Shown here one piece after another: positions 1 to 64,000 of a stretch of DNA of 64,000 bases (position 1 is its first letter; every line of letters begins with the position of its first letter). The position numbers were made by a program, and so were the translations under genes. Origin of the DNA: Mucilaginibacter roseus (GTDB lineage: Bacteria; Bacteroidota; Bacteroidia; Sphingobacteriales; Sphingobacteriaceae); NCBI RefSeq assembly GCF_021215455.1, contig NZ_JAJPWV010000001.1:248001-312000 (forward strand). The letters run 5' to 3'. The notes under the pieces were generated by a model. It was not told where the DNA came from, did not search any database, and worked only from the letters and a program-made list of their open reading frames with translations.

Positions 1-422
1 TTATTGCAGGCTGTCGCCCGGTTTTTTGTGTATGGGACATGGGTTTTCAAGCTGCCGATATAAAAGATAAAGTTGAGGTTGTAGGCACTTATAGGCTAAC
101 AGATCACTCTAAAAAGATAATGCAGTATGAAGGTGATTATGTCGATATTCCCGAAAGCTATTTGATAATTTATCGTAACGGAACTTATAAATTAAATAAT
201 GCACCCGATTGGATCATGGATGATTGGGGTAAATCAAACAAAAGTTATATTGATCATACAGAGAAATGGAGTATATCTTTCGATGATAACGGACATTGTA
301 TATTTGAACTTAACGATATTAGCGCCGGGGATATTTTGCAAAAAAAGGATGGCAAATTAAATGTTTTATTAACAGTAGGCGTTCCCGATAATTGCCAGGG
401 TATGGTGTATGAGGAGCAATGA
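1..422 (+). CDS. Probable lipoprotein of unknown function (5' end outside window)
   Basis: The reading frame is open to the left edge of the window, so an ATG at position 39 is probably not the true start. The codons before it read Ile-Ala-Gly-Cys-Arg-Pro, a good end for a lipoprotein signal peptide with Cys as the lipidated residue (codon 12-14). About 135 mature residues follow, hydrophilic and rich in Asp, Tyr and Trp, including a stretch that looks like a beta-strand-rich 'fill-in' domain (YLIIYRNGTYKL, then KWSISFDDNGHCIFEL). I do not recognise the family. It would sit on the periplasmic or outer-surface side of a membrane. The next gene begins 90 bases later on the same strand. Confidence 0.6.
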   Translation, partial: IAGCRPVFCVWDMGFQAADIKDKVEVVGTYRLTDHSKKIMQYEGDYVDIPESYLIIYRNGTYKLNNAPDWIMDDWGKSNKSYIDHTEKWSISFDDNGHCIFELNDISAGDILQKKDGKLNVLLTVGVPDNCQGMVYEEQ

Positions 423-478
423 GAACTAAAACGTGGAAAACTTTTTCCCCTAATGTTTTATAATAAAAATAAGTTAAC

Positions 479-486
479 TATATTTG
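479..486 (+). promoter_or_regulatory. Possible -7 promoter element for rpmE2
   Basis: TATATTTG matches the Bacteroidota -7 consensus TAnnTTTG and is followed by CGCC, as at several other starts in this window. If the transcript starts about five bases after the G, the leader before ATG 513 is about 22 bases. I see no good TTG at the expected -33 distance. Confidence 0.4.
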
Positions 487-512
487 CGCCTCTTTTAGAA
501 AGTATATTAGTA

Positions 513-761
513 ATGAAAAAAGATCTGCATCCTTCAAATTATAGATTAGTGGTTTTTAAAGATATGTCTAACGACTACTCTTTCATCACTAAATCATGCA
601 TCGATACCCGTGAAACAGTTCAGTGGGAAGATGGTAACGAGTATCCATTGGTTAAATTAGAGATCTCACACACTTCACACCCTTTTTATACCGGTAAAAT
701 GAAGTTGGTGGATACCGCTGGTCGTATCGATAAATTTCGTAGCCGTTACAACAAAAAGTAA
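513..761 (+). CDS. rpmE2: Ribosomal protein bL31, type B
   Basis: This encodes the 82-residue large-subunit protein bL31, which bridges the ribosomal subunits. Family hallmarks are the MKKDLHP start, the central [15 protein letters not shown] block, and the [22 protein letters not shown]-terminus. It lacks the paired CxxC cysteines of the zinc-binding A type, so it belongs to the zinc-independent B type. I placed the start at 513, not at the upstream in-frame ATG at 453, because the extra 20 residues have no counterpart in the family. A TATATTTG element at 479-486 would also put the transcript start after 453. A strong terminator follows at 783-817. Confidence 0.95.
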
Positions 762-782
762 TCGCTTACTTAAAATATTTAT

Positions 783-817
783 AAGTCCCGGCTTAGCAGT
801 CGGGACTTTTTTTATTT
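783..817 (+). terminator. Intrinsic terminator after rpmE2
   Basis: A perfect 8-bp stem, AAGTCCCG (783-790) and CGGGACTT (801-808), with a 10-base loop, is followed by a T-rich run. The T tract merges into the -7-like element of the next gene (813-820), so termination and initiation signals overlap. Confidence 0.85.
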
Positions 818-820
818 TTG
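813..820 (+). promoter_or_regulatory. -7 promoter element directly before the GlmU-like gene
   Basis: TATTTTTG followed by CGCC and then the ATG at 825. With the usual distance from this element to the transcript start, the first transcribed base would be the A of the start codon, so a leaderless mRNA is predicted. No clear -33 TTG is visible because the region is occupied by the upstream terminator. Confidence 0.45.
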
Positions 821-824
821 CGCC

Positions 825-2015
825 ATGGCAATTATCCTGTTTGACGATAACGCACAAAGTACCTTATTACCATTAACCTTTACACGCCCTGTAGCCAACT
901 TGCGCACGGGTATACTCACTATCGACGAAAAGTGGGGTAAATATCTTAATAGTACTTTTTCATACCTTACGCGCGATTACCTGCAGGCTAAGTTTCCGCT
1001 TGAAATTCAAAGCGATAATACATTTATAAATGGCTCCATTTGCCCGGATGAAAACCTGGCTGAATCTATTGATAAACTGACCGAAGGCGAAGCCTTAAAG
1101 GCAGGACACTTGCTAATTGCAGTAAAGCTGAAAGAAGCCGACGCGAAAAACTTTGCGCTAAACGGTACATTTGATAAGATTACAGAATACACCGAGCGAT
1201 TCAATTTCATCAAACACCCCGAAGATATTTTCAGGAACAATGCTTCAGAACTAAAAAAGGATTTCGCATTGTTAACCAAGGGCCGTACCTCGGCCGCTAT
1301 CAGTGCCACCAATACCATTATCGGCAATAGCGATCAGTTTTTTGCCGAAGAAGGAGCCGTTGCCGAATGCGCTACCTTTAATACGAATAACGGGCCCATT
1401 TACCTGGCGGCCGATACCGAGGTTTGGGAAGGCACTAATATACGCGGCGGCTTTGCATTATGCAGCCACTCGCAGGTTAAAATGGGTACCAAAGTGTACG
1501 GTGCAACTACTATCGGGCCGCACTCGCGTGTGGGTGGCGAGATCAATAATTCTGTAGTTTGGGGATATACCTCAAAAGGACACGAGGGCTATTTAGGTAA
1601 CTCGGTACTTGGTGAGTGGTGCAACATCGGTGCTGACTCCAATAACTCTAACCTCAAAAATAACTATGCCGAGGTAAAGTTATGGGATTATAACAGCCAG
1701 CGTTTCCGTAAAACCGGATTGCAGTTTTGTGGCTTGATGATGGGCGATCATTCTAAATGCGGCATCAACACCATGTTTAATACCGGTACAGTAGTAGGCG
1801 TTAGCGCCAACGTGTTCGGTGCCGGTTATCCGCGTAACTTTGTAGCTGATTTTTCGTGGGGCGGGGCACAGGGCTTTGAAACCTATGGGTTGAAGAAAGT
1901 TTTTGAAACCGCCGAAAAGGTGTTTGAACGTAAAGAAGGACGAGACTTTAATCAGATTGAAAAGGATATACTAACAAACGTTTTTGAACTAACCGAACAG
2001 TTCAGGCGTTTTTAA
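825..2015 (+). CDS. GlmU-like bifunctional sugar nucleotidyltransferase/acetyltransferase family protein
   Basis: A 396-residue protein of the Bacteroidota 'alternative GlmU' type. The N-terminus (MAIILFDDNAQSTLLPLTFT) resembles a divergent nucleotidyltransferase fold with the family's early R-P-V/L-R pattern (TRPVANLRTGI). The C-terminal half, from about residue 180, carries hexapeptide-like left-handed beta-helix repeats (for example VYGATTIGPHSRVGGEINNS and the GADSNNSNLKNNYAEVKL region) typical of acyltransferases. The inferred role is synthesis of UDP-GlcNAc, the precursor of peptidoglycan and lipid A. It precedes tpiA by 24 bases, probably co-transcribed. The enzymatic assignment rests on family resemblance only. 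Confidence 0.8.
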   Translation: MAIILFDDNAQSTLLPLTFTRPVANLRTGILTIDEKWGKYLNSTFSYLTRDYLQAKFPLEIQSDNTFINGSICPDENLAESIDKLTEGEALKAGHLLIAVKLKEADAKNFALNGTFDKITEYTERFNFIKHPEDIFRNNASELKKDFALLTKGRTSAAISATNTIIGNSDQFFAEEGAVAECATFNTNNGPIYLAADTEVWEGTNIRGGFALCSHSQVKMGTKVYGATTIGPHSRVGGEINNSVVWGYTSKGHEGYLGNSVLGEWCNIGADSNNSNLKNNYAEVKLWDYNSQRFRKTGLQFCGLMMGDHSKCGINTMFNTGTVVGVSANVFGAGYPRNFVADFSWGGAQGFETYGLKKVFETAEKVFERKEGRDFNQIEKDILTNVFELTEQFRRF

Positions 2016-2039
2016 TTGTAATACATAACATAAAATATC

Positions 2040-2804
2040 ATGAGAAAAAAAATTGTTGCCGGTAACTGGAAAATGAACCTGGATTACAACGAAGGTTTAA
2101 GCTTATTTTCAGAGGTTATCAACATTATAAAAGATGAAATAACCGGCACTCAGGAAGCCGTGGTTTGCAGCCCGTTTATTCACCTGCACAGCCTGGTACA
2201 ACTGGCTAAAGGTTATGATAAGGTATCGGTAGGCGCGCAAAATGCCCATCAGGCCGAAAGCGGTGCTTATACCGGCGAAATCTCTGCGAAACAAATAAAA
2301 TCAGTAGGTGCCGAGTATGTAATCCTGGGCCACTCAGAGCGTCGCCAGTATTTTGGCGAAACGAACGAGTTGCTTGCTAAAAAAACTGATACGGCTTTAG
2401 CTAATGGTTTAAAACCTATCTTTTGTATTGGCGAAACGTTGCAGGAGCGTGAGGCCGAAACACATTTCGACATCATCAAATCGCAACTGGTTGAAGGTAT
2501 TTTTCATTTAGATGAAGCATCATTTGGCAAACTGGTTATCGCTTATGAGCCGGTTTGGGCTATTGGTACGGGTGTAACCGCTACTTCAGATCAGGCGCAG
2601 GAGATACATGCCTTTATCCGCCAGGAGATTGCGGCTAAATACAGCCCGGCTGTTGCTGATGCTACTACCATACTTTACGGCGGTAGCTGTAACCCTAAAA
2701 ACGCTGCCGAACTATTTGCCCAGGCAGATATTGATGGTGGTTTGATCGGTGGCGCGTCCCTAAAATCGCGCGACTTTGCTGATATTGTTAAGGTGTTTAA
2801 TTAA
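2040..2804 (+). CDS. tpiA: Triosephosphate isomerase
   Basis: A 254-residue cytoplasmic glycolytic enzyme that interconverts dihydroxyacetone phosphate and glyceraldehyde 3-phosphate. All signature elements are present: GNWKMN with Asn9 and Lys11, the GHSERR loop with catalytic His98, the AYEPVWAIGTG motif with catalytic Glu170 and the flexible loop, and the phosphate-binding YGGS near residue 220. The length is normal for the family. The gene follows the GlmU-like gene closely and precedes prmA across a repeat-containing 108-bp gap. No anomalies seen. Confidence 0.98.
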   Translation: MRKKIVAGNWKMNLDYNEGLSLFSEVINIIKDEITGTQEAVVCSPFIHLHSLVQLAKGYDKVSVGAQNAHQAESGAYTGEISAKQIKSVGAEYVILGHSERRQYFGETNELLAKKTDTALANGLKPIFCIGETLQEREAETHFDIIKSQLVEGIFHLDEASFGKLVIAYEPVWAIGTGVTATSDQAQEIHAFIRQEIAAKYSPAVADATTILYGGSCNPKNAAELFAQADIDGGLIGGASLKSRDFADIVKVFN

Positions 2805-2904
2805 TAGTGATTGGAGGTTGGTGGTTAGAGATCAGTAATAAAAGGATAAATATAATCTTAACTGATCTCCAACCACTAATCACTAACCTCTGACTACTAA
2901 CCAC
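2805..2904. repeat. Imperfect inverted repeat of TAGTGATT/GGTTAGT-like units
   Basis: The left arm (2805-2836) and the reverse complement of the right arm (2861-2885) share TAGTGATT at the outside and GAGATCAGT at the inside. They differ mainly by a 7-base insertion in the left arm. A further degenerate copy (ACTACTAACCACTA) follows at about 2891-2904. The RNA could form a long hairpin between tpiA and prmA. There is no T tract, so it does not look like a standard terminator. Confidence 0.6.
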
Positions 2905-2912
2905 TATCCCCA

Positions 2913-3752
2913 ATGGATTATTATGAGATAGATTTTACCCTTGCCGGTGCCGAGGATTATCAGCGCGATTTGCTGATTGATGCTATGGCCGGTTTGGGTA
3001 GCGATACTTTTGAGGAAACGGAAGCGGGCTTTAAAGCTTACATTCCATCTGCCGACTTTGATGAGGAAGCTCTTAAAGAGCAGCTTGCGGCTTATGAAGG
3101 CATGCTTGATTATACTTACCAGGTAAACCTTATACCGCAAAAAAACTGGAACGAAGCCTGGGAAAGTAATTTTGAGCCCATTGAAATACAGGAAAAGATA
3201 TTTGTACGAGCCACATTCCATACGCCGCGCGAAGGTTTTCCTTATGAGATAGTGATTGACCCCAAAATGGCATTTGGTACCGGGCATCATCAAACCACAT
3301 CCATGATGCTGGAGCTGATGCTTGATGAGGATTTTGCAGGCAAACAAGTGCTTGATATGGGTTGCGGCACAGGTATACTGGCTATAATGGCTTCAAAGCT
3401 CGGTGCCGGTAATGTAACTGCTATCGACTATGATCCGGTTTGCTATGATAGCACATTAGAAAACGCTACGCTTAACAAAGCGAATAACATAACGGCGCTT
3501 TGTGGCTCTAAAGAAGCAATACCTGACGCGTTGTATGATGTAATACTGGCCAACATAAATCGTAACATCCTGCTCGATCAAATGGCGCGTTATGCCGAGA
3601 TTTTAATGCCAAATGGCGTCATATTTTTCAGCGGGTTTTATGAAACTCCCGACCTGGATATCATAAAAGAGGCTGCGGCGACATATAATCTGGTATATGA
3701 CCGTCACCTCGAACGGAAAGATTGGGTGGCCGCACGTTTCGTAAAGCGTTAA
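2913..3752 (+). CDS. prmA: Ribosomal protein L11 methyltransferase
   Basis: A 279-residue SAM-dependent methyltransferase that trimethylates ribosomal protein L11. The N-terminal substrate-recognition domain covers about residues 1-110 (note WNEAWESNFEPIEI). The Rossmann catalytic domain follows, with the SAM-binding motif DMGCGTGILAIMASKLGA at about 147-164 and the motif DVILANINRNIL at about 209-220. FGTGHHQTT just before motif I is diagnostic of PrmA. Length and domain order are typical. It lies downstream of tpiA on the same strand and is followed by an 82-bp AT-rich gap. Confidence 0.95.
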   Translation: MDYYEIDFTLAGAEDYQRDLLIDAMAGLGSDTFEETEAGFKAYIPSADFDEEALKEQLAAYEGMLDYTYQVNLIPQKNWNEAWESNFEPIEIQEKIFVRATFHTPREGFPYEIVIDPKMAFGTGHHQTTSMMLELMLDEDFAGKQVLDMGCGTGILAIMASKLGAGNVTAIDYDPVCYDSTLENATLNKANNITALCGSKEAIPDALYDVILANINRNILLDQMARYAEILMPNGVIFFSGFYETPDLDIIKEAAATYNLVYDRHLERKDWVAARFVKR

Positions 3753-3834
3753 TTTTCGTTAAAATTTAAATATTGTAAGTTTAAACAAATATTTTTTTGT
3801 TTATTTGCTCACCGTCTTCAAATTATAATTATAA

Positions 3835-5193
3835 ATGAGGGTTCATTTTATTGCGATAGGAGGGAGCGCCATGCATAACCTCGCCATCGCCCTACATAAA
3901 AAAGGATTTACGGTCAGCGGGTCTGACGATCACATATTTGAACCCTCAGCCTCACGTTTGGCAAAATACGGCTTACTGCCTGAGCAGGAAGGATGGTATC
4001 CCGAAAAAATTACAAATGAGCTTGATGCCGTAATTTTAGGTATGCACGCGCGTGTAGATAATCCTGAATTGTTAAAGGCGCAAGAGTTAGGCGTAACCAT
4101 CTATTCATACCCTGATTATATATATGAGCAGTCAAAAAATAAGCTGAGGGTTGTAATTGGCGGCAGCCACGGCAAAACATCCATTACTTCCATGATATTG
4201 CATGTGCTGCAACACCAGGATATGCAATTTGATTACCTGGTAGGCGCGCAGTTGGAAGGTTTTGAAACCATGGTTGGCTTAAGTGATGCTCCGGTTATAG
4301 TAATTGAGGGCGATGAATACCTCGCTTCGCCGATTGACAGGCGTCCTAAATTCCATATCTACAAAGCCAACATTGGCGTTATCAGCGGTATAGCCTGGGA
4401 TCATATCAATGTATTCCCAACCTTTGAAAGTTATACCGACCAGTTTAAGATTTTCATTGAAACCATACAGCCCGGCGGGGCGCTGATTTATTGCGAGGCC
4501 GACCCGGTATTACAGCAAACAGTTGCCGATACCGAAACGGATGTTGCAAAGTATGCCTACAACCTGCCTCAATTCAGCATTGAAAATGGTGTTACAAATA
4601 TTATTTATGATGGTAATATTTATCCGCTGCAGGTTTTTGGCGAGCATAATTTATTAAACATACAGGCGGCGCAACAGGTGTGTGCGCAGTTAGGTATAGC
4701 ACCACATAGTTTTTATCAGGCTATAACATCTTTTAAGGGTGCGGCACGCAGGCTTGAGCTTTTAGGTAAAACGGATACGTCAAATATTTATAAAGATTTT
4801 GCGCATTCTCCGTCAAAATTAAAGGCTACCATACAAGCTGTTAAGGCGCAGTTTACCAGCCGTAAGTTAATTGCGGTTATTGAGCTGCATACTTTTAGTA
4901 GTTTGAATAAAGATTTTTTGAATGAATACGCAGGTACAATGAATGAGGCTGATGAAGCTATTGTATTCATTGATAAGCGCACTTTTGCGCAAAAAAATAT
5001 GGAGCCATATAGCGAAGCTATAGTAAAAAGTGCCTTTTCAAGGCCTGATCTCATATTTTTTGATGAACCTGCGCTGTTATTAAAATACTTGGAAGATATT
5101 AATTTAACCGAAGCTAACCTGTTGCTAATGAGTTCAGGTAACTTTGGCGGTTTGGATTTAGTGCTGTTGAAAAATAATTTATTAAAATTATAA
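3835..5193 (+). CDS. mpl: UDP-N-acetylmuramate:tripeptide ligase (Mpl-like Mur ligase)
   Basis: A 452-residue Mur ligase that most resembles Mpl, the recycling enzyme that joins L-Ala-gamma-D-Glu-meso-Dap to UDP-MurNAc. It begins with the MurC/Mpl-type nucleotide-binding turn HFIAIGGSAMHNLA. It has the ATP-binding P-loop GGSHGKTSITS at about 109-119, the central IEGDEY motif near 161, and a C-terminal ligase domain with AARRLELLG and DFAHSP. Mpl, not MurC, is suggested by GSAMHNLA and by the DFAHSPSK motif. It sits apart from any dcw cluster, as expected for a recycling gene. Confidence 0.88.
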   Translation: MRVHFIAIGGSAMHNLAIALHKKGFTVSGSDDHIFEPSASRLAKYGLLPEQEGWYPEKITNELDAVILGMHARVDNPELLKAQELGVTIYSYPDYIYEQSKNKLRVVIGGSHGKTSITSMILHVLQHQDMQFDYLVGAQLEGFETMVGLSDAPVIVIEGDEYLASPIDRRPKFHIYKANIGVISGIAWDHINVFPTFESYTDQFKIFIETIQPGGALIYCEADPVLQQTVADTETDVAKYAYNLPQFSIENGVTNIIYDGNIYPLQVFGEHNLLNIQAAQQVCAQLGIAPHSFYQAITSFKGAARRLELLGKTDTSNIYKDFAHSPSKLKATIQAVKAQFTSRKLIAVIELHTFSSLNKDFLNEYAGTMNEADEAIVFIDKRTFAQKNMEPYSEAIVKSAFSRPDLIFFDEPALLLKYLEDINLTEANLLLMSSGNFGGLDLVLLKNNLLKL

Positions 5194-5276
5194 TATTGTA
5201 TTAGTATTTAATAAAAAATTATTATAACTTTATTAACTATTGAGAAAAACCCTCATCCTTAATTGAACAATAAAAA

Positions 5277-5618
5277 ATGAAAACACTGGGAAAAAAAATC
5301 AGGCTGCTACGTCATCAAAAAGGATGGAGCCAGGAAGATGTTGCAAAAAAATTAGACATATCAATTCCCGCATTTTCAAAGATTGAAACCGGTATTACTG
5401 ATATCAACCTTTCAAGGCTTGAGCAGATCGCTACCTTGTTTGAAATGTCGGTAGTACAATTGCTTACGTTTAACGATACTCAGGAAGAGCAAAAATTTGC
5501 GAGTGAACTTGAGAACATTCACAAAAAACTAACCGAGCGCGAAACTGAAGTTATTGATCTGCAGAAAAAAGTGATTGAGCTTTTTGAAGAGCTTCGCCTC
5601 AAAAAGGTAACAGCATAA
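5277..5618 (+). CDS. XRE-family transcriptional regulator with C-terminal coiled coil
   Basis: A 113-residue protein with an N-terminal Cro/CI-type helix-turn-helix (residues about 5-60: KIRLLRHQKGWSQEDVAKKL, then ISIPAFSKIETGITDINLSRLEQIATLF). The tail (about 70-110) is highly charged with heptad character (EELENIHKKLTERETEVIDLQ) and probably dimerises as a coiled coil. There is no ligand-binding or peptidase domain. It stands alone between mpl and a terminator. Targets cannot be read from the sequence. Confidence 0.88.
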   Translation: MKTLGKKIRLLRHQKGWSQEDVAKKLDISIPAFSKIETGITDINLSRLEQIATLFEMSVVQLLTFNDTQEEQKFASELENIHKKLTERETEVIDLQKKVIELFEELRLKKVTA

Positions 5619-5649
5619 ATAAAAACCCGGCACTGCCGGGTTTTTATTT
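5617..5649. terminator. Bidirectional terminator between the XRE and AraC genes
   Basis: A perfect inverted repeat with arms 5617-5632 and 5634-5649 (core CCCGG/CCGGG) flanked by A-rich and T-rich ends on both sides. It can therefore stop transcription from both converging genes. Its first bases overlap the stop codon of the XRE gene. Confidence 0.9.
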
Positions 5650-5666
5650 ATTATTCATATCACGCC

Positions 5667-6542
5667 TCACACAAAAACGCGGTTGTCAGAGTAATTATCT
5701 CTGAACTCATTTGGCGTGCAGCCTTTTTTGTTTTTAAAGGTGCGGTTAAAGTTGGCCATATTATTAAAGCCGCACTTGTACGCAATTTCTGATACGGAAT
5801 GCGTAGTATCTATTAACATGCGCGATACGTGGCCCAGCCTGATCTCGTTAAGGCTGCTTATAAAGGTTGACCCCGTACGCTTACGTATAAACCTACTGAA
5901 TGACGCACTTGGCATATTCGCTATTTTTGATACATCATCAAGCGTGATCTGCTTATGAAAATTAGCGTTCATGTATTCAAACACGCGCTCAATTCGCCGG
6001 CTGTTGTAATTGTCCTGTTTGTGCAGAAAGGTGGCATCGGACAGGGTGCGGTAATCGCGCGCTAATGAGAGCTCGTTAAAAATAGCGAACAATTCTAATA
6101 TCGAATCGAACCCGGCCTGTTTGTTCAAAGCCAGTATGCGTGGCGCAATATGCTCAATAGTTTTTCGCGAAAACATAATCCCCTTTTTCGAGGCGTCTAT
6201 CATGTTGCGGATAAAGTTTAACTGGTTCCGTTTCAAAAAGCGGTCATCCATCAAGTCTTTATGAAACTGTATGGTTACTTCTGTAATCAGCTCGCTTTTA
6301 CAATTATGAGTAAACCAGCCATGGGGGAGGTTAGGACCTACCAGTACCAATTCGGCATCTGTTATTTCATCAATATGATCTCCAACTATGCGTTTGGCGC
6401 CGGAGGCGTTCAAAATCATATTCAGCTCCATTTCTTCGTGGTTATGAAGCGGGAAGTTGAACTCCTGTTTTTCTCTGGTAAATATGGTAAAACAGTCGTT
6501 CTGCGTCAGGGGAGTAATCTCCCGCGAAACATTCTTGAACAT
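5667..6542 (-). CDS. AraC-family transcriptional regulator with cupin sensor domain
   Basis: A 291-residue regulator. The N-terminal half has a cupin-type sugar-binding region (FPLHNHEEMELNMIL at about 30-44). The C-terminal about 95 residues hold the two AraC helix-turn-helix motifs (ITLDDVSKIANMPSASFSRF and SVSEIAYKCGFNNMANFNRTF). It is transcribed divergently from the symporter/GH130 pair, with 428 bp between the start codons. It is therefore the obvious candidate activator of that mannoside operon, with the sugar or a phosphorylated product as ligand (inference). Confidence 0.93.
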   Translation of the reverse strand: MFKNVSREITPLTQNDCFTIFTREKQEFNFPLHNHEEMELNMILNASGAKRIVGDHIDEITDAELVLVGPNLPHGWFTHNCKSELITEVTIQFHKDLMDDRFLKRNQLNFIRNMIDASKKGIMFSRKTIEHIAPRILALNKQAGFDSILELFAIFNELSLARDYRTLSDATFLHKQDNYNSRRIERVFEYMNANFHKQITLDDVSKIANMPSASFSRFIRKRTGSTFISSLNEIRLGHVSRMLIDTTHSVSEIAYKCGFNNMANFNRTFKNKKGCTPNEFRDNYSDNRVFV

Positions 6543-6970
6543 AGTTAAGGGTTATAATTGTAATGCAATATAGTTAAAAAACTATTAATTAAAATATTAC
6601 ATTAATGGCTTAACTGTTTATTCGCAAAAAAGCTGATGATTTAGCCGCATGTAGTAGTAAAATCTCTCAAGTGATCTTTCAGATTAATAAACATCGTTTT
6701 TGCCGATCAATTTTATCCCGCATTTCGCTAATATATAATCGCTTCTTTCTTATCTAATGAATATTAACGCGGCAACTGATGCCGTTTTGAATGCTTAATA
6801 TCATGTTTGGTTAAAATAATATTAAATGACTCGTGCAGCTCCCGCTACCTTTGATAAAGGTTTACGATCAAGTAAAAAGGTTTTTTTATACGGCGTTAAA
6901 GCGATAAATTACCGCTACTTATGCCTGCACGAGCGAGGCAGCCAATTTATAACCGCTTATTGCAATTTTA
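6543..6970. promoter_or_regulatory. Divergent regulatory region between AraC gene and symporter/GH130 operon
   Basis: 428 bases without a coding sequence. The only recognisable element is TACCTTTG at 6846-6853 on the plus strand, a match to the -7 consensus TAnnTTTG. No TTTG lies at the normal spacing upstream, so activation by the adjacent AraC protein would fit. A -7 here gives a leader of about 110 bases for the symporter. I see no tRNA or small RNA signature. Confidence 0.4.
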
Positions 6971-8794
6971 ATGAAGTTACAATTACTTGATGTATTAATA
7001 CTACTGAGTTACCTGGTAATGATGGTGCTTATCGGCTGGTATTATCGTAAAAAGGCACGCCTGAATAAGGACAGCTATTTAATGGGCGGCAAAAAACTGC
7101 CCTGGTATATGCTGGGTTTGAGTGATGCTTCGGACATGTTTGATATCAGTGGTACCATGTGGATGGTATCGCTATGCTTTGTATACGGCTTTAAAAGCAT
7201 CTGGATACCCTGGCTCTGGCCGGTTTTTAACCAGGTGTTTAATATGATGTTTATGGCCAAATGGCTGCGCCGCTCAAACGCCGATACCGGTGCCAGCTGG
7301 ATGGCTACCCGGTTTGGGGTAAGTGGGGTAGGGGTAAAATCGTCGCACGGTATTATGGTTGCTTTTGCGCTCATAGGCTGCCTCGGCTATTTGGCATATG
7401 GCTTTGTGGGGCTGGGTAAGTTTGTGGAGATATTTATTCCCTGGAATGTGGTAGAGCCATATGTCCCTTTTACCGTTGCGCCTGAATATGTGGCCCACTT
7501 TTATGGCATTGTGTTTACCCTCTTCGCCATGTTTTATTCCATTTTAGGCGGAATGCACAGTATAGTGCTGGGTGACGTGATCAAATATGCTATCATGACG
7601 GTAGGTTGTGTGGCAATCGGTGTAATAGCTATGCAGCATCTGCAAGGCCAACAGGTTAATGTACCAAAGGGTTGGAGCGATCCGTTTTTTGGTTGGAAAC
7701 TCAACTTAGACTGGAGCCATATAGTGCCGGATGCGAACAAAAAAATAGCCGAAGACGGCTTTGGCCTGTTCACCATCTTTTTTATGATGATGATATTTAA
7801 AGGTGTATTTGCCAGTATGGCCGGCCCGGCGCCTACATATGATATGCAAAAGGTGCTCTCCTCACGCTCACCTAAAGAAGCTTCGAAAATGACGGGATTT
7901 GTCAGCATCATTCTGTTGCCCATACGTTATACCATGATTATCGGCCTTACGGTTTTGGCGCTACTCTATTATAATCAGTTAGATGTACAAACAAGCAGCG
8001 GCACCGACTTTGAACGCATATTGCCTGCTGCTATAAATAATTTTTTACCGGTTGGTATACTCGGCCTGGTGGTAACAGGTTTGTTGGGCGCGTTTATGGG
8101 TACATTTTCGGGTACGCTAAATGCGGCTCAGGCATATGTGGTAAATGATATCTATCTGAAATACATAAATCCGGATGCATCCACAAAAAAAATTATCACC
8201 ACCAATTATATAACCGGTGTAGTAGTAGTGTTTATCGGTGTTGTGCTGGGCTTTTTCGCTAAGGACGTAAACTCGATTCTGCAATGGATAGTGGGTGCCC
8301 TTTACGGTGGATACATTGCTGCCAATGTGCTTAAGTGGTATTGGTGGCGCTTTAATGCCAGTGGCTTTTTCTGGGGTATGGTATCAGGCATAGCTGCCGC
8401 ATTGATATTCCCGTTCATTTTTACGGGCTTACCATTATATAACTGGCCGCTGTTATTTCTTATCTCGATCATTGGGTCAATAGCTGGAACTTACGCAGCG
8501 CCACCTACCGATGAAAGGGTACTGACAACATTTTACAGCACCGTAAAACCTTGGGGTTTTTGGAAACCTGTTCACGATAAGGTGCTGCAGCTGGATCCAT
8601 CCTTCATACCTAATAAACGCTTTAAGCTCGACATGTTTAACGTGGTGCTGGGCATAATAGCGCAACTGTTGCTAACCCTGTTACCCATGTATGTGGTAAT
8701 GTGGATGCAGTTGCCTTTGTTGGTGACCGTTGCTTTGCTTGCTGTTATAATAATGGTGCTTAAAAGAACATGGTGGGATAAACTGGAAGATTAA
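6971..8794 (+). CDS. Sodium:solute symporter (SSS family), probable mannoside transporter
   Basis: A 607-residue inner-membrane protein of the solute:sodium symporter family with about 13-14 hydrophobic helices. The first is at residues 8-25, followed by the family-typical [28 protein letters not shown] loop. It is longer than classical SSS members because of a C-terminal extension with extra helices ending in [10 protein letters not shown]. It lies 19 bases upstream of the GH130 phosphorylase, so the two are almost certainly one transcript. The inferred substrate is a beta-mannosyl-glucose-type disaccharide, by analogy to Bacteroides mannan operons in which such a symporter accompanies GH130. 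Confidence 0.88.
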
Positions 8795-8813
8795 TACTGA
8801 AACTCGCAATACA

Positions 8814-9995
8814 ATGAATATAACTTTTAACGAGCGTTTGCAATACATCCGTCAGGAATATGAGGCGTTAATAATGCGCACCAATTATCCAACAGCGGAA
8901 ACTAATGGCGTGTACCAGCGCTATGTATACCCTATACTTACTGGCAAGCACGCCCCATATTTCTGGAAATATGACCTGAACCCGGCTACCAATCCTTTGT
9001 TGTTGGAACGTATAGGGGTAAACGCCGCTTTTAACGCAGGCGCTATTAAATGGAATAATAAGTATTTATTGGCCGTACGGGTGGAAGGTAATGATCGAAA
9101 ATCATTTTTTGCGGTGGCAGAAAGTCCTAATGGCATAGATAATTTCAGGTTTTGGGATAAACCGATGCATATAATGCCCTACCCGGGGCAGGAACCGGAT
9201 ACCAATATCTATGATATGCGGCTTACCCGGCATGAGGATGGATGGGTATACGGCTTATTTTGTACAGAGCGACGCGATCCGGATGCTGACGAGGGAAACC
9301 AATCAGCAGCGGTTGCGCAGTGCGGTATTGTACGTACTAAGGATATGCTAACCTGGGAACGGCTTCCTGATTTGAAAACGCCATCGCCGCAGCAGCGTAA
9401 CGTAGTGTTGCACCCGGAGTTTGTAAATGGTAAGTATGGTTTTTATACACGCCCACAGGATGGATTTATCGAAGCTGGAAACGGCGGGGGTATAGGTTTT
9501 GGAGTAGCCGCTGATATTACAAAAGCTGTTATTGAAAAGGAATATGTTATTGATCGTAAAGTGTATCATACCATCAACGAGGCAAAGTTGGGTCTGGGGC
9601 CGCATCCTATAAAAACTGAAAAAGGCTGGCTGCATCTTGCACATGGCGTGCGCAACACGGCTGCCGGGCTGCGCTATGTGTTGTATGTTTTTATGACAGC
9701 GCTTGATGATCTTACCCGCATCATTCACAAACCAGCCGGCTACTTTCTGGCTCCCGAAGGCGACGAACGGGTTGGGGATGTATCAAACGTGGTTTTTTCA
9801 AACGGCTGGATAGCTGATGATGATGGTAGGGTGTTTATATACTATGCATCTTCAGATACGCGAATGCATGTTGCTGTTTCCAGCATTGAACAATTGCTTG
9901 ATTATGCTATCAACACGCCAGAAGATGGTTTAACGTCTGCGGCATCAGTTGAGGTTATTACCAAATTGGTTAATGGTAACGAAGCTTATTTATAG
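8814..9995 (+). CDS. GH130 phosphorylase, probably 4-O-beta-D-mannosyl-D-glucose phosphorylase
   Basis: A 393-residue cytoplasmic five-bladed beta-propeller enzyme. It closely follows the pattern of the Bacteroides fragilis mannosylglucose phosphorylase: the N-terminal YEALI.R.N segment, [24 protein letters not shown] with the likely proton-donor Asp134, [23 protein letters not shown], and [17 protein letters not shown]. The reaction is phosphorolysis of mannosyl-glucose to mannose 1-phosphate and glucose. Imported disaccharide from the adjacent symporter would be its substrate. No epimerase or mannanase is nearby, so the locus is a minimal version. Substrate specificity is inferred. Confidence 0.9.
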
Positions 9996-10014
9996 CGATT
10001 AGCAAAGTTTTTAA

Positions 10015-10055
10015 AATAATAAAGGCTGTACCGGTAAGGTGCAGCCTTTATTATT
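10015..10055. terminator. Bidirectional terminator between GH130 gene and small lipoprotein gene
   Basis: A perfect 14-bp stem: the left arm is 10015-10028 (ending AAAGGCTG), the right arm 10042-10055 (starting CAGCCTTT), with a 13-base loop. The A/T-rich stem base provides T-rich ends on either strand, so it serves both converging genes. Confidence 0.9.
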
Positions 10056-10073
10056 TTCTCTGAAAATGTAAAA

Positions 10074-10268
10074 TTACATTTTAGCAGTGTCAGCTTTAAC
10101 TGTATCAGTTTTGCCAGTATCAACAACTGTAGTATCAGTACCAGTAGTATCAACAACTGTAGTATCAGCAGCAGTTGAATCACCTTCTGATGAACCAGAA
10201 CCTTTACAAGCAGCAACTGAGATAGAGATAGCAAGGGCTAAAAAGCCGAATTTGAATGCATTTTTCAT
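10074..10268 (-). CDS. Small Thr/Asp-rich lipoprotein (paralogue 1)
   Basis: A 64-residue protein with signal peptide MKNAFKFGFLALAISISVAAC. Cys21 is in a good lipobox (VAAC). The mature part is about 43 residues of low complexity, dominated by Asp, Thr, Val and Ser with internal DTTVVDT repeats, so it is probably disordered and acidic. The signal peptide is almost identical to that of the neighbour at 10417-10614, showing a tandem duplication. A copy of the GGGTTACMTTT-N11-GTATTAA motif lies upstream (10304-10333, minus strand), as for the paralogue and the sigma gene. Function unknown; an envelope-stress output of the sigma factor is my inference. Confidence 0.82.
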   Translation of the reverse strand: MKNAFKFGFLALAISISVAACKGSGSSEGDSTAADTTVVDTTGTDTTVVDTGKTDTVKADTAKM

Positions 10269-10303
10269 TTTTAAAATCTTTTAATAGTGATTAATAGTTT
10301 TAC

Positions 10304-10333
10304 TTTAATACGCCAATGTTTAAAAGGTAACCC
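10304..10333 (-). promoter_or_regulatory. Predicted ECF-type promoter of small lipoprotein 1
   Basis: On the minus strand, GGGTTACCTTT (10333-10323), 11 bases, then GTATTAAA (10311-10304). The same two half-motifs at the same spacing occur before paralogue 2 and twice before the sigma gene. From the -10-like half the transcript would start near 10296, giving a leader of about 28 bases to the ATG at 10268. Confidence 0.7.
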
Positions 10334-10416
10334 GCTTTTTTTAAAAAAAATTAAAAATATATTTTAAAGATTTGGGGCGGCCTCATTTTCAGTGGCTTTT
10401 ATTGCTGTTTACGCAA

Positions 10417-10614
10417 TTACATTTTAGCTGTATCAGCCTTTGTAGTATCGGTAGTAGCGGCTGTATCAGTAGTAGCAGCAGCTGAATCGGTAGTTACGGC
10501 AGCAGAATCTGTAGCTGCGGTATCAGAACCTACAGTGCTTGATGAGCTGCTGCAAGCTGAAACTGCGATTGAGATAGCTAAGGCTAAAAAGCCGAATTTG
10601 AATGCGTTTTTCAT
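10417..10614 (-). CDS. Small Ala/Thr/Asp-rich lipoprotein (paralogue 2)
   Basis: A 65-residue lipoprotein precursor with signal peptide MKNAFKFGFLALAISIAVSAC. Cys21 is the lipidation site, followed by a poly-Ser stretch and a tail of alternating Ala, Thr and Asp ending TKADTAKM. The signal region and the C-terminal KADTAKM match the gene at 10074-10268, so the two arose by duplication while the middles diverged. It is the gene nearest to, and divergent from, the sigma factor. Upstream it carries the shared two-part motif (10640-10668). No known domain is visible. Confidence 0.82.
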   Translation of the reverse strand: MKNAFKFGFLALAISIAVSACSSSSSTVGSDTAATDSAAVTTDSAAATTDTAATTDTTKADTAKM

Positions 10615-10639
10615 GATTGTGTTTCTGTTTGTTTAATGG

Positions 10640-10668
10640 TTAATACTTAAAAATTAAAAAGGTAACCC
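10640..10668 (-). promoter_or_regulatory. Predicted ECF-type promoter of small lipoprotein 2
   Basis: On the minus strand, GGGTTACCTTT (10668-10658), 11 bases, then GTATTAA (10646-10640). Spacing is identical to the other three copies. The ATG at 10614 lies 25 bases after the -10-like half. Confidence 0.7.
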
Positions 10669-10756
10669 TTAAATAGGTAATTTGTTCAAAATATTTTTTG
10701 TAAAGTATTGTATTATAATTGATTGTAAAGATGGTGTGCTACTAAGCAAGGTAAAT

Positions 10757-10786
10757 GGGTTACATTTAAAGTAAATCCGTATTAAA
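10757..10786 (+). promoter_or_regulatory. Predicted autoregulated promoter P1 of the sigma gene
   Basis: GGGTTACATTT (10757-10767), 11 bases, GTATTAAA (10779-10786). It would start a transcript near 10793 and leave about 70 bases of leader before the GTG at 10863. The presence of the same motif before the sigma gene and both lipoproteins suggests the sigma factor reads its own promoter. Confidence 0.7.
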
Positions 10787-10830
10787 ACTTCGGGTAACAT
10801 TTATCACAATAATTTTTTTTTGTGAATTAT

Positions 10831-10860
10831 GGGTTACATTTTCGCATAAACCGTATTAAA
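10831..10860 (+). promoter_or_regulatory. Second copy of the ECF-type motif (P2) abutting the sigma gene start
   Basis: GGGTTACATTT (10831-10841), 11 bases, GTATTAAA (10853-10860). The half-sites and spacing match P1. The -10-like half ends only two bases before the GTG at 10863, so a transcript from here would be leaderless or would miss the start codon. P2 could act as a decoy or operator, or the start codon could be wrong. A lone half-site, GGGTAACATTT, also occurs at 10792-10802. Confidence 0.55.
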
Positions 10861-10862
10861 TA

Positions 10863-11435
10863 GTGAGTAACAGATCAAACAGTTCAATACCAACGGATAA
10901 CGAAGTTATATTAGGCATCCTTAATAACTCAGACGTAGTTTTAAAGCGGTTATACCTGGCTTACTTCCCGATGGTGCTGCAACTTATCATTAATAATAAT
11001 GGTAGCGCTGATGATGCGAAAGACATTTATCAGGAAGCTATAATCGTTCTTTACAATAAAGTAAAGTCAGGCAATTTTGAGTTAAGCAGCAAGCTGAAAA
11101 CCTATATATATTCAGTTAGCCGCAGGCTTTGGCTTAAAAGATTAACGCAGATGAACCGCTATGGCGGCGATTTGAAAGACTTTGAAGAACATTTGCCTGT
11201 AGAGGAAGCCGACCACGAACAACACGCCGACCGCGACCTGCAATTTGGTAAAATGCAGGCAGCATTAAGCCAGTTGGGCGAGCCCTGCAAAACTATTATG
11301 GAAGATTTTTATATCCATAACCGGTCTATGCAGGAGATATGTGAGCGTTTTGGGTATACCAATGCCGATAACGCTAAAACGCAGAAATATAAATGCCTGC
11401 AAAGGCTAAAAAAGCTGTTTTTTCAGCAAAATTAA
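10863..11435 (+). CDS. ECF-type RNA polymerase sigma factor
   Basis: A 190-residue sigma-70-family protein starting at GTG. Region 2 spans about residues 20-90, with SADDAKDIYQEAIIVLYNKV and the -10-contacting helix around LKTYIYSVSRRLWLKRL. Region 4 spans about 130-188, with the HTH IHNRSMQEICERFGYTNADNAKTQKYKCLQRLKKLF. A region-3-free layout is typical of ECF sigmas. The gene directly downstream encodes a membrane protein with an anti-sigma-like N-terminus. The repeated GGGTTACMTTT-N11-GTATTAA motif upstream suggests positive autoregulation. The stimulus is unknown. Confidence 0.9.
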   Translation: MSNRSNSSIPTDNEVILGILNNSDVVLKRLYLAYFPMVLQLIINNNGSADDAKDIYQEAIIVLYNKVKSGNFELSSKLKTYIYSVSRRLWLKRLTQMNRYGGDLKDFEEHLPVEEADHEQHADRDLQFGKMQAALSQLGEPCKTIMEDFYIHNRSMQEICERFGYTNADNAKTQKYKCLQRLKKLFFQQN

Positions 11436-11446
11436 ATTTGAGTGAG

Positions 11447-12559
11447 ATGAGTGATAACCGATTACTGGAACAAATTGACCGTTATGTGAACGGCCAGATG
11501 AGCGGCGAAGAGCTGGCAAATTTTGAGCAGTTGCGTAAGGATAATCCGGCTATTGATAGTCAGGTATCTGAGCACCGTAACTTTTTAGGCGCCCTTAAGC
11601 ATTACAGCGAGCGCCTCGACCTGGAGTCGCGCCTGAACGCCATACATGAAGAAATAGATGTGCACACCCTGCAGGATGAACTGATGGAAAAACCATCATG
11701 GATTGTTAGCTTATGGCGCCATCATCATTCTAAAATATCGGTGGCTGCCTCAATTGCTATTTTCGCGGTATTGATAACCCTGATGTTCACCGGCGGCTTT
11801 AAAAAGCACGATACTGCTTATGTGGAACTGAAAAAGGAAATTGCAAGTGTGCGTGTTTCAACGTTATTGCTTAACGAGCAAAGCCATAAAATTAAAAAGC
11901 AGATATCGTCATCATCTAATGGTAACAAAATTGTAAACCCCGGCAAATTTAGTGGTACAGGTTTCGCACTTACCGCTAATGGTTACCTGGTTACTAATTA
12001 TCATGTGGTTAAGGATGCAGACTCTGTTTATGTACAAAATGTAAACGGCGATGCTTATCATGCTAAAGTAATTTATACCGAGCCTGCACAAGATATTGCC
12101 TTTTTGCAGATCAATGATGCATCATTCAAGTCATTAGGCTCTGTACCATACAACTTTAAACGTGCTAAGAGTGATTTGGGCGAAGAAGTTTTTACTGTAG
12201 GCTATCCGGCTGACGTAATTGCCTTTAGCGAGGGCGCTTTAACTTCACCGGCCGGTTTTAATGGTGATAGTTCGGCTTATGAGTTATCTATACTGGCTCG
12301 TCCGGGTAACAGCGGTGGCCCTTTGCTGGATAATAAAGGCAACCTTATCGGTATTATCAGCGGTAAACAAACATCATACGAAGGTATTTCATTTGCTAAA
12401 AAATCAAGCTATTTATTAAAAGCCATTCAAAACATACCGTCGGATTCACTGGCGAAACCGCTTAACCTGAATACACGCAATACACTGGCCGGTTTAAGCC
12501 GTCCGCAGCAAATAAAAAAGCTGCGCAATTACGTGTTCATGGTTAAGGTTTATAATTAA
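11447..12559 (+). CDS. Membrane protein with anti-sigma-like N-terminus and trypsin-like periplasmic protease domain
   Basis: A 370-residue protein starting 11 bases after the sigma gene. I chose ATG 11447 over the in-frame ATG at 11393, which lies inside the sigma gene. Residues 1-90 are cytoplasmic, with a short motif typical of Bacteroidota anti-sigma proteins (IDRYVNGQMSGEELANFEQ). One membrane helix lies at about 97-117. A DegP-like serine protease domain follows: GTGFALTANGYLVTNYHVV with His186, QDIAFLQI with Asp216, and RPGNSGGPLL with Ser289. There is no PDZ domain. Most likely it holds or releases the sigma factor in response to an envelope signal sensed by the protease domain (inference). 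Confidence 0.85.
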   Translation: MSDNRLLEQIDRYVNGQMSGEELANFEQLRKDNPAIDSQVSEHRNFLGALKHYSERLDLESRLNAIHEEIDVHTLQDELMEKPSWIVSLWRHHHSKISVAASIAIFAVLITLMFTGGFKKHDTAYVELKKEIASVRVSTLLLNEQSHKIKKQISSSSNGNKIVNPGKFSGTGFALTANGYLVTNYHVVKDADSVYVQNVNGDAYHAKVIYTEPAQDIAFLQINDASFKSLGSVPYNFKRAKSDLGEEVFTVGYPADVIAFSEGALTSPAGFNGDSSAYELSILARPGNSGGPLLDNKGNLIGIISGKQTSYEGISFAKKSSYLLKAIQNIPSDSLAKPLNLNTRNTLAGLSRPQQIKKLRNYVFMVKVYN

Positions 12560-12588
12560 GGAAACCATCACCCAAACCATATTACGTT

Positions 12589-12626
12589 AAACCCGGAGCA
12601 TTGCACTTGCTACCGGGTTTTTTATT
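12589..12626 (+). terminator. Intrinsic terminator after the sigma/protease operon
   Basis: Stem AAACCCGG (12589-12596) with CCGGGTTT (12613-12620), extended inward by AGCA/TGCT, then a run of T. Confidence 0.85.
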
Positions 12627-12648
12627 CATACACTTTGTACGGCTTTAT

Positions 12649-12656
12649 TATATTTG
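12649..12656 (+). promoter_or_regulatory. -7 promoter element directly before the yceH-like gene
   Basis: TATATTTG, four bases (AACC), then the ATG at 12661. The predicted transcript start is the start codon itself. No clear TTG at -33. Confidence 0.45.
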
Positions 12657-12660
12657 AACC

Positions 12661-13323
12661 ATGGAGCAACCGCAAACTTTACCTGTTTTGTCTGATACCG
12701 AACTGCGGGTATTAGGCGCTTTAATTGAAAAATCGCGCACTACACCGGAGTATTATCCGTTAACGCTTAACAGCCTTACAACTGCCTGCAACCAAAAAAC
12801 CGCCCGTAAACCGGTTGTCGAGTATGACGAGCAAACGGTAATAACAGCGCTTGATACTTTAAAAAAGCGTGGACTTATGGCAACCGTAGTTGGTGGATCA
12901 AGCCGGGCCACAAAATACAAGCATAATTTCGCGGTTATGTATCCCTTAGTGCCCGCCGAGATAGTTGTTATAGGCTTGCTGATTTTACGTGGCCCGCAAA
13001 CGCCGGGCGAGATCAACACCAATGCAGGCCGTATGTACGAGTTCGAATCGTTGGAAGAAGTGCAGGAAATCCTGGATAAACTTTCATCAGGCGATATTAT
13101 TTACATACAGCAATTACCTAAACGCCCCGGCCAAAAAGAAGTGCGTTATGCTCATTTATTAGGAGGCGAAATCGACGTTAACGCTTATGATGAAGCAGAT
13201 GCCTCGGCTTCGGTACGTTCATCATCATCCGGAGTATTAGAAGCCCGGGTTACCGCCCTTGAACAGGAACTTGCCGAGCTAAAGGAAAACTTTAATAAGT
13301 TAATGAAAGAACTGATGGGCTAA
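12661..13323 (+). CDS. YceH/DUF480 family protein
   Basis: A 220-residue cytoplasmic protein of the conserved YceH (UPF0502) family, which folds as two winged-helix domains. Diagnostic segments are LSDTELRVLGALIEKSRTTPEYYPLTLNSLTTACNQK at the N-terminus (given here by its first and last parts), the second winged helix beginning AVMYPLVPAEIVVIGLLILRG, and a C-terminal coiled coil (VTALEQELAELKENFNKL). The biochemical role of the family is not established; the fold suggests DNA binding or a scaffold role. It stands alone between a terminator and a convergent small gene only 6 bases away. Confidence 0.9.
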   Translation: MEQPQTLPVLSDTELRVLGALIEKSRTTPEYYPLTLNSLTTACNQKTARKPVVEYDEQTVITALDTLKKRGLMATVVGGSSRATKYKHNFAVMYPLVPAEIVVIGLLILRGPQTPGEINTNAGRMYEFESLEEVQEILDKLSSGDIIYIQQLPKRPGQKEVRYAHLLGGEIDVNAYDEADASASVRSSSSGVLEARVTALEQELAELKENFNKLMKELMG

Positions 13324-13329
13324 CAACCA

Positions 13330-13560
13330 TCAGGTGAATGATTGTTTGAAGGCCACTAAAACAGATAAATAAATGCTTCTCTCCAGAGGAAACTCTGGTG
13401 GTTGATCAGGCCTGATGGGTATGCTGTTCTTGTATTTCAAAGGAAAGAAGAGCGCTACAAAATCTGCCTCGGTAATGTCATATTTTAGCCAGGGGTGCTT
13501 GCGGTGTATCTCTACCAGTCGCATCTCAAACAGCGAAGCACTTAACGGATCTTTACTCAT
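13330..13560 (-). CDS. Small conserved-looking protein of unknown function
   Basis: A 76-residue protein with balanced composition (MSKDPLSASLFEMRLVEIHR at the start, several Pro, Phe and Leu). It has no signal peptide or membrane helix. It lies 22 bases downstream of the DAC-like sensor gene on the same strand. A TATATTTG element sits exactly four bases before its ATG, which supports both the reading frame and the start, and suggests a promoter of its own. No family recognised. The tight spacing to the sensor suggests a functional link. Confidence 0.65.
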   Translation of the reverse strand: MSKDPLSASLFEMRLVEIHRKHPWLKYDITEADFVALFFPLKYKNSIPIRPDQPPEFPLERSIYLSVLVAFKQSFT

Positions 13561-13564
13561 TGGC

Positions 13565-13572
13565 CAAATATA
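13565..13572 (-). promoter_or_regulatory. -7 promoter element before the 76-residue gene
   Basis: On the minus strand TATATTTG, then GCCA, then the ATG at 13560. This is the same element-to-start spacing as at four plus-strand genes in the window. It lies in the 22-bp gap after the upstream gene's stop codon. Confidence 0.45.
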
Positions 13573-13582
13573 GCAACAGTAA

Positions 13583-14725
13583 TTATAATAGGAGGATATC
13601 TATGCGATGGGCGTGCACCAGGTTCAGATCTTCAGACCACGAGAATATCGTAAAATGCCCATCCTGCGACGCAACCAAGGCTATCGCATCGTGCTGATCG
13701 TACACAAACTGGGCCGCGGAAAGGTGCCTTGTACCTCCTGTTTGTGTAGGATGCCTGCGTTCGGCCTTGCCATCAACCACTGGTTCGCTTAAAATGATCT
13801 GCTCAATAGGTATGCTGTTTTCTGAACGCGATATTTTAGCGCCAAATGCCAGCAGTTCATGGTTTTGTGTAATAACGGTAGCGCCATCAACAGAAGTAAA
13901 GCCGCCAATTAGCTGCACGGCCTGTAATACGGCTTCCTGCCACTCCAGTGTATCACCGTCTTCCTCCTCGCGCAGCATCAACTCGTTGATAACAGCGTAA
14001 GCAGGCTCAACCGGATAGGTTACCGGCTGCACGATGGATTCTCGCCATTTATCAGTTCCCGGCGGAACAACAAGCACAATACCACCCCTACCGTGCAGGC
14101 GCATAACAGCGGCCAATTGCACCAAAATATTTACACTTTTGCCGGTGCGGTAGGGTAGCGGTAATCCTAATAACGATTTTAGTAATTGCGGGCAGCCATT
14201 TAAACCCGAACTCTCCTCATCAATCATTTTAATGTCGTCGCCTTTTAATACGGCAACGTTAACAAACTTACCGAAGCCATCTACACGCTTGTGTTTAATA
14301 ACCAGCAGGCCGGGTTCAGCCACTTCAAGCACAAAGCAAATACCTGGTATTACATGTGTTGTACCCCATATGTAAATATCGTCGTCATCAAACCAAACAC
14401 CCAGATGTATGCCGGGTTGCTCAACAGCCGGGGCAAGTTTTATTAATGTTTGCGGGGTAAGGCGTAGCGGTTTACCAAACATTAAGGGCTGATCGCACTG
14501 CTTTGGGTGTAGCAGGGCTAACGATATTTTAGGCGGACGGCCTTCCTCACGGCGTAGGCTCGACCAGAAAGCTACATCGATAACTGCCTCAATTATCCTG
14601 CTGCCGGGATTGATAGCTACGTTCGGTTCGCCTGATATTTTGGCGGCGTGTATATGTTTATCAAAATGCGCTTCAATGGTTGCAGCAACCATGCGCGCAG
14701 CAAGATATGTAGGTTCTGAAAGCAT
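13583..14725 (-). CDS. Protein with degenerate DAC (DisA_N-like) nucleotide-binding/sensor domain
   Basis: A 380-residue cytoplasmic protein. The C-terminal part resembles diadenylate cyclase (DAC) domains. It has DGATVI at 280-285, corresponding to the DGA motif, and GGTRHLSAA at 330-338, corresponding to RHR but with Leu in place of the last Arg. VASQDGHFTIF at 351-361 follows, as in DAC proteins. Before it lies HGRGGIVLVVPPGTDKW (211-227), a segment seen in the putative DAC-like sensor families (DACNV type). The changed RHR motif argues for a ligand sensor, not an active cyclase. The N-terminal about 200 residues are unassigned. It is divergent from the aldo/keto reductase gene. Confidence 0.65.
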   Translation of the reverse strand: MLSEPTYLAARMVAATIEAHFDKHIHAAKISGEPNVAINPGSRIIEAVIDVAFWSSLRREEGRPPKISLALLHPKQCDQPLMFGKPLRLTPQTLIKLAPAVEQPGIHLGVWFDDDDIYIWGTTHVIPGICFVLEVAEPGLLVIKHKRVDGFGKFVNVAVLKGDDIKMIDEESSGLNGCPQLLKSLLGLPLPYRTGKSVNILVQLAAVMRLHGRGGIVLVVPPGTDKWRESIVQPVTYPVEPAYAVINELMLREEEDGDTLEWQEAVLQAVQLIGGFTSVDGATVITQNHELLAFGAKISRSENSIPIEQIILSEPVVDGKAERRHPTQTGGTRHLSAAQFVYDQHDAIALVASQDGHFTIFSWSEDLNLVHAHRIDILLL

Positions 14726-14915
14726 AGCCTAAAGGTGATCGGTGTATCTGCAAAACTAACATAAATGCATGGCAATGCGGTTTGTATAATGTATAAAAAA
14801 AGTAAACACAAGTCCGGTTCCGTCATGGCAATATCAAATGCACTAAGCCGCCGGATAAGGTTAACACATGGTACGATAAATGTTGTTACCAGTACAAAAA
14901 TAAATACAACTAAAC

Positions 14916-15761
14916 ATGACAAACGAAACAACAAGCCTGACCTATAACTTGGGCGGCGATCTGCAAATTAACCGTTTAGGTTATGGCGCAATGCAATTAA
15001 CCGGTAACGGTGTATTTGGCGAGGTAGCTGATAGGGATAATGCTATTAAAGTACTACAATCAGCAGTTGAGCAAGGCGTTAATTTTATTGATACAGCAGA
15101 TGCTTACGGTCCGCACTATAACGAAAGCCTCATAGCTGATGCCCTGCATCCGTACAAGCAAGGTTTGGTGATTGCTACAAAAGGTGGCTTTAACCGCCCG
15201 GGGCCTAACAATTGGGTGCCAAACGGTAAGCCGGAATTTATTGCTGAAAATATCGAGGGCAGTTTAAAACGCTTGAAAGTTGACACGATAGACCTTTGGC
15301 AGTTACACCGGATTGACCCAAAAGTGCCGGTTGAAGAAACGCTTGCACCTGTGGTTGATGCCGTAAAGGCAGGCAAAATTAAGCATGTAGGCTTATCTGA
15401 GGTGGGCATAGCTGATATTGAGCGTGTGCAAAAGGTATTGCCAATAGTATCTGTACAAAACCTGTATAACCTCGGCGAACGTAAGTGGGAAGATGTGTTG
15501 GATTACACCACGCAGAACAACCTTGCCTTTATCCCGTGGTATCCGCTGGCTTCTGGTCCGCACACATTGGCCGAAAAGATTGAAAAGATAGCCGCAAAAT
15601 ACGAAGCAACAACTGCACAGGTTGCGCTGGCATGGCTGCTTAAACGTGCCGATAATATTTTGCTTATACCCGGCACTAAATCAGTAAGCCATCTTACTGA
15701 AAATTTAAAAGCTGCACACATTGAGCTAACCGAAGAAGAGTTTGAGCAATTGTCGGCATAA
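14916..15761 (+). CDS. Aldo/keto reductase
   Basis: A 281-residue NADPH-dependent oxidoreductase of the AKR superfamily with a TIM-barrel fold. It has LGYGAMQLTG-type strand 1 (RLGYGAMQL), the NFIDTADAYGPHYNE motif with the catalytic Asp and Tyr, and VIATKGGF with the catalytic Lys. It also has IDLWQLHRIDPKVPVEETL with the catalytic His, and the C-terminal cofactor loop IPGTKSVSHLTENL. The substrate is unknown; members closest in pattern act on small aldehydes or sugar-derived carbonyls. It is monocistronic, followed by a terminator, and divergent from the DAC-like gene across 190 bp. Confidence 0.95.
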   Translation: MTNETTSLTYNLGGDLQINRLGYGAMQLTGNGVFGEVADRDNAIKVLQSAVEQGVNFIDTADAYGPHYNESLIADALHPYKQGLVIATKGGFNRPGPNNWVPNGKPEFIAENIEGSLKRLKVDTIDLWQLHRIDPKVPVEETLAPVVDAVKAGKIKHVGLSEVGIADIERVQKVLPIVSVQNLYNLGERKWEDVLDYTTQNNLAFIPWYPLASGPHTLAEKIEKIAAKYEATTAQVALAWLLKRADNILLIPGTKSVSHLTENLKAAHIELTEEEFEQLSA

Positions 15762-15783
15762 GCTGTTTAGCGATATACTATAA

Positions 15784-15812
15784 CGAGGCGCACTCAACCG
15801 GTGCGCCTTTGT
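15784..15812 (+). terminator. Intrinsic terminator after the aldo/keto reductase gene
   Basis: Perfect 8-bp stem AGGCGCAC (15786-15793) with GTGCGCCT (15801-15808), then TTGTTGTT. Confidence 0.8.
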
Positions 15813-15854
15813 TGTTACAAACTTTTTTTGGGTGCTAATTGTGTTTTATAACTT

Positions 15855-16601
15855 ATGCGAATAAATACAATAGCACTTTGCCTGGCGCTGATGCCGCTAT
15901 TATACACGGGTAAAGCCCTGGCCCAGTTTACCGACAGTACGCACTACCGTGTTAATTATACTTCCTCAGGCTCCATCAATAAAACGGGCGATGGCACCGC
16001 GTACCTGCTTAACAATAGTGCCGGCATAGGTATAAAAAAGAAAGCTATATCGCTAAATTTTAGTAACGCATGGATATACGGCCGACAGCGGGACGCGCTG
16101 ACTAATAATGATTTTTCAACCGCTTTAGATTTTAATTTGTATAAAACCTTTCCGCACTTTTTTTATTGGGGATTGGCTAATTATAATACCAGTTATTCCC
16201 TGAAGATAAATAATCAATTACTTGCAGGCGTAGGTATTGCGTATAACATTGTTGACAAGCCGAACGCCTGGCTTAACTTAAGCAATGGTATTTTATATGA
16301 TAAAAGTGACCTGATGCTAAATGATACTACGCGGGAGGATTATCATACCTACCGAAACTCGCTCAGGCTTGCATTTAAGTTTACAATCAATAAGTTAATT
16401 GTGCTGGAGAGTAGCAGCTTTTTGCAGAATTCATTCAATAATGGCGACGACTATATCATCCGATCTAACAGCTCGTTATCGTTCAAAGTGAACAAATGGC
16501 TGGCATTAACAACAGCGCTCAGCTATAACCGCCAAAACCGTACAAAGAGTGAAAATTTGCTGTTTACTTATGGGTTGACACTTGAAAGGTACTTTAAATA
16601 A
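15855..16601 (+). CDS. DUF481-like outer-membrane beta-barrel protein
   Basis: A 248-residue exported protein with a Sec signal peptide (about residues 1-23, ending KALAQ). The rest alternates hydrophobic and polar residues in beta-strand fashion and ends in YGLTLERYFK, a barrel-type terminal strand with aromatic residues. The pattern (KKKAISLNFSNAWIYGRQRD, YWGLANYNTSYSLKINNQLLAGVGIAYNI) is typical of DUF481/YdiY-like proteins. It could form a small pore or a structural barrel. It sits just upstream of the SusCD locus but is separated by 479 bp, so co-transcription is unlikely. Confidence 0.7.
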   Translation: MRINTIALCLALMPLLYTGKALAQFTDSTHYRVNYTSSGSINKTGDGTAYLLNNSAGIGIKKKAISLNFSNAWIYGRQRDALTNNDFSTALDFNLYKTFPHFFYWGLANYNTSYSLKINNQLLAGVGIAYNIVDKPNAWLNLSNGILYDKSDLMLNDTTREDYHTYRNSLRLAFKFTINKLIVLESSSFLQNSFNNGDDYIIRSNSSLSFKVNKWLALTTALSYNRQNRTKSENLLFTYGLTLERYFK

Positions 16602-17080
16602 TTTAACACAAAAAGTCCATTTCTGCGCAGAAAACGCATTAAATGTCAAAAAAACATTACATCAAAAATTGCTCAAAACAGTGTTTTTTATGCCTCAATA
16701 ATGGCTGCAATCTGTACTGGAATAAAGCGTATCAAAATTTAAAATTTAAAGCGTCTTATTTTACGTTTTACACTGATAATAAGCATACATAGCTAATGCT
16801 TTACTTGTTATTGAAGCGTTTCAAAATCATCATAAACAACTAAAAATCAGTTATTTATGAAAAAATTATTTGTTTTTTTATTCAACTCTTCGATAAATTT
16901 GAACCGTTAAGCGTTGCGAAAAACCAATTATACAACGCCTGCCATTTAACTTTTATAAACCAATTATGATGTGCACTCAATTGTACCTGCGGCTTGCCTA
17001 TGGCTAATGCGCCAAACTTTTAAATGCATCAGTTTTGATGCCAGCTTATTCCAAATCCAACAATTATTAACTAATCATCC
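16602..17080. promoter_or_regulatory. Intergenic control region upstream of the SusCD locus
   Basis: 479 bases without a plausible gene. It is AT-rich and carries one good promoter at 16869-16901. The remaining leader of about 170 bases before susC is long for this genome and could hold RNA-level control, but I found no known riboswitch. Confidence 0.5.
16869..16901 (+). promoter_or_regulatory. Bacteroidota-type promoter of the SusCD glucan locus
   Basis: TTTG (16869-16872), a 21-base spacer, then TAAATTTG (16894-16901). This matches both parts of the Bacteroidota consensus (TTTG at -33, TAnnTTTG at -7) at nearly the usual spacing. The predicted start is near 16906. Confidence 0.65.
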
Positions 17081-20000
17081 ATGAGAAAAAAACTTACTTT
17101 TTTATTATTCCTGCTTATTGCCGGAGTTACAGCAGCCATGGCCCAAAACGCTACCGTTAGGGGTAAGGTGGTTGATCAGAATTCGCAGCCGTTGCCCGGC
17201 GTATCGGTAACCGTTAAAGGTACACAAACAGGCACGCTTACTGATGTGGGCGGTAATTACACCTTAAGCGCTGCGCCCAACGCAACACTTATATTTTCAT
17301 ACATAGGTTATGACACACAGGAGATCAGCGTATCATCTCGCTCTGAACTAAATGTTACCTTAACCGAAGGCGTTAGAAGCCTGAACGAAGTAGTAGTGGT
17401 AGGTTACGGTACGCAAAAGAAAAGCGTAGTAACCGGCGCAATTGCCCATGTAAGCGGCCGCGACCTTGAAAACCAGCAGGTAACCCGTTTTGACCAGGCT
17501 TTACAAGGCCGTACTTCCGGCGTTGTAGTAGTAGCCGGCTCGGGTGCACCAAACGCAGCGCCTATTATTCGTGTACGCGGTATTACTTCAATCAATAATT
17601 CAAACCCGCTTTACGTTATTGATGGTATTATAAGCCAGAACGGTGGTCTTGAGAACTTAAATCCAAATGATATAGAGTCAATAGAGGTGCTGAAGGATGC
17701 ATCTGCTGCTATTTACGGTTCGCGTTCATCAAACGGTGTAGTATTAGTAACCACAAAAAAGGGTAAAAGTGGTGCACCGCAATTGTCATACAATGGCTAT
17801 TTCGGTACACAAAAAGCTACCAAACAATTTGATGTGGTAAACGCTACGCAATACGCTACCTTGCGTAACCAGGCTGTTACCAATGATGGCGGTACTGCGC
17901 CATTTGCCAACCCGGCACAATTTGGCGAGGGAACTAACTGGCAGGACATTGTGTTAGGTGAAAGTGCTGCAATACAAAACCATAACCTCTCAATTCAGGG
18001 CGGTACAGAGTTAAACAAATACTATTTGTCCTTCGGATATTTAAATCAGCAGGGTATTGTTTTCTCTGATATATCAAACTTTAAAAAGTATAACTTTACC
18101 GCTAACACGAGCTTTCAGCCAAAAAAATGGTTAAATATTGGTCAAACCTTCGGTTATACTTATACTCGTAATCAGAGTAACTTCAGCACTAATAATGAAT
18201 TTGGTGGCCCGTTAAGTTCATCGCTTAACCTGGATCCAATCACGCCGATACTTGCGGCTCAGGAAGACCTGAACAGTTCACCATACACAGACAAACCGGT
18301 TGTGCGTGATGCCCAAGGCAGGCCTTATGCAATATCAAAATATGTAGGGCAGGAGATGAGCAACCCATTGGCTTACCTGGAAACTCAACGTGGAAACTAC
18401 GGATGGTCTCACAACTTATTGGGTAACGTGTTTGTTGAAATTCAACCAATCAGAGGGTTGAAAATTAAATCGCAGATTAACGGTAAGCAAGCGTTTTGGG
18501 GCAGCCAATCATACACGCCGCTTTATTACTTAACTACCCAAAACAACAATACTACTAACCGCAGTGCTTTCAGAGGCAGTAACCGCAACTTGACCTGGAA
18601 CTGGGAGAATACCATTTCATACAATCGCCAGGTAGGTTTACATGATTTTACCGGCCTTATTGGTACCAGCGCGCAAGGACAAAATGAGGTGGGTTTAAAT
18701 GCTACTTTCAATAACATCCCGGTTGACGATTACCGCAAACTATCTTTCAATTACGCATTGCCTAACGAAAATCGTATCGGTGGTGCCTATGATAATCAGC
18801 CTTATCATTTAACCTCACTATTTGGCCGTTTAAATTATAGTTACGATGAAAAATACTTGTTTACAGGTATTATTCGTCGCGATGGTTCATCAAAATTTGG
18901 CTCAAACTACGTTTATGGTACTTTCCCTTCCGCACAGGTTGGTTGGGTTGCCTCGCGTGAAAATTTCTTTCCAAAAAATTCTTTTGTTGACTTCCTGAAA
19001 CTACGCGCTTCATATGGCGAGGTCGGTAATGAACTTTCGCTCGACTTCTTCCAATACACATCAGTGGTTGGCGGTGGCCGTAACGCGGTATTTGGGCCAG
19101 GTGGTCTGGTAATTGGTAACGCACCATTGGGTCCGGAGAATCGGAATTTACGTTGGGAAGCAACAAAGACTGCAGATATCGGTATTGACGCGGTTTTATT
19201 TAAAAACGTAAACTTGACTATTGATGTATACCGTAAACTTACCTCAGGTATGCTTCAAAGCTTCCGCTTACCAGGTTATGCAGGGTTCGACGGTGACTTT
19301 TTTGACAACATCGGCGATCTGGAAAACAAGGGTGTTGAGGTAGAACTGGGTTATAATGGTAATTCAGGCGATTTTAAATATAACTTAAGCGGTAACATCG
19401 CTTATAACAAAAACGAAGTTACCTTCCTGGGTTCAAGGCCGTTTATTGATGGTGGATCGTTCCAGGCTTCAAGTTATCCATTGTTCCGTACGCAAACCGG
19501 CCAACCGGTTGCATCTTTCTATGGTTTCCAGGAGTTAGGGACATTCAAATCTCAGGCCGAGATTGACGCTTATACCCGCAACGGTACCAAAATTCAACCA
19601 AACGCAAAACCCGGCGATTTTAAATGGGCTGATAACAATGGCAACGGTGTTATTGACGAAGGCGACCGTACATTCTTAGGTAACCAATTGCCAAAATGGA
19701 CTTATGGTGTAAATCTGCGTGCCAATTACAAAGACTTTGACTTCTTGTTATTTGGTCAGGGCGCATGGGGCAACAAATTGTTCCAGGGCTATCGCAGGTT
19801 AGATATAGCCACAGCCAATTACTCAAGTGCTGCACTTGACGCGTGGACGCCTCAAAACTCAGATAGCAACTATCCGCGTTTAAGCGATCTCGACCCGAAT
19901 AACAACTTCAAAAACCCATCTAACTTCTATCTGCAAAGCGGCGCTTACTTCCGTATTAAAACGTTGCAGTTTGGCTACACTTTACCGGCATCAATACTGA

Positions 20001-20161
20001 ATAAGATTGATGTTAAAAGGGCAAGGATATTTGTTAGCAGCAACAACCTGGTTACCATTACCAAGTATGATGGTTTTGACCCGGAAATTGCAGGCAGTGT
20101 TGACCGCGGTATCTATCCTCAGGCGCGCACCTTTATGGTTGGTTTAGATTTTACACTATAA
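17081..20161 (+). CDS. SusC/RagA-family TonB-dependent outer-membrane transporter
   Basis: A 1026-residue outer-membrane transporter for oligosaccharides. It has a signal peptide (about 1-21, ending AAMA) and then a CarboxypepD_reg-like domain (about 23-100: VRGKVVDQNSQPLPGVSVTV, YIGYDTQEISV). A TonB box follows at about 104-115 (EVVVVGYGTQKK), then the plug (about 118-230: IRVRGITSINNSNPLYVIDG, IEVLKDASAAIYGSRSSNGV), and a C-terminal 22-strand barrel ending in ARTFMVGLDFTL. There is no N-terminal STN signalling domain. It pairs with the SusD 21 bases downstream and probably imports beta-glucan oligosaccharides. Confidence 0.97.
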   Translation: MRKKLTFLLFLLIAGVTAAMAQNATVRGKVVDQNSQPLPGVSVTVKGTQTGTLTDVGGNYTLSAAPNATLIFSYIGYDTQEISVSSRSELNVTLTEGVRSLNEVVVVGYGTQKKSVVTGAIAHVSGRDLENQQVTRFDQALQGRTSGVVVVAGSGAPNAAPIIRVRGITSINNSNPLYVIDGIISQNGGLENLNPNDIESIEVLKDASAAIYGSRSSNGVVLVTTKKGKSGAPQLSYNGYFGTQKATKQFDVVNATQYATLRNQAVTNDGGTAPFANPAQFGEGTNWQDIVLGESAAIQNHNLSIQGGTELNKYYLSFGYLNQQGIVFSDISNFKKYNFTANTSFQPKKWLNIGQTFGYTYTRNQSNFSTNNEFGGPLSSSLNLDPITPILAAQEDLNSSPYTDKPVVRDAQGRPYAISKYVGQEMSNPLAYLETQRGNYGWSHNLLGNVFVEIQPIRGLKIKSQINGKQAFWGSQSYTPLYYLTTQNNNTTNRSAFRGSNRNLTWNWENTISYNRQVGLHDFTGLIGTSAQGQNEVGLNATFNNIPVDDYRKLSFNYALPNENRIGGAYDNQPYHLTSLFGRLNYSYDEKYLFTGIIRRDGSSKFGSNYVYGTFPSAQVGWVASRENFFPKNSFVDFLKLRASYGEVGNELSLDFFQYTSVVGGGRNAVFGPGGLVIGNAPLGPENRNLRWEATKTADIGIDAVLFKNVNLTIDVYRKLTSGMLQSFRLPGYAGFDGDFFDNIGDLENKGVEVELGYNGNSGDFKYNLSGNIAYNKNEVTFLGSRPFIDGGSFQASSYPLFRTQTGQPVASFYGFQELGTFKSQAEIDAYTRNGTKIQPNAKPGDFKWADNNGNGVIDEGDRTFLGNQLPKWTYGVNLRANYKDFDFLLFGQGAWGNKLFQGYRRLDIATANYSSAALDAWTPQNSDSNYPRLSDLDPNNNFKNPSNFYLQSGAYFRIKTLQFGYTLPASILNKIDVKRARIFVSSNNLVTITKYDGFDPEIAGSVDRGIYPQARTFMVGLDFTL

Positions 20162-20182
20162 ATTGAATTCAAATTAATTGTC

Positions 20183-21697
20183 ATGAAAAGAAAATATATC
20201 ATATACGGCTCGGTAGTAATGTTGGGAATAGCCGGATTTGCATCATGTAAAAAATCATATTTAGAAACTACACCATCCGGGCAAACGCTCGAGGCAAATT
20301 ATTACAGCACGCCCGACGAAATATTTACCGGTGTAGTTGCGGCTTATGACCCATTAGTAACCGAAACAGGTGGTTTAAATAACACTTACTCGGGTCCGCT
20401 TGGCCCGCTGAATGCCGCATCAGACGATTGTGTTGCCGGTGGTGGAGGCCCAACGGATATGAACACCTGGCAAGCCTGGAATAATTACTCTTTAACTCCG
20501 GCAGTTGGTCCGCAAGGCGAATATTGGGGGCGCAACTACAGGGGTGTGAGCCGTTGCAATACTATCCTGTCAAAAATGGCACCGGCTACTTTTTTAAATG
20601 AGAACGATAAGAAGCGTTACACAGCTGAAGTGAAATTTTTGCGCGCATATTATTATTTCTGGCTTGTGCGTTTGTTTAAAAATATTCCGATGATATTGCA
20701 GCCACTTCCGCCGCAGGATGTTTATAATCAGCCACAGGCAGCACCCGAAGCAGTATACAAACAGATAGAGGATGACCTGAATGCTGCGATCCCTGATTTG
20801 CCGGTTACCGTAGCCGCGTCAGAAAATGGCCGTGTTACTAAAGGCGCGGGTATTGCGCTACTGGGCAAGGTTTATTTGTACGAGAAGAAGTGGACTGAAG
20901 CCGCCGCGCAACTTGCGCAGGTTAACGGTAGCACACCTGGCGGTACAACCGGTACTTATGGCTACAAATTGCAGAGTAACTTTGGCCAGATATTCAGCCC
21001 GGATAATAAATTCAACAGCGAATCTATATTCGAGTTGAACTTTACCGGCTCTCAAAGTTACAGCTGGAACAACTGGAACCAGTTTAAATCAAACGTTTAC
21101 GTGCAAATGGTTGGTCCGCGTGGTTATAACGGCCCTATTTATTGGGGTGGTTGGGGCTTTAGCCCGGTAACAACCGGTTTGGCTACCGCCATGAAACCCG
21201 ATCCGCGTTATGGTTATACCGTGGCTAACATTGATAGTTTGACCAAGGCAACCGGTACCCGTTATGAGCCGAGCTACCAAAACACCGGCTACTTTATACA
21301 AAAGTATGCACCGTTGCAAAAGTATAAAGCGCCAACAGGTACTGCCGAGCTTAACTTCCCGAACAATTATATCGAGATCAGGCTGGCTGATACCTACTTG
21401 ATGGAAGCTGAAGCTTTGTTACAAGGTGGTGGTAGTTCTGCACGTGCATTAGCGCTGTTAAGTGCGGTGCGCGAGCGTGTAGGCCTGGCTCCGGTAGCGG
21501 CAACCTTGCAAAATGTTTATAATGAGCGCCGTTTAGAACTGGCTACCGAAGGTCACCGCTGGTTTGACCTGGTGCGTACCGGGCAGGCGCCAACTGTACT
21601 GGCAAGCAAAGGCTTTAAAGCAGGTACCCACGAAATTTTGCCAATTCCGTTACAGGATATGCAGAATACCCAACTTAAGCAAAATCCAGGTTATTAA
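20183..21697 (+). CDS. SusD/RagB-family glycan-binding lipoprotein
   Basis: A 504-residue surface lipoprotein that forms the lid of the SusC transporter. The signal peptide ends in a lipobox (GFASCKK, Cys at about 22). The TPR-containing core includes YRGVSRCNTILSKM, FLRAYYYFWLVRLFKNIPM, and KGAGIALLGKVYLYEKKWTEA. The C-terminus has the family-typical NERRLELATEGHRWFDLVRTGQA and LPIPLQDMQNT. The length is normal. It is followed by a strong hairpin before the GH16 gene, which may uncouple susCD expression from the enzymes. Confidence 0.97.
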   Translation: MKRKYIIYGSVVMLGIAGFASCKKSYLETTPSGQTLEANYYSTPDEIFTGVVAAYDPLVTETGGLNNTYSGPLGPLNAASDDCVAGGGGPTDMNTWQAWNNYSLTPAVGPQGEYWGRNYRGVSRCNTILSKMAPATFLNENDKKRYTAEVKFLRAYYYFWLVRLFKNIPMILQPLPPQDVYNQPQAAPEAVYKQIEDDLNAAIPDLPVTVAASENGRVTKGAGIALLGKVYLYEKKWTEAAAQLAQVNGSTPGGTTGTYGYKLQSNFGQIFSPDNKFNSESIFELNFTGSQSYSWNNWNQFKSNVYVQMVGPRGYNGPIYWGGWGFSPVTTGLATAMKPDPRYGYTVANIDSLTKATGTRYEPSYQNTGYFIQKYAPLQKYKAPTGTAELNFPNNYIEIRLADTYLMEAEALLQGGGSSARALALLSAVRERVGLAPVAATLQNVYNERRLELATEGHRWFDLVRTGQAPTVLASKGFKAGTHEILPIPLQDMQNTQLKQNPGY

Positions 21698-21720
21698 TTA
21701 ATAAACACACATGTTGTTGT

Positions 21721-21747
21721 ATGAACCGCCCGCGAGGGGCGGTTCAT
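21721..21747 (+). other. Strong hairpin between susD and the GH16 gene
   Basis: A perfect 11-bp stem, ATGAACCGCCC (21721-21731) with GGGCGGTTCAT (21737-21747) and a 5-base loop. No T tract follows, so it may be an mRNA stabiliser, processing site or partial attenuator, and not a full terminator. Confidence 0.6.
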
Positions 21748-21767
21748 AATTTAATTGAATTACAAGT

Positions 21768-22628
21768 ATGATAAAAATTAATACTACCATATTACTTTGT
21801 GCAGTTACGGGTTTGGTGCTGATTGCCTGCGGTAGCAAAAAAAGCGATCCGGCACCTAATATTGGGCCGGTTAAAACAGAGCCACCTACCGATAAGGGTT
21901 GGGCATTTGAAACCACCCCATCCTTTGCAGATGAGTTTGACACCGACGGAAAGCCAAGCGATGCCAAATGGATGTATGATACCGGCGGCAGCGGTTGGGG
22001 TAACAACGAGCTGCAATATTATACCGATACGGAAAATAACGCGTCAATAAAAAACGGCATACTTACCATAACGGCAAAGAAAGAAGCTATGCAGGGCATG
22101 AATTACACTTCATCGCGTATGGTATCAAAGTTTGAGCACAGCATTACCTATGGTAGGGTTGAGGTTCGTGCCAAGTTACCTGCCGGCCGTGGTACCTGGC
22201 CAGCCATATGGATGCTGCCCGATGATTATAAATATGGCAGCTGGCCAAAATCAGGCGAGATTGATATAATGGAACATGTAGGTTACGATCCGAATAATGT
22301 GCACTTCAGTGTCCATAATTCGGTTAATAATGCCGGTAATTCAAAAACATCGGGCCGGATGATTGAAACGGCGCTAACAGATTATCATAAATACCGGGTA
22401 GACTGGACTCCTTATGCTATACGTGGTTATTATGATGATGTGTTGGTATTCACTTTTGTAAATGAGGGCAAAGGCTCATCAACCTGGCCGTTCGATCAAA
22501 AGTTTCACCTGTTGCTTAACGTAGCCGTTGGCGGTAACTGGGGCGGCGTACAGGGAGTTGACGATACTGTTTTCCCGGCAAGTATGCAGGTTGATTATGT
22601 AAGATTCTACAAAATGATAGATAAATAG
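21768..22628 (+). CDS. GH16 beta-glucanase (laminarinase-type) lipoprotein
   Basis: A 286-residue glycoside hydrolase family 16 enzyme. The signal peptide ends in LIACGSKKS, with Cys as the lipidation site, so it is probably anchored to the outer membrane. The catalytic signature GEIDIMEHVG at about residues 163-172 gives the nucleophile Glu, assisting Asp and acid/base Glu of the E-x-D-x-x-E type. Other family landmarks are WMYDTGGSGWGNNELQYYT near the start, GRGTWPAIWMLP, and FHLLLNVAVGGNWGG. The family and locus suggest endo-beta-1,3-glucanase action that makes oligosaccharides for SusCD. Confidence 0.93.
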   Translation: MIKINTTILLCAVTGLVLIACGSKKSDPAPNIGPVKTEPPTDKGWAFETTPSFADEFDTDGKPSDAKWMYDTGGSGWGNNELQYYTDTENNASIKNGILTITAKKEAMQGMNYTSSRMVSKFEHSITYGRVEVRAKLPAGRGTWPAIWMLPDDYKYGSWPKSGEIDIMEHVGYDPNNVHFSVHNSVNNAGNSKTSGRMIETALTDYHKYRVDWTPYAIRGYYDDVLVFTFVNEGKGSSTWPFDQKFHLLLNVAVGGNWGGVQGVDDTVFPASMQVDYVRFYKMIDK

Positions 22629-22753
22629 ACGGCCGCACCACCGCATAATATTTCAATATAAGTATCATCAAAAGTCATCTTGTTAAAGCCCTTAAGCTGT
22701 AACAATGGCCACCATTATGCCCTTAAAATCCATTTGCCTGATAAATAACCCCT

Positions 22754-24211
22754 ATGAAAAAAAAAATTACACGCTCAATTTATGCTACACTGTTTCTGGC
22801 TGGTTTAGCCGGAAGTTGCAGCAAATCGGGTACGTCAAAGCCTGATCCGGTTGATCCGGTTGTTCCTCCACCAATTACACCCGTAAAAACTGATGTGGAA
22901 CTTTGGCTCACCAAGGGCGACAAAACATCGCTCTTTGCCAAACAAAATGTAGCCATTGCATTTAAGCAGGAAACTAACAATAATGCCACTATCGAAGTAG
23001 ACAGCACCCAAACCTATCAAAGTGTGGATGGCTTTGGCTTCGCGCTTACGGGCGGCAGTGCTATGCTGATTAATCAACTTAACGCTACGGACAAAACAGC
23101 CCTCATTCAGGAACTTTTTGGCACTGACGGCGGTGGCATTGGCATCAGTTACCTGCGGGTAACGTTGGGCGCGTCTGACCTAAGCGCGGTACCTTTTACT
23201 TACGATGAAATTACCACGGGTATAAGCGATACTGAACTAAAGCAGTTCAGCATCGATATGGAAAAAAAGGACTTGATACCGGTATTGAAAATGATACTGG
23301 CGGTTAATCCGAATATAAAGATATTGGCCAGCCCATGGACAGCCCCAACCTGGATGAAAGATAACCAGGGTTACTATGGTGGCAGTCTCAAAAAGGAATA
23401 TTACGGCGTTTACGCGCAATACTTTGTAAAATACATTAACGCCATGAAGGCTGAGGGTATTACCATTGATGCCATTACCCCGCAAAACGAGCCGTTGAAT
23501 GCTTACAATAACCCGAGCATGTTCATGTCATCGGCCGACCAAAAAATATTTGTGCGCGATAACCTGGGCCCTGCTTTTGAGTCGGCAGGCCTAAATACTA
23601 AAATACTGATCTATGATCATAATCTCGATCATCCGGAATATGCTACCGATATTTTAAGAGATGCCGCCGCGGCTAAGTATATTGATGGTTCGGCATTTCA
23701 TCTGTATGGCGGTAACATCAGTGCCATGAGTGCGGTGCATGATGCTGCACCAAACAAGAATGTTTACTTTACTGAGCAGGCCACCTTTGGTAACGGTAGT
23801 TTTGATGGCGACCTGAAATGGCACACCAGCAATCTCATCATTGGTGCTATGCGCAACTGGAGCCGCAATGTAATAGAATGGAACCTGGCGTCTGACCCTA
23901 AGTTCGATCCGCATACCGTTGGCGGCTGCGATGCCTGCCAGGGAGCTATTACGGTGGGTACATCGGTGTCGCGCAACGTATCATACTACATCGTGGCGCA
24001 TGCATCAAAATTCGTCAGACCAGGCTCGGTGCGTATTGGCTCAACCTCTGTTAATGATCTGCAAAGCGTTGCCTACAAAACGCCTTCAGGTAAAAAGGTA
24101 CTTATTGTGCTTAATAATACCGGCAGCACGCTCACATTTAACATTAGGTATAACAATAAGCTGGCTGCCAGTACGCTTGCAGGTGGCGCGGTAGGCACTT
24201 ATCTCTGGTAA
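22754..24211 (+). CDS. GH30 glycoside hydrolase lipoprotein
   Basis: A 485-residue secreted enzyme of family GH30 (clan A TIM barrel plus side beta-domain). The signal peptide has a lipobox (AGSCSKSG). Catalytic residues are visible in TPQNEPLNAYN (acid/base Glu, about residue 250) and VYFTEQATFG (nucleophile Glu, about 341). The core starts with QTYQSVDGFGFALTGGSAM, a GH30 landmark. Sequence style resembles GH30_3 beta-1,6-glucanases, which would suit removal of beta-1,6 branches, but the subfamily call is tentative. It is a distant paralogue of the next gene. Confidence 0.9.
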   Translation: MKKKITRSIYATLFLAGLAGSCSKSGTSKPDPVDPVVPPPITPVKTDVELWLTKGDKTSLFAKQNVAIAFKQETNNNATIEVDSTQTYQSVDGFGFALTGGSAMLINQLNATDKTALIQELFGTDGGGIGISYLRVTLGASDLSAVPFTYDEITTGISDTELKQFSIDMEKKDLIPVLKMILAVNPNIKILASPWTAPTWMKDNQGYYGGSLKKEYYGVYAQYFVKYINAMKAEGITIDAITPQNEPLNAYNNPSMFMSSADQKIFVRDNLGPAFESAGLNTKILIYDHNLDHPEYATDILRDAAAAKYIDGSAFHLYGGNISAMSAVHDAAPNKNVYFTEQATFGNGSFDGDLKWHTSNLIIGAMRNWSRNVIEWNLASDPKFDPHTVGGCDACQGAITVGTSVSRNVSYYIVAHASKFVRPGSVRIGSTSVNDLQSVAYKTPSGKKVLIVLNNTGSTLTFNIRYNNKLAASTLAGGAVGTYLW

Positions 24212-24252
24212 ATAAATAAAAAAGCTATTCAGGTTTACAAAACATATACTAC

Positions 24253-25695
24253 ATGCATAAGATACACAAATTAGCCGCCGTATTGCTGATATCGCAGCAG
24301 TTATGGCAGCAGGCTTTGGCGCAAACGGCGGCATCCCCGGTCGCAGGTAAAACAGTAAAAGTTTATACTACAGCCAAGGACACCAAACTTCGCCTTTCTG
24401 AAACAGAAACGCTGAATTTTACCCCAAACGCTCAGCCATTTGAAACGGAGGCCTGCATATTCGTCGATCCGGGTAAAACGTTCCAGTCTGTACTGGGTAT
24501 AGGGGCAGCCCTCACCGATGCCTCCGCTGAAACTTTTTACAAGTTGCCCAAAGACAAGCAGCAGCAATTGTTAACCGATTTTTACGACACTGAAAAAGGC
24601 ATTGGCTATACCATCGGCAGAACGCATATTCAAAGCTGTGACTTTTCGAGCGGTAGCTATACTTATGTTAAGGAAGGTGATGCCGAGCTTAAAACCTTTA
24701 GCATCCAACACGATAAAAAATACCGTATTCCTTTCATTAAGCAGGCTATCGCGGCAGCAGGCGGTAAATTAACCATGTATGTAAGTCCGTGGAGCCCGCC
24801 CGCTTTTATGAAGGATAACAACAGCATGCTGCAAGGCGGTAAGCTCAAAGCGGAATTTTATCAGCCCTGGGCAAATATGTATGTAAAATTCATTAACGCT
24901 TACGAGAAAGAAGGCATCCCGGTGTGGGGCTTATCGGTACAAAACGAGCCTATGGCCAAGCAAACCTGGGAGTCTTGCATATACACGGCCGAAGAGGAAC
25001 GCGACTTTGTAAAGAATTTTTTAGGGCCAACACTGCATAAAAACGGCATGGCCAATAAAAACCTGATCGTTTGGGACCATAACCGCGATTTGTTGTACCA
25101 GCGTGCCAGTACCATCCTGTCTGACCCGCAAGCGGCAAAATACATTTGGGGTACCGGTTTCCATTGGTATGTGCACGATGTTTTTGAGAACGTAAAACGT
25201 GTAAAAGAAGCCTTTCCTGATAAAAACCTGATATTTACCGAGGGTTGCAGTGAACGCTACAGTAATGAGCGCATTAACGAGTGGCAATGGGGCGAAATGT
25301 ACGGCAAATCAATGGTGAACGATTTTAATAATGGTGTAGTAGGATGGACGGACTGGAATATATTTCTCGATCAAACCGGCGGCCCTAACCACGTAGGTAA
25401 CTTTTGTTACGCGCCGGTACACGCCAATACCAAAACTGCCGAGATTACGTACATGAATTCATACTATTACATTGGTCATTTCTCCAAATTTGTTAAGCCG
25501 GGCGCTAAGCGCATCATCAGTTCATCAAACAGGGATAAATTGCAGACTACGGCCTTTGTTAGTCCGGAAGGTAAGTTGGTGGTTGTAGTACTTAATTTGA
25601 GCGATGAGGAGTTGCCATACCAATTATGGATTGCAGGCAATGCCGCGAAAACCAAAAGTTTGCCGCATTCCATCACAACCCTGGTGGTGCAATAA
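24253..25695 (+). CDS. GH30 glycoside hydrolase (second copy)
   Basis: A 480-residue exported GH30 enzyme. Its Sec signal peptide ends WQQALAQ, with no lipobox, so it is probably periplasmic. The acid/base Glu lies in SVQNEPMAKQTWESC and the nucleophile in LIFTEGCSERY. ASPW/VSPW-type strands (MYVSPWSPPAFMKDNN) and the DWNIFLDQTGGPNHVGNFC segment resemble GH30_1/GH30 beta-glucosidases and glucosylceramidase relatives. Together with the lipid-anchored GH30 upstream it suggests a surface endo-enzyme plus a periplasmic exo-enzyme. The exact bond specificity cannot be read. Confidence 0.92.
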   Translation: MHKIHKLAAVLLISQQLWQQALAQTAASPVAGKTVKVYTTAKDTKLRLSETETLNFTPNAQPFETEACIFVDPGKTFQSVLGIGAALTDASAETFYKLPKDKQQQLLTDFYDTEKGIGYTIGRTHIQSCDFSSGSYTYVKEGDAELKTFSIQHDKKYRIPFIKQAIAAAGGKLTMYVSPWSPPAFMKDNNSMLQGGKLKAEFYQPWANMYVKFINAYEKEGIPVWGLSVQNEPMAKQTWESCIYTAEEERDFVKNFLGPTLHKNGMANKNLIVWDHNRDLLYQRASTILSDPQAAKYIWGTGFHWYVHDVFENVKRVKEAFPDKNLIFTEGCSERYSNERINEWQWGEMYGKSMVNDFNNGVVGWTDWNIFLDQTGGPNHVGNFCYAPVHANTKTAEITYMNSYYYIGHFSKFVKPGAKRIISSSNRDKLQTTAFVSPEGKLVVVVLNLSDEELPYQLWIAGNAAKTKSLPHSITTLVVQ

Positions 25696-25749
25696 CCGTT
25701 AAACCCATAATCATATCAACCGGTAATAAACAGTCTGTCGCAATTAACT

Positions 25750-26985
25750 ATGAGGGGTAAAAGGATCATTCTTTTTTCAGGTATATTTCTGTTGCCCCTC
25801 ATCCTGATTTTTTCGCAATGCAGCAATTTGTTTGATAAGGAAGATACTGATCCGCGTGGAAGTTTGTACGCGGGTGATAAGGCTTGCATAAAATGCCATA
25901 GCGATGTTTATAAAAGCTATTTGCATACGGCGCATTTTCAAAGTACGCGCGATGCGGCAGACAGCACCGTTCAGGGCGATTTTAGTGCGGGCCATAACAG
26001 CTTTACTTTTAACGATAACCTGAAGGTAGTGATGGAGAAGCGCAGCGGCGGCTTATATCAGGCGGGTTATGTTAATGGCAAAAAACAACAGGAGCAACGT
26101 ATGGATATTGTTTTTGGCGGTGTAAAGGCCGAAACTTATTTGTACTGGAAGGATAGCACCACTTATCAGCTACCCATATCGTATTTTAAACGCCTGCACA
26201 ACTGGACAAATAGTCCGGGTTATGATACCACCCGTATTGATTTTGGGCGAATGATTGGCAAGCGTTGCTTTGAGTGCCATAGCTCATACATCAAACAACT
26301 GCCCTCGCCTCAGCAAAGCCTGGCGTCGGTAGTGAAGTTTGATCAGGCCACGCTGATTAATGGTATTGATTGCGAACGCTGCCACGGTCCGGCGGCTAAC
26401 CACGTTAATTTTCATACCGATTATCCGGAAAAGAAAAAAGCGCGGTACATAGCCAAATATGCTTCATTGTCGAGGCAGCAAAAAATAGATATGTGCGCAT
26501 CATGCCACTCCGGCAACGGTAGTATGCCGGTGAGACCGATGTTTGCCTTTAAACCCGGCGACACGCTGGCTAATTTTTTAGAAACAGAATATTATCCAAC
26601 TGTCCGTGCCGATGCTACCCAGTTGGATGTGCATGGTAATCAAAGCCAGATGCTGGGTGCCAGCAAATGCTATGTTCAAAGTAAAATGGATTGCGGTACC
26701 TGCCACAACACCCACGTAAAAGATAGGGGCAACGTGGCCCTGTACTCGCAGCGCTGCATGAACTGCCATAAAGCCGATGGACACAATTTTTGCAAAATGG
26801 CGTCGAAAATAGGTGTTTCAATAAAAAATAATTGTGTGGACTGCCATATGCCCCAACGTCCGTCGACTATTATAGCGGTGCAATCAGCGCAGGGCAGGGC
26901 TGCCCCTTATTTTGTGCGTACGCACCGCATAGCGGTATATCCGCAGGAAGTAGAGAAAGTGTTGTCGTATTTAAATAAAAATTAA
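25750..26985 (+). CDS. Seven-heme c-type cytochrome lipoprotein
   Basis: A 411-residue exported protein. The N-terminal hydrophobic segment ends in IFSQCSNLF, compatible with a lipoprotein. Seven CxxCH heme-attachment motifs are present (CIKCH, CFECH, CERCH, CASCH, CGTCH, CMNCH, CVDCH), together with extra His residues for axial ligation. This resembles the cytochrome c554 and multiheme cytochromes used in periplasmic electron transfer. Its placement between GH30 and GH5 genes, with normal short spacing (54 and 50 bp), is unexpected. Possible roles are electron delivery to an oxidative glycan enzyme or a respiratory oxidoreductase, but none is in the window. Confidence 0.9.
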   Translation: MRGKRIILFSGIFLLPLILIFSQCSNLFDKEDTDPRGSLYAGDKACIKCHSDVYKSYLHTAHFQSTRDAADSTVQGDFSAGHNSFTFNDNLKVVMEKRSGGLYQAGYVNGKKQQEQRMDIVFGGVKAETYLYWKDSTTYQLPISYFKRLHNWTNSPGYDTTRIDFGRMIGKRCFECHSSYIKQLPSPQQSLASVVKFDQATLINGIDCERCHGPAANHVNFHTDYPEKKKARYIAKYASLSRQQKIDMCASCHSGNGSMPVRPMFAFKPGDTLANFLETEYYPTVRADATQLDVHGNQSQMLGASKCYVQSKMDCGTCHNTHVKDRGNVALYSQRCMNCHKADGHNFCKMASKIGVSIKNNCVDCHMPQRPSTIIAVQSAQGRAAPYFVRTHRIAVYPQEVEKVLSYLNKN

Positions 26986-27035
26986 AATCCGGATAAAAAT
27001 TTTACATATTTAAGCACCAATTAGCTACCTTATTT

Positions 27036-28265
27036 ATGAAGAAACTATTACCAATTTTGGCCATTGTAATGGCGTCATTTTCTGTAAGCTCATATGCACA
27101 GGGTAAATTTATTTCTGTTAAAGGCAAAGAGATCATAGGTGCCGATGGCAAGCCATTTTTGATACGAGGTACTAACCTGGGTAACTGGCTGGTGCCCGAG
27201 GGGTACATGTTCAAGCTCAAGGGCATCAACTCACCTAAACTGATTAACCAGGCTTTTGCAGAGATCATCGGTCCGGATGATATGCGTGTTTTCTGGAAAC
27301 AGTTTTTAGATACCTACATTACCGCCGAGGATATTCATTACCTGAAATCCACGGGGATGAACTCCATCCGCATACCGTTTAACTATAAGCTGTTTACCAA
27401 TGAGGATTACATGGGCGATAACGACGCTACCCGTGGCTTCAAGTACCTGGATAAAGTAATTGCCTGGTGCAAAAAGGAAAACTTATACGTAATACTTGAT
27501 ATGCACTGTGCCCCCGGCGGCCAAACCGGCGATAATATTGACGATGGCTATGGTTACCCCTTCCTGTTTGAAAGCAGGCCGAGCCAACTGCTAACAATCA
27601 AAATTTGGAAACAGATAGCAGATCATTATAAAAATGAAAGCATTATTTTGGGGTATGATTTGCTGAACGAGCCTATCGCCCATTATTTTAAGGTTGACAG
27701 CCTGAACCCTTACCTGGAACCCCTGTATAAAGAAATTACCCAGGCAGTACGCACGGTTGACAAGAACCATCTGATATTTTTAGGCGGTGCGCAGTGGGAC
27801 AGCAACTTTAAACCATTCGGGCAGCCGTTTGATAGTAAACTGGTATACACTTTTCATAAATACTGGACGCCGGCTACTATCGACGTTATTAAAGATTACA
27901 TTGATTTCAGGGATAAATACAATGTGCCTATCTACGTTGGCGAAACCGGCGAGAATACTGATGAGTGGGTGCGCGACTTCCGCATTCTGCTGGAGAAAAA
28001 TAACATTGGCTGGCATTACTGGCCTTACAAAAAAATGGATAATGAGCGCGGTTTCCGCACGTTCGCGCAGCCTGAAGGTTATGATAAGGTGTTTGATTAT
28101 ACCGAGAAGAACCGCCAGACCTTTGAAGATATCCGTAAAGCCACACCCGAAGATCGCAAGAAATTAAAGGAAGTGCTTTTTAAGGTATTGGAGAATAGCA
28201 AGTTTGTGAACACTAAGCCCAACAAAGGTTACATTGAGGCTTTAGGACTTACCGCAGGCCAATAG
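27036..28265 (+). CDS. GH5 glycoside hydrolase (exo-glucanase/cellulase family)
   Basis: A 409-residue exported enzyme (signal peptide about 1-22, ending SSYAQ). The GH5 TIM barrel shows RGTNLGNWLVPEGYMFK near residue 45, SIRIPFNYKLF, YVILDMHCAPGGQTGDN, LLNEPIAHYF (acid/base Glu), TFHKYWTP, and VYVGETGENTDEW (nucleophile Glu). The first motif is like that of GH5 exo-beta-1,3-glucanases. As the last enzyme of the locus it probably trims glucan oligosaccharides in the periplasm. A good terminator follows, so the locus ends here. Confidence 0.93.
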   Translation: MKKLLPILAIVMASFSVSSYAQGKFISVKGKEIIGADGKPFLIRGTNLGNWLVPEGYMFKLKGINSPKLINQAFAEIIGPDDMRVFWKQFLDTYITAEDIHYLKSTGMNSIRIPFNYKLFTNEDYMGDNDATRGFKYLDKVIAWCKKENLYVILDMHCAPGGQTGDNIDDGYGYPFLFESRPSQLLTIKIWKQIADHYKNESIILGYDLLNEPIAHYFKVDSLNPYLEPLYKEITQAVRTVDKNHLIFLGGAQWDSNFKPFGQPFDSKLVYTFHKYWTPATIDVIKDYIDFRDKYNVPIYVGETGENTDEWVRDFRILLEKNNIGWHYWPYKKMDNERGFRTFAQPEGYDKVFDYTEKNRQTFEDIRKATPEDRKKLKEVLFKVLENSKFVNTKPNKGYIEALGLTAGQ

Positions 28266-28320
28266 TTTTATTTTGTGGCGATAAAAAAGCTATGTTTGCA
28301 TTGTAAACCATTATAAACAA

Positions 28321-28350
28321 GGCTTCGCTTTTAAGCGAAGCCCAATTAAG
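28321..28350 (+). terminator. Terminator closing the glucan utilisation locus
   Basis: A perfect 10-bp stem, GGCTTCGCTT (28321-28330) with AAGCGAAGCC (28333-28342), then AATTAAGCTTTTT. Confidence 0.8.
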
Positions 28351-28367
28351 CTTTTTAACTGACCTTT

Positions 28368-30275
28368 ATGCCGAAAACTTTGATAAAGAGTTTATTCTTT
28401 ATTGCGTTTTTAATGCCGTTTTGCCTGCGCGTTTCGGCCCAGGTGCCGCTGCTGTTAAATGACGAGGAAAACCAAAGGTTTTTTACTTTTAATGAGATAC
28501 AAGCACTGCCCGACTCAACCGCTTTGCTCACGTTTGGGCAGGTGCTGAGCAAACAATACACACAAAAATTCAGGCCGAGCGAATTATCCTCCCCCAAAAC
28601 GGGTGAATCGGGCTGGGCTTACTGGTACCGCATTCGCATCAGTAATACAAACAACACCCGCAAAAACTGGCTGCTGGAATTTATGGATCAAACCATTGAC
28701 AGCATCACGGTATACTCACCGCGCAAGGAGGGTGGCTATACAAAAACCTCGTTTGGCGCGGCCTACCATTTTGACGAGCGGCTGTATCACCATAAAAACT
28801 TTACGCACAACATTAGCAGCGACCTGCATGGTACACAAACCTATTACATTCGTATTGTATCGCACCAGCCGGTAAACGTTATTGTGGTGCTGCGTTCGGT
28901 AAGCTGGTTTATTCATTACGCGCTGGATGAGTACCTGTTTTTCGGCGCGTTTTACGGTATGCTTACTGTATTCGGGTTATATAACCTGATGATGTTTTTC
29001 GCCATCAGGCAAAAACAGTACCTGTATTATGTAATGTATAATGTGAGCATCGGCTTTTACGAAATGTGTACCGATGGTATTGCCTACCAGTACGTATGGC
29101 CTAATTCCCCGCACTGGAACCAATATGCTTACGGCATTGCCCTATACTTCGCCAGCGTGTCAGGTATGTTATTCACCCTGAGCCTGCTGCATGTAAAGGC
29201 CCGCGCACCGCAGATGTACAAAATATTTGTTTGGGCGATAGCGCTGCGCTCGGTTTTCTTTTTGTGTTGTTTGCTGATCGATAAAAGCTGGTTCAACTAT
29301 AAGATCATCGAGATCGTTCCGCTGCTGCTGGCTTGCTATACCGGCTTTTATGTAATGCGTAAGGGTTACTGGCCTGCGCGCTTTTTTGTAGTGGGCTACA
29401 GCTTCCTGTTCGTTGGTTTCATCATCAAAATACTTATTGCACTTGATGTTCCATGGCTTCCATTTGGGCCGGTTACACATTACAGTTTAAGCTTTTGCTT
29501 TATTATGGAGATGCTGTTCATCTCTTTCGCTATCGCGGAAAAGGTTCGCGCCTTGAAAAAGAAGAAAGATTACGTGCAGCGCCGCATTATCAGGCAGATG
29601 AAGCAGAATGAGGAACTGAAGGACAATATCAACCGCCAGTTAGAGCACCAGGTACAGGAACGCACGCGCGAACTATCTGTAAAATCAGAAGTGATAGAGC
29701 AGCAGAACGATGAACTAAAGGCCATGAACCTGCTGCTGAAAGAGCAATCCGAAGAAATATCGCGCATAAACGTGCTGCTCGAAAAGGATAACATCACCCT
29801 GCATAATGATATTGAAAAGGTAACGCATGACAGGGTAATGTCTGCCGAGGTGGATTTTGAAGAGTTCAGCCGCATTTACCCCGACCGCGAAACCTGCTTC
29901 GGTTTTTTAGCCAAGCTGAAGTGGGAGAGAGGATACGCTTGTCGCCGCTGCGAACATACCCATTACAGCGGCGGGCACTTGCCGTACAGCAGGCGTTGCT
30001 CGAAATGTGGTTATGAGGAATCTGTTATCGCATACACCATTCTGCAAAACACCCGCATACCTATCAACAAGGCTTTTTACATGATATTTTTGATGTACTC
30101 TACCAAAGGCAAAATATCATCGCACAAACTATCTGAAGTGCTGGACATAAGGCAGAGCACCTGCTGGGCCTATAGTTCGCGCATAAAAAAGGTGATGGAA
30201 ACAAAAAAGAAGGAACTGCGTAACGCCGGCCACAAAGGCTGGAGCAAGTTGGTAATTGATGTGGATGATGATTAA
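28368..30275 (+). CDS. 7TM-DISM receptor fused to an IS1595-type transposase zinc ribbon and HTH
   Basis: A 635-residue membrane protein. Residues 1-25 are a signal peptide. About 27-175 form a 7TMR-DISMED2-like periplasmic carbohydrate-binding-type domain, about 185-395 the seven helices of a 7TMR-DISM domain, and 395-490 a coiled coil. Normally a histidine kinase or cyclase follows. Instead 497-612 match the N-terminal part of IS1595 (ISXO2-like) transposases: FGFLAKLKWERGYACRRCEH, a four-Cys zinc ribbon (C525, C528, C544, C547), and the YSTKGKISSHKLSEVLDI helix-turn-helix segment. The DDE nuclease is absent. The likely role is a membrane-bound DNA-contacting regulator, possibly of the adjacent glucan locus (inference). 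Confidence 0.85.
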   Translation: MPKTLIKSLFFIAFLMPFCLRVSAQVPLLLNDEENQRFFTFNEIQALPDSTALLTFGQVLSKQYTQKFRPSELSSPKTGESGWAYWYRIRISNTNNTRKNWLLEFMDQTIDSITVYSPRKEGGYTKTSFGAAYHFDERLYHHKNFTHNISSDLHGTQTYYIRIVSHQPVNVIVVLRSVSWFIHYALDEYLFFGAFYGMLTVFGLYNLMMFFAIRQKQYLYYVMYNVSIGFYEMCTDGIAYQYVWPNSPHWNQYAYGIALYFASVSGMLFTLSLLHVKARAPQMYKIFVWAIALRSVFFLCCLLIDKSWFNYKIIEIVPLLLACYTGFYVMRKGYWPARFFVVGYSFLFVGFIIKILIALDVPWLPFGPVTHYSLSFCFIMEMLFISFAIAEKVRALKKKKDYVQRRIIRQMKQNEELKDNINRQLEHQVQERTRELSVKSEVIEQQNDELKAMNLLLKEQSEEISRINVLLEKDNITLHNDIEKVTHDRVMSAEVDFEEFSRIYPDRETCFGFLAKLKWERGYACRRCEHTHYSGGHLPYSRRCSKCGYEESVIAYTILQNTRIPINKAFYMIFLMYSTKGKISSHKLSEVLDIRQSTCWAYSSRIKKVMETKKKELRNAGHKGWSKLVIDVDDD

Positions 30276-30318
30276 GCGGGTTTTGTAAGTATCAAATTTT
30301 ACATACTTTAGTTCATCA

Positions 30319-31638
30319 ATGCAACTGAAAGACAATAAACGCACCATTTGGTCGTGGGCTATGTTTGATTGGGCCAACTCGGCTTACAACCTGGTGATCA
30401 CTACTACGATATTCCCGGCCTACTACACCGCTATCACCGCCAACAACGGTACCCACAAGGTTAACTTTTTTGGCTATACCTTTATCAATACCGCCCTTGC
30501 TGATTATGCATTGGCTGCTGCTTACCTGGTTATTGCCCTCATGCTGCCGGTACTAACCGCCATTGCCGACTTTCGCGGCAACAAAAAGGTGTTCATGCAG
30601 TTCTTCACCATGATAGGCGCTATAAGCTGCGGGCTGCTGTTCTTTTTTAACAAAAGCAATATTGAGCTGGGCATTATCTGCTTCGCCATGGCGGCCATTG
30701 GTTATTGTGGGGGATTTGTATTTTACAACTCATATCTACCCCAAATTGCCAGTATCGAAATGCAGGATAAGGTGAGCGCGAAGGGCTTTACTTACGGCTA
30801 TATCGGCAGTGTATTGCTGCAATTGATCTGCTTTGCATTCGTATTAAAACCTGAGTGGTTTGGTATAACCGATGCTTCATTACCGCCGCGCCTGTCGTTT
30901 TTGCTGGTAGGTGTGTGGTGGATAGCCTTCGCGCAGATCCCGTTTACCATATTGCCAAAAGGGGAGCCAAATACCACCACGCAACATAAAAACATCATAA
31001 AAGGTGGCTTTGCCGAGTTAGGAAAAGTTTGGAACAAAATCGGTCGGATGCCTTTGCTCAAAAAGTTTTTACCGGCGTTCTTCTTTTACTCCATGGGTGT
31101 ACAAACCGTAATGCTGGTGGCCACCAGTTTCGGCGCCAAGGAGTTAGGTTTACAGCAGGAGGCGTTAATCGCTATTATACTCATTATTCAACTGGTTGCC
31201 ATTGGCGGTGCTATTTTAATGTCGCGCCTGGCGGTTAAGTTTGGTAATGTGCGCATCCTGCTTATCGTGGTTATGCTATGGATAGTGGTTTGTGTATCAG
31301 CATACTTTATAACCACGGCAACACAGTTTTATATACTCGCTGTGCTGGTAGGTTTGGTAATGGGCGGCATACAGTCGCTTTCGCGATCCACTTATTCAAA
31401 GTATCTCCCGCAAAATATTCCGGACACTGCGTCTTTCTTTAGCTTTTTTGACGTTACCGAAAAGCTGGCCATTGTAGGTGGTTTGTTCAGCTTTGGTTTC
31501 ATCGAGGAGCTGAGCGGCAGCATGCGTAATTCAACACTCGCGCTATGCGTTTACTTCGCCATCGGATTAATACTTTTATTTGTTTTGCTGGCGGCAGAGA
31601 AAAAACACAGTAAAAATGCTGATTTTAGTGCCGTTTAA
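30319..31638 (+). CDS. MFS transporter, UMF1/Atg22-like family
   Basis: A 439-residue inner-membrane protein with about 12 transmembrane helices. The opening RTIWSWAMFDWANSAYNLVITT is a hallmark of the UMF1 (Atg22-like) branch of the major facilitator superfamily, as is GGIQSLSRSTYSKYLPQ near residue 350. Eukaryotic Atg22 exports amino acids from the vacuole; bacterial substrates are unknown. It lies 14 bases upstream of the LutA-like gene and is probably co-transcribed with it. Confidence 0.92.
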   Translation: MQLKDNKRTIWSWAMFDWANSAYNLVITTTIFPAYYTAITANNGTHKVNFFGYTFINTALADYALAAAYLVIALMLPVLTAIADFRGNKKVFMQFFTMIGAISCGLLFFFNKSNIELGIICFAMAAIGYCGGFVFYNSYLPQIASIEMQDKVSAKGFTYGYIGSVLLQLICFAFVLKPEWFGITDASLPPRLSFLLVGVWWIAFAQIPFTILPKGEPNTTTQHKNIIKGGFAELGKVWNKIGRMPLLKKFLPAFFFYSMGVQTVMLVATSFGAKELGLQQEALIAIILIIQLVAIGGAILMSRLAVKFGNVRILLIVVMLWIVVCVSAYFITTATQFYILAVLVGLVMGGIQSLSRSTYSKYLPQNIPDTASFFSFFDVTEKLAIVGGLFSFGFIEELSGSMRNSTLALCVYFAIGLILLFVLLAAEKKHSKNADFSAV

Positions 31639-31652
31639 TTTTATTTGTGCCG

Positions 31653-32381
31653 ATGAAGGTTGAGTTATTTGTACCCTGTTTTGTTGATCAGTTATACCCT
31701 GAAACGGCTTTTAACACCGTAAAACTGCTTGAAAAGGCGGGTTGCAATGTGTCGTTCAACCCTAACCAAACCTGCTGCGGGCAACCTGCTTTTAACGCCG
31801 GTTTTTGGGATGAGGCCAAAGAAGTAGGCACTAAGTTTTTGAACGACTTTGAGCAGGACAGCATTATTGTAACCCCATCAGCATCATGCACTGGCATGGT
31901 GAAAAATTACTACAACGATCTGTTCACCAATACTATCGAGCATAACAAATGCCGTAACATTCAAAGCAATATTTACGAGCTGTCGGATTTTTTAGTAAAT
32001 ATTTTGCAGTTTGATTACTTCGGTGCCGAACTTGATGGCCGTGCCGTTTATCATGATAGTTGCAGCGGCTTACGCGAATGCCATATCAAGGATGAGCCTC
32101 GTCAACTATTATCGAAAGTTTTCGGTTTAGAGCTGGTTGAAATGAAGGATAATGAAACCTGCTGCGGTTTTGGCGGTACATTCTCTGTTAAGTTCGAGGC
32201 TATTGCCAGCGCTATGGCGCAGCAAAAGGTAGATAATGCCCTCGCTGCCGGTGCCGATTACATCATCTCTACTGATGCCTCATGTTTGCTACATCTGCAG
32301 GCTTATATCGATAAAAATAACTTGCCCATAAAAACTTACCACCTGGCCGATGTACTGGCCAACGGCTGGGGGAATGTTTAA
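31653..32381 (+). CDS. LutA/YkgE-like (Fe-S)-binding oxidoreductase subunit
   Basis: A 242-residue cysteine-rich domain protein of the LutA/GlpC family. The two CCG motifs are present (NQTCCGQPAF at about 37-46 and NETCCGFGGTFS at about 170), which in this family bind a noncubane Fe-S cluster in lactate or glycolate oxidation. The usual partners LutB and LutC are absent from the window. I chose ATG 31653 over an in-frame GTG at 31647 because MKVELFVPCFVD is the typical start. Its stop codon overlaps that of the convergent NUDIX gene by 4 bp (32378-32381). Confidence 0.85.
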   Translation: MKVELFVPCFVDQLYPETAFNTVKLLEKAGCNVSFNPNQTCCGQPAFNAGFWDEAKEVGTKFLNDFEQDSIIVTPSASCTGMVKNYYNDLFTNTIEHNKCRNIQSNIYELSDFLVNILQFDYFGAELDGRAVYHDSCSGLRECHIKDEPRQLLSKVFGLELVEMKDNETCCGFGGTFSVKFEAIASAMAQQKVDNALAAGADYIISTDASCLLHLQAYIDKNNLPIKTYHLADVLANGWGNV

Positions 32382-32854
32382 TCAGGTTGATTGTTCCCGG
32401 CTAAAATCTCCAGTAATGCATCTATCAGAGGAATCTGACCAGGGTTGATATAAACACGCGCATCATCCACAGTAAAAAAGTCGCCTTTATCAACCTCGGG
32501 TATTATTATGGTTTTGCTTGATTTGGGCGGCCAGGGTAATGCAAAGGTGTTGCTTACAATGTTGTTTACATCTACATCGCCCTCAACCGCCCAGGCGTTT
32601 ACTATTTTACCGCTGCGCTGTTTCACCGGCGGCAGGGGGGTAAACTCTCCATGAATCTTTTGCCCGGTCTCTTCTTCAAACTCGCGCTGAGCGGCCATCA
32701 GTGTATCTTCATCCGGATCAAGTTCTCCTTTCGGGATTGACCATGCACCTTTGTCCTTGTTTTTCCAGAACGGGCCGCCGGGGTGTACCAGGAATATCAT
32801 CGGCTCATTATTCAGCATCTTATACAGTAAAATACCGGCGCTTTGTTGTGGCAT
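32378..32854 (-). CDS. NUDIX hydrolase
   Basis: A 158-residue cytoplasmic NUDIX protein. The Nudix box runs from GELDPDEDTLMAAQ to REFEEETGQ at about residues 43-65, with all acidic metal ligands. The leading MPQQSAGILLYKM and FLVHPGGPFWKNKDKGAWSIPKG pattern is close to the group with diadenosine polyphosphate or nucleotide-sugar substrates. I used ATG 32854; the frame extends two codons to a TTG. Convergent with the LutA-like gene with interlocked stop codons. Confidence 0.92.
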   Translation of the reverse strand: MPQQSAGILLYKMLNNEPMIFLVHPGGPFWKNKDKGAWSIPKGELDPDEDTLMAAQREFEEETGQKIHGEFTPLPPVKQRSGKIVNAWAVEGDVDVNNIVSNTFALPWPPKSSKTIIIPEVDKGDFFTVDDARVYINPGQIPLIDALLEILAGNNQPD

Positions 32855-32897
32855 GGTCAATATTTTGATTTGCTATTAAAACCACTGCATTTATAAT

Positions 32898-32905
32898 TAG
32901 TTTTG
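32898..32905 (+). promoter_or_regulatory. -7 promoter element directly before ribE
   Basis: TAGTTTTG, then CCCC, then the ATG at 32910. The predicted transcript start coincides with the start codon. TTTG at 32869-32872 is 25 bases upstream, longer than the normal spacer. Confidence 0.45.
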
Positions 32906-32909
32906 CCCC

Positions 32910-33494
32910 ATGTTTACAGGTATTATTGAAACGCTTGGCCGGATAGTAACGCTCGAAAAGGAGCAAAGCAACCTGCACATCACGGTTGAATCAGCCATCG
33001 CGCATGAGTTAAAGATAGATCAGTCAGTTGCGCATAACGGCGTTTGCCTTACGGTTGTTGCCGTTGCCGATGGTTTGCATACGGTAACCGCTATTGACGA
33101 AACGCTGAGCAAAACCAGCCTCGGCCACCTGCAAACCGGTGATCTGGTAAACCTGGAACGCTGTATGCAAATGAATGCCCGTTTGGATGGCCACATCGTT
33201 CAAGGCCATGTTGACCAAACCGCTATCTGTACAGCTTTTATTGAGCATGATGGTAGCTGGGAATACACCTTTGAATATGACAGTTCAAAAGGTAACGTAA
33301 CCGTTGAAAAAGGGTCAATCTGTGTAAATGGGATAAGCCTTACCGTGGTTAATTCAAAAGCCAACAGTTTTTCGGTGGCTATTATACCTTATACTTATGA
33401 GCATACCAATTTGCAGCACGTGCGTGTTGGCTCTGTAGTAAACCTTGAATTCGACATCATTGGCAAATATGTAGCCCGCCTCATGCAGCGCTAA
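32910..33494 (+). CDS. ribE: Riboflavin synthase alpha chain
   Basis: A 194-residue enzyme that dismutates two molecules of 6,7-dimethyl-8-ribityllumazine to riboflavin. Two homologous lumazine-binding barrels are visible: the first begins MFTGIIETLGRI and contains HNGVCLTVVAV, and the second includes GHIVQGHVDQTA and EKGSICVNGISLTVV. Length and ends (VNLEFDIIGKYVARL) are canonical. It is separate from other rib genes here. No FMN riboswitch-like structure precedes it, and the promoter element abuts the ATG. Confidence 0.97.
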   Translation: MFTGIIETLGRIVTLEKEQSNLHITVESAIAHELKIDQSVAHNGVCLTVVAVADGLHTVTAIDETLSKTSLGHLQTGDLVNLERCMQMNARLDGHIVQGHVDQTAICTAFIEHDGSWEYTFEYDSSKGNVTVEKGSICVNGISLTVVNSKANSFSVAIIPYTYEHTNLQHVRVGSVVNLEFDIIGKYVARLMQR

Positions 33495-34636
33495 CGGCTC
33501 AATGCTTCAATGCGTGAGCTGCTGTAGGCCATATATTGCCCATGGCTTTTAGGTGGTTTTGATGCCAGGTATTTTTTATAGTATCTGATGGCTTGTTTCT
33601 TATTCTTTAGCTTGTCATCATATATAACAGCCAGCGCATACAACGTAACTGGTCGCTCATTGTATTGTAATGCTTTTTGGTATGCAGCTAACGATAATTT
33701 GGTTTTATTAAGCCGGTCGTAACTTTCGCCTATCTCGCCATAGTAAGAATCGACGGACGGTGAAATGGCCTTCTCAATAGCCTTTTCAAAATAACCGATT
33801 GCCTTAGGTTGATCTTTTAAACCCTTGTAAGCCATTCCGGTATAATAAAGTGACGCTTCAGTCTGCGTGTCATCGGTCAACTTGCTGTACGTCTCAATAC
33901 ATTGCCGGTATTTTTTCTCGATATAATAAGAGGTACCTAACATGCTGATCACCGCGCCAGACATATCACCTTCCTGCATCAGCTTATTACATAGGCTAAT
34001 AGTTTCTGCAGTTTTACCCTGCTGAAAAGTTATTTTGGCCTTACCTAAAATAAGCGTAAGGTTAGTACTGTCTGCCGCTAAAGCAGGCGACAATATCTTG
34101 TCGGCCTGATCGAGTTGTTTAACAGTCACGTAAAAGCTGCTCAAATCAAAAGCTACATCGCCATCCAACGGATTTATTTTATTAGCTTTTTGTAAGTAAT
34201 AAACATAACTCCCTATATCAGCCAGGCTTTTTGAAAGTGAGCTTAGTTGCCTGTAAACGTTAAAGTTGGTGCTATCCTTTTTAAGTATTTGTTTGTAATA
34301 AGTAATGGCTTTAGCGCTATTCCCCCGGCGGTTGTTGATATTGCCCAGGTTGAACAGTACTGGTATGTTAAGCGAGTCGGTTTGAAGGATACGCAGGTAA
34401 TAACCTTCAGCCTGGGGGAGCTTGCCGCTCATTTGAGCGGTGTATGCCAACGCAGACAGTATTTTCGGCTCTGCTACATCATCACCATATATGCCTTGCA
34501 GGTAGGAGTAGGCATCAGCATAGCGTTGGTTTTGGTAATAGTCAAGTAAAACCACGGCATCGTGTTTATGCGAATTTTGTGCGTTTACAGTAACGAATAA
34601 GCAAATTGCGACAAGGAAGGTTAACATATTTTTCAT
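33491..34636 (-). CDS. Exported TPR-repeat protein
   Basis: A 381-residue protein with a Sec signal peptide (about 1-19, ending TVNAQ) and about nine tetratricopeptide repeats through its length. Clear units include LFNLGNINNRRGNSAKAITYYKQIL and SLYYTGMAYKGLKDQPKAIGYFEKAI. It has no enzymatic domain, so it probably scaffolds a periplasmic or outer-membrane complex. The final helix ends KPPKSHGQYMAYSSSRIEALSR. The stop codon interlocks with that of ribE (33491-33494). An 18-bp inverted repeat (34638-34655) directly precedes the start. Confidence 0.85.
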   Translation of the reverse strand: MKNMLTFLVAICLFVTVNAQNSHKHDAVVLLDYYQNQRYADAYSYLQGIYGDDVAEPKILSALAYTAQMSGKLPQAEGYYLRILQTDSLNIPVLFNLGNINNRRGNSAKAITYYKQILKKDSTNFNVYRQLSSLSKSLADIGSYVYYLQKANKINPLDGDVAFDLSSFYVTVKQLDQADKILSPALAADSTNLTLILGKAKITFQQGKTAETISLCNKLMQEGDMSGAVISMLGTSYYIEKKYRQCIETYSKLTDDTQTEASLYYTGMAYKGLKDQPKAIGYFEKAIEKAISPSVDSYYGEIGESYDRLNKTKLSLAAYQKALQYNERPVTLYALAVIYDDKLKNKKQAIRYYKKYLASKPPKSHGQYMAYSSSRIEALSR

Positions 34637-34637
34637 T

Positions 34638-34655
34638 CAACTAATTTATTAGTTG
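34638..34655. promoter_or_regulatory. Possible operator: perfect inverted repeat upstream of the TPR gene
   Basis: CAACTAAT, two bases, ATTAGTTG. It begins one base upstream of the TPR gene's start codon and lies in the divergent gap to the 96-residue gene. It could be an operator or an mRNA 5' hairpin. Confidence 0.3.
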
Positions 34656-34721
34656 ATTTTGACATATCCAAACTTTGGCAGAGTTATTGTTTTATTGACA
34701 ACATATCATAAATTAAAAACT

Positions 34722-35012
34722 ATGGATAAGTTAAAGAAGTTCGCGCTGATGGAAAAAATTGTCCATGAGCTTGAGGATTTAAAAAACAGCCAGACGGCTT
34801 TAATACAGAAGATCGCTAAAATAGAAGTGGACAACATTGAGCTTGGCGATAAAAGGTTAGAAAAGGATCTGCCGGATATGCACCAACGTGTAGCAGATAA
34901 CCTGGACACCATTGCCGCAATACTGGATGATTTTGCTCAACAAACCGATGAGTTTAGCGATAAGAATAATATAACTGCCCTGAAAGAGCAGGAAGCTATC
35001 AATAACGTATAA
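34722..35012 (+). CDS. Small coiled-coil protein of unknown function
   Basis: A 96-residue, highly charged helical protein (MDKLKKFALMEKIVHELEDL at the start, then QTALIQKIAKIEVDNIEL). It is probably a coiled coil with no signal peptide or membrane helix. An in-frame ATG at 34653 would add 23 residues of different, hydrophobic character (ILTYPNFGRVIVLLTTY); I prefer 34722 because the charged helix begins cleanly there. A strong terminator follows. The family is not recognised. Confidence 0.65.
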   Translation: MDKLKKFALMEKIVHELEDLKNSQTALIQKIAKIEVDNIELGDKRLEKDLPDMHQRVADNLDTIAAILDDFAQQTDEFSDKNNITALKEQEAINNV

Positions 35013-35031
35013 CTCTGCAATTCAGTGATAA

Positions 35032-35068
35032 AGAAGGCCGTATCAATTTGATACGGCCTTCTATTTTG
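35032..35068 (+). terminator. Intrinsic terminator after the 96-residue gene
   Basis: A perfect 14-bp stem: arms 35032-35045 (AGAAGGCCGTATCA) and 35049-35062, followed by ATTTTGAT. The stem is strong and the T tract short. Confidence 0.8.
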
Positions 35069-35147
35069 ATAGGGGGTGCTTCACTATAAACTGACGAATT
35101 ACATTTAAAAGCTAAAAGAATGTGTTGAAATTACTGAATGACTTGAA

Positions 35148-35184
35148 ATAAAAAAACCGCCCCATAAAATGCTTATGAGACGGG
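35148..35184 (-). terminator. Orphan minus-strand terminator
   Basis: In minus-strand RNA, CCGUCUCAUAA pairs throughout with UUAUGGGGCGG (G-U pairs allowed) and a run of U follows. In plus-strand RNA the same arms contain mismatches, so the structure is strand-specific. No recognised minus-strand gene lies upstream of it. Confidence 0.6.
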
Positions 35185-35324
35185 CCTATTAATATTTAAA
35201 CACACTGATCGATAATTCGCTCGCTTACATATCGACTCATTAAATCTAACAGCTTAATTTGTTTAACACAATTGTTATCGACGAAACGCAGCATTGAGTA
35301 GACGATAGGGTATATACTGCGGAA

Positions 35325-35355
35325 TTGCGTTTTTAAAATGCGCTTACTACATTTG
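35325..35355 (+). promoter_or_regulatory. Promoter of the M28 peptidase gene
   Basis: TTG (35325-35327), a 20-base spacer, then TACATTTG (35348-35355), matching the Bacteroidota consensus at both parts. The predicted transcript start near 35360 lies upstream of ATG 35368 but past the in-frame ATG 35338 and ATG 35359, so it selects 35368 as the start. Confidence 0.6.
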
Positions 35356-35367
35356 AGTATGAACTCC

Positions 35368-37023
35368 ATGAAACGCAACACCCTAACCTTTGGCCTATTG
35401 CTAACAACTGCCGTTTGGTACGGCTGCGGCAATAACAAAAAGGCCGATACACAAACGGCTACCGGCGCAATTACGGATAACGACATTCGCGGATATCTTT
35501 CCGTATTAGCAGATGATTCGCTTACCGGCCGTAAGCCGTTTACCGAAGGTGAAACCAAAACTATTAATTACCTGGCTGCCCAGTTTAAGCAAATAGGTTT
35601 GGAACCGGCTAACAAGGGCAGCTACTTTCAGGATGTACCTTTGGTTGAAATTACCGGCACGCCTACTGCCATGCAGTTAAATGGCAAAGCTTCGGCAACG
35701 CTGAAACCGGGTACCGATTTTGTGGCATCAACCCGGCAGGAATTACCATCAATAGAAATAAAAAACTCTCCCCTGGTGTTTGCCGGTTACGGTGTTGTAG
35801 CGCCCGAGTATGGGTGGAACGACTACAAAGATATGGATGTTAAGGGCAAAACAGTAGTGGTGCTGGTGAACGATCCTGGTTTTAAGTCGGGAAACCGCAC
35901 CCTGTTTCATGGAGATACCATGACGTATTACGGCCGCTGGACGTACAAATATGAGGAAGCTGCCCGCCAGGGTGCTGCGGGTGTGCTCATCGTTCATCAA
36001 TCAGAACCGGCAAGTTACCCATGGAGCGTAGTAAATACCAGCTTTTCGGGATCAAAACTCTATTTACAGCAGTCGGACAAGCATCTTTCGCGCTGCAAAA
36101 TGGAGGGTTGGCTAAGTGAGGAGACAGCCAAAAAACTGTTAGCCAATGCAGGAATAACGGAAGATATGCGCGCTTATGCACGAAAGAAAGATTTTAAGGC
36201 TGTGCCGCTTAATACCATGGCGACCATCAGTATCAGCAATAAATTAAAGTACTCAACATCGCACAACGTAGCAGCAGTTTTAAAGGGAAGCACAAGGCCT
36301 GATGAATACATTGTTTACACGGCCCACTGGGATCACCTGGGTATTGGCCAGCCTGATACAAAAGGTGACAGCATTTACAATGGCGCGGTTGATAATGCCA
36401 GCGGAACGGCGGCACTGCTCGCTATGGCGAAGGCTTTTAAAAACGCTAAGGAGCAGCCACAGCGCTCCATCTTGTTCTTATCAGTAACAGCCGAAGAACA
36501 GGGCTTATTAGGCTCGGAATATTATGCCACGCATCCGCTATTCCCATTAAATAAAACCGTGGGAAACCTGAACATGGATGCCCTATCGCCAAATGGTGAA
36601 AGCAAAGACATACCAATAACCGGCAAAGGGCAAAACGACCTGGAAGACTATGTAGAAGCCATAGCCAAAAAACAAGGCCTGACTGTTGAAGCCGACCCTA
36701 CACCCGGCGCTGGTGGCTATTACCGGTCGGATCATTTTAACTTCGCTAAAGTTGGCGTGCCTGCGTTAGATATGCACACCGGGCCTGACAGCAAAACTCA
36801 TGGCCGCAAGTGGGGTGAAGAACAGGATAAGATTTACACAGATGAACACTATCACCAGGCTTCAGATAACTACACGCCCGATATGGACCTGAGCGGCATG
36901 ACGCAAACAGCAAATATTTTGTACCAGATCGGCACTCAACTGGCCGGCGAAACCACCTTTCCGCAATGGAAAAAGAATTCAGAGTTCAGGGCGATCCGCG
37001 AAAAATCAATGGCAGGCAAATAG
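35368..37023 (+). CDS. M28-family metallopeptidase with PA domain
   Basis: A 551-residue exported peptidase. The N-terminal hydrophobic stretch ends WYGCGNNKK, possibly a lipoprotein, though the residues before Cys are poor. A protease-associated (PA) domain insertion lies in the first half (GVVAPEYGWNDYKDMDVKGK at its start). The M28 catalytic domain carries the zinc ligands in YTAHWDHLGIG (His, Asp), GAVDNASGTAALL (Asp), TAEEQGLLGSEYY (catalytic and ligand Glu), and NMDALSP (Asp). The C-terminal His lies in the YTDEHYHQASD region. Probably an aminopeptidase in the periplasm. The thioesterase gene follows after 9 bases. Confidence 0.92.
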   Translation: MKRNTLTFGLLLTTAVWYGCGNNKKADTQTATGAITDNDIRGYLSVLADDSLTGRKPFTEGETKTINYLAAQFKQIGLEPANKGSYFQDVPLVEITGTPTAMQLNGKASATLKPGTDFVASTRQELPSIEIKNSPLVFAGYGVVAPEYGWNDYKDMDVKGKTVVVLVNDPGFKSGNRTLFHGDTMTYYGRWTYKYEEAARQGAAGVLIVHQSEPASYPWSVVNTSFSGSKLYLQQSDKHLSRCKMEGWLSEETAKKLLANAGITEDMRAYARKKDFKAVPLNTMATISISNKLKYSTSHNVAAVLKGSTRPDEYIVYTAHWDHLGIGQPDTKGDSIYNGAVDNASGTAALLAMAKAFKNAKEQPQRSILFLSVTAEEQGLLGSEYYATHPLFPLNKTVGNLNMDALSPNGESKDIPITGKGQNDLEDYVEAIAKKQGLTVEADPTPGAGGYYRSDHFNFAKVGVPALDMHTGPDSKTHGRKWGEEQDKIYTDEHYHQASDNYTPDMDLSGMTQTANILYQIGTQLAGETTFPQWKKNSEFRAIREKSMAGK

Positions 37024-37032
37024 TATCAATTC

Positions 37033-37587
37033 ATGGAAGATTATAAAACCGTTGCCGCATCGCAAACTACCTTGACCGAACTGATGATACCTGCATATTC
37101 CAACTTTGGCGGCAAGATACATGGCGGTATCATTATGGGTTTAATGGATAAAGTGGCCTATGCATGCGCCGCCAAACACGCCAGGGCCTACTGCGTTACC
37201 GCCTCGGTTGATACGATTGACTTCTTGGCTCCTGTTGAAGTGGGCGAACTGGTTTCGCTATTGGCATCCGTGAACTATGTGGGCAAAACCTCGCTGGTTA
37301 TCGGCATCAAAGTAATATCAGAAAACGTGACCACCCAGCAAGTTAAACACACCAATACCAGCTACCTCACCATGGTGGCTATGGATGAGCACCGCAACAC
37401 GCTGCCCGTGCCCGGCCTAATCCTGCAAACCGACGAAGAAGTGCGCCGCTTTTACCAGGCCTTTCACCGTAAGGAATTAAAGAAATATTATAAGACGGAG
37501 GAAAAGCGCATGAAGTCGGTTTACGAGATAGCAGAATCAGAAGAATTGCTCAAGAATGAACGATGCATCATTCAGCGGAAGAGTTAG
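37033..37587 (+). CDS. Hotdog-fold acyl-CoA thioesterase
   Basis: A 184-residue cytoplasmic enzyme of the BACH/YciA-type acyl-CoA thioesterase family. The family core FGGKIHGGIIMGLMDKVAYACAAKHA carries the catalytic acidic residue in the LMD turn. The motif VTASVDTIDFLAPVEVGELVSLLASVNYVGKTSL follows (here given by its landmarks). A C-terminal about 50-residue helical, basic tail (RRFYQAFHRKELKKYYKTEE) extends beyond the fold. It hydrolyses fatty acyl-CoA to CoA and free acid. It is probably co-transcribed with the peptidase upstream and is followed by a terminator. Confidence 0.93.
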   Translation: MEDYKTVAASQTTLTELMIPAYSNFGGKIHGGIIMGLMDKVAYACAAKHARAYCVTASVDTIDFLAPVEVGELVSLLASVNYVGKTSLVIGIKVISENVTTQQVKHTNTSYLTMVAMDEHRNTLPVPGLILQTDEEVRRFYQAFHRKELKKYYKTEEKRMKSVYEIAESEELLKNERCIIQRKS

Positions 37588-37608
37588 TGTTGCATATCCT
37601 CACAAAAT

Positions 37609-37641
37609 AAAGCAGGCTTCAAAACAGCCTGCTTTATTTTT
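37609..37641 (+). terminator. Intrinsic terminator after the thioesterase gene
   Basis: A perfect 10-bp stem, AAAGCAGGCT (37609-37618) with AGCCTGCTTT (37626-37635), followed by ATTTTT. The T tract runs straight into the -7 element of the next gene. Confidence 0.85.
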
Positions 37642-37642
37642 A

Positions 37643-37650
37643 TAATTTTG
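37643..37650 (+). promoter_or_regulatory. -7 promoter element directly before the GH25 gene
   Basis: TAATTTTG, then CGCC, then the GTG at 37655. The arrangement is the same as before the GlmU-like gene, including the terminator immediately upstream. The predicted mRNA starts at the GTG. Confidence 0.45.
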
Positions 37651-37654
37651 CGCC

Positions 37655-38533
37655 GTGCCACCCCGTAAACAATCAGTTACCGCAAAACCCAAAACAACGG
37701 TAAAACGTAAGCCGTCGGCAGTAACTAAAAAGAAGAAGCCGGGCAATAAGTTCAACTGGTATCCTTACGCTATTGGTTTAGCATTGATATTACTATCACC
37801 TTTTTACTACGGGTATGTGGTTAAATTTTTCTCCTCAACCTGGCGTTGGCTATGGGATAATGGCAAACCTGCCACTTATCGCACCTACAAAAGTTTTAAT
37901 ATAGATATACCGGTTGCTTATAAAATTCACGGCATCGATGTATCGTATGCCCAGGGGCAGATAAATTGGCAACAGGTTAGCAAAATGGAAGAGGACAGCG
38001 TGCGCATCCGCTTTGCCTTTATAAAAGCAACCGAAGGTTTACTTACTGCCGATCCATATTTTAAACGCAACTGGCGCGAGGCACCTAAGTTTGGCATTGT
38101 ATGCGGCGCGTATCATTACTTCCACCCCAAAAAAGATGGATTATGGCAGGCGCGTTTCTTTTTGCAGAACGTTAAACCTGAAAGCGGTGACCTACCACCG
38201 GTTGTTGATATTGAAGTGACAGATGGTGTAAGTCCCGAAAAATTGCGACAGGAGCTTACAGACTTCATTAATCACGTTGAAAAGAAAATTCATGTGAAGC
38301 CGGTTATTTATACCAACATCAGTTTTTACAAGCAATACCTTGATGGACACTTTGATGAATACCCTTTATGGATCGCGCATTATTACAAGCATGAACTGAA
38401 TTTACCTGAGGGAACCAACTGGTGGTTCTGGCAACATTCGGACAGGGCTTTTGTAAATGGAATAGCCCATGAAGTAGATTTTAACGCCTTTAAAGGTGAT
38501 AGCGCTCAATTTAAACAGTTACTAATCCCCTGA
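37655..38533 (+). CDS. Membrane-anchored GH25 lysozyme-like muramidase
   Basis: A 292-residue protein starting at GTG. Residues 1-32 are very basic (Lys/Arg, Pro-rich) and should stay in the cytoplasm. One transmembrane helix lies at about 36-58. A GH25 domain (about 85-290) follows, with HGIDVSYAQGQINWQQV (catalytic Asp), FAFIKATEG, GIVCGAYHYFHPK, and PPVVDIEV (catalytic Asp and Glu). GH25 enzymes cleave the MurNAc-GlcNAc bond of peptidoglycan. Anchoring by a signal anchor with a cytoplasmic tail, and no cleavable signal, suggests cell-wall remodelling at the inner membrane. Confidence 0.9.
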   Translation: MPPRKQSVTAKPKTTVKRKPSAVTKKKKPGNKFNWYPYAIGLALILLSPFYYGYVVKFFSSTWRWLWDNGKPATYRTYKSFNIDIPVAYKIHGIDVSYAQGQINWQQVSKMEEDSVRIRFAFIKATEGLLTADPYFKRNWREAPKFGIVCGAYHYFHPKKDGLWQARFFLQNVKPESGDLPPVVDIEVTDGVSPEKLRQELTDFINHVEKKIHVKPVIYTNISFYKQYLDGHFDEYPLWIAHYYKHELNLPEGTNWWFWQHSDRAFVNGIAHEVDFNAFKGDSAQFKQLLIP

Positions 38534-38690
38534 TTTTTGCCGCTTAACAGGGCACATTGTGGAGATGCTCCCCACACTTTAATCAGCTGAATTTTGCTAA
38601 CTAACTGAATTATAGACTAATTAAAATCATCTAACCAACTGGCACAATTGTGTAGTATATGTTATCGTACTTAAACAAAATATATATACT

Positions 38691-39080
38691 ATGAAAAAGA
38701 TCATTTTGTCAGTAGCCTTTTTAGGCCTAATAGGAGTAGTAAACGCAAACGCACAAAATACATCAACCACTCAGCCTGCAGCATCACAGCAACAACCGGC
38801 ACAACAAACCCAACAGGATTCAACTGCCGCCGGTGCTAACGGAGCAGCCACAGCTACAGCAGGCGCAACAGCACAGGAAGTAAAAACCCCGGTAAAAGTT
38901 GAAGAGTTGCCGGAAGCAATTAAAACCACGCTGAAAAGCGATGCGGTAAAAGAATATACTGCGGTTGATGCATCATTAGTAAAAGCAGGTACTTCAGAGT
39001 ACTACATCATTAACCTTAAAAAAGGTGATGACCTGCGATTTGTGAAGCTTGACAAGGACGGACGCCCGGTTAAGCAATAA
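38691..39080 (+). CDS. Exported small protein with low-complexity linker and PepSY-like C-terminus
   Basis: A 129-residue protein with a Sec signal peptide (about 1-21, ending ANAQ). A 45-residue Gln/Thr/Ala/Pro-rich disordered stretch follows. A compact domain of about 55 residues (VEELPEAIKTTLKSD, EYYIINLKKGDDLRFVKLDKDGRPVKQ) resembles the single repeat of Bacteroidota PepSY-like/BLIP-like periplasmic proteins. Function unknown. A 10-bp palindrome (CACAATTGTG at 38643-38652) lies upstream. Confidence 0.7.
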   Translation: MKKIILSVAFLGLIGVVNANAQNTSTTQPAASQQQPAQQTQQDSTAAGANGAATATAGATAQEVKTPVKVEELPEAIKTTLKSDAVKEYTAVDASLVKAGTSEYYIINLKKGDDLRFVKLDKDGRPVKQ

Positions 39081-39113
39081 TAAGCACTCATAATCACAAT
39101 ATACCTCAACATC

Positions 39114-39147
39114 AAAGGCCGGAATTTATTCCGGCTTTTGTATTTTT
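39114..39147 (+). terminator. Intrinsic terminator before the response regulator gene
   Basis: Stem AAAGGCCGGAAT (39114-39125) pairs with ATTCCGG-CTTT (39128-39138), with one bulged base, and then TTGTATTTTT. Confidence 0.8.
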
Positions 39148-39172
39148 ACGCCTTATTTGCAACAAACTACCG

Positions 39173-40540
39173 ATGGCAAAAATATTACTGGTTGAGGACG
39201 ATACTACATTTTCACAAATACTACAAGGCTTTTTACCCAGAAACGGTCATGAGGTTGTTGCTGTTAATAATATCAGGAACGCTTTAGCGCAACTGGATGA
39301 CCAAGCGTTTGATCTGCTACTGCTTGATTACCGTTTACCTGACGGTACCGGTCTCGAAGTTATGGCCCATGCGCATAACAAGGGTTTAAAAACTCCGGCG
39401 GTGATGATGACCAGCTTTAATGATGTACGTACCGCGGTAAAAGCTATCCAGGCCGGCGCAGCCGACTATATTACCAAGCCCGTGAATCCTGATGAATTAC
39501 TGATGATCTTGAAATCAGCGCTTTCGGAAAAAAGCGATCAAAAGGAAGAAACAGTTAAAACTACTAAATCGGCGCAGGCTGGTACTACCAGCTATCCCGG
39601 GTTTATAAAGGGTACAAGTGCCGAATCAGATAAACTTTACGAATACATTGACCTGGTTGCACCTACTGACATGTCGGTGGTTATACAGGGCGAAAGCGGT
39701 ACAGGTAAGGAACATGCCGCGCGATTTATTCACGAGCGCAGCAAACGTGCCGATAAACCATTTATAGCTATTGACTGCGGCGCCTTGTCAAAAGATCTGG
39801 CAGCAAGCGAACTGTTCGGGCATATAAAAGGCGCTTTTACAGGTGCACTTACCGACAAAAAAGGCTTGTTTGAAGTAGCTGATGGCGGCACCCTGTTTAT
39901 GGATGAAATTGGCAATCTGAGTTATGATGTGCAGGTAAAACTGTTGCGCGCCTTGCAGGAGAACACTATACAACCATTGGGCAGCACCAAACAGATCAAA
40001 GTTGATGTACGTATTATAGCCGCTACTAATGATGACCTGCTGAGCAGTGTAAGCAATGGTGATTTTCGCCAGGATTTGTATCACCGTATAAATGAATTTA
40101 AGATACAGATACCCGCCCTGCGTGAGCGTGGCCGGGACGTGCAATTGTTCATCAACCATTTTATTACCATCGCTAACCAGGAGCTTGAACGTAACGTTAA
40201 AAGCATATCGCCCGAGGCAATGGAGTTGCTTAACCGTTATGACTGGCCGGGTAACCTGCGCGAGCTAAAAAACGTGATCAAACGTATGGTGCTGTTAACC
40301 CGCGGAGAAGAAGCCGGTGCTGAATCGCTACCTGACGAGATGAGCAATTACATTACCCACCTGCCGGTAACACCACCCGCTGATGCTGACCTGAAAGCCC
40401 TGAACGAGGCTAATGAAAAAGCGGTTATTCAGCAAACACTGCAAAAGGTAAAATACAATAAATCAAAAGCGGCCAAGTTGTTAAATATTGACCGGAAAAC
40501 CCTGTACGCTAAAATTGAGCGCTACGGGCTCGACTCTTAA
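39173..40540 (+). CDS. NtrC-type sigma-54-dependent response regulator
   Basis: A 455-residue cytoplasmic regulator. The receiver domain (1-120) has acidic residues near DD, the phosphoacceptor Asp in LLLLDYRLPDGTG, and Lys in YITKPVNP. The AAA+ domain (about 145-375) has Walker A GESGTGKE, the GAFTGA loop that contacts sigma-54, Walker B GGTLFMDEIG, and the arginine finger region FRQDLYHR. A Fis-type HTH (about 415-455: VIQQTLQKVKYNKSKAAKLLNIDRKTLY) ends the protein. It converges on the hybrid kinase gene with overlapping stop codons, a likely partner. Confidence 0.97.
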   Translation: MAKILLVEDDTTFSQILQGFLPRNGHEVVAVNNIRNALAQLDDQAFDLLLLDYRLPDGTGLEVMAHAHNKGLKTPAVMMTSFNDVRTAVKAIQAGAADYITKPVNPDELLMILKSALSEKSDQKEETVKTTKSAQAGTTSYPGFIKGTSAESDKLYEYIDLVAPTDMSVVIQGESGTGKEHAARFIHERSKRADKPFIAIDCGALSKDLAASELFGHIKGAFTGALTDKKGLFEVADGGTLFMDEIGNLSYDVQVKLLRALQENTIQPLGSTKQIKVDVRIIAATNDDLLSSVSNGDFRQDLYHRINEFKIQIPALRERGRDVQLFINHFITIANQELERNVKSISPEAMELLNRYDWPGNLRELKNVIKRMVLLTRGEEAGAESLPDEMSNYITHLPVTPPADADLKALNEANEKAVIQQTLQKVKYNKSKAAKLLNIDRKTLYAKIERYGLDS

Positions 40541-43032
40541 ACCTCGGCGTTATGCAGGTAATCGCGGCGTATCTGCTCGCGTACCTGCTGCAAGCGGATG
40601 ATCAATGCCAGCAACTTATTAGTGTGCAGATTAGTAAGCGTTTCCGCCTTATTTAATTCAAGCTCTGCCGAGCGCAAATCGGCAGCCAGGTTTTTTACGC
40701 CAATTTGCGCCGTACGTCCGGCCATGCGGTGTACGGTTATCGCTATCTCTTCAAGCACATCGTCGGTATAGTTTTCAAGCAAACGCTTTAAGCTGTTGAT
40801 GTCATTCAGCGTATCTTCCGTAAACAATTCGAGTATCCGCGCCAATTGCTCCTTGTCGCCAAAGGTCATTTTTTCAAGATTACTAATATCAATGGTTTCA
40901 GCCGGCGCGACCGTTTCCTCATCCAGGTCAAGTATCTCAATTAGTTCCTGCTCCTTAAATGGCTTTTTAAGTATTCCGTTAAAGCCGGCCGCTAATATAC
41001 TTTCGCGCTCCTGTGGTATAACCTGTGCGGTAAGCGCGTAAAGGTGTACATCCTGAGGTAGCTTTTCGCGGAGTATTTTACAAAGTTCAATACCGCTCAT
41101 GCCGGGCATGCGTATATCCATCAGGATATATTTTACATCACTTGTCCATTCAGCATCAAGCACCTGCTGAGCCGAGTTAAAGCTGCGATGACTGACGTTA
41201 TGTTTGGTTAGCATTAATGAACACATCTCCAAAATGAAATTATCATCATCAACTATCCAAACCATATCTGTCCCTGCGCTAAGCAGAGTCGGTGTGTGAT
41301 GCTGATGAAGTTTCTCTGGCGCGGCAACTACCGAAAAACTCAAATGGAATATAAAGTTTGAACCTTTGCCTAACTGGCTGTTTACGTGTATACTTCCGCC
41401 CTGTGCTTCAACCAATTGTTTACTGATAGTTAAGCCCAGCCCGGTGCCAATTTGCGTCCGGTTGTTATCGGCCTGTTCAAATTCATTAAATATTTTAAGC
41501 AGATCGGCCGGGGCCATACCCATACCTGTATCAGCTACCCTGAAAGTAAAATTAGCACGGCCATCCGCTTTGGCGCAACTTACCAACAACCGCACTGATC
41601 CTTGCTCGGTAAACTTGATAGCGTTACCCAGCAAATTATACAACACTTGCTTAAGCCTGAAGGAGTCGCCGTTAACATAAAGATCAGGTGCAAAGCCCGC
41701 TTTAAGCTCAAGCTCAAGCTGCTTTTTTTCGGCCTGAAAACGCACCACCGAGGCTACCTCATTTAGTACATCCAGCATGTTAAAGGCTGCGTTGGTAAAC
41801 GTGAATTTACCGGATATGATGCGGTTATAATCCAGCACCTCATCAACAATTTGCATCAGGTGGCCCGATGACTGATATATCGCCTCGATATGGTTGCGGC
41901 GTGGATGTTCCTGCTGCCTGATCAATTCGGCATAGCCAATGATAGATTGCAGCGGCGTCCGTATCTCATGGCTCATGTTGGATAAAAAGCGTTGCTTAGC
42001 CATACCGTGGTATTCAGCTATCTCCTTGGCCTCCTCCAATTCTTTACGGTAACGGTTGCTTCGCGATATGTCAATCAGGATCAGCGATACCAGGATCAGG
42101 GTAATCAGGAAAAAGCCGAGCATGATCAGGCTGATTTTTTTGACGCTGGTATTTACAACCGTTTTAGCATGGCCGTTATTATATTCAATTTGCGATACCA
42201 CTTCATTTTCAACCTGTTTAAGTATCGACAAAATTTGGGTGATAATCTTGGTATTGGCTTTGGCCAGCACCACTTCCTGGTTGATGAATTGAGCGCTTTT
42301 ACGCAGCTGGTTTTTCTCGATACGGGCGACAGCCTGCGTCATGCTTTCCATAATGCTGTCTTTTATGGCTTGAGCTACGGTATCTTTTTCGATGTTAAGC
42401 TGTTCGCTCACTACTTTATAGGCGGTATCGGCAGGCTGTTTCTTTTTGCCGAAAAGCTTGCCAAAAAAACCGCGTCTGTCCTCGTTGTTTTGCGGATAAA
42501 CAATGGTGGTAGACACCTTTTTCTCAGTGGTAACGGCCGCGCTATCCGCCCGGGCATTTTTATCAACCAAATCGTTCAGCACTTCAACCTGTGCAGAGAA
42601 TAATTTGTTGTTTACCAGCTTTTCCCGAACCTTTAAATAGTTCATAAAAAGCTTATCGCGTTCGCGCAACAACTTACGTAATGACTTAAGGCGCCAAAGC
42701 TGCACCCTGTCGTTCTGGTAATAACCCTGCAAAGTATCAATTGACCGGTTGATGCGGCGGGTCTCCTTAAAAAAGCTATCATGCTCACCGCCGTTACGCA
42801 GTACCTGCATACGTTGCATCTGATCGAGTTGTGCCACACGGCGCGAGAGATCATTTACAATACGTAGCTTGTTGTTAGGCGCAGATATATTTTCAACCGC
42901 TGAAAGCATTTCACTAAATGCGCCACGGCTAACATTCCATGCTAAAAAAAGGGCAACGCAAGCCAACATAAAGGCAAACACTACCTTTCCCTTTATCGAG
43001 CGCATAAAACGTTTCCACTGGTTGTCAGCCAT
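40537..43032 (-). CDS. Hybrid sensor histidine kinase with receiver and Hpt domains
   Basis: An 831-residue inner-membrane kinase. Transmembrane helices at about 15-31 and 301-323 flank a 270-residue helical periplasmic sensor of unknown ligand. A HisKA domain follows, with RFLSNMSHEIRTPLQSIIGYAE (phosphorylated His). The HATPase_c domain has the N box NLLGNAIKFT and GTGLGLTISKQL. A receiver domain (VWIVDDDNFILEM and ILMDIRMPGMSG with the phosphoacceptor Asp) and a C-terminal Hpt domain (EEIAITVHRMAGRTAQIG with the phosphorylatable His) complete the phosphorelay. The neighbouring NtrC-type regulator is the natural output. Confidence 0.95.
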   Translation of the reverse strand: MADNQWKRFMRSIKGKVVFAFMLACVALFLAWNVSRGAFSEMLSAVENISAPNNKLRIVNDLSRRVAQLDQMQRMQVLRNGGEHDSFFKETRRINRSIDTLQGYYQNDRVQLWRLKSLRKLLRERDKLFMNYLKVREKLVNNKLFSAQVEVLNDLVDKNARADSAAVTTEKKVSTTIVYPQNNEDRRGFFGKLFGKKKQPADTAYKVVSEQLNIEKDTVAQAIKDSIMESMTQAVARIEKNQLRKSAQFINQEVVLAKANTKIITQILSILKQVENEVVSQIEYNNGHAKTVVNTSVKKISLIMLGFFLITLILVSLILIDISRSNRYRKELEEAKEIAEYHGMAKQRFLSNMSHEIRTPLQSIIGYAELIRQQEHPRRNHIEAIYQSSGHLMQIVDEVLDYNRIISGKFTFTNAAFNMLDVLNEVASVVRFQAEKKQLELELKAGFAPDLYVNGDSFRLKQVLYNLLGNAIKFTEQGSVRLLVSCAKADGRANFTFRVADTGMGMAPADLLKIFNEFEQADNNRTQIGTGLGLTISKQLVEAQGGSIHVNSQLGKGSNFIFHLSFSVVAAPEKLHQHHTPTLLSAGTDMVWIVDDDNFILEMCSLMLTKHNVSHRSFNSAQQVLDAEWTSDVKYILMDIRMPGMSGIELCKILREKLPQDVHLYALTAQVIPQERESILAAGFNGILKKPFKEQELIEILDLDEETVAPAETIDISNLEKMTFGDKEQLARILELFTEDTLNDINSLKRLLENYTDDVLEEIAITVHRMAGRTAQIGVKNLAADLRSAELELNKAETLTNLHTNKLLALIIRLQQVREQIRRDYLHNAEV

Positions 43033-43247
43033 TCAGTTATCGAGGAAATTAAAAAACTATTATAACGTAATACACAGCCATTTTCGTTTATCACCTGATA
43101 TAACGCGGCATGTGCAGATAGCTAAAAAACTATCAACCGCCGCAAATGTTTGCTTTGATGTAGCTGTATACCGGACGGCAAAAAGTAAATGTTAATATTG
43201 CGCTGGAATATTATTTGCTTACTTTGAAACCGCAAAAGCAATTGTGA

Positions 43248-43844
43248 ATGTATTGGTACGAAGAAGACGTTAAGCAGTTAGAGAAAAGGAGCCAGCAACT
43301 TACCTATGAGCCCGAAACATTATTTTACGGCAGCTCATCCATAAGGTTATGGGAGAACCTGTATAATGATTTTGCCGACCTTAAACCCATCAACCTGGGC
43401 TTTGGCGGATCCACATTAGCTGCCTGCGTATGGTTTTTTGAGCGGATAATGCTTACCTATAAACCTAAGAGGCTGGTGGTTTACGCCGGTGATAACGACC
43501 TTGGCGACGGACGTACGCCAGAAGAAGTCTATATTTTTTTTAAGCAGCTTATGGTTGAGGTTAGCCGGCGTTTTGGTAACATACCATGCTATTACATATC
43601 GCTTAAGCCAAGCATCAGCAGGCGCAATATCATCGACAGGTTTAAGTACACCAACAATTTAATTGAGACAGAAATAGTTAAAAGCAGCAACAACTGGCAT
43701 TTTATCAATATATTTAGCCATATGGTTGATGCAGGCGACTATCCGAAAGGTAAATACTTTGTTAATGACGGTTTGCATTTGAGCAAGGAGGGCTACGAGT
43801 TATGGAAGCAAGTGGTTGCCGAACAGTTGTATCGCCATCATTAA
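43248..43844 (+). CDS. SGNH/GDSL-family hydrolase
   Basis: A 198-residue protein of the SGNH hydrolase superfamily without a signal peptide. Block I is FYGSSSIRLW (nucleophile in the Ser29-31 run). Block II Gly lies in NLGFGGSTLAA, block III Asn in VVYAGDNDLGDG, and block V Asp/His in FVNDGLHLSKEGYE. The pattern matches small acyl-esterase/lipase-like proteins that remove acetyl groups from sugars or lipids. The substrate is unknown. The esterase gene follows after 64 bases on the same strand. Confidence 0.9.
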   Translation: MYWYEEDVKQLEKRSQQLTYEPETLFYGSSSIRLWENLYNDFADLKPINLGFGGSTLAACVWFFERIMLTYKPKRLVVYAGDNDLGDGRTPEEVYIFFKQLMVEVSRRFGNIPCYYISLKPSISRRNIIDRFKYTNNLIETEIVKSSNNWHFINIFSHMVDAGDYPKGKYFVNDGLHLSKEGYELWKQVVAEQLYRHH

Positions 43845-43908
43845 CTATTTGTTCATAATTAAGTAACATGCGCTACTGATATTCACTACCAAAAGCTATG
43901 CCTCCTCA

Positions 43909-44637
43909 ATGAATCGCGAATATCATAAATGGTATAGTACCCATTTGCAATGCAACATGGAGCTTTTGGTGTTCGGGCACAGCGGTCGGGCCGTACTTTT
44001 CTTTCCTACGCGGATGGCCCGGTTTTACGATTACGAAAATTGGGGTATAATTGAAGTATTGCGTGATCAGCTTGATAACGGGCAATTACAGGTATATTGC
44101 GTAGATAGCATAGATGCCGAAAGCTTTTATAATCAAGCCATTCACCCATCAGAAAGAATAGCCCGGCATCTTCAATATGAAGATTACATATTGCAGGAAG
44201 TACTACCTTTTATCCGATCAAAAAATAATACCGGGGTATTGGAAGTGGCCGGGTGCAGCATGGGGGCATTTCATGCCGCAAACATTGCGCTTAAGCATCC
44301 GGCACTATTTAACAAAGTGATATGCATGAGCGGCCGGTACGATCTTACACGTTACATTAATGATTTTAAGGATCTGTTTGATGGCTACCGCAATGATAAC
44401 ATCTACTACAACTCACCCATACAATTCATGGGTAATATGCAACAGAGCGACTTGCTCGATAGCATCCGTAGGTCGGAATACATATTTGCTATAGGCGAAA
44501 CCGACCCTTTCCTGGCAAATAATTACGAGTTTAGTCAGCTATTGTGGGATAAAGGCATTCCAAATAACTTGTATATATGGGATAATTATGCGCATCGCCC
44601 TCGTTACTGGCGACAAATGGTGAGGTTATATCTTTAA
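43909..44637 (+). CDS. Alpha/beta-hydrolase esterase (EstA/Esterase D-like family)
   Basis: A 242-residue cytoplasmic alpha/beta-hydrolase of the putative esterase (PF00756-like) family. The nucleophile elbow is VAGCSMGAFHA, with Ser at about 118. The catalytic acid is probably in FAIGETDPF and the His in NYAHRPRYW. It begins MNREYHKWYSTHLQCNMELLVFGHSG, typical of short cytoplasmic members. The substrate is unknown. Downstream of the SGNH hydrolase, it may act on related acylated compounds. Its stop codon interlocks with that of the convergent outer-membrane protein gene. Confidence 0.88.
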   Translation: MNREYHKWYSTHLQCNMELLVFGHSGRAVLFFPTRMARFYDYENWGIIEVLRDQLDNGQLQVYCVDSIDAESFYNQAIHPSERIARHLQYEDYILQEVLPFIRSKNNTGVLEVAGCSMGAFHAANIALKHPALFNKVICMSGRYDLTRYINDFKDLFDGYRNDNIYYNSPIQFMGNMQQSDLLDSIRRSEYIFAIGETDPFLANNYEFSQLLWDKGIPNNLYIWDNYAHRPRYWRQMVRLYL

Positions 44638-47471
44638 AATATACTTACAGGCAGCACAATTTCAAACCTATCACGCCCTGTACCGCCAAACAGATCAGGA
44701 TCAAGCAGCCGGCTGTATCTTAAGCCGAATGAGATAGATGTTTCATTAAAGACCTTCGTATCAAAAAACACCGCTCCGCCCACACTGCGGAAGTTCGCTT
44801 TAAACTTATTGCCCGTGTTGTAAAAATCCGACGCGCGGGTGTATTCATAAAATGCGTTACCCCTGATACGCAACAGGTAGATGGTATTGGCTACGCCGGC
44901 ATCTGGATAAGCAATTGGGAAATGATAATTTGCGCCAAGTTTATCCATCCGGTACAGGTTTTCAACAGAATATCCTTTTGAAAATGGAAAGTTGTTTGAA
45001 AAGCTTACCTCGTTATTCAGGCCATGTTCCTGGTGAGCGGCGTTAATAACCAAACTGTGGTTAGGCCATAAACCGGGTAAGTAAAAGGTACCGGATGCCA
45101 AATACTGATGCGCCGGCAAACTTAAACCGTTTTTATAGATAAACAAAAACGATTGCCCCCAGCGCGGGTTGATATGCTGCCTTGCCTGCTGAATACGGGT
45201 TGAAAATGAGAGGTAACTGTTAAGATATGTAAAGTGCCTGTTAAACGCTTCAAAACCGTCCTGGTAATTGGTTTGCGCGTAGTATATATCAGTACCTACA
45301 TTAAGGCCGGTAATTTTTTTGCCTCGTGTAAAGTTAAAAGGCAATTGGATGCCGCCATGTATGTTAAACTCGTTCCAGTAAATATCGCTGCCCCGGTATA
45401 TGCGCCTGCGTTCATAAATGTAGTCGGCACCCGATGAAAGATAAGGAAAAAGCGCGCCATAAATGAAATCAAAACCCGCTTGTTTATAGCCCTCATTACG
45501 GTTGTAATTAAAGTAAATATTCGACTCAAATGTGTTCAGTATATTTTGTCCGGCTATTGATATGCGGTAATCCGGGTCACTGATCTCCGGTATCAGGCTA
45601 TGAAAATTGAAAAGGTTATAACCTTTCTTGTATTTGGTAACCGGGTAGTTATATACCGTATCTTCAACCCGCTCAATTAAGCCCGATGCTACGTTTTTGT
45701 TAAGCGACGAAACGCGGTAACCGGGCAAACCACCCGGCAGCTCATTAGCACTTACGGCGTCCCATTGCATATCGCGCTTATCGGCTTGCGTAATTTGATA
45801 GCCGCTTGCAGTGAAACCCACCCAAGCTACTTTATTGGCTGATGTTGTTGGTTGATAGCTCCCGATTGTTTTAACGTTACTACGTAGCTTAAATAGCTTT
45901 TTATAGGTAATTGAAAAGGCAAACAACTCGTCATTATTTCCGGATGTACCGGTAAAGTAAATAGTATCCTGCTTAACACTGGTATAGCCTATTGGCTGAT
46001 AACCGAATGACAGTAATGTTTCCTGGCTGCCGGTAATTGCGTTTACCTTAATTATACCCATCTCGCCCTTGGCGTTGCGGGCAGCGGAGATGATATTATT
46101 GCCATTAAACTTTGGATATGTATAGAATAAGTGGCTTATATTAGGCAAAACCGATATAAGCTTACCCGATTGTGCATCAAGTATATGTAATGCTGATTTA
46201 CCATCTGGATTTACCTGAACAGCTACAATCCTACTGCCATTAGTGCTGAACGATGGAGAAAAATATTTGGTTTTGTTGGTGATAGTGCGTTCACGCCCGT
46301 TGTTAACGTCGACCACCCTTAACTCATGGTAATTGCGATAACCCCACCGCAGATCGCGCCGATAGGCGGCGTACACTATTTTGCCATTGCTATAATCAAA
46401 ATACCTGTCCTGCGATATAGCGCGAGTGGTGATCTTCCGCTCGTTGCTTCCTGTACGAATAACGAAAGACGCTATATTATCGTAAGGGCTTTTCAGATAA
46501 ATTATCGTGCTGTCATTTACAAAAACCGGAAACTCTTCATCGGCAACAAAGTGCTTTGCCGATTTTTGCGGCGGTGCATCGTTAAACTGCTGCCTGAAAT
46601 AATTTAACGCGTCAGTACGAAAAGCTGGGAAGTTTACGCCTGTATGCTTTTTAACACTGTTTTGAAACGGATAGAATAAGCTTTTATAAGCCGCGGCATC
46701 ATGGGTAACATCGCGCCAAAAAGCATCGCCATATTGTTCACGTCCGTAAGCTACCATCATATAACCCAGGGGGTAATGGTTGGGCACGTAATCAATGTAC
46801 GATCCGTTACGCAACTTCATCCAGCTATAGTTTTTGCCGGCAGCCCATAACCCGCGAAAGCCGTTGTAAAAATATGGTAAGCGCCCACGGCCTTGTGCGC
46901 TAACCAGCGTTTCGTTATAAACAGCATCTCCCTCAAAAAACCAGTTAGGAACGCTCAGCGCATTGCCGAACGCTTGCCCGCCTTCGCCAAACAAAACCTT
47001 TAAAATGTGAGATAAGCCTACGTTAAAGTTATTGTACTGCTGAACATGCCTAAACTCATGAACAGCAAGCATTTCTGGCCATTGTATACTACCCAGTTCG
47101 AAACTATTTTGCTGTGGCGTTAGGTAAAACTCGCTGCGAAAAGGCGCCAGGCCTACATAGCCATTACTCTCCGTAGTTTGGTTCTGTAATACGATGTTTA
47201 CCTGCTTTTGCTTGGAGCCGATGGTAGGCTTTACAACGTTATTTATACGGTTGATCAGCACAGTTACCCTTAATCCGGTGCTATCCATCCCGGCTGGAAA
47301 TATTACCCGCGCGGCTGGCGTGTTAAACTGTTTCCATTGTAATGATGGTGGGTTACCGCCAAAGGTTTGTGCTTTACCATCTGTAAAAAACACCAACAAA
47401 AAAAAGCTTAAAAATATAGCGGGCAGATTTTTGGTAAAATAGCCTGTGTAACTCGTTAAATGCCTGCCCAT
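44634..47471 (-). CDS. Outer-membrane protein with HExxH peptidase-like, beta-propeller and barrel regions
   Basis: A 945-residue exported protein (hydrophobic leader about 13-35). Residues about 60-290 hold a metallopeptidase-like domain with AVHEFRHVQQ (HExxH, about 135-145) and NWFFEGDAVYNE (possible third zinc ligand). About 300-620 form a TolB/WD40-like propeller (repeats such as GKIVYAAYRRDLRWGYRN, FSPSFSTNGSRIVAVQVNPDG). The last about 300 residues are beta-strand-rich and end in EIVLPVSIF, a beta-barrel C-terminus. It probably sits in the outer membrane. Protease activity is plausible but unproven. Confidence 0.8.
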   Translation of the reverse strand: MGRHLTSYTGYFTKNLPAIFLSFFLLVFFTDGKAQTFGGNPPSLQWKQFNTPAARVIFPAGMDSTGLRVTVLINRINNVVKPTIGSKQKQVNIVLQNQTTESNGYVGLAPFRSEFYLTPQQNSFELGSIQWPEMLAVHEFRHVQQYNNFNVGLSHILKVLFGEGGQAFGNALSVPNWFFEGDAVYNETLVSAQGRGRLPYFYNGFRGLWAAGKNYSWMKLRNGSYIDYVPNHYPLGYMMVAYGREQYGDAFWRDVTHDAAAYKSLFYPFQNSVKKHTGVNFPAFRTDALNYFRQQFNDAPPQKSAKHFVADEEFPVFVNDSTIIYLKSPYDNIASFVIRTGSNERKITTRAISQDRYFDYSNGKIVYAAYRRDLRWGYRNYHELRVVDVNNGRERTITNKTKYFSPSFSTNGSRIVAVQVNPDGKSALHILDAQSGKLISVLPNISHLFYTYPKFNGNNIISAARNAKGEMGIIKVNAITGSQETLLSFGYQPIGYTSVKQDTIYFTGTSGNNDELFAFSITYKKLFKLRSNVKTIGSYQPTTSANKVAWVGFTASGYQITQADKRDMQWDAVSANELPGGLPGYRVSSLNKNVASGLIERVEDTVYNYPVTKYKKGYNLFNFHSLIPEISDPDYRISIAGQNILNTFESNIYFNYNRNEGYKQAGFDFIYGALFPYLSSGADYIYERRRIYRGSDIYWNEFNIHGGIQLPFNFTRGKKITGLNVGTDIYYAQTNYQDGFEAFNRHFTYLNSYLSFSTRIQQARQHINPRWGQSFLFIYKNGLSLPAHQYLASGTFYLPGLWPNHSLVINAAHQEHGLNNEVSFSNNFPFSKGYSVENLYRMDKLGANYHFPIAYPDAGVANTIYLLRIRGNAFYEYTRASDFYNTGNKFKANFRSVGGAVFFDTKVFNETSISFGLRYSRLLDPDLFGGTGRDRFEIVLPVSIF

Positions 47472-47566
47472 TCGAAGTAAATAATCGGGGCGACAAAAAT
47501 ATAAATAATTATGCTATCAGCATCGTAATTAGAGATTAAAAAGACATTCGGCCTGTTAAATCTTAT

Positions 47567-47574
47567 TACATTTG
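47567..47574 (+). promoter_or_regulatory. -7 promoter element before hscA-like gene
   Basis: TACATTTG, eight bases before the end of the leader to the ATG at 47582. The predicted leader is about three bases, so the mRNA is nearly leaderless. No convincing TTG at -33. Confidence 0.4.
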
Positions 47575-47581
47575 CCGTGTT

Positions 47582-49438
47582 ATGGCTAAAGTTTCTATAA
47601 ACCTGGCAACAGGCTCATTGCAGAAGGAAGAAATTATTGTAGGTATTGACCTGGGCACAACCAACTCTTTGGTTGCGTTCATTAATCCTGATAAAAATGC
47701 GCAGGTAATTAACGATGCCGGCAAGGGGGTGTTAGTGCCGTCGGTTGTTCACTTTGGGCAAACCGGCGAAGTAACGGTTGGTAACGATGCTAAAAACTAC
47801 CTGGTTACCGATCCGCAGAATACCATATTTTCCGTAAAGCGTTTGCTGGGCCGCTCATACCGTGACATTGAAAATTACAAAGACTTTTTCTCGTACAAAG
47901 TTATTGATGATAACAGCGAAAGCCTGGTAAAAATAAAGGTTGGCGACAAGTTTTACACACCTATCGAGTTATCCGGACTTATACTTAAAGAGTTAAAAGA
48001 GCGTGCCGAGCATGCCCTAAAAACACCTGTTAACCGCGCTGTAATAACCGTACCTGCCTACTTTAATGATTCGCAGCGCCAGGCCACGCGCGATGCGGGT
48101 AAACTTGCCGGGTTAGACGTATTACGTATTGTGAACGAGCCTACCGCCGCAAGTTTGGCCTATGGCATAGGTCTAAATCCCGACGAAACCAAAACCATAG
48201 CCGTGTACGATCTGGGCGGCGGCACGTTTGATGTATCCATACTGCAAATACAAAACGGCATTTTTGAAGTGCTGGCCACCAATGGCGATACCTTTTTGGG
48301 CGGCGATGATTTTGACCGCGCCATTATAGATTACTGGATTGAGAAAAACAATTTAGATAAAGCGCAGCTTGCGGAAAACCGAGAACTATCGCAGCAATTA
48401 CGTTTAAAGGCCGAGGAAGCTAAAAAATCTTTCGCCCACCAAAGCCTTTTTAATGAACAACTGGGCGATATATGGTGTACGCTGGATAAACAGACCTTTG
48501 AGCAGCTAATATTGCCTAAAGTGCAGCAAACCATCACCTGCTGCCAAAACGCGCTTAAAGACGCGAAACTAAGCGTTAAGCAGATTGATGAAGTAGTGAT
48601 GGTAGGTGGATCAACCCGCACGGCGCTGGTTAAGCAAATGGTAGCTGAGTTCTTCGGTCGCCCGGTGCATGATGAGGTAAACCCTGATGAGGTGGTTGCC
48701 TTAGGGGCCGCAATACAGGCTGATATTATGGCCGGTAACCGTAAGGATATTTTATTACTGGATGTCACCCCGCTTTCGCTGGGTATTGAAACTATGGGTG
48801 GCCTGATGGATGTGATCATCCCCCGTAATGCTAAGGTGCCTACCAAGGCAGGCAGGCAGTACACCACCTCAGTTGACGGACAGGTTAACATGAAAGTTGC
48901 GGTATACCAAGGCGAACGCGACCTGGTGAAAGAGAACCGCAAACTGGCCGAGTTTAACCTGAAAGGAATACCGGCAATGCCGGCAGGTTTCCCAAAGATC
49001 GACATAAATTTTTTATTGAATGCCGACGGTATTTTAAAGGTGCAGGCCATTGAGTTACGGTCGGGAGTTAAACAAGAAGTTGAGGTAAAACCGACCTATG
49101 GAATTACTGATGATCAGGTAGAGCAAATGCTTATGGATAGCATTACCCACGCCAAGGACGACGTAAGTCAGCGCATGATTATTGAGGCGCGTACCGAAGG
49201 TGAACAAATGATATATACTGTAGAGCGCTTTTTGCAGAAGCACGGCACCTCAGTATCTGCTGAAGAAACAGCTCAAACTAACGAGCATGTAGCGGCACTT
49301 AAGCAAGCATTAAATAGCGGCGATAAGGATTTGATACATAAACGCATTGATGAGCTAAACGAATTTACACGCCCCTTTGCCGAGCGATTGATGGATCAGG
49401 CTATAAGCCATGCCATGAAGGGTAAGAGTATTGACTAA
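47582..49438 (+). CDS. hscA: Hsp70-family chaperone, HscA-like
   Basis: A 618-residue Hsp70. The ATPase domain has [54 protein letters not shown], and [14 protein letters not shown]. The substrate-binding domain starts [14 protein letters not shown] and a short helical lid ends the protein. The N-terminal extension ([14 protein letters not shown]), the total length and the lack of a long disordered C-tail fit HscA of iron-sulfur cluster assembly better than DnaK. The Isc partners are not nearby. A -7-like element lies eight bases upstream of the ATG. Confidence 0.85.
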
Positions 49439-49557
49439 TAGGTTTAAAATACTTGCTGAGCTACAACTATTTGCTACGGTCGAAAAAATATGTCTGACTG
49501 ATGTCTCGGGAAAAAAGTATAATCAAAACAAACTAAAAAAATCATCAACATAGTAAT

Positions 49558-49593
49558 GATAAAAAACAACCCCGGTAGCGGAACATACCGGGG
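49558..49593 (-). terminator. Terminator of the 129-residue gene (minus strand)
   Basis: Stem CCCCGGTA/TACCGGGG with an 8-base loop (49570-49593), read on the minus strand and followed by TTGTTTTTTAT. On the plus strand no T tract follows, so it serves the minus gene. Confidence 0.8.
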
Positions 49594-49665
49594 CTGCTTA
49601 CCTGATCGTATCAGTCGGTTCTACTGTTAGATGTAGCGTCGCTCATGCCTGTATAGTACATTGTT

Positions 49666-50055
49666 TTAATCTGCGTCTTCGTCAGGCGTAAAGTCCTTGT
49701 CTGAGCGTGACGCCTCGTAATTAGGTTCTCCGTCCTGTTCCTCGTTTTTGAAATTCACCTTGTCGTTTTTCTCGTCAGACGGTTCTGTACGAGCAAAGTA
49801 CGCATTAGTATAACCCGCGTTTTGTGAGGGGTTATTAGGCGCATCGCCGGACGGTGTATTGTTCTCCTCGCCAAAAGCATGGCCACCATATCCGTGGCTT
49901 TCCATACCCGGAGCATCGGCCTTTTTTACCTCGCCACCCAATATGGATTTTTTTAGGTTTTCCTCTTTCAGATTGCTATCATCATCAACCGGATAAGCAT
50001 TGGCTTCGCTTTTCGGGTTGTTGTTCTTTAATTCATCATCGCTATAAGCATTCAT
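49666..50055 (-). CDS. Acidic, probably disordered protein of unknown function
   Basis: A 129-residue hydrophilic protein dominated by Asp, Glu, Asn, Lys and Gly, with few hydrophobic residues. It has no signal peptide or membrane helix and no recognised domain. A mid-region is Gly/His-rich (GMESHGYGGHAFGEENN). Composition suggests a disordered cytoplasmic protein, perhaps stress- or desiccation-related (inference). The minus-strand terminator downstream and an isolated position suggest it is a real monocistronic gene. Confidence 0.65.
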   Translation of the reverse strand: MNAYSDDELKNNNPKSEANAYPVDDDSNLKEENLKKSILGGEVKKADAPGMESHGYGGHAFGEENNTPSGDAPNNPSQNAGYTNAYFARTEPSDEKNDKVNFKNEEQDGEPNYEASRSDKDFTPDEDAD

Positions 50056-50198
50056 AACATTAGTTATTGGTACTTATAAATAAGCCTTGGCGTGATGAAA
50101 TTGTTTTTATTAGTTAATAGATTGTAGTTATAGATCATGATTCATTGTAAAGATGCTGTTTTGCATATTCCGACGATGAACCATTAACCATGAACTGC

Positions 50199-50831
50199 TC
50201 AAAACACCTTAGCGCGTATTTCCTTTGCTATCTCTTCCGTTATGCTGATGATATCTTCAGCTACATGGCCGTTGTTAAGTACTACCTTATGGCATTCATC
50301 TTTATAAGGCAGCAAATACTCTCTATATGCAGGCACCACATGGTTAACCCATTTGTATTGCACGTCATCGTTTGAGTAGCCCCGCTCAATTAAATCGCGT
50401 TTCAGGCGGCGTTGCAGCGCAACATCTTCGTCAGCATCAATAAATACCTTTAAATCCAGCATGTCGGCAATTTTGCGGAAATGCAGAATAAACAAACCCT
50501 CAACAATCAATATCGGAGCCGATTTTATCTCGAGCGTTTTTGGCTTGGCGTTCGGGTTATTAAATGTGTATTCGAGTTTGGTAATGCTTTGGTTGTTCAG
50601 CAGCGCCTCAATATCATTTTCAAAATGAGTATGGTCAATGGTGGCGGGGAGGTCAAAGTTATATAGCTTATTTTCTTCGGCCGTCATGTTCTGCGCAACC
50701 GGGAAGTAATAATCGTCCTGCGATACAAGGGCAACCTCGCTGTTGCTGAAATGCTTTAAAAAACACTTTAAAAAAAAAGTTTTGCCAGAGCCGCTGCCAC
50801 CGGCTATGCCAACTATATAGGGTTTATTCAT
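50199..50831 (-). CDS. udk: Uridine kinase
   Basis: A 210-residue P-loop kinase that phosphorylates uridine or cytidine. Walker A is GIAGGSGSGKTFF at about 8-20. Further landmarks are SQDDYYFP (substrate Asp and Tyr), the DLPATIDH segment, IVEGLFILHF (Walker B) and RRLKRDLIERGYS (lid arginines). The length is typical. Its start overlaps the end of the LysM gene by 8 bp, so the two are translationally linked. Confidence 0.93.
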   Translation of the reverse strand: MNKPYIVGIAGGSGSGKTFFLKCFLKHFSNSEVALVSQDDYYFPVAQNMTAEENKLYNFDLPATIDHTHFENDIEALLNNQSITKLEYTFNNPNAKPKTLEIKSAPILIVEGLFILHFRKIADMLDLKVFIDADEDVALQRRLKRDLIERGYSNDDVQYKWVNHVVPAYREYLLPYKDECHKVVLNNGHVAEDIISITEEIAKEIRAKVF

Positions 50832-51810
50832 TCGTAGTACCGTAGCTTAAATTTACGTGAAAACGTTTATCAAGCGCGCCTAATGATTCGGCTACATTCT
50901 TAGTCATAACAATGATAACGTCTTTGGTTGATTCGTTATCAGTAAAGCGGCCAACAACTTTCGCAAAGGTAGTACGGTTGGTCATCGGGTTAATGATTTT
51001 GATCACGGTGCCTATCGGGGCAGTACGGTGCAGGACCAGTTTCTTGTTCGGGTCAAGACCGGCCTCTTCCATCCAGGTAGCTACGCCTTTTTCATTTTTT
51101 TCGTACAAGCCGTAACGGTTTGGCCTTACGCCACCACCTACAGAGTCGGTTGTTGACACCGGCATCGGTTCAGTAGAGTCGCGTACTGCGGCAACCTTAT
51201 TAGTATCCGGCACTGTAACTACCGGCGGCGGCGTAGTGGTGGTTTTGTTGGCACGCACTTTAATAATTTGCCCGGCGGTAAGCGATTTTTTTGTGAGGTT
51301 GTTGATTTTTACGATGTCATCAACAGTAGTGTTAAAGCGGCGCGCAATGGCGAATAAGGTTTCACCTGCCGATACTTTGTAATCCTGATATTCGGGGATG
51401 TTGCCTGCGTCCGCAGTTGGTTGTGTTTGTTGCTGCGCTGCGGGCATGTTGTTAGCTGGTGTTTGTACTGGCTGTTGCGTAACCGGCCTGATTTGCGCTT
51501 GTTGCTGTTGGGCAGGAGGGGTAGTAGTAGCTACCTGTTGCTGGCCATCTTCATAAGGTAACTCAGTAGGTACTTTTATGACATTGCCAATGCGCATAGG
51601 CGCGTTATTATTGAATTTTATAATGGCGTTCGGCTTTACGTTGTAGCGGCGGCCTATAGCGTAATAATTATCTTTCGGATCTATTTTATGTAGGATGATC
51701 TTTTTTCCGTTTTGGTTTTCAACGCCTATTGAGTCAATCACATTACCAGCAAATACGGGAACTGAAAAGGTAAGGGTTGATATCAATAGCAAAGGGAGCT
51801 TAAATTTCAT
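50824..51810 (-). CDS. LysM-domain protein with C-terminal double-psi barrel
   Basis: A 328-residue exported protein. The signal peptide (about 1-21) ends PVFAG. Two LysM peptidoglycan-binding domains follow: about 42-82 (HKIDPKDNYYAIGRRYNVKPNAI) and about 143-190 (YKVSAGETLFAIARRFNTTVDDI), separated by a Gln/Pro-rich linker. The C-terminal about 95 residues (VLHRTAPIGTVIKIINPMTNR, FAKVVGRF) resemble the double-psi beta-barrel of RlpA-type proteins, though without the catalytic segment being evident. It probably binds the cell wall. Overlaps the downstream udk gene by 8 bp. Confidence 0.87.
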   Translation of the reverse strand: MKFKLPLLLISTLTFSVPVFAGNVIDSIGVENQNGKKIILHKIDPKDNYYAIGRRYNVKPNAIIKFNNNAPMRIGNVIKVPTELPYEDGQQQVATTTPPAQQQQAQIRPVTQQPVQTPANNMPAAQQQTQPTADAGNIPEYQDYKVSAGETLFAIARRFNTTVDDIVKINNLTKKSLTAGQIIKVRANKTTTTPPPVVTVPDTNKVAAVRDSTEPMPVSTTDSVGGGVRPNRYGLYEKNEKGVATWMEEAGLDPNKKLVLHRTAPIGTVIKIINPMTNRTTFAKVVGRFTDNESTKDVIIVMTKNVAESLGALDKRFHVNLSYGTTNE

Positions 51811-51831
51811 AATGTTTTATAATACAATAAA

Positions 51832-52593
51832 TTATAATTCCAAAACCAACAATTCGGTTCTGTTTTTGAGGCAGATAAGCCAATTTTTATGTAATACAAA
51901 CGCCTCGGGCTGTAATTTTTGTATACCGGTCATTAATAATTCTTCGTAACAAATGCGGTCGTTGTTAAGCACAAACAACCATTGTTGCAATACCCCGTCG
52001 TTTCGGGTGTGCAAAGATACAATTCTGTAACCATTGTGCTCTATATAATGTATTAAACCACCTGCGGGCTCTAAATGCTGCAATGGAAAGGGCAGTTGTA
52101 GCGGCGGCAGGTACTGCGGAACCTCAATTTGTTTAATTAACTCACTATCAGTAATTTGATTGTATGGTTTGATTGATTTGCCGGTTGTGATATCGTGTAC
52201 ATAAAGCTTTTTGGGCAGCAATTGCGTGTTAAACAATACCGGCCCTGAATTACTTAAATGGTCATATGCGAGCGAAAAGTTGCTCCATAATTCTGTCCCT
52301 TTTTCAACATCAATAGCGGTAATGCCCTTATGTACAGGCGTGCTTTCACTTTGAAAATAGTGCAGCAATAACACACCGTTGTGCGCGGTTTCCATGCCGG
52401 TAAGCCAACGCTCATGCATGGTATAGTTTTCAAAGTTTGTTTTTGCGTGTGGCAGGTTTATAGCGGCAAAGCTTGTCGTTCTGTCAGCCTCATTCCTGAT
52501 TTCGAGTGCCAGCGTTGCGGTTACCTCATCAATATCCATGCGCCAGACAGCGCCGTTAAAGCTTTTTTGTATGATGGGTTGTAACGCTGTCAT
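51832..52593 (-). CDS. DUF4905-like protein
   Basis: A 253-residue protein without a signal peptide. Its repeated blade-like segments (AVWRMDIDEVTATLALEIRN, WLTGMETAHNGVLLLHYF, GITAIDVEKGTELWSNF, KLYVHDITTGKSIKPYN) resemble a small PQQ/beta-propeller fold and match the pattern of the uncharacterised Bacteroidota family DUF4905. The family assignment is from memory and tentative. It ends 21 bases before the LysM gene on the same strand, suggesting an operon. Function unknown. Confidence 0.6.
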   Translation of the reverse strand: MTALQPIIQKSFNGAVWRMDIDEVTATLALEIRNEADRTTSFAAINLPHAKTNFENYTMHERWLTGMETAHNGVLLLHYFQSESTPVHKGITAIDVEKGTELWSNFSLAYDHLSNSGPVLFNTQLLPKKLYVHDITTGKSIKPYNQITDSELIKQIEVPQYLPPLQLPFPLQHLEPAGGLIHYIEHNGYRIVSLHTRNDGVLQQWLFVLNNDRICYEELLMTGIQKLQPEAFVLHKNWLICLKNRTELLVLEL

Positions 52594-52691
52594 AAGTTTG
52601 CAAATATCCCTATAATTATTAAAATCTGCTTAGATTTGGTACAAACATTGATTTCATAAACCTGTTAACAACAAAACAACATTTAAATCTT

Positions 52692-53171
52692 ATGGACGCT
52701 AAAGAAATAAGCCTCGAAGAACGTAAAGTAAAACCGGTGGTAGATTTGTTAAACGATCTGCTGGCCAATTACCATATTCACTACCAAAAATTAAGAGGCT
52801 GTCATTGGAATATAAAAGGACAAAACTTTTTTACCCTGCACCTTAAATTTGAAGAGTTATATACCGAAGCATTAACCACTATTGATGAACTTGCTGAACG
52901 GATTTTAACGTTAGGCAAACCGCCGCATAGCACCTTTGCCGATTATATTAAAGAGTCAACCATCAAAGAGATAAACACCATCGGTATGAAAGATACCGAT
53001 ATGGTGCGTGCGATTATTCAGGATATGGCTTTATTAATTGGCATGGAACGCGAAATTTTGGATGTAACTGCCGATGCTGGCGACGATGGCACTAACGATA
53101 TGGTTAACCGCTTTATGCAATTTAAAGAGAAAACCACCTGGATGCTACGTTCATTTGTTAACGAAGATTAA
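52692..53171 (+). CDS. dps: Dps-family DNA-binding ferritin
   Basis: A 159-residue mini-ferritin that oxidises and stores iron with peroxide and protects DNA. The ferroxidase-site residues appear in LRGCHWNIKGQNFFTLHLKFEELY (His, then Asp/Glu equivalents) and TIDELAERIL. Length is standard. It has a basic N-terminal Lys pair (EERKVK) but no long DNA-binding tail. Monocistronic with a strong terminator. Probably stress-induced (inference). Confidence 0.93.
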   Translation: MDAKEISLEERKVKPVVDLLNDLLANYHIHYQKLRGCHWNIKGQNFFTLHLKFEELYTEALTTIDELAERILTLGKPPHSTFADYIKESTIKEINTIGMKDTDMVRAIIQDMALLIGMEREILDVTADAGDDGTNDMVNRFMQFKEKTTWMLRSFVNED

Positions 53172-53212
53172 TTTGGTAGAAGTGAGATAATAGATTACGC
53201 TCATAACTAAAT

Positions 53213-53256
53213 TAAAAAGAGAAGCCCCGCTGAATCAGCGGGGCTTCTCTTTTTAT
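53213..53256. terminator. Bidirectional terminator between dps and the FadL-like gene
   Basis: AGAGAAGCCCCGCTG and its complement CAGCGGGGCTTCTCT, with a 3-base loop. The hairpin is flanked by an A run to the left and a T run to the right. Confidence 0.9.
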
Positions 53257-53313
53257 AAATATAAGCAATTCAAAATTCTGATAATTCCCAAATTCCAAAA
53301 ATTCAGGTCTGGA

Positions 53314-54795
53314 TTAGAATCTGTAGCTCACTGTCAAATATAAATTATCATTAGTACCGTTGATCAGGGCTGACGGACTTGCGTCGCCAACCTCATACGG
53401 GAAAACCGTGTTTGAACCGGTACTGTGGAGGTAAGTGGCATCAACAGAGTAATGGCCTGAGCGGAAGCCTAAACCACCTGAGGCGGTTTTGATGTTGCTG
53501 CCATTATCTTTCATCGGGTTGCCGAAAACGTTGTAACCACCACGAAGGTAAGCAAACTTACCTAAACGGGCCTCGGCACCAACACGGGTATTAATAGCTC
53601 CTTTATAAAATGTACGGATGTTCGGGTTATCTTCATACTCGGCATCATAGCTGTCATTACTCATCAGCCTCGCGGAGCTGTAATCAACGTACTCCACGTC
53701 ACCGGTAATAAAACCATAATTTTTAAAGAAGTAAGCTATACCGCCTGCCACCTTTAAAGGTGTGCGCAGGTCATAGTTTAAGGTATAAACCTCTGAGTTG
53801 CGATAGCTATTGTCGCCGCTTACATCAGTTGCCAATGTTTCGCGGTAGGTATCTTCCATATTATACCAGGTAGGCGAGGTAAAGTTGAGGCCTAAACGTA
53901 GCGCTTCAACAGGTTTGTAGATCATACCTAACTTGATATTAGCTCCGGTACCACGGGTTGCCTGGTCCTGCATAAATGCGGATTGAAAGCCACGCGTAAC
54001 ATTGGTGTTATTTTGCAGGTAAGATAAATCGCCACTTTCTGAAAATACCTGTGTTGAATTATAATTAATGGTAGCTATACCTAAACTAGCACCTACATAA
54101 AATTTATTACTATTGTTTGCGCCTAACGAGAGGTTAAATTCAGATTGTCCACCACTGCGGGTAATAACATTACGTTGAACCGCAGGTGTATTATTATCTA
54201 TAATTACCGCGCTACCATAGTATTGGTTATTATTTTGATCTCTATAATCTCTTACCAACTTATGTGCGTATGCCCAATCAGCTAATAGGTCAGTACCACT
54301 GGCATTAGCTCTGTCAGTGTAATAATCACTTATTGAGCTCGCCCTGTTATTACCACCATAAGTGGTATTATCATAAAAATTATTGGTGCGGCTGTATCCC
54401 AAACCAAAGTTAAGGCTTAGCCAGCCTTCGGTTTTTTTGGCGCCACGCGCGGTACTCAACTGAGAATAAAATACGGCCGCCGCGTTATTCAGGTTGCCAT
54501 TGTTCTTGCTATCATTGGTTGTATTGCCAAGGTAGTCGCTTTTTGATTTGAATATGTTTAACTCCGGCGTAACGCTAATCTCCGAACGGGTGAAAAAACC
54601 TAAGCCGGCCGGGTTGCCACTAACCGAAGTAAGATCGCCACCCACGGCAACATTGGCATTACCGATGGCTTTTATACGGGCGGTTGATCCGGGTTGTGTG
54701 GTTGAAAATCTAATTGCGTCCTGTGAATATTGGGCAAAGCTACTTTTGGCGATGGCTACCATAGCCATCGCACTTAGTATATGTTTGAATTTCAT
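53314..54795 (-). CDS. FadL/OmpP1-like outer-membrane transport protein
   Basis: A 493-residue exported protein with a signal peptide (about 1-21, ending KSSFAQ). It has a long beta-strand-rich barrel with the FadL-type opening QDAIRFSTTQPGSTARIKAIGNANVAVGGDLTSVSGNPAGLG (landmarks: GNAN and NPAGLG). The C-terminal strand ends LYLTVSYRF, with a terminal Phe as in BamA substrates. FadL proteins import hydrophobic compounds such as fatty acids; the actual ligand is unknown. The Gly/Tyr-rich lipoprotein gene lies 35 bases upstream on the same strand. Confidence 0.85.
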   Translation of the reverse strand: MKFKHILSAMAMVAIAKSSFAQYSQDAIRFSTTQPGSTARIKAIGNANVAVGGDLTSVSGNPAGLGFFTRSEISVTPELNIFKSKSDYLGNTTNDSKNNGNLNNAAAVFYSQLSTARGAKKTEGWLSLNFGLGYSRTNNFYDNTTYGGNNRASSISDYYTDRANASGTDLLADWAYAHKLVRDYRDQNNNQYYGSAVIIDNNTPAVQRNVITRSGGQSEFNLSLGANNSNKFYVGASLGIATINYNSTQVFSESGDLSYLQNNTNVTRGFQSAFMQDQATRGTGANIKLGMIYKPVEALRLGLNFTSPTWYNMEDTYRETLATDVSGDNSYRNSEVYTLNYDLRTPLKVAGGIAYFFKNYGFITGDVEYVDYSSARLMSNDSYDAEYEDNPNIRTFYKGAINTRVGAEARLGKFAYLRGGYNVFGNPMKDNGSNIKTASGGLGFRSGHYSVDATYLHSTGSNTVFPYEVGDASPSALINGTNDNLYLTVSYRF

Positions 54796-54830
54796 TGTTA
54801 AAATAGGTTAACGTGATAATTGGATGAATG

Positions 54831-55748
54831 TTAGTTGCGTGAAGGACGACCACCGCCGCCGCCGCCACGAGAACCACCGCCTGACGAACCGCCACCAAAA
54901 CTTGATGGAGAAGACGACGGACGTGAAGTTGCTGGCGGTTGATATGTTGGCCTGTTTTCGCCCGAAGATGGTCTTGAAACTCTCGCGTCGCCACTAATAT
55001 CACGGCCAGCACCATTGTTACCTCTGCCGGTATATGATCCGTTTGATCCGCCGGTGCCGCTAAGCCTGTTAGGACGGTTTGGATAATACGATGCGCCATT
55101 GTTGGTGCCCATACTGTTACGCCCCGCTGTTAAACCGCTGCGTGGGTTGCCTGAACCCCTGATAGGGCGGGCATTGCCAGATGAACGGTACGCAGAGTAT
55201 ACGCCCCAGTAAGGTGAGCCACCCCAGCCAGTACCCCAGTAAGAATAGCCTAAGCCACCATAACCAAGGCCGTAGCCATAGCCGCCATAACCCCATGGTG
55301 AGTAACCCCATGGAGAATAGCCATATCCACCCCAGCCATAACCTAAGCCTACACCCCAGCCGCCATAGCCGTAACCTAAACCAAGGCCCCAGCCGCTGCC
55401 GTAACCATAGCCCGGTCCGTATGGGCCATAGCCGTAGTACATATTATCATAATAACCAAACGGTGAAAAATAACCGAAACGGTTTATGCGCGATGAATAA
55501 TCGTCATAGTAATAATATTCGTCATCAGTAGTGTAGTAATCATCCTCGTACCCGTCGCTGCCCACACCCGGATCTTCGTTGCGGTAAACAGGGCGTGCCG
55601 CATAAACCGGCGCATCACCGGCTTTAGCCTGGGTATGATACACATCGTCATCGCCAAAACTCTGGTTGGAAGCCAGTTTGGTGGTTGAGCATGAACTCAG
55701 TGCTGCAGCGCTGAGTAATGCAATTCCTATGGTAATATGAAGTTTCAT
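54831..55748 (-). CDS. Gly/Tyr-rich low-complexity lipoprotein
   Basis: A 305-residue lipoprotein with signal peptide and lipobox (AALSSCSTT, Cys20). An acidic Tyr/Asp segment (about 65-85) follows, then 95-185 is built almost wholly from Gly, Tyr, Trp, Pro and Leu in GYG-type repeats. The C-terminal 100 residues are Ser/Gly/Arg/Asn-rich. Such proteins are known in Bacteroidota, often called vitellogenin-II-like, without a known role. The DNA is locally repetitive as a consequence. It is the upstream neighbour of the FadL-like gene. Confidence 0.8.
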   Translation of the reverse strand: MKLHITIGIALLSAAALSSCSTTKLASNQSFGDDDVYHTQAKAGDAPVYAARPVYRNEDPGVGSDGYEDDYYTTDDEYYYYDDYSSRINRFGYFSPFGYYDNMYYGYGPYGPGYGYGSGWGLGLGYGYGGWGVGLGYGWGGYGYSPWGYSPWGYGGYGYGLGYGGLGYSYWGTGWGGSPYWGVYSAYRSSGNARPIRGSGNPRSGLTAGRNSMGTNNGASYYPNRPNRLSGTGGSNGSYTGRGNNGAGRDISGDARVSRPSSGENRPTYQPPATSRPSSSPSSFGGGSSGGGSRGGGGGGRPSRN

Positions 55749-55852
55749 ATATATGTTTAGTAAAAAGTTCGAACCCGGATAAGTTTTAAATTTATAAATT
55801 TGGCAGCACTATATATTAATCTAAAGGTCAAAATCCATTCCACAAATATAAA

Positions 55853-57325
55853 ATGAGCAAAGGTATTATTAGTAAAGACGAAGATTACTCGCAATGGTTT
55901 AATGAATTAGTAATAAAAGCTGACATGGCCGAATATTCGCCCGTGCGGGGTTGCATGATCATCAAGCCGTATGGCTACTCGATCTGGGAAAAAATGCAAT
56001 CGGTGCTGGATAAGATGTTCAAAGACACCGGCCACAGCAATGCTTATTTTCCGCTTTTAATACCTAAATCATTTTTCTCAAAAGAGGCAAGCCACGTTGA
56101 AGGCTTTGCCAAAGAATGTGCCGTAGTAACTCATTATCGCCTGAAAAACGATGAAGATGGCCAGATTGTTGTAGACAGCGAAGCAAAATTAGAGGAAGAG
56201 CTGATCATTCGCCCTACATCAGAAACCATTATCTGGAATACTTATAAAGGCTGGATACAATCTTACCGTGACTTGCCTATTTTGGTTAACCAATGGGCTA
56301 ATGTAATGCGTTGGGAAATGCGTACCCGTATGTTTTTACGCACCAGCGAGTTTTTATGGCAGGAGGGCCATACCGCCCACGCTACTGCTGAAGAAGCTGT
56401 TGCCGAAACAGAACAAATGCTGGATGTATATGCCGACTTTGCCGAAAACTGGCTGGCACTACCGGTAGTACGTGGCCGCAAAACTGCAAATGAGCGTTTT
56501 GCCGGTGCATTAGATACTTATTGTATTGAGGCGCTGATGCAGGATGGTAAAGCTTTGCAAGCAGGTACCTCGCACTTTTTAGGACAAAATTTTGCCAAGG
56601 CCTTTGATGTAAAGTTTGCCAATAAAGAGGGTAAGCTTGATTACGTTTGGGCTACCTCATGGGGTGTATCAACCCGTTTAATTGGTGCTTTAATAATGGC
56701 CCACTCTGACGATGCCGGTTTGGTATTGCCGCCGAAACTGGCGCCTATACAGGTAGTAATTGTGCCGATTTACAAGCATGATGAAGAACTGGAAAACATC
56801 AGCTCGTATGTTAAAACGTTAACTAATGATTTAAAAGCAAAAGACATATCTGTTAAGTTTGATAACCGGGACACCCAACGCCCGGGCTTTAAATTTGCCG
56901 AATATGAGCTTAAAGGTGTACCGGTACGTGTAGCTATCGGCAGCCGAGATATGCAAAACGGTACCGTTGAACTTGCACGCCGCGATACCAAAACCAAGGA
57001 AACGGTTCAGCAAGAAGGTTTGGCCAATACCATCGAGGCGTTGCTTGAAGAAATACAAAGCAATATTTACAGCAAGGCCTATAACTTCCGTGAGGAAAAT
57101 ACAACCGAAGTAGATACTTACGAGGAATTCAAGCGTTTGCTTGATGAAAAACCGGGTTTCCTGTCAGCCCATTGGGATGGTACGCCTGAAACAGAACAAC
57201 GCATTAAGGAAGAGACCAAGGCTACCATCCGTTGCATACCATTGAATAATGCGCAGGAGGAAGGTAAGTGTATATTAACGGGCAAACCATCAACCCAAAG
57301 GGTATTGTTTGCAAGGGCTTATTAA
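55853..57325 (+). CDS. proS: Prolyl-tRNA synthetase, archaeal/eukaryotic type
   Basis: A 490-residue class II synthetase that charges tRNA-Pro. The short form lacks the bacterial editing insertion, and begins [21 protein letters not shown]. Motif 2 is in [25 protein letters not shown], and motif 3 in the [27 protein letters not shown] segment (landmarks only). An anticodon-binding domain and a C-terminal zinc-type domain ending VLFARAY follow. The same type is usual in Bacteroidota. Monocistronic; a convergent gene follows. Confidence 0.96.
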
Positions 57326-57359
57326 TTAAGTACTATTTAAATATAAATGGGCTAAGTGT

Positions 57360-58430
57360 TTACTTAGTCCATTTATTATTCCTCTGTTTTTTATTCATAA
57401 TATCTTCCGCCTCTTCAATATCATCTTCGTCGGCCTCAGGGCCATCCTGCACACGCTCGAGGCGTTTGTTGAATATCAGGTGGGTAAATATTGGATAATG
57501 GTCTGATCCATTGAAGGGCAGGCGGCGCATCTGCACCAGTCCAAATTCGGCGGAACAAAAAATATAATCAAGCGGAAAGCGTAAAAACCAATGATTGGCA
57601 GAAAAGGTGCTGTAAAAACCACGGCCTTTACGTACATCAAGCAAGTCACTTACCTTGCTGAATAGTGTAGTGGTATAGCTCCAGGCCACGTCGTTCAGGT
57701 CGCCGAAAACCAGAATGGGCAACTCGCAATCACGGGCTTTTAAAGCTATCTTCATCAACTCTTTATCCTTGGCGGTAGAGTATAGGCTTTCGCCTGGCAC
57801 CGGTGGCTCAGGATGCAAGCCCCACAGTTGTACCTTTACGCCGGATGGTAAATGGATTATGGCTTCTATAGACGGAATGTCGTTTTTGATGAGGTAGTTT
57901 ACCCTGGCGTCGCTCAGCGGAAAGCGGCTATAAAACAATAAACCATAAGTGTTATCCAGCGGCGCTTTAAGCATGTGCGGGTAATCAGCCTCAAGTTGTT
58001 TTACCCCGGCTTCCCATTTTGTATCGGTTTCCAGCAGGAAGATTACGTCCGGATCTACAGTTTTTATCTGGTCAAGCAAACGTTGATATTGGGTATTGTC
58101 CTGGAATACATTGGCCGATAACACCTTGATCTCGTTTTTTGCATCGCGGCTTTTAATACTGCGTACCTCTTTAGGGGCAAAAACTGTATAGTTATATATT
58201 TTAAAAATGAGGTAAAGTATGGCAATGCAAAGCGCTGCAATGGCGTAAATGTTTATTTGTTGGGTGATAGAATAAAATATTCCCCAGCCAATAAATATTC
58301 CCACGCATATTAAAAATTTTTGAAAGCGGGGGTATTCCAGCGAGCGGAATATCCAATAGCTGTGTTTAATGAGCGGCAAAAATACAAGCAATACAAGCAG
58401 AAAACTTGTGACGGTTAAAGCTAAATACAT
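57360..58430 (-). CDS. Endonuclease/exonuclease/phosphatase-family protein with membrane anchor
   Basis: A 356-residue protein. Three N-terminal transmembrane helices occupy about residues 3-90. An EEP domain follows (about 105-325), with IKVLSANVFQDNTQY (Asn), FLLETDTKWE (catalytic Glu), VQLWGLHPEPPVPG (His), ILVFGDLNDVAWSY (Asp and Asn), FPLDYIFCS, and NGSDHYPIFTHL (Asp-His pair). All metal and catalytic residues are present. The active site would face the periplasm. Substrate unknown (phospholipid, DNA or phosphosugar). The C-terminal tail is acidic (QDGPEADEDDIEEAED). Confidence 0.9.
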   Translation of the reverse strand: MYLALTVTSFLLVLLVFLPLIKHSYWIFRSLEYPRFQKFLICVGIFIGWGIFYSITQQINIYAIAALCIAILYLIFKIYNYTVFAPKEVRSIKSRDAKNEIKVLSANVFQDNTQYQRLLDQIKTVDPDVIFLLETDTKWEAGVKQLEADYPHMLKAPLDNTYGLLFYSRFPLSDARVNYLIKNDIPSIEAIIHLPSGVKVQLWGLHPEPPVPGESLYSTAKDKELMKIALKARDCELPILVFGDLNDVAWSYTTTLFSKVSDLLDVRKGRGFYSTFSANHWFLRFPLDYIFCSAEFGLVQMRRLPFNGSDHYPIFTHLIFNKRLERVQDGPEADEDDIEEAEDIMNKKQRNNKWTK

Positions 58431-58521
58431 AGTTTGGGTTCAAGGTACTTTACCTATGCCGGTTTTGCACCATTAAATTACTGCTATTAAATGTTATAAC
58501 GGTAAAGTTGTTTTAATTATT

Positions 58522-58529
58522 TATGTTTG
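58522..58529 (+). promoter_or_regulatory. -7 promoter element before the membrane protein gene
   Basis: TATGTTTG. The predicted start, near 58534, would lie before ATG 58541 but after the in-frame ATG 58523, which is itself part of this element. It therefore supports 58541. Confidence 0.4.
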
Positions 58530-58540
58530 ATAACCTTATT

Positions 58541-59053
58541 ATGAAAAAATACAACCTTATCCTCAAAATTATCTCGTCGTTGCAAATAGCAGGCGGGGTG
58601 CTTGGCCTATTGTTGATTGCCGAAATGCTTATTAACACCGGAAGTATAAATGGTGCCTTACTTCTCATATTTATGTTCGGATTGTCGCTTTTTATATTCT
58701 CTATACGTGCTGGAGTGGGGCTATTGCGCAATGAGAAATATGGAGCCTTGCTAACCATTATTAATCAATGTCTGCAAATAGTGCATTGGCGCATGCTTGG
58801 TTACGGTTTAAGCTATAGTTCAGCCTTTGAGTTTGTAGTGGGTATAAAGGATGGCGGACCTAACTTCAATATTGGTTTAATGAAATCAAACTTCGCCATG
58901 TTCATCCGGTCAGATGGTGCTTTTACAATGCAGTTAAACATGGTAGCCATAGCTATGCTGGCTATCGTAATAATATCTATTTATAACAATAAGGTGCAGA
59001 AAAAGGTAGATATGATAGTGGCTGAAAAACCGGTATTGGAAGACATCGCCTAA
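58541..59053 (+). CDS. Small integral membrane protein of unknown function
   Basis: A 170-residue protein with about four transmembrane segments: about 8-27, 37-57, a shorter one near 68-85, and 133-152 (TMQLNMVAIAMLAIVIISIY). The N- and C-termini are hydrophilic. No family is recognised. ATG 58541 (MKKYNLILKII) is chosen over 58523 because a -7-like element overlaps the latter. The stop codon abuts that of the convergent DUF3592-like gene with no spacer. Confidence 0.65.
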   Translation: MKKYNLILKIISSLQIAGGVLGLLLIAEMLINTGSINGALLLIFMFGLSLFIFSIRAGVGLLRNEKYGALLTIINQCLQIVHWRMLGYGLSYSSAFEFVVGIKDGGPNFNIGLMKSNFAMFIRSDGAFTMQLNMVAIAMLAIVIISIYNNKVQKKVDMIVAEKPVLEDIA

Positions 59054-59473
59054 TTATATAATAATACTATATATCCCCGCTAAGAAAAACAGAACGCCGG
59101 CAATAAAAGGGAAATAATCGAATAGCTTAGTATTATTATGATTGATTATGAACTTACGGAAATCAATAGTGTCATAATATATTTCAACTTGTTCATTTTG
59201 CTCGAATACTTTAAAGTTGTAGCCAAAGTCAGATTTCAATCTACGTAATTTACCCTCATTGTCTTCAAATTCGATTATTGGATAATAAATAGTCTTACTA
59301 ATTGAGCCGTACATACGACCGAGCTCGTGGTCAGCGACAATACCAATAGTTTTTATTCCGTTCTTTAAAAGATATTCTTTTTGCCGTTTCTTTAACAAAC
59401 CGTACGCGAGGCCAACAATACCAATCAAAATAAAAAGCAAAGCCTGGTAGTTAGCGTCTAAGAATTCCATCAT
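59054..59473 (-). CDS. DUF3592-like two-helix membrane protein
   Basis: A 139-residue protein with one transmembrane helix near each end (about 10-28 and 120-138). A soluble central domain of about 90 residues lies between them ([45 protein letters not shown]), the layout of DUF3592. Its ATG overlaps the nuoB stop codon as ATGA, so translation is coupled to nuoB. Function unknown; the coupling could mean a role in complex I assembly, or only a convenient position. Confidence 0.7.
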
Positions 59474-59952
59474 AGCTTAACCAATTGCTCGGTTTCAATC
59501 TTCTTCTGTAGTTCGAGGATAGCACCTATCAGTGCTTCAGGGCGTGGCGGACAGCCTTGTACGTAAACATCAACGGGTATCACACGGTCAACCCCTTTTA
59601 CTACATGGTAACCATGTTGCCAGTAAGGGCCGCCGCAGTTGGAGCATGAGCCCATAGAGATCACATATTTTGGGTCGGGCATTTGCTCGTACAGGCGTTT
59701 AATGCGCTCGGCCATTTTAAAGGTAACGGTGCCCGCAATAATAATTACATCTGCCTGGCGTGCCGATGGACGAGGAAATACACCAAACCTGTCCAGATCA
59801 TAAGTTGAAGCCATAGAACCCATCATCTCGATAGCGCAGCACGCAATACCAAAACTTAATGGCCACAGGGATGACATACGTGCCCAGTTGAGCAGATCGT
59901 TCATTTTGGTTACTACTACACCACCGCTTTCATTTGTTATATCAGGCGTCAT
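59470..59952 (-). CDS. nuoB: NADH-quinone oxidoreductase subunit B
   Basis: A 160-residue peripheral subunit of respiratory complex I that holds the terminal 4Fe-4S cluster N2. Ligand motifs are [11 protein letters not shown] (adjacent Cys38 and Cys39), [12 protein letters not shown], and [11 protein letters not shown] chose ATG 59952 ([11 protein letters not shown]) because the extra 33 residues upstream in frame overlap the nuoA C-terminus and do not match the family. It overlaps nuoA by 11 bp and the next gene by 4 bp. nuoC is not next to it. Confidence 0.94.
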
Positions 59953-60562
59953 TTCCGGGCTTTTTAAAAGTTGGTTTAAACATAGGTTTTCGCACAGGGG
60001 CTTCGGCAGTTGTAGCGGGTGCTGCTGCAACTGTTTGTGCCATAGGTTCAACTAACTGTTCGGTACTAAAAGGCCTAACGGTGTAAACGCTTTGCTGCAA
60101 GTTTAGTTGCTCATATAATGCTGCGGGAATGCGGGTATCAGTAGTTGGTATGGCTTGTTTAGGCTTAATATATTCCAGATCACCTTTGCGCCATACGTAA
60201 ACTAAACCTAATATCAGGATGCCTAAAAAGATGAACATTTCAGCCAGCGCGAACCATCCCCAGCGGTTATCGGCGGCTATCAGTTCGTGATTGCCAAACA
60301 CTGTAGCCCAAGGGAAAACGAACACCATTTCCACATCAAACAGCAAAAATATGAGGGCTATAACATAAAAGCGGGAGTTGAATGGTAACCATGCGCTGCC
60401 GGTTGGTTCTTCTCCGCACTCGTAAGATGACAGCTTAAGATCGTTAGGGTTTTGCCTTGATAACAGCTTATTTAAAAAAAAGGTTAAGCCCACGGCTAAA
60501 AAACCGACAATTAAAAATATCAGTATCTTGCCAAATTCGGATATTTGCGAAACCTCGTGCAT
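59942..60562 (-). CDS. nuoA: NADH-quinone oxidoreductase subunit A with long C-terminal tail
   Basis: A 206-residue membrane subunit of complex I. Three helices are clear (about 10-30, 64-88, 104-124). The signature [26 protein letters not shown] is present with its conserved Cys, as is [12 protein letters not shown]. The start ATG at 60562 is chosen because [12 protein letters not shown] leads directly into helix 1. Residues 134-206 form a Pro/Ala/Lys-rich tail ([21 protein letters not shown] near the end) that is absent in standard NuoA proteins of about 120-140 residues. The start codon overlaps that of the opposite gene (60561). Confidence 0.93.
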
Positions 60563-61775
60563 GACAGCAAATTTAAAAAAACAAACAGACTTTGACGCTA
60601 TAATAATTGGAGCGGGCGCCTGCGGACTCATGTGTGCCGTGCAGGCCGGCTTTTTAGGCAAGCGTGTATTGATATTGGAAAAGAACGACCGCCCCGGTGC
60701 CAAAATACTCATCAGTGGTGGCGGCAGGTGTAATTATACCAACCTGTACGCCTCGGCGCAGCAATTTATCTCACAAAACCCACACTTCTGTAAGTCGGCC
60801 TTCGCGCAGTGGACGGTAGATGATACCATCGGTTTTTTTGAAGCCTATGGCATCAGCGGAAAAGAAAAAACACTTGGCCAATTATTTCCTGTTACTGATA
60901 AAGCCCGCGATATTGTAAATGTTTTTGCCAACCTATGTGCCGATCTGGAGCAGCAAATTTGGTATAATACTACCGTGAAAGCAGTTGAACAGGCTAACGA
61001 TGCTTTTGAAATAACCTATGAGCGGCATGATCGCGAACAAAAAATATTGGCGCCAAAAGTAGTTATGGCTTCAGGTGGGTTGCCGGTTGTTAAGCTGGGC
61101 GCTACGGATATCGGGATGCGCATAGCACGCAAATTCGGAATGGCGGTTGTTGATACGGCTCCTGCACTGGTACCGTTAACTATTACCGGTAAGGATCAGC
61201 CCTGGTATGAGAAACTTTCCGGCAACAGTATTTTTTGCCGGGTGTGGAATGAAAGGATCAGCTTTGAGGAGAATATTTTATTTACGCATTGGGGATTAAG
61301 CGGCCCGGCCATATTGCAAATATCATCATACTGGAAACCGGGTGAGTTTATTTACATCGACTTGTTACCACAGCAAAACATAACAGAGCTGATTCAGCAG
61401 GAACGTGTAGTAAACGGTAAAAAAACGTTGCTTGCTTTATTGTCGGGCCTTTATACCCGCAAGTTTGCCGATGCGCTGGCAGACAGGCTGCCGGTGCAAA
61501 AAAATCTGGCATCGTTAAGTAAGGCAGATATTGATCTGATTGAAAACCTAATACATCAATTTAAGGTAAAACCTGCCGGCGATAAGGGTTACGATAAGGC
61601 CGAGGTGATGCGCGGCGGGGTATCTACCGATGAACTGTCTTCCAAAACGCTGGAAGCTCAAAAAGTACCCGGCCTGTATTTTGGCGGCGAATGTGTTGAT
61701 GTAACCGGCTGGCTGGGCGGTTATAATTTTCAATGGGCATGGGCAAGCGGTTTTGTTATAGCGCAGGCGCTATAA
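60561..61775 (+). CDS. BaiN/HI0933-family NAD(P)/FAD-dependent oxidoreductase
   Basis: A 404-residue flavoprotein. The N-terminal FAD dinucleotide-binding motif is IIGAGACGLMCAVQAG. The family-specific RPGAKILISGGGRCNYTN follows at about 45, and the C-terminal FAD contact is YFGGECVDVTGWLGGYNFQWAWASG. Family members reduce small unsaturated substrates or act in RNA modification; a specific role is not evident. ATG 60561 (MTANLKKQ) is used instead of 60528, which would run into nuoA. The start codon shares two bases with that of nuoA on the other strand. Confidence 0.92.
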   Translation: MTANLKKQTDFDAIIIGAGACGLMCAVQAGFLGKRVLILEKNDRPGAKILISGGGRCNYTNLYASAQQFISQNPHFCKSAFAQWTVDDTIGFFEAYGISGKEKTLGQLFPVTDKARDIVNVFANLCADLEQQIWYNTTVKAVEQANDAFEITYERHDREQKILAPKVVMASGGLPVVKLGATDIGMRIARKFGMAVVDTAPALVPLTITGKDQPWYEKLSGNSIFCRVWNERISFEENILFTHWGLSGPAILQISSYWKPGEFIYIDLLPQQNITELIQQERVVNGKKTLLALLSGLYTRKFADALADRLPVQKNLASLSKADIDLIENLIHQFKVKPAGDKGYDKAEVMRGGVSTDELSSKTLEAQKVPGLYFGGECVDVTGWLGGYNFQWAWASGFVIAQAL

Positions 61776-61842
61776 GCCAAATTGGCAAAAGTTTATAATT
61801 GGCCCGAATTTTATCATCTTTGCTAATATTAATATAACATCT

Positions 61843-62616
61843 ATGTTGTTTGAGCAAATACGGCAAAAGCCGTTCTTCATATTGGGTCCCTGTGTTATGG
61901 AAAACCAGGAACTGCTGTATACCGTTGCCGAAAAGGTTGCCGAGGTAGGGCAAAAATTCAATGTGCCGGTAATATTCAAATCATCGTTTGATAAGGCTAA
62001 CCGTACATCCATTCACTCATACCGTGGTCCGGGTTTAGAGAAAGGTTTAGAGATGCTGAACAATGTAAAGGAGCGCTTTGGTTTACCTATATTGACTGAT
62101 ATTCATGAGAGTCACCAGGCATCAGTGGTGGGCGAGGTGGTTGATGTTTTGCAGATCCCGGCTTTTTTGTGCCGCCAAACCGATCTGCTGGTGGCTGCCG
62201 CGCAAACCGGTAAAATTGTGAACGTTAAAAAAGCGCAGTTTCTTTCAGGGGCTGATATGTTTTATCCTGCTCAAAAAGTTATCGAAGCCGGTAATAACCA
62301 GGTGATATTGACCGAGCGTGGCAACATGTACGGCTACAATAACCTGGCGGTTGATTTCAGGAATATATATGACATGAAGGCCTTTGGCCACCCGGTATGT
62401 ATGGATTGTACCCACTCGGTACAGCGCCCGGGCGGTGCAGGCGGCAAAACCGGTGGCGACCGTACCTTTGTACCTATGATGGCCCTTGCCTCAAAAGCAT
62501 TTGGAGCCGACGGTTATTTTATGGAAGTACACCCTGACCCTGACAACGCCCTGAGCGACGGACCCAATATGCTCAAACTCCACGATCTGGAAAAAGTAAT
62601 AGCAACATTGGTTTAA
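61843..62616 (+). CDS. kdsA: 3-deoxy-8-phosphooctulonate synthase (KDO-8-P synthase)
   Basis: A 257-residue TIM-barrel enzyme that condenses phosphoenolpyruvate with arabinose 5-phosphate, the first committed step to Kdo in lipopolysaccharide. Landmarks are ILGPCVMEN near the start, FKSSFDKANRTSIHSYRGPGLEKGL, DIHESHQA, VKKAQFLSGADM, ERGNMYGYNNLAVD, and MEVHPDPDNALSDGPNM. kdsD lies 73 bases downstream, so Kdo synthesis genes are grouped. Confidence 0.97.
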   Translation: MLFEQIRQKPFFILGPCVMENQELLYTVAEKVAEVGQKFNVPVIFKSSFDKANRTSIHSYRGPGLEKGLEMLNNVKERFGLPILTDIHESHQASVVGEVVDVLQIPAFLCRQTDLLVAAAQTGKIVNVKKAQFLSGADMFYPAQKVIEAGNNQVILTERGNMYGYNNLAVDFRNIYDMKAFGHPVCMDCTHSVQRPGGAGGKTGGDRTFVPMMALASKAFGADGYFMEVHPDPDNALSDGPNMLKLHDLEKVIATLV

Positions 62617-62689
62617 ATAGTAAAGGGCAAGTAATTAATTACAAAATTTCTGCCCATCCCATAATTCTGTAAATTCCGGTTCAAGACGA

Positions 62690-63625
62690 ATGAAAACCAT
62701 AGCCAAAAGAGTATTTGATATCGAGATAGAATCGCTAACGCATGTAGCCGGTTTGCTTGATGATGCTTTTGATGCCGCTATAACCACCATACTTGGCAGC
62801 AGTGGCAAAACCATTGTTACCGGCATAGGTAAATCCGGCCTTATCGGAAAAAAAATAGCGGCTACACTGGCCAGCACCGGCACACCCAGTTTTTACATGC
62901 ATCCGGCTGAGGCATTTCATGGCGATCTGGGGATGATCAGTGAGCATGATGTGGTGATCCTGATCTCGTACTCCGGCGAGTCTGACGAGGTATTGAAACT
63001 CATACCTTTTCTTAAATGGCATAATAATATTATTGTGGGCATTACCGGCAACCCTGCGTCAACCGTCGCTAAAAACAGCCATCACCACCTTAACGTTAAA
63101 ATAACCCGGGAGGCTTGTCCGCTTGAATTGGCGCCAACCTCATCAACCACAGCCATGCTGGTTATGGGCGATGCCCTGGCCATAGCGCTGATGGAAGCCC
63201 GTAATTTTAAACATGAGGACTTTGCACGTTTTCATCCGGGGGGTAGCCTGGGACGTAAACTACTGACAAAGGTAAGAGATATCATGCGGACGGATAACCT
63301 GCCTTATATTGATAAGGATGCGTCCTTTACGGATCTGCTGATGCGCATGTCGGCAGGGCGTTTGGGTATGGTAATGGTGGGCAGCAGCGCGGCCATTGAG
63401 GGCATTGTTACCGATGGCGATCTGCGTCGCGCATTGATCAGGAACAGTGATACTACAACCTTAAAAATAGCGGATATCATGACCACATCGCCCATCATCA
63501 TCGGTAGTGACGAACTGATGAGCAATGCCGAGCAGTTGATGATCGATAAAAAAATCACCACGGTTTTGGTAGGCGATGCCGAAAGCCGCGCTATTGAAGG
63601 CGTTTACCAAATCTACAACCAGTAA
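62690..63625 (+). CDS. kdsD: Arabinose-5-phosphate isomerase (KpsF/GutQ family)
   Basis: A 311-residue enzyme that converts ribulose 5-phosphate to arabinose 5-phosphate for Kdo synthesis. The SIS domain (about 30-170) carries the landmarks TGIGKSGLIGKKIAATLASTG, HGDLGMISEHD, ISYSGESDEVL and ACPLELAPTSSTTAML. Two CBS domains (about 200-311) follow: the first with VTDGDLRRAL, the second TSPIIIGSDELMSNAEQLMIDKKITTVLV. The domain order is standard. It provides substrate for the adjacent kdsA product. Confidence 0.96.
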   Translation: MKTIAKRVFDIEIESLTHVAGLLDDAFDAAITTILGSSGKTIVTGIGKSGLIGKKIAATLASTGTPSFYMHPAEAFHGDLGMISEHDVVILISYSGESDEVLKLIPFLKWHNNIIVGITGNPASTVAKNSHHHLNVKITREACPLELAPTSSTTAMLVMGDALAIALMEARNFKHEDFARFHPGGSLGRKLLTKVRDIMRTDNLPYIDKDASFTDLLMRMSAGRLGMVMVGSSAAIEGIVTDGDLRRALIRNSDTTTLKIADIMTTSPIIIGSDELMSNAEQLMIDKKITTVLVGDAESRAIEGVYQIYNQ

Positions 63626-63709
63626 AAACAAAATACAGGTTGCCTGTATTTATGCATAATTGAACTTATTCAACCTGAATGCTGTTATCGCAGTGTGCTT
63701 ATTTATACA

Positions 63710-64000
63710 ATGACAGATACCCTTAGTCCTTCATCCGTTTTTACTACACCTCAAAAGGTTCAGATAGCTATTATTGGGCTTGGTTATGTAGGCTTGCCAT
63801 TAGCGGTAGAGTTTGCAAAAATATACCAGGTTTGGGGTTTTGATATCAGCAACGCGCGCGTCAGCGAATTGCTTGAGGGGCATGATCGTACGTTGGAAAT
63901 TGAAGAGAGCGACTTAAAATCTGTACTGAACAAAGGCAATGAATATGGATTGCAGCTTACTTCTGACCCGAATGCTATCCGCGATTGCAACGTGTATATC
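63710..64000 (+). CDS. UDP-sugar dehydrogenase (UDP-GlcNAc/UDP-glucose 6-dehydrogenase family), truncated by window end
   Basis: Ninety-seven codons remain in frame to the right edge of the window. The N-terminal Rossmann fold reads QIAIIGLGYVGLPLAVEFA, followed by VWGFDISNARVSELLEGHDRT, the pattern of nucleotide-sugar dehydrogenases of the WbpA/TviB type. These oxidise UDP-N-acetylglucosamine or related sugars to uronic acids for surface polysaccharide. The gene begins 85 bases after kdsD, so it continues an envelope-sugar group. Substrate cannot be decided from this part. Confidence 0.9.
   Translation, partial: MTDTLSPSSVFTTPQKVQIAIIGLGYVGLPLAVEFAKIYQVWGFDISNARVSELLEGHDRTLEIEESDLKSVLNKGNEYGLQLTSDPNAIRDCNVYI

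Follow-up and report, generated by a model that had tools for sequence, protein, structure and literature searches.

A seven-helix receptor joined to an IS1595-type DNA-binding domain is a probable one-component regulator of beta-glucan loci in Bacteroidota

The window, the whole 64,000-nucleotide stretch of DNA from the soil bacterium Mucilaginibacter roseus analysed here, encodes a protein in which a membrane sensor and a domain of DNA-binding type are combined in one chain, as seen with Pfam, NCBIfam and AlphaFold; the cytoplasmic output module of the receptor is an IS1595-type zinc ribbon and helix-turn-helix (HTH). On the sequence evidence set out below, this fusion is probably a membrane-bound one-component regulator of a beta-glucan PUL, which would use a domesticated transposase DNA-binding domain to bind a candidate paired operator. 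The first-pass annotation had also read it as a one-component regulator, and this reading is independently supported by a conserved association with SusC/SusD and beta-glucanase genes and by a conserved paired element in promoters, which tends to occur where the fusion does. The features concerned are listed in Table 1.

Table 1. Features of the receptor gene, the glucan locus and the candidate operator (window positions)
Feature	Position	Strand	Basis or remark
Distal box, AAGCGTATCA	16725..16734	+	
Proximal box, AAGCGTTTCA, one mismatch	16814..16823	+	89 bp from distal box
Bipartite element GCGTTTCA-N16-CTAAAAATCAGTTATTTATG before susC	16816..16859	+	
SusC-like TonB-dependent receptor, first gene behind candidate operator	17081..20161	+	predicted target
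SusD-like protein	20183..21697	+	predicted target
GH16 gene	21768..22628	+	predicted target
Two GH30 genes	22754-24211, 24253-25695	+	predicted targets
Cytochrome c-like gene	start 25750		
GH5 gene adjoining receptor	27036..28265	+	its cluster in 20/81 loci
7TM receptor/IS1595-type DNA-binding domain fusion	28368..30275	+	635 aa, ATG start; ORF translation, profile matches
Signal-peptide-like N-terminus, residues 1-25	28368..28442	+	judged by eye from translation
Periplasmic 7TMR-DISMED2, residues 43-175	28494..28892	+	Pfam E 4.1e-29; Foldseek
7TMR-DISM_7TM seven-helix domain, residues 188-391	28929..29540	+	Pfam E 4e-46; AlphaFold model
Cytoplasmic coiled-coil/signalling helix, about residues 392-494	29541..29849	+	model helix; weak coiled-coil matches
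IS1595-type zinc ribbon, residues 507-549 (C525 C528 C544 C547)	29886..30014	+	Pfam, conservation, tail model
IS1595-type helix-turn-helix region, residues 561-617	30048..30218	+	NCBIfam, conservation, tail model

The receptor domains score well above their Pfam cut-offs, at 101.7 bits (cut-off 22) for DISMED2 and 158 bits (cut-off 29) for 7TMR-DISM_7TM. The best Foldseek structures for the DISMED2 part are the RetS periplasmic domain 3jyb (E 7.6e-7), then 2xbz, its fold being like that of the RetS sensor and of CBMs. In the AlphaFold model seven long helices begin at residue 178, the last of them (368-461) continuing into the coiled coil, and pLDDT in the full-length model falls below 50 at 460-488, where the chain leads on to the DNA-binding part. 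Neither a kinase or receiver domain nor an ISXO2-like DDE domain (PF12762) appears among Pfam matches to the window protein up to E 10, the chain stopping at residue 635; none of the three was found in the four distant fusions scanned either. The architecture that the first-pass annotation had assigned to this reading frame, DISMED2, seven helices, a coiled coil and a zinc ribbon/HTH, is thus borne out by Pfam and NCBIfam matches and by an AlphaFold model with seven helices and a coiled coil, and the DDE domain that it had called missing is matched by neither profile collection.

Some membrane-bound factors work by proteolytic release, and with the low-confidence linker at 460-488 in mind the tail could be imagined to be freed from the membrane as a soluble factor. 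We consider such regulated proteolysis unlikely: the continuity of the coiled coil with helix 7 fits direct transmission, and no protease was recognised among the labelled neighbour clusters, most neighbours being unannotated.

The window tail taken alone is a sub-threshold match, because its Pfam and NCBIfam scores both lie under their cut-offs: Zn_ribbon_IS1595 matches at E 0.0083 and 16.5 bits (cut-off 25.4), and NF033547, the NCBIfam model of IS1595 transposases, at E 2e-7 and 31.1 bits over model positions 1-58 of 215 only, the whole-model cut-off being 75 bits. The match to IS1595 profiles that had been predicted is nonetheless found, below threshold in the window protein and above the Pfam zinc-ribbon cut-off in three of the four distant fusions (L084, 25.8 bits; L086, 31.9; L089, 39.7), the fourth, L094, falling short at 23.2 bits. 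The zinc-ribbon cysteines, whose positions the first-pass annotation had right, are conserved without exception in the 81 aligned loci, a set that is biased because tail peptides were used to find it and some of these include the cysteines; CxxC...CxxC also occurs in all 13 further fusions, where the gene was chosen by that very pattern. Within the protein, conservation is highest in the tail, with a mean commonest-residue frequency of 0.84-0.86 vs 0.59 in the sensor, and the dN/dS of the tail between the window protein and L002 is 0.015. Modelled in isolation it forms six helices (pLDDT 90.7), and the conserved region extends beyond the Pfam and NCBIfam matches. In Foldseek no PDB structure matched the tail at E below 0.001, and what weak matches there were went to the NudC zinc ribbon and to winged-helix regulators; VIA-align matched mostly HTHs, with Z up to 4.8 for Lrp-like 9w4v and the IstA transposase 8b4h, too low for a family name.

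Since zinc ribbons and HTHs can bind proteins, and the tail is conserved over more than its profile matches, its output might instead be protein-protein contact, DNA binding having been lost: it would recruit RNA polymerase or another factor, or act as a dominant-negative of transposases. This strikes us as improbable, given the strong constraint on the zinc ligands and the HTH, the DNA boxes conserved in those promoters where they would be expected (below) and a host genome without a close IS1595 target, the tail profile finding there, at E<=0.1, only the fusion itself, a single copy at a conserved locus.

Of 130 tail homologues 80 were kept, and every one of the 80 carries the same receptor-tail fusion; with 13 further loci, the fusions span at least five Bacteroidota families, all in one frame. 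A chance in-frame fusion or an assembly artefact, for which the only argument would be that the window protein scores under the Pfam threshold, is refuted by this conservation and by the low dN/dS of the tail. The tail profile also retrieves true IS1595 transposases with a DDE domain, the ISXO2-like DDE being present in the relatives L093, L096 and L116. In the tail tree a single branch sets 33 fused proteins apart within a wider assemblage that contains IS1595 transposases; the branch is weakly supported (86/52) and is present in 88% of bootstrap trees. This placement fits domestication, and the tree supports derivation of the tail from a transposase.

The receptor gene directly follows a glucan locus without an obvious regulator, as first described: susC, susD, GH16, two GH30, cytochrome c-like and GH5 genes precede it, and of the ten genes from 13583 to 28262 that were scanned none matched a known transcription-regulator family, 13583-14725 matching only the probable sensor domain DACNV. 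The two GH30 genes are the only GH30 matches in the genome. Elsewhere the fusions lie mostly at SusCD/beta-glucanase loci, so that the survey of other genomes suggested earlier, covering the 80 homologues and the 13 further loci, shows the linkage to be conserved. The next same-strand gene downstream of the fusion is SusC in 30 of 81 loci, GH30 in 22 and neither in 29 (labels confirmed by Pfam on examples). A same-strand SusC follows 10 of the 13 further fusions, with a SusD-labelled gene next in nine of the ten; the remaining three have GH81 and GH16 (L137, by Pfam) or GH16 (L136 and L138, by BLAST).

The candidate operator consists of same-strand AAGCGTATCA boxes 77-93 bp apart, of which there are 64 pairs in 60 of the 81 loci, the other 21 having no pair within the DNA stretch examined. 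A second half-site, YTANNNATCA, lies exactly 16 bp after the proximal box in 48 of the 64 pairs and at 17 bp in one, being absent in 15; at 16 or 17 bp after the distal boxes it was found in none of the 64. In the window the candidate operator occupies 16725-16859, ahead of susC (17081). A degenerate bipartite pattern, loosened to admit the mismatched second box of the window, has one match in the 4.19-Mb host genome, at 16816-16850 before susC, and none when reversed as a control. The same genome has 27 SusD genes, yet this single bipartite match. The strict pair pattern occurs in two other places in it, neither of them before the 17081 susC, and a search of the window for single boxes gave 9 matches vs 4.9 expected, which is not significant. 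Across the loci, the 900 bp that follow the fusion contain a box in 59 of 81 (about 7 expected), and orientation is strongly biased, with 109 boxes in + and 3 in - orientation. When 8-mers were counted, TATGAGAA-type words had the highest ratio (17-18 loci) and were set aside as shared gene starts (ATGAGA...); AGCGTATC ranked next, in far more loci (52).

Strict pairs accompany the fusion between genomes as well, being present at genus level in 33 of 45 genomes with the fusion vs 2 of 25 without, and at order level in 95 of 137 vs 25 of 163, so that 42 of the 137 lack one. Co-occurrence alone does not identify the protein that binds the boxes, because fusion and PUL are inherited together, and the same figures would arise if the boxes were the site of another regulator of that PUL while the fusion regulated something else. 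In 14 Pedobacter loci, genes resembling a response regulator and a histidine kinase, labelled by eye, do lie upstream of the fusion. We rate this alternative as unlikely, for such genes occur in 14 of 81 loci vs paired boxes in 60, the window PUL gave no match to another known regulator family, and box pairs precede the fusion gene itself in four loci (L046, L047, L048, L050); in L053 and L061 they precede the gene immediately before it.

The preferred reading, of a membrane-bound regulator acting on the paired boxes, suggests the following course of events. The CBM-like DISMED2 domain would sense a sugar or oligosaccharide set free in the periplasm; that of NicD is said to bind carbohydrates (PMC8544897). 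The seven helices and then a coiled coil, as a dimer, would carry the signal to the zinc ribbon/HTH, an output akin to IS1595-family transposases without their DDE catalytic domain. To judge from the conserved sites, their spacing and their orientation, the dimer would grip the paired bipartite site before the first PUL gene and activate the promoter just downstream, and no phosphorelay need be involved.

Among the 13 further fusions a PWM scan gave a clear score, 25.3, only in L139 (family f2); L140, of the window's own family, scored 5.5 despite boxes visible by eye, and f8, f9 and f66 did not exceed 10.3. By eye, the f9 sites are altered and keep AAGCGTATA-like boxes, and those of f66 have become AAGCGCAAA or AAACGCAA plus the second half-site. 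In the most diverged fusions, f8, no AAGCGTATCA box was recognised; they carry GCAATCGATTTCGG or GCAAACGATT-like sequences, again by eye, which we presume may be LacI-type sites, and for this reason we claim no operator for f8.

It is conceivable, if rather doubtful, that the operator came with the transposase: a single fusion event would have joined the DNA-binding domain to a 7TM sugar receptor, the domain bringing its own recognition sequence; the PUL operator would descend from the site at which the transposase bound its own element, and protein and operator, domesticated together, would have founded a kinase-free class of glucan PUL regulators across Bacteroidota. The highest-scoring free transposase, L116, has a complete operator-like element, GCGTATTG-N16-CTGTATATTAG, 53 bp before its start codon, scoring 19.9 vs a maximum of 16.5 in 3 Mb of shuffled sequence, with the 16-bp gap of the PUL operators. 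L124 and L125 have CGGATTA or CCGTATTA plus CTAAAAATCAGT, separated by 17 bp (uncorrected p 0.007 and 0.043), and inspection by eye shows TAGGCG in L116, L179, L187 and L188, 40-60 bp ahead of the start. Against co-domestication, p exceeds 0.01 in 11 of the 13 close relatives tested, and L104 scored 15.2, over its shuffled null, at a position 1.4 kb away from its gene, which means that real AT-rich DNA can beat such a null. Those element ends that could be defined do not carry the AAGCGTATCA box: the left end of L118/L123 starts ACGGATTA, the Persicobacter IS ends are GAGGTCGGTAGG, those of L190 are GGGGAGGGCTAATTTAATTAGTTAT, and the L120 inverted repeat includes AATTGGGTTACCAA.

Bacteroidota regulate a great many glycan loci, to our knowledge by means of two-component hybrids, sigma/anti-sigma pairs and soluble factors. 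In the literature searched on 7TMR-DISM, PUL, one-component and transposase-derived regulators, the fusion is not described among the matches listed. If our reading is true, this widespread single-chain receptor would add a further class of regulator to the degradation of soil beta-glucan and fungal necromass, would offer a 7TMR-DISM receptor whose ligands could be tested with a simple reporter, and would be a clear example among bacteria of a transposase domesticated into a sensor; since an operator is predicted, the idea can be tested directly.

Periplasmic DISMED2 and 7TMR-DISM_7TM domains are common to the window protein and to 7TMR-DISM receptors such as RetS and NicD, whose known outputs are histidine kinases, GGDEF domains, phosphatases and the like; the window protein differs in its zinc-ribbon/HTH module. 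NicD ends in GGDEF (PMC8544897). With IS1595/ISXO2 transposases the tail shares the order of zinc ribbon, then HTH, but the fusion lacks the DDE domain, is single-copy at a conserved locus and is joined to a receptor. As with Bacteroidota PUL regulators such as SusR, encoded near SusC/SusD and glycanases, its gene has such genes as neighbours. Hybrid two-component systems are described as PUL regulators (PMC11253607), and in Chitinophaga pinensis the PUL for fungal cell walls comes with an ECF-sigma/anti-sigma pair (PMC10449523). The fusion differs from known PUL regulators in leading from sugar sensor to DNA within a single polypeptide, without kinase, receiver or sigma factor. ChiS of Vibrio, ToxR and CadC are likewise single chains that unite a sensor, a membrane anchor and a DNA-binding domain, and from these the fusion is set apart by its seven-helix receptor and transposase-type DNA-binding domain; that of ChiS is the subject of PMC8092284. 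Transposase domains have been recruited as regulators in plant FHY3/FAR1 and human SETMAR (PMC13306707, PMC8327481); those cases are eukaryotic, whereas in the window fusion such a domain forms the output of a bacterial membrane receptor.

The receptor gene of the window had been read in the first-pass annotation as a fusion of a DISMED2-like domain, seven helices and a coiled coil to an IS1595-type zinc ribbon and helix-turn-helix (HTH), here the tail; profile searches and structure prediction bear this out. Pfam places 7TMR-DISMED2 at residues 43-175 and 7TMR-DISM_7TM at residues 188-391, both well over cut-off; Zn_ribbon_IS1595 matches residues 507-549, under cut-off, and residues 561-617 match positions 1-58 of 215 in the NCBIfam IS1595 transposase model, also under the model cut-off. 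The proposed zinc-ribbon cysteines, C525, C528, C544 and C547, are, with Cys599, invariant in 81 sequences (80 kept relatives and the window), a count biased by the choice of loci through tail peptides. No kinase, receiver or transposase catalytic (DDE) domain occurs among the Pfam and NCBIfam matches of the window protein, and the absence of DDE had indeed been noted beforehand. The full-length AlphaFold model (48-sequence alignment; mean pLDDT 79.6, pTM 0.56) starts with a periplasmic domain that is largely beta, continues with seven long helices, of which the seventh extends as far as residue 461, and closes with a distinct C-terminal domain; pLDDT is under 50 at residues 460-488, and the tail modelled in isolation reaches pLDDT 90.7 and pTM 0.82. 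Top PDB matches of the full model are two RetS periplasmic domain structures, followed by WLS, a membrane protein with another function, then by carbohydrate-binding modules and other beta-sandwich proteins. This fusion is the sole 7TMR-DISM_7TM match in its own genome.

Window coordinates of the fusion gene and of the box pair
Feature	Position	Strand	Size or spacing	Assignment
Box pair	16725-16734 + 16814-16823		89 bp apart	candidate operator
Fusion ORF	28368-30275	+	635 residues	

A survey of other genomes, which the first reading had proposed, found the same fusion widely. Genome contigs searched with the tail gave 130 loci with a relative, and in each of the best 80, which were retained, the tail is in one frame with 468-524 residues ahead of it; 13 further fusions belong to Bacteroidota families f1 (one), f2 (one), f8 (five), f9 (three) and f66 (three). 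Kept loci are mostly from Mucilaginibacter and Pedobacter, the others including Arcticibacter, Desertivirga, Chitinophaga and Deminuibacter. Across the 81 sequences the tail is more conserved than the sensor, the mean frequency of the commonest residue being 0.84 at positions 495-560 and 0.86 at 561-620 versus 0.59 at 26-187; dN/dS between this tail and that of locus L002 is 0.015. Tail profiles matched 39 of 395 genomes in a phylum sample, 154 of 300 in an order sample and, at a stricter limit, 24 of 395 in a class sample. Matches listed from the phylum and class samples fall into three kinds: fusions at ~620-720 aa (families f1, f2, f8, f9 and f66), transposases of the IS1595 type at ~250-370 aa, and proteins of no more than ~90-190 aa, some of them broken or at contig ends. 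All four distant fusions scanned carry DISMED2, 7TM and the IS1595 zinc ribbon, the last over cut-off in three. At L145 (G680:C1:3055500-3071500) the reading frame of the fusion gene, and likewise of SusC and of SusD, seems to be broken in two; this points to errors in sequencing or to a locus that is decaying as a whole.

A tree built from 62 tails has one branch (support 86/52; 88% of bootstrap trees) that sets the 33 fusions apart, which makes a common origin likely. The branch is nested in a strongly supported group of 49, together with 12 transposases and four short proteins; the group includes L116 and six copies from genome G162. Descent of the fusion from a transposase is the simpler reading of this tree, which has no true root. 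The DDE domain (PF12762) is confirmed in L093, L096, L116, L124 and L190, and sub-threshold in L090.

Genome G162 holds about ten intact-looking, diverged IS1595-like genes (67-92% DNA identity over aligned pieces; L090, L122, L124-L127, L179, L183, L185-L190); flanking inverted repeats with at least 20 matching bases were found only at L190 and L183 among the loci tested, so some of these genes may be domesticated. L106 and L108 (G170, G222) and more f4 genomes encode closely alike zinc-ribbon/HTH proteins of 154-168 aa, with no DDE match in L108, the one scanned; they are perhaps decayed copies, or else a further product of IS1595 domestication. L141 (G202:C3:178000-194000) has a short gene, from 7888 of the locus, for a stand-alone IS1595 zinc-ribbon/HTH protein of 185-189 aa with no DDE match; it comes after a SusC-SusD set, beside a 1358-aa protein resembling the kinase cluster of the 81 loci, and might be a soluble counterpart to the membrane-bound regulator proposed here.

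The fusion does sit, as had been noticed, just after a glucan locus: susC, susD, GH16, two GH30, a cytochrome c-like gene and GH5 lie upstream. GH30 has no matches in the genome beyond these two; SusD has 27. The neighbourhood surveyed reached from ~4.5 kb upstream of the fusion gene to 6 kb downstream (less at contig ends); clusters were labelled by eye, and Pfam bore out the labels in one or two members of each. GH30 is present at 55 of the 81 loci, SusC at 34, SusD at 28, GH16 at 27 and GH5 at 20. The gene directly downstream is SusC (30/81) or GH30 (22/81), always on the same strand, and something else in 29/81. Ten of the 13 further fusions have same-strand SusC downstream, six directly and four after one or two genes, followed next by a SusD-labelled gene in nine; in the tenth, L140, that gene belongs to an unlabelled cluster. 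No SusC was found in the stretch examined at the three f66 loci, which have GH81 and GH16 (L137, Pfam) or GH16 (L136 and L138, BLAST). Given the names of these glycanase families, beta-1,3/1,6-glucan is the likely substrate. A molybdate-transport-like operon (labelled by eye) that flanks 24-27 loci, Mucilaginibacter among them, looks like an unrelated neighbour. The cytochrome gene (25750-26985) is multihaem, its cluster recurring in 9/81 loci. Response-regulator-like and histidine-kinase-like genes (by eye) lie directly upstream of the fusion in 14 Pedobacter loci (L056, L057, L060, L062, L063, L065, L066, L068, L070, L072, L075, L076, L078 and L079).

Reading of the fusion-to-susC gaps revealed a repeated AAGCGTATCA, and in 8-mer counts AGCGTATC occurred within 600 bp downstream of the fusion at 52/81 loci versus 3.2 expected; only start-codon-like words, in 17-18 loci, had a higher ratio. 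The box A[GC]CGTAT[CT][AG] is found within 900 bp downstream at 59/81 loci (~7 expected), at 1.55 per kb versus 0.10 elsewhere in the same loci, with orientations of 109 to 3. When one position is relaxed, 60/81 loci yield a total of 64 same-strand pairs, spaced by 92 (17 pairs), 86-90 (38), 77-78 (8) or 93 (1). A second half-site, YTANNNATCA, begins exactly 16 bp past the proximal box in 48 of the 64 pairs and after 17 in one, is absent within 45 bp of it in 15, and never stands 16 or 17 from the distal box; by eye, promoter-like sequence follows. Where another gene intervenes (L014, L024, L046, L064) the pair stays with the gene of the SusC/SusD-glycanase locus (PUL). Pairs also stand ahead of the fusion gene itself at L046, L047, L048 and L050, which suggests autoregulation there, and before the gene preceding it at L053 and L061. 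Many Pedobacter loci have, by eye, a short palindrome-like CTGATAATCAG or CTGTATATCAG between their boxes (e.g. L056 6481-6573); the window counterpart is CTGATAATAAG at 16773-16783. Near the PUL start in f8 and f9, downstream of the fusion gene (L128, L129, L130, L132-L135), are GCAAACGTTT- or GCAATCGATT-like sequences (by eye), possible LacI-type sites, hinting at a second regulator.

The window pair lies 258-356 bp ahead of susC; the receptor gene is 11.5 kb away. Single boxes in the window alone (9 versus 4.9 expected; as many in 10/100 shuffles) are not significant: the weight of this candidate operator lies in the pairing, the position and the additional half-site. A degenerate bipartite pattern, drawn from other genomes and loosened (W) to admit the window's mismatch, has one match in the 4.19 Mb genome, at 16816-16850 of the window; reversed, it has none. 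The window's pair escapes the strict pair pattern, whose only two matches in the genome, G000:C3:821514-821609 and C3:857617-857715, both lie outside the window and may be chance or further targets.

The strict pattern was also sought in the 300 order-sample genomes, taken as the same 300 as in the tail-profile search; fusion-positive means a tail match below 1e-50 among the matches listed, fusion being judged from score. Pairs occur in 95/137 fusion-positive genomes versus 25/163 without fusion (p 4.5e-22) and, within the window's genus, in 33/45 versus 2/25 (p 1.6e-7), p-values that are optimistic because the genomes are related; over all 300 a reversed control gave ~12 matches versus 163. 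The genome lists behind these counts were compiled by hand. Such co-occurrence would also arise if PUL and regulator were inherited together.

The operator matrix was also applied to free transposases and short relatives. The top-scoring free transposase, L116 (PF12762 83.9 bits), has a strong match whose gap is again 16 bp; it lies 53 bp upstream of the start codon and scores 19.9 versus a shuffled-sequence maximum of 16.5 in 3 Mb. L124 and L125 of G162 match less well at nearly the same place, their gap being 17 bp (p 0.007 and 0.043, uncorrected); none of the ten remaining close relatives (L117 has the lowest p, 0.017) or of eight distant ones gave anything clear. L104 scores 15.2, over the 13.6 shuffled maximum of its own scan, at a site lying 1.4 kb away from the gene, and the null is therefore slightly too lenient. 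The box is absent from those element ends that could be defined. The DNA-binding domain and its putative recognition site may thus have been domesticated together.

The analysis establishes the architecture and its conservation, the kinship with transposases, the link to glucan loci and the conserved box pair. In the mechanism we propose, DISMED2 would sense a glucan fragment; the DISMED2 of NicD is said in PMC8544897 to bind carbohydrates. The signal would run through the coiled coil; signalling helices joining signalling domains to HTH domains are reported, at low frequency, in PMC1592074. A tail dimer would bind the box pair and activate the promoter. The open full-text literature searched yielded no paper on this fusion; each element is known, and what is new relative to that literature is how they are combined, how widely the combination occurs and the candidate operator that goes with it. 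Since DDE was looked for and is absent, we do not class the fusion as a transposase; we place it, as a putative variant, among the membrane-bound one-component regulators.
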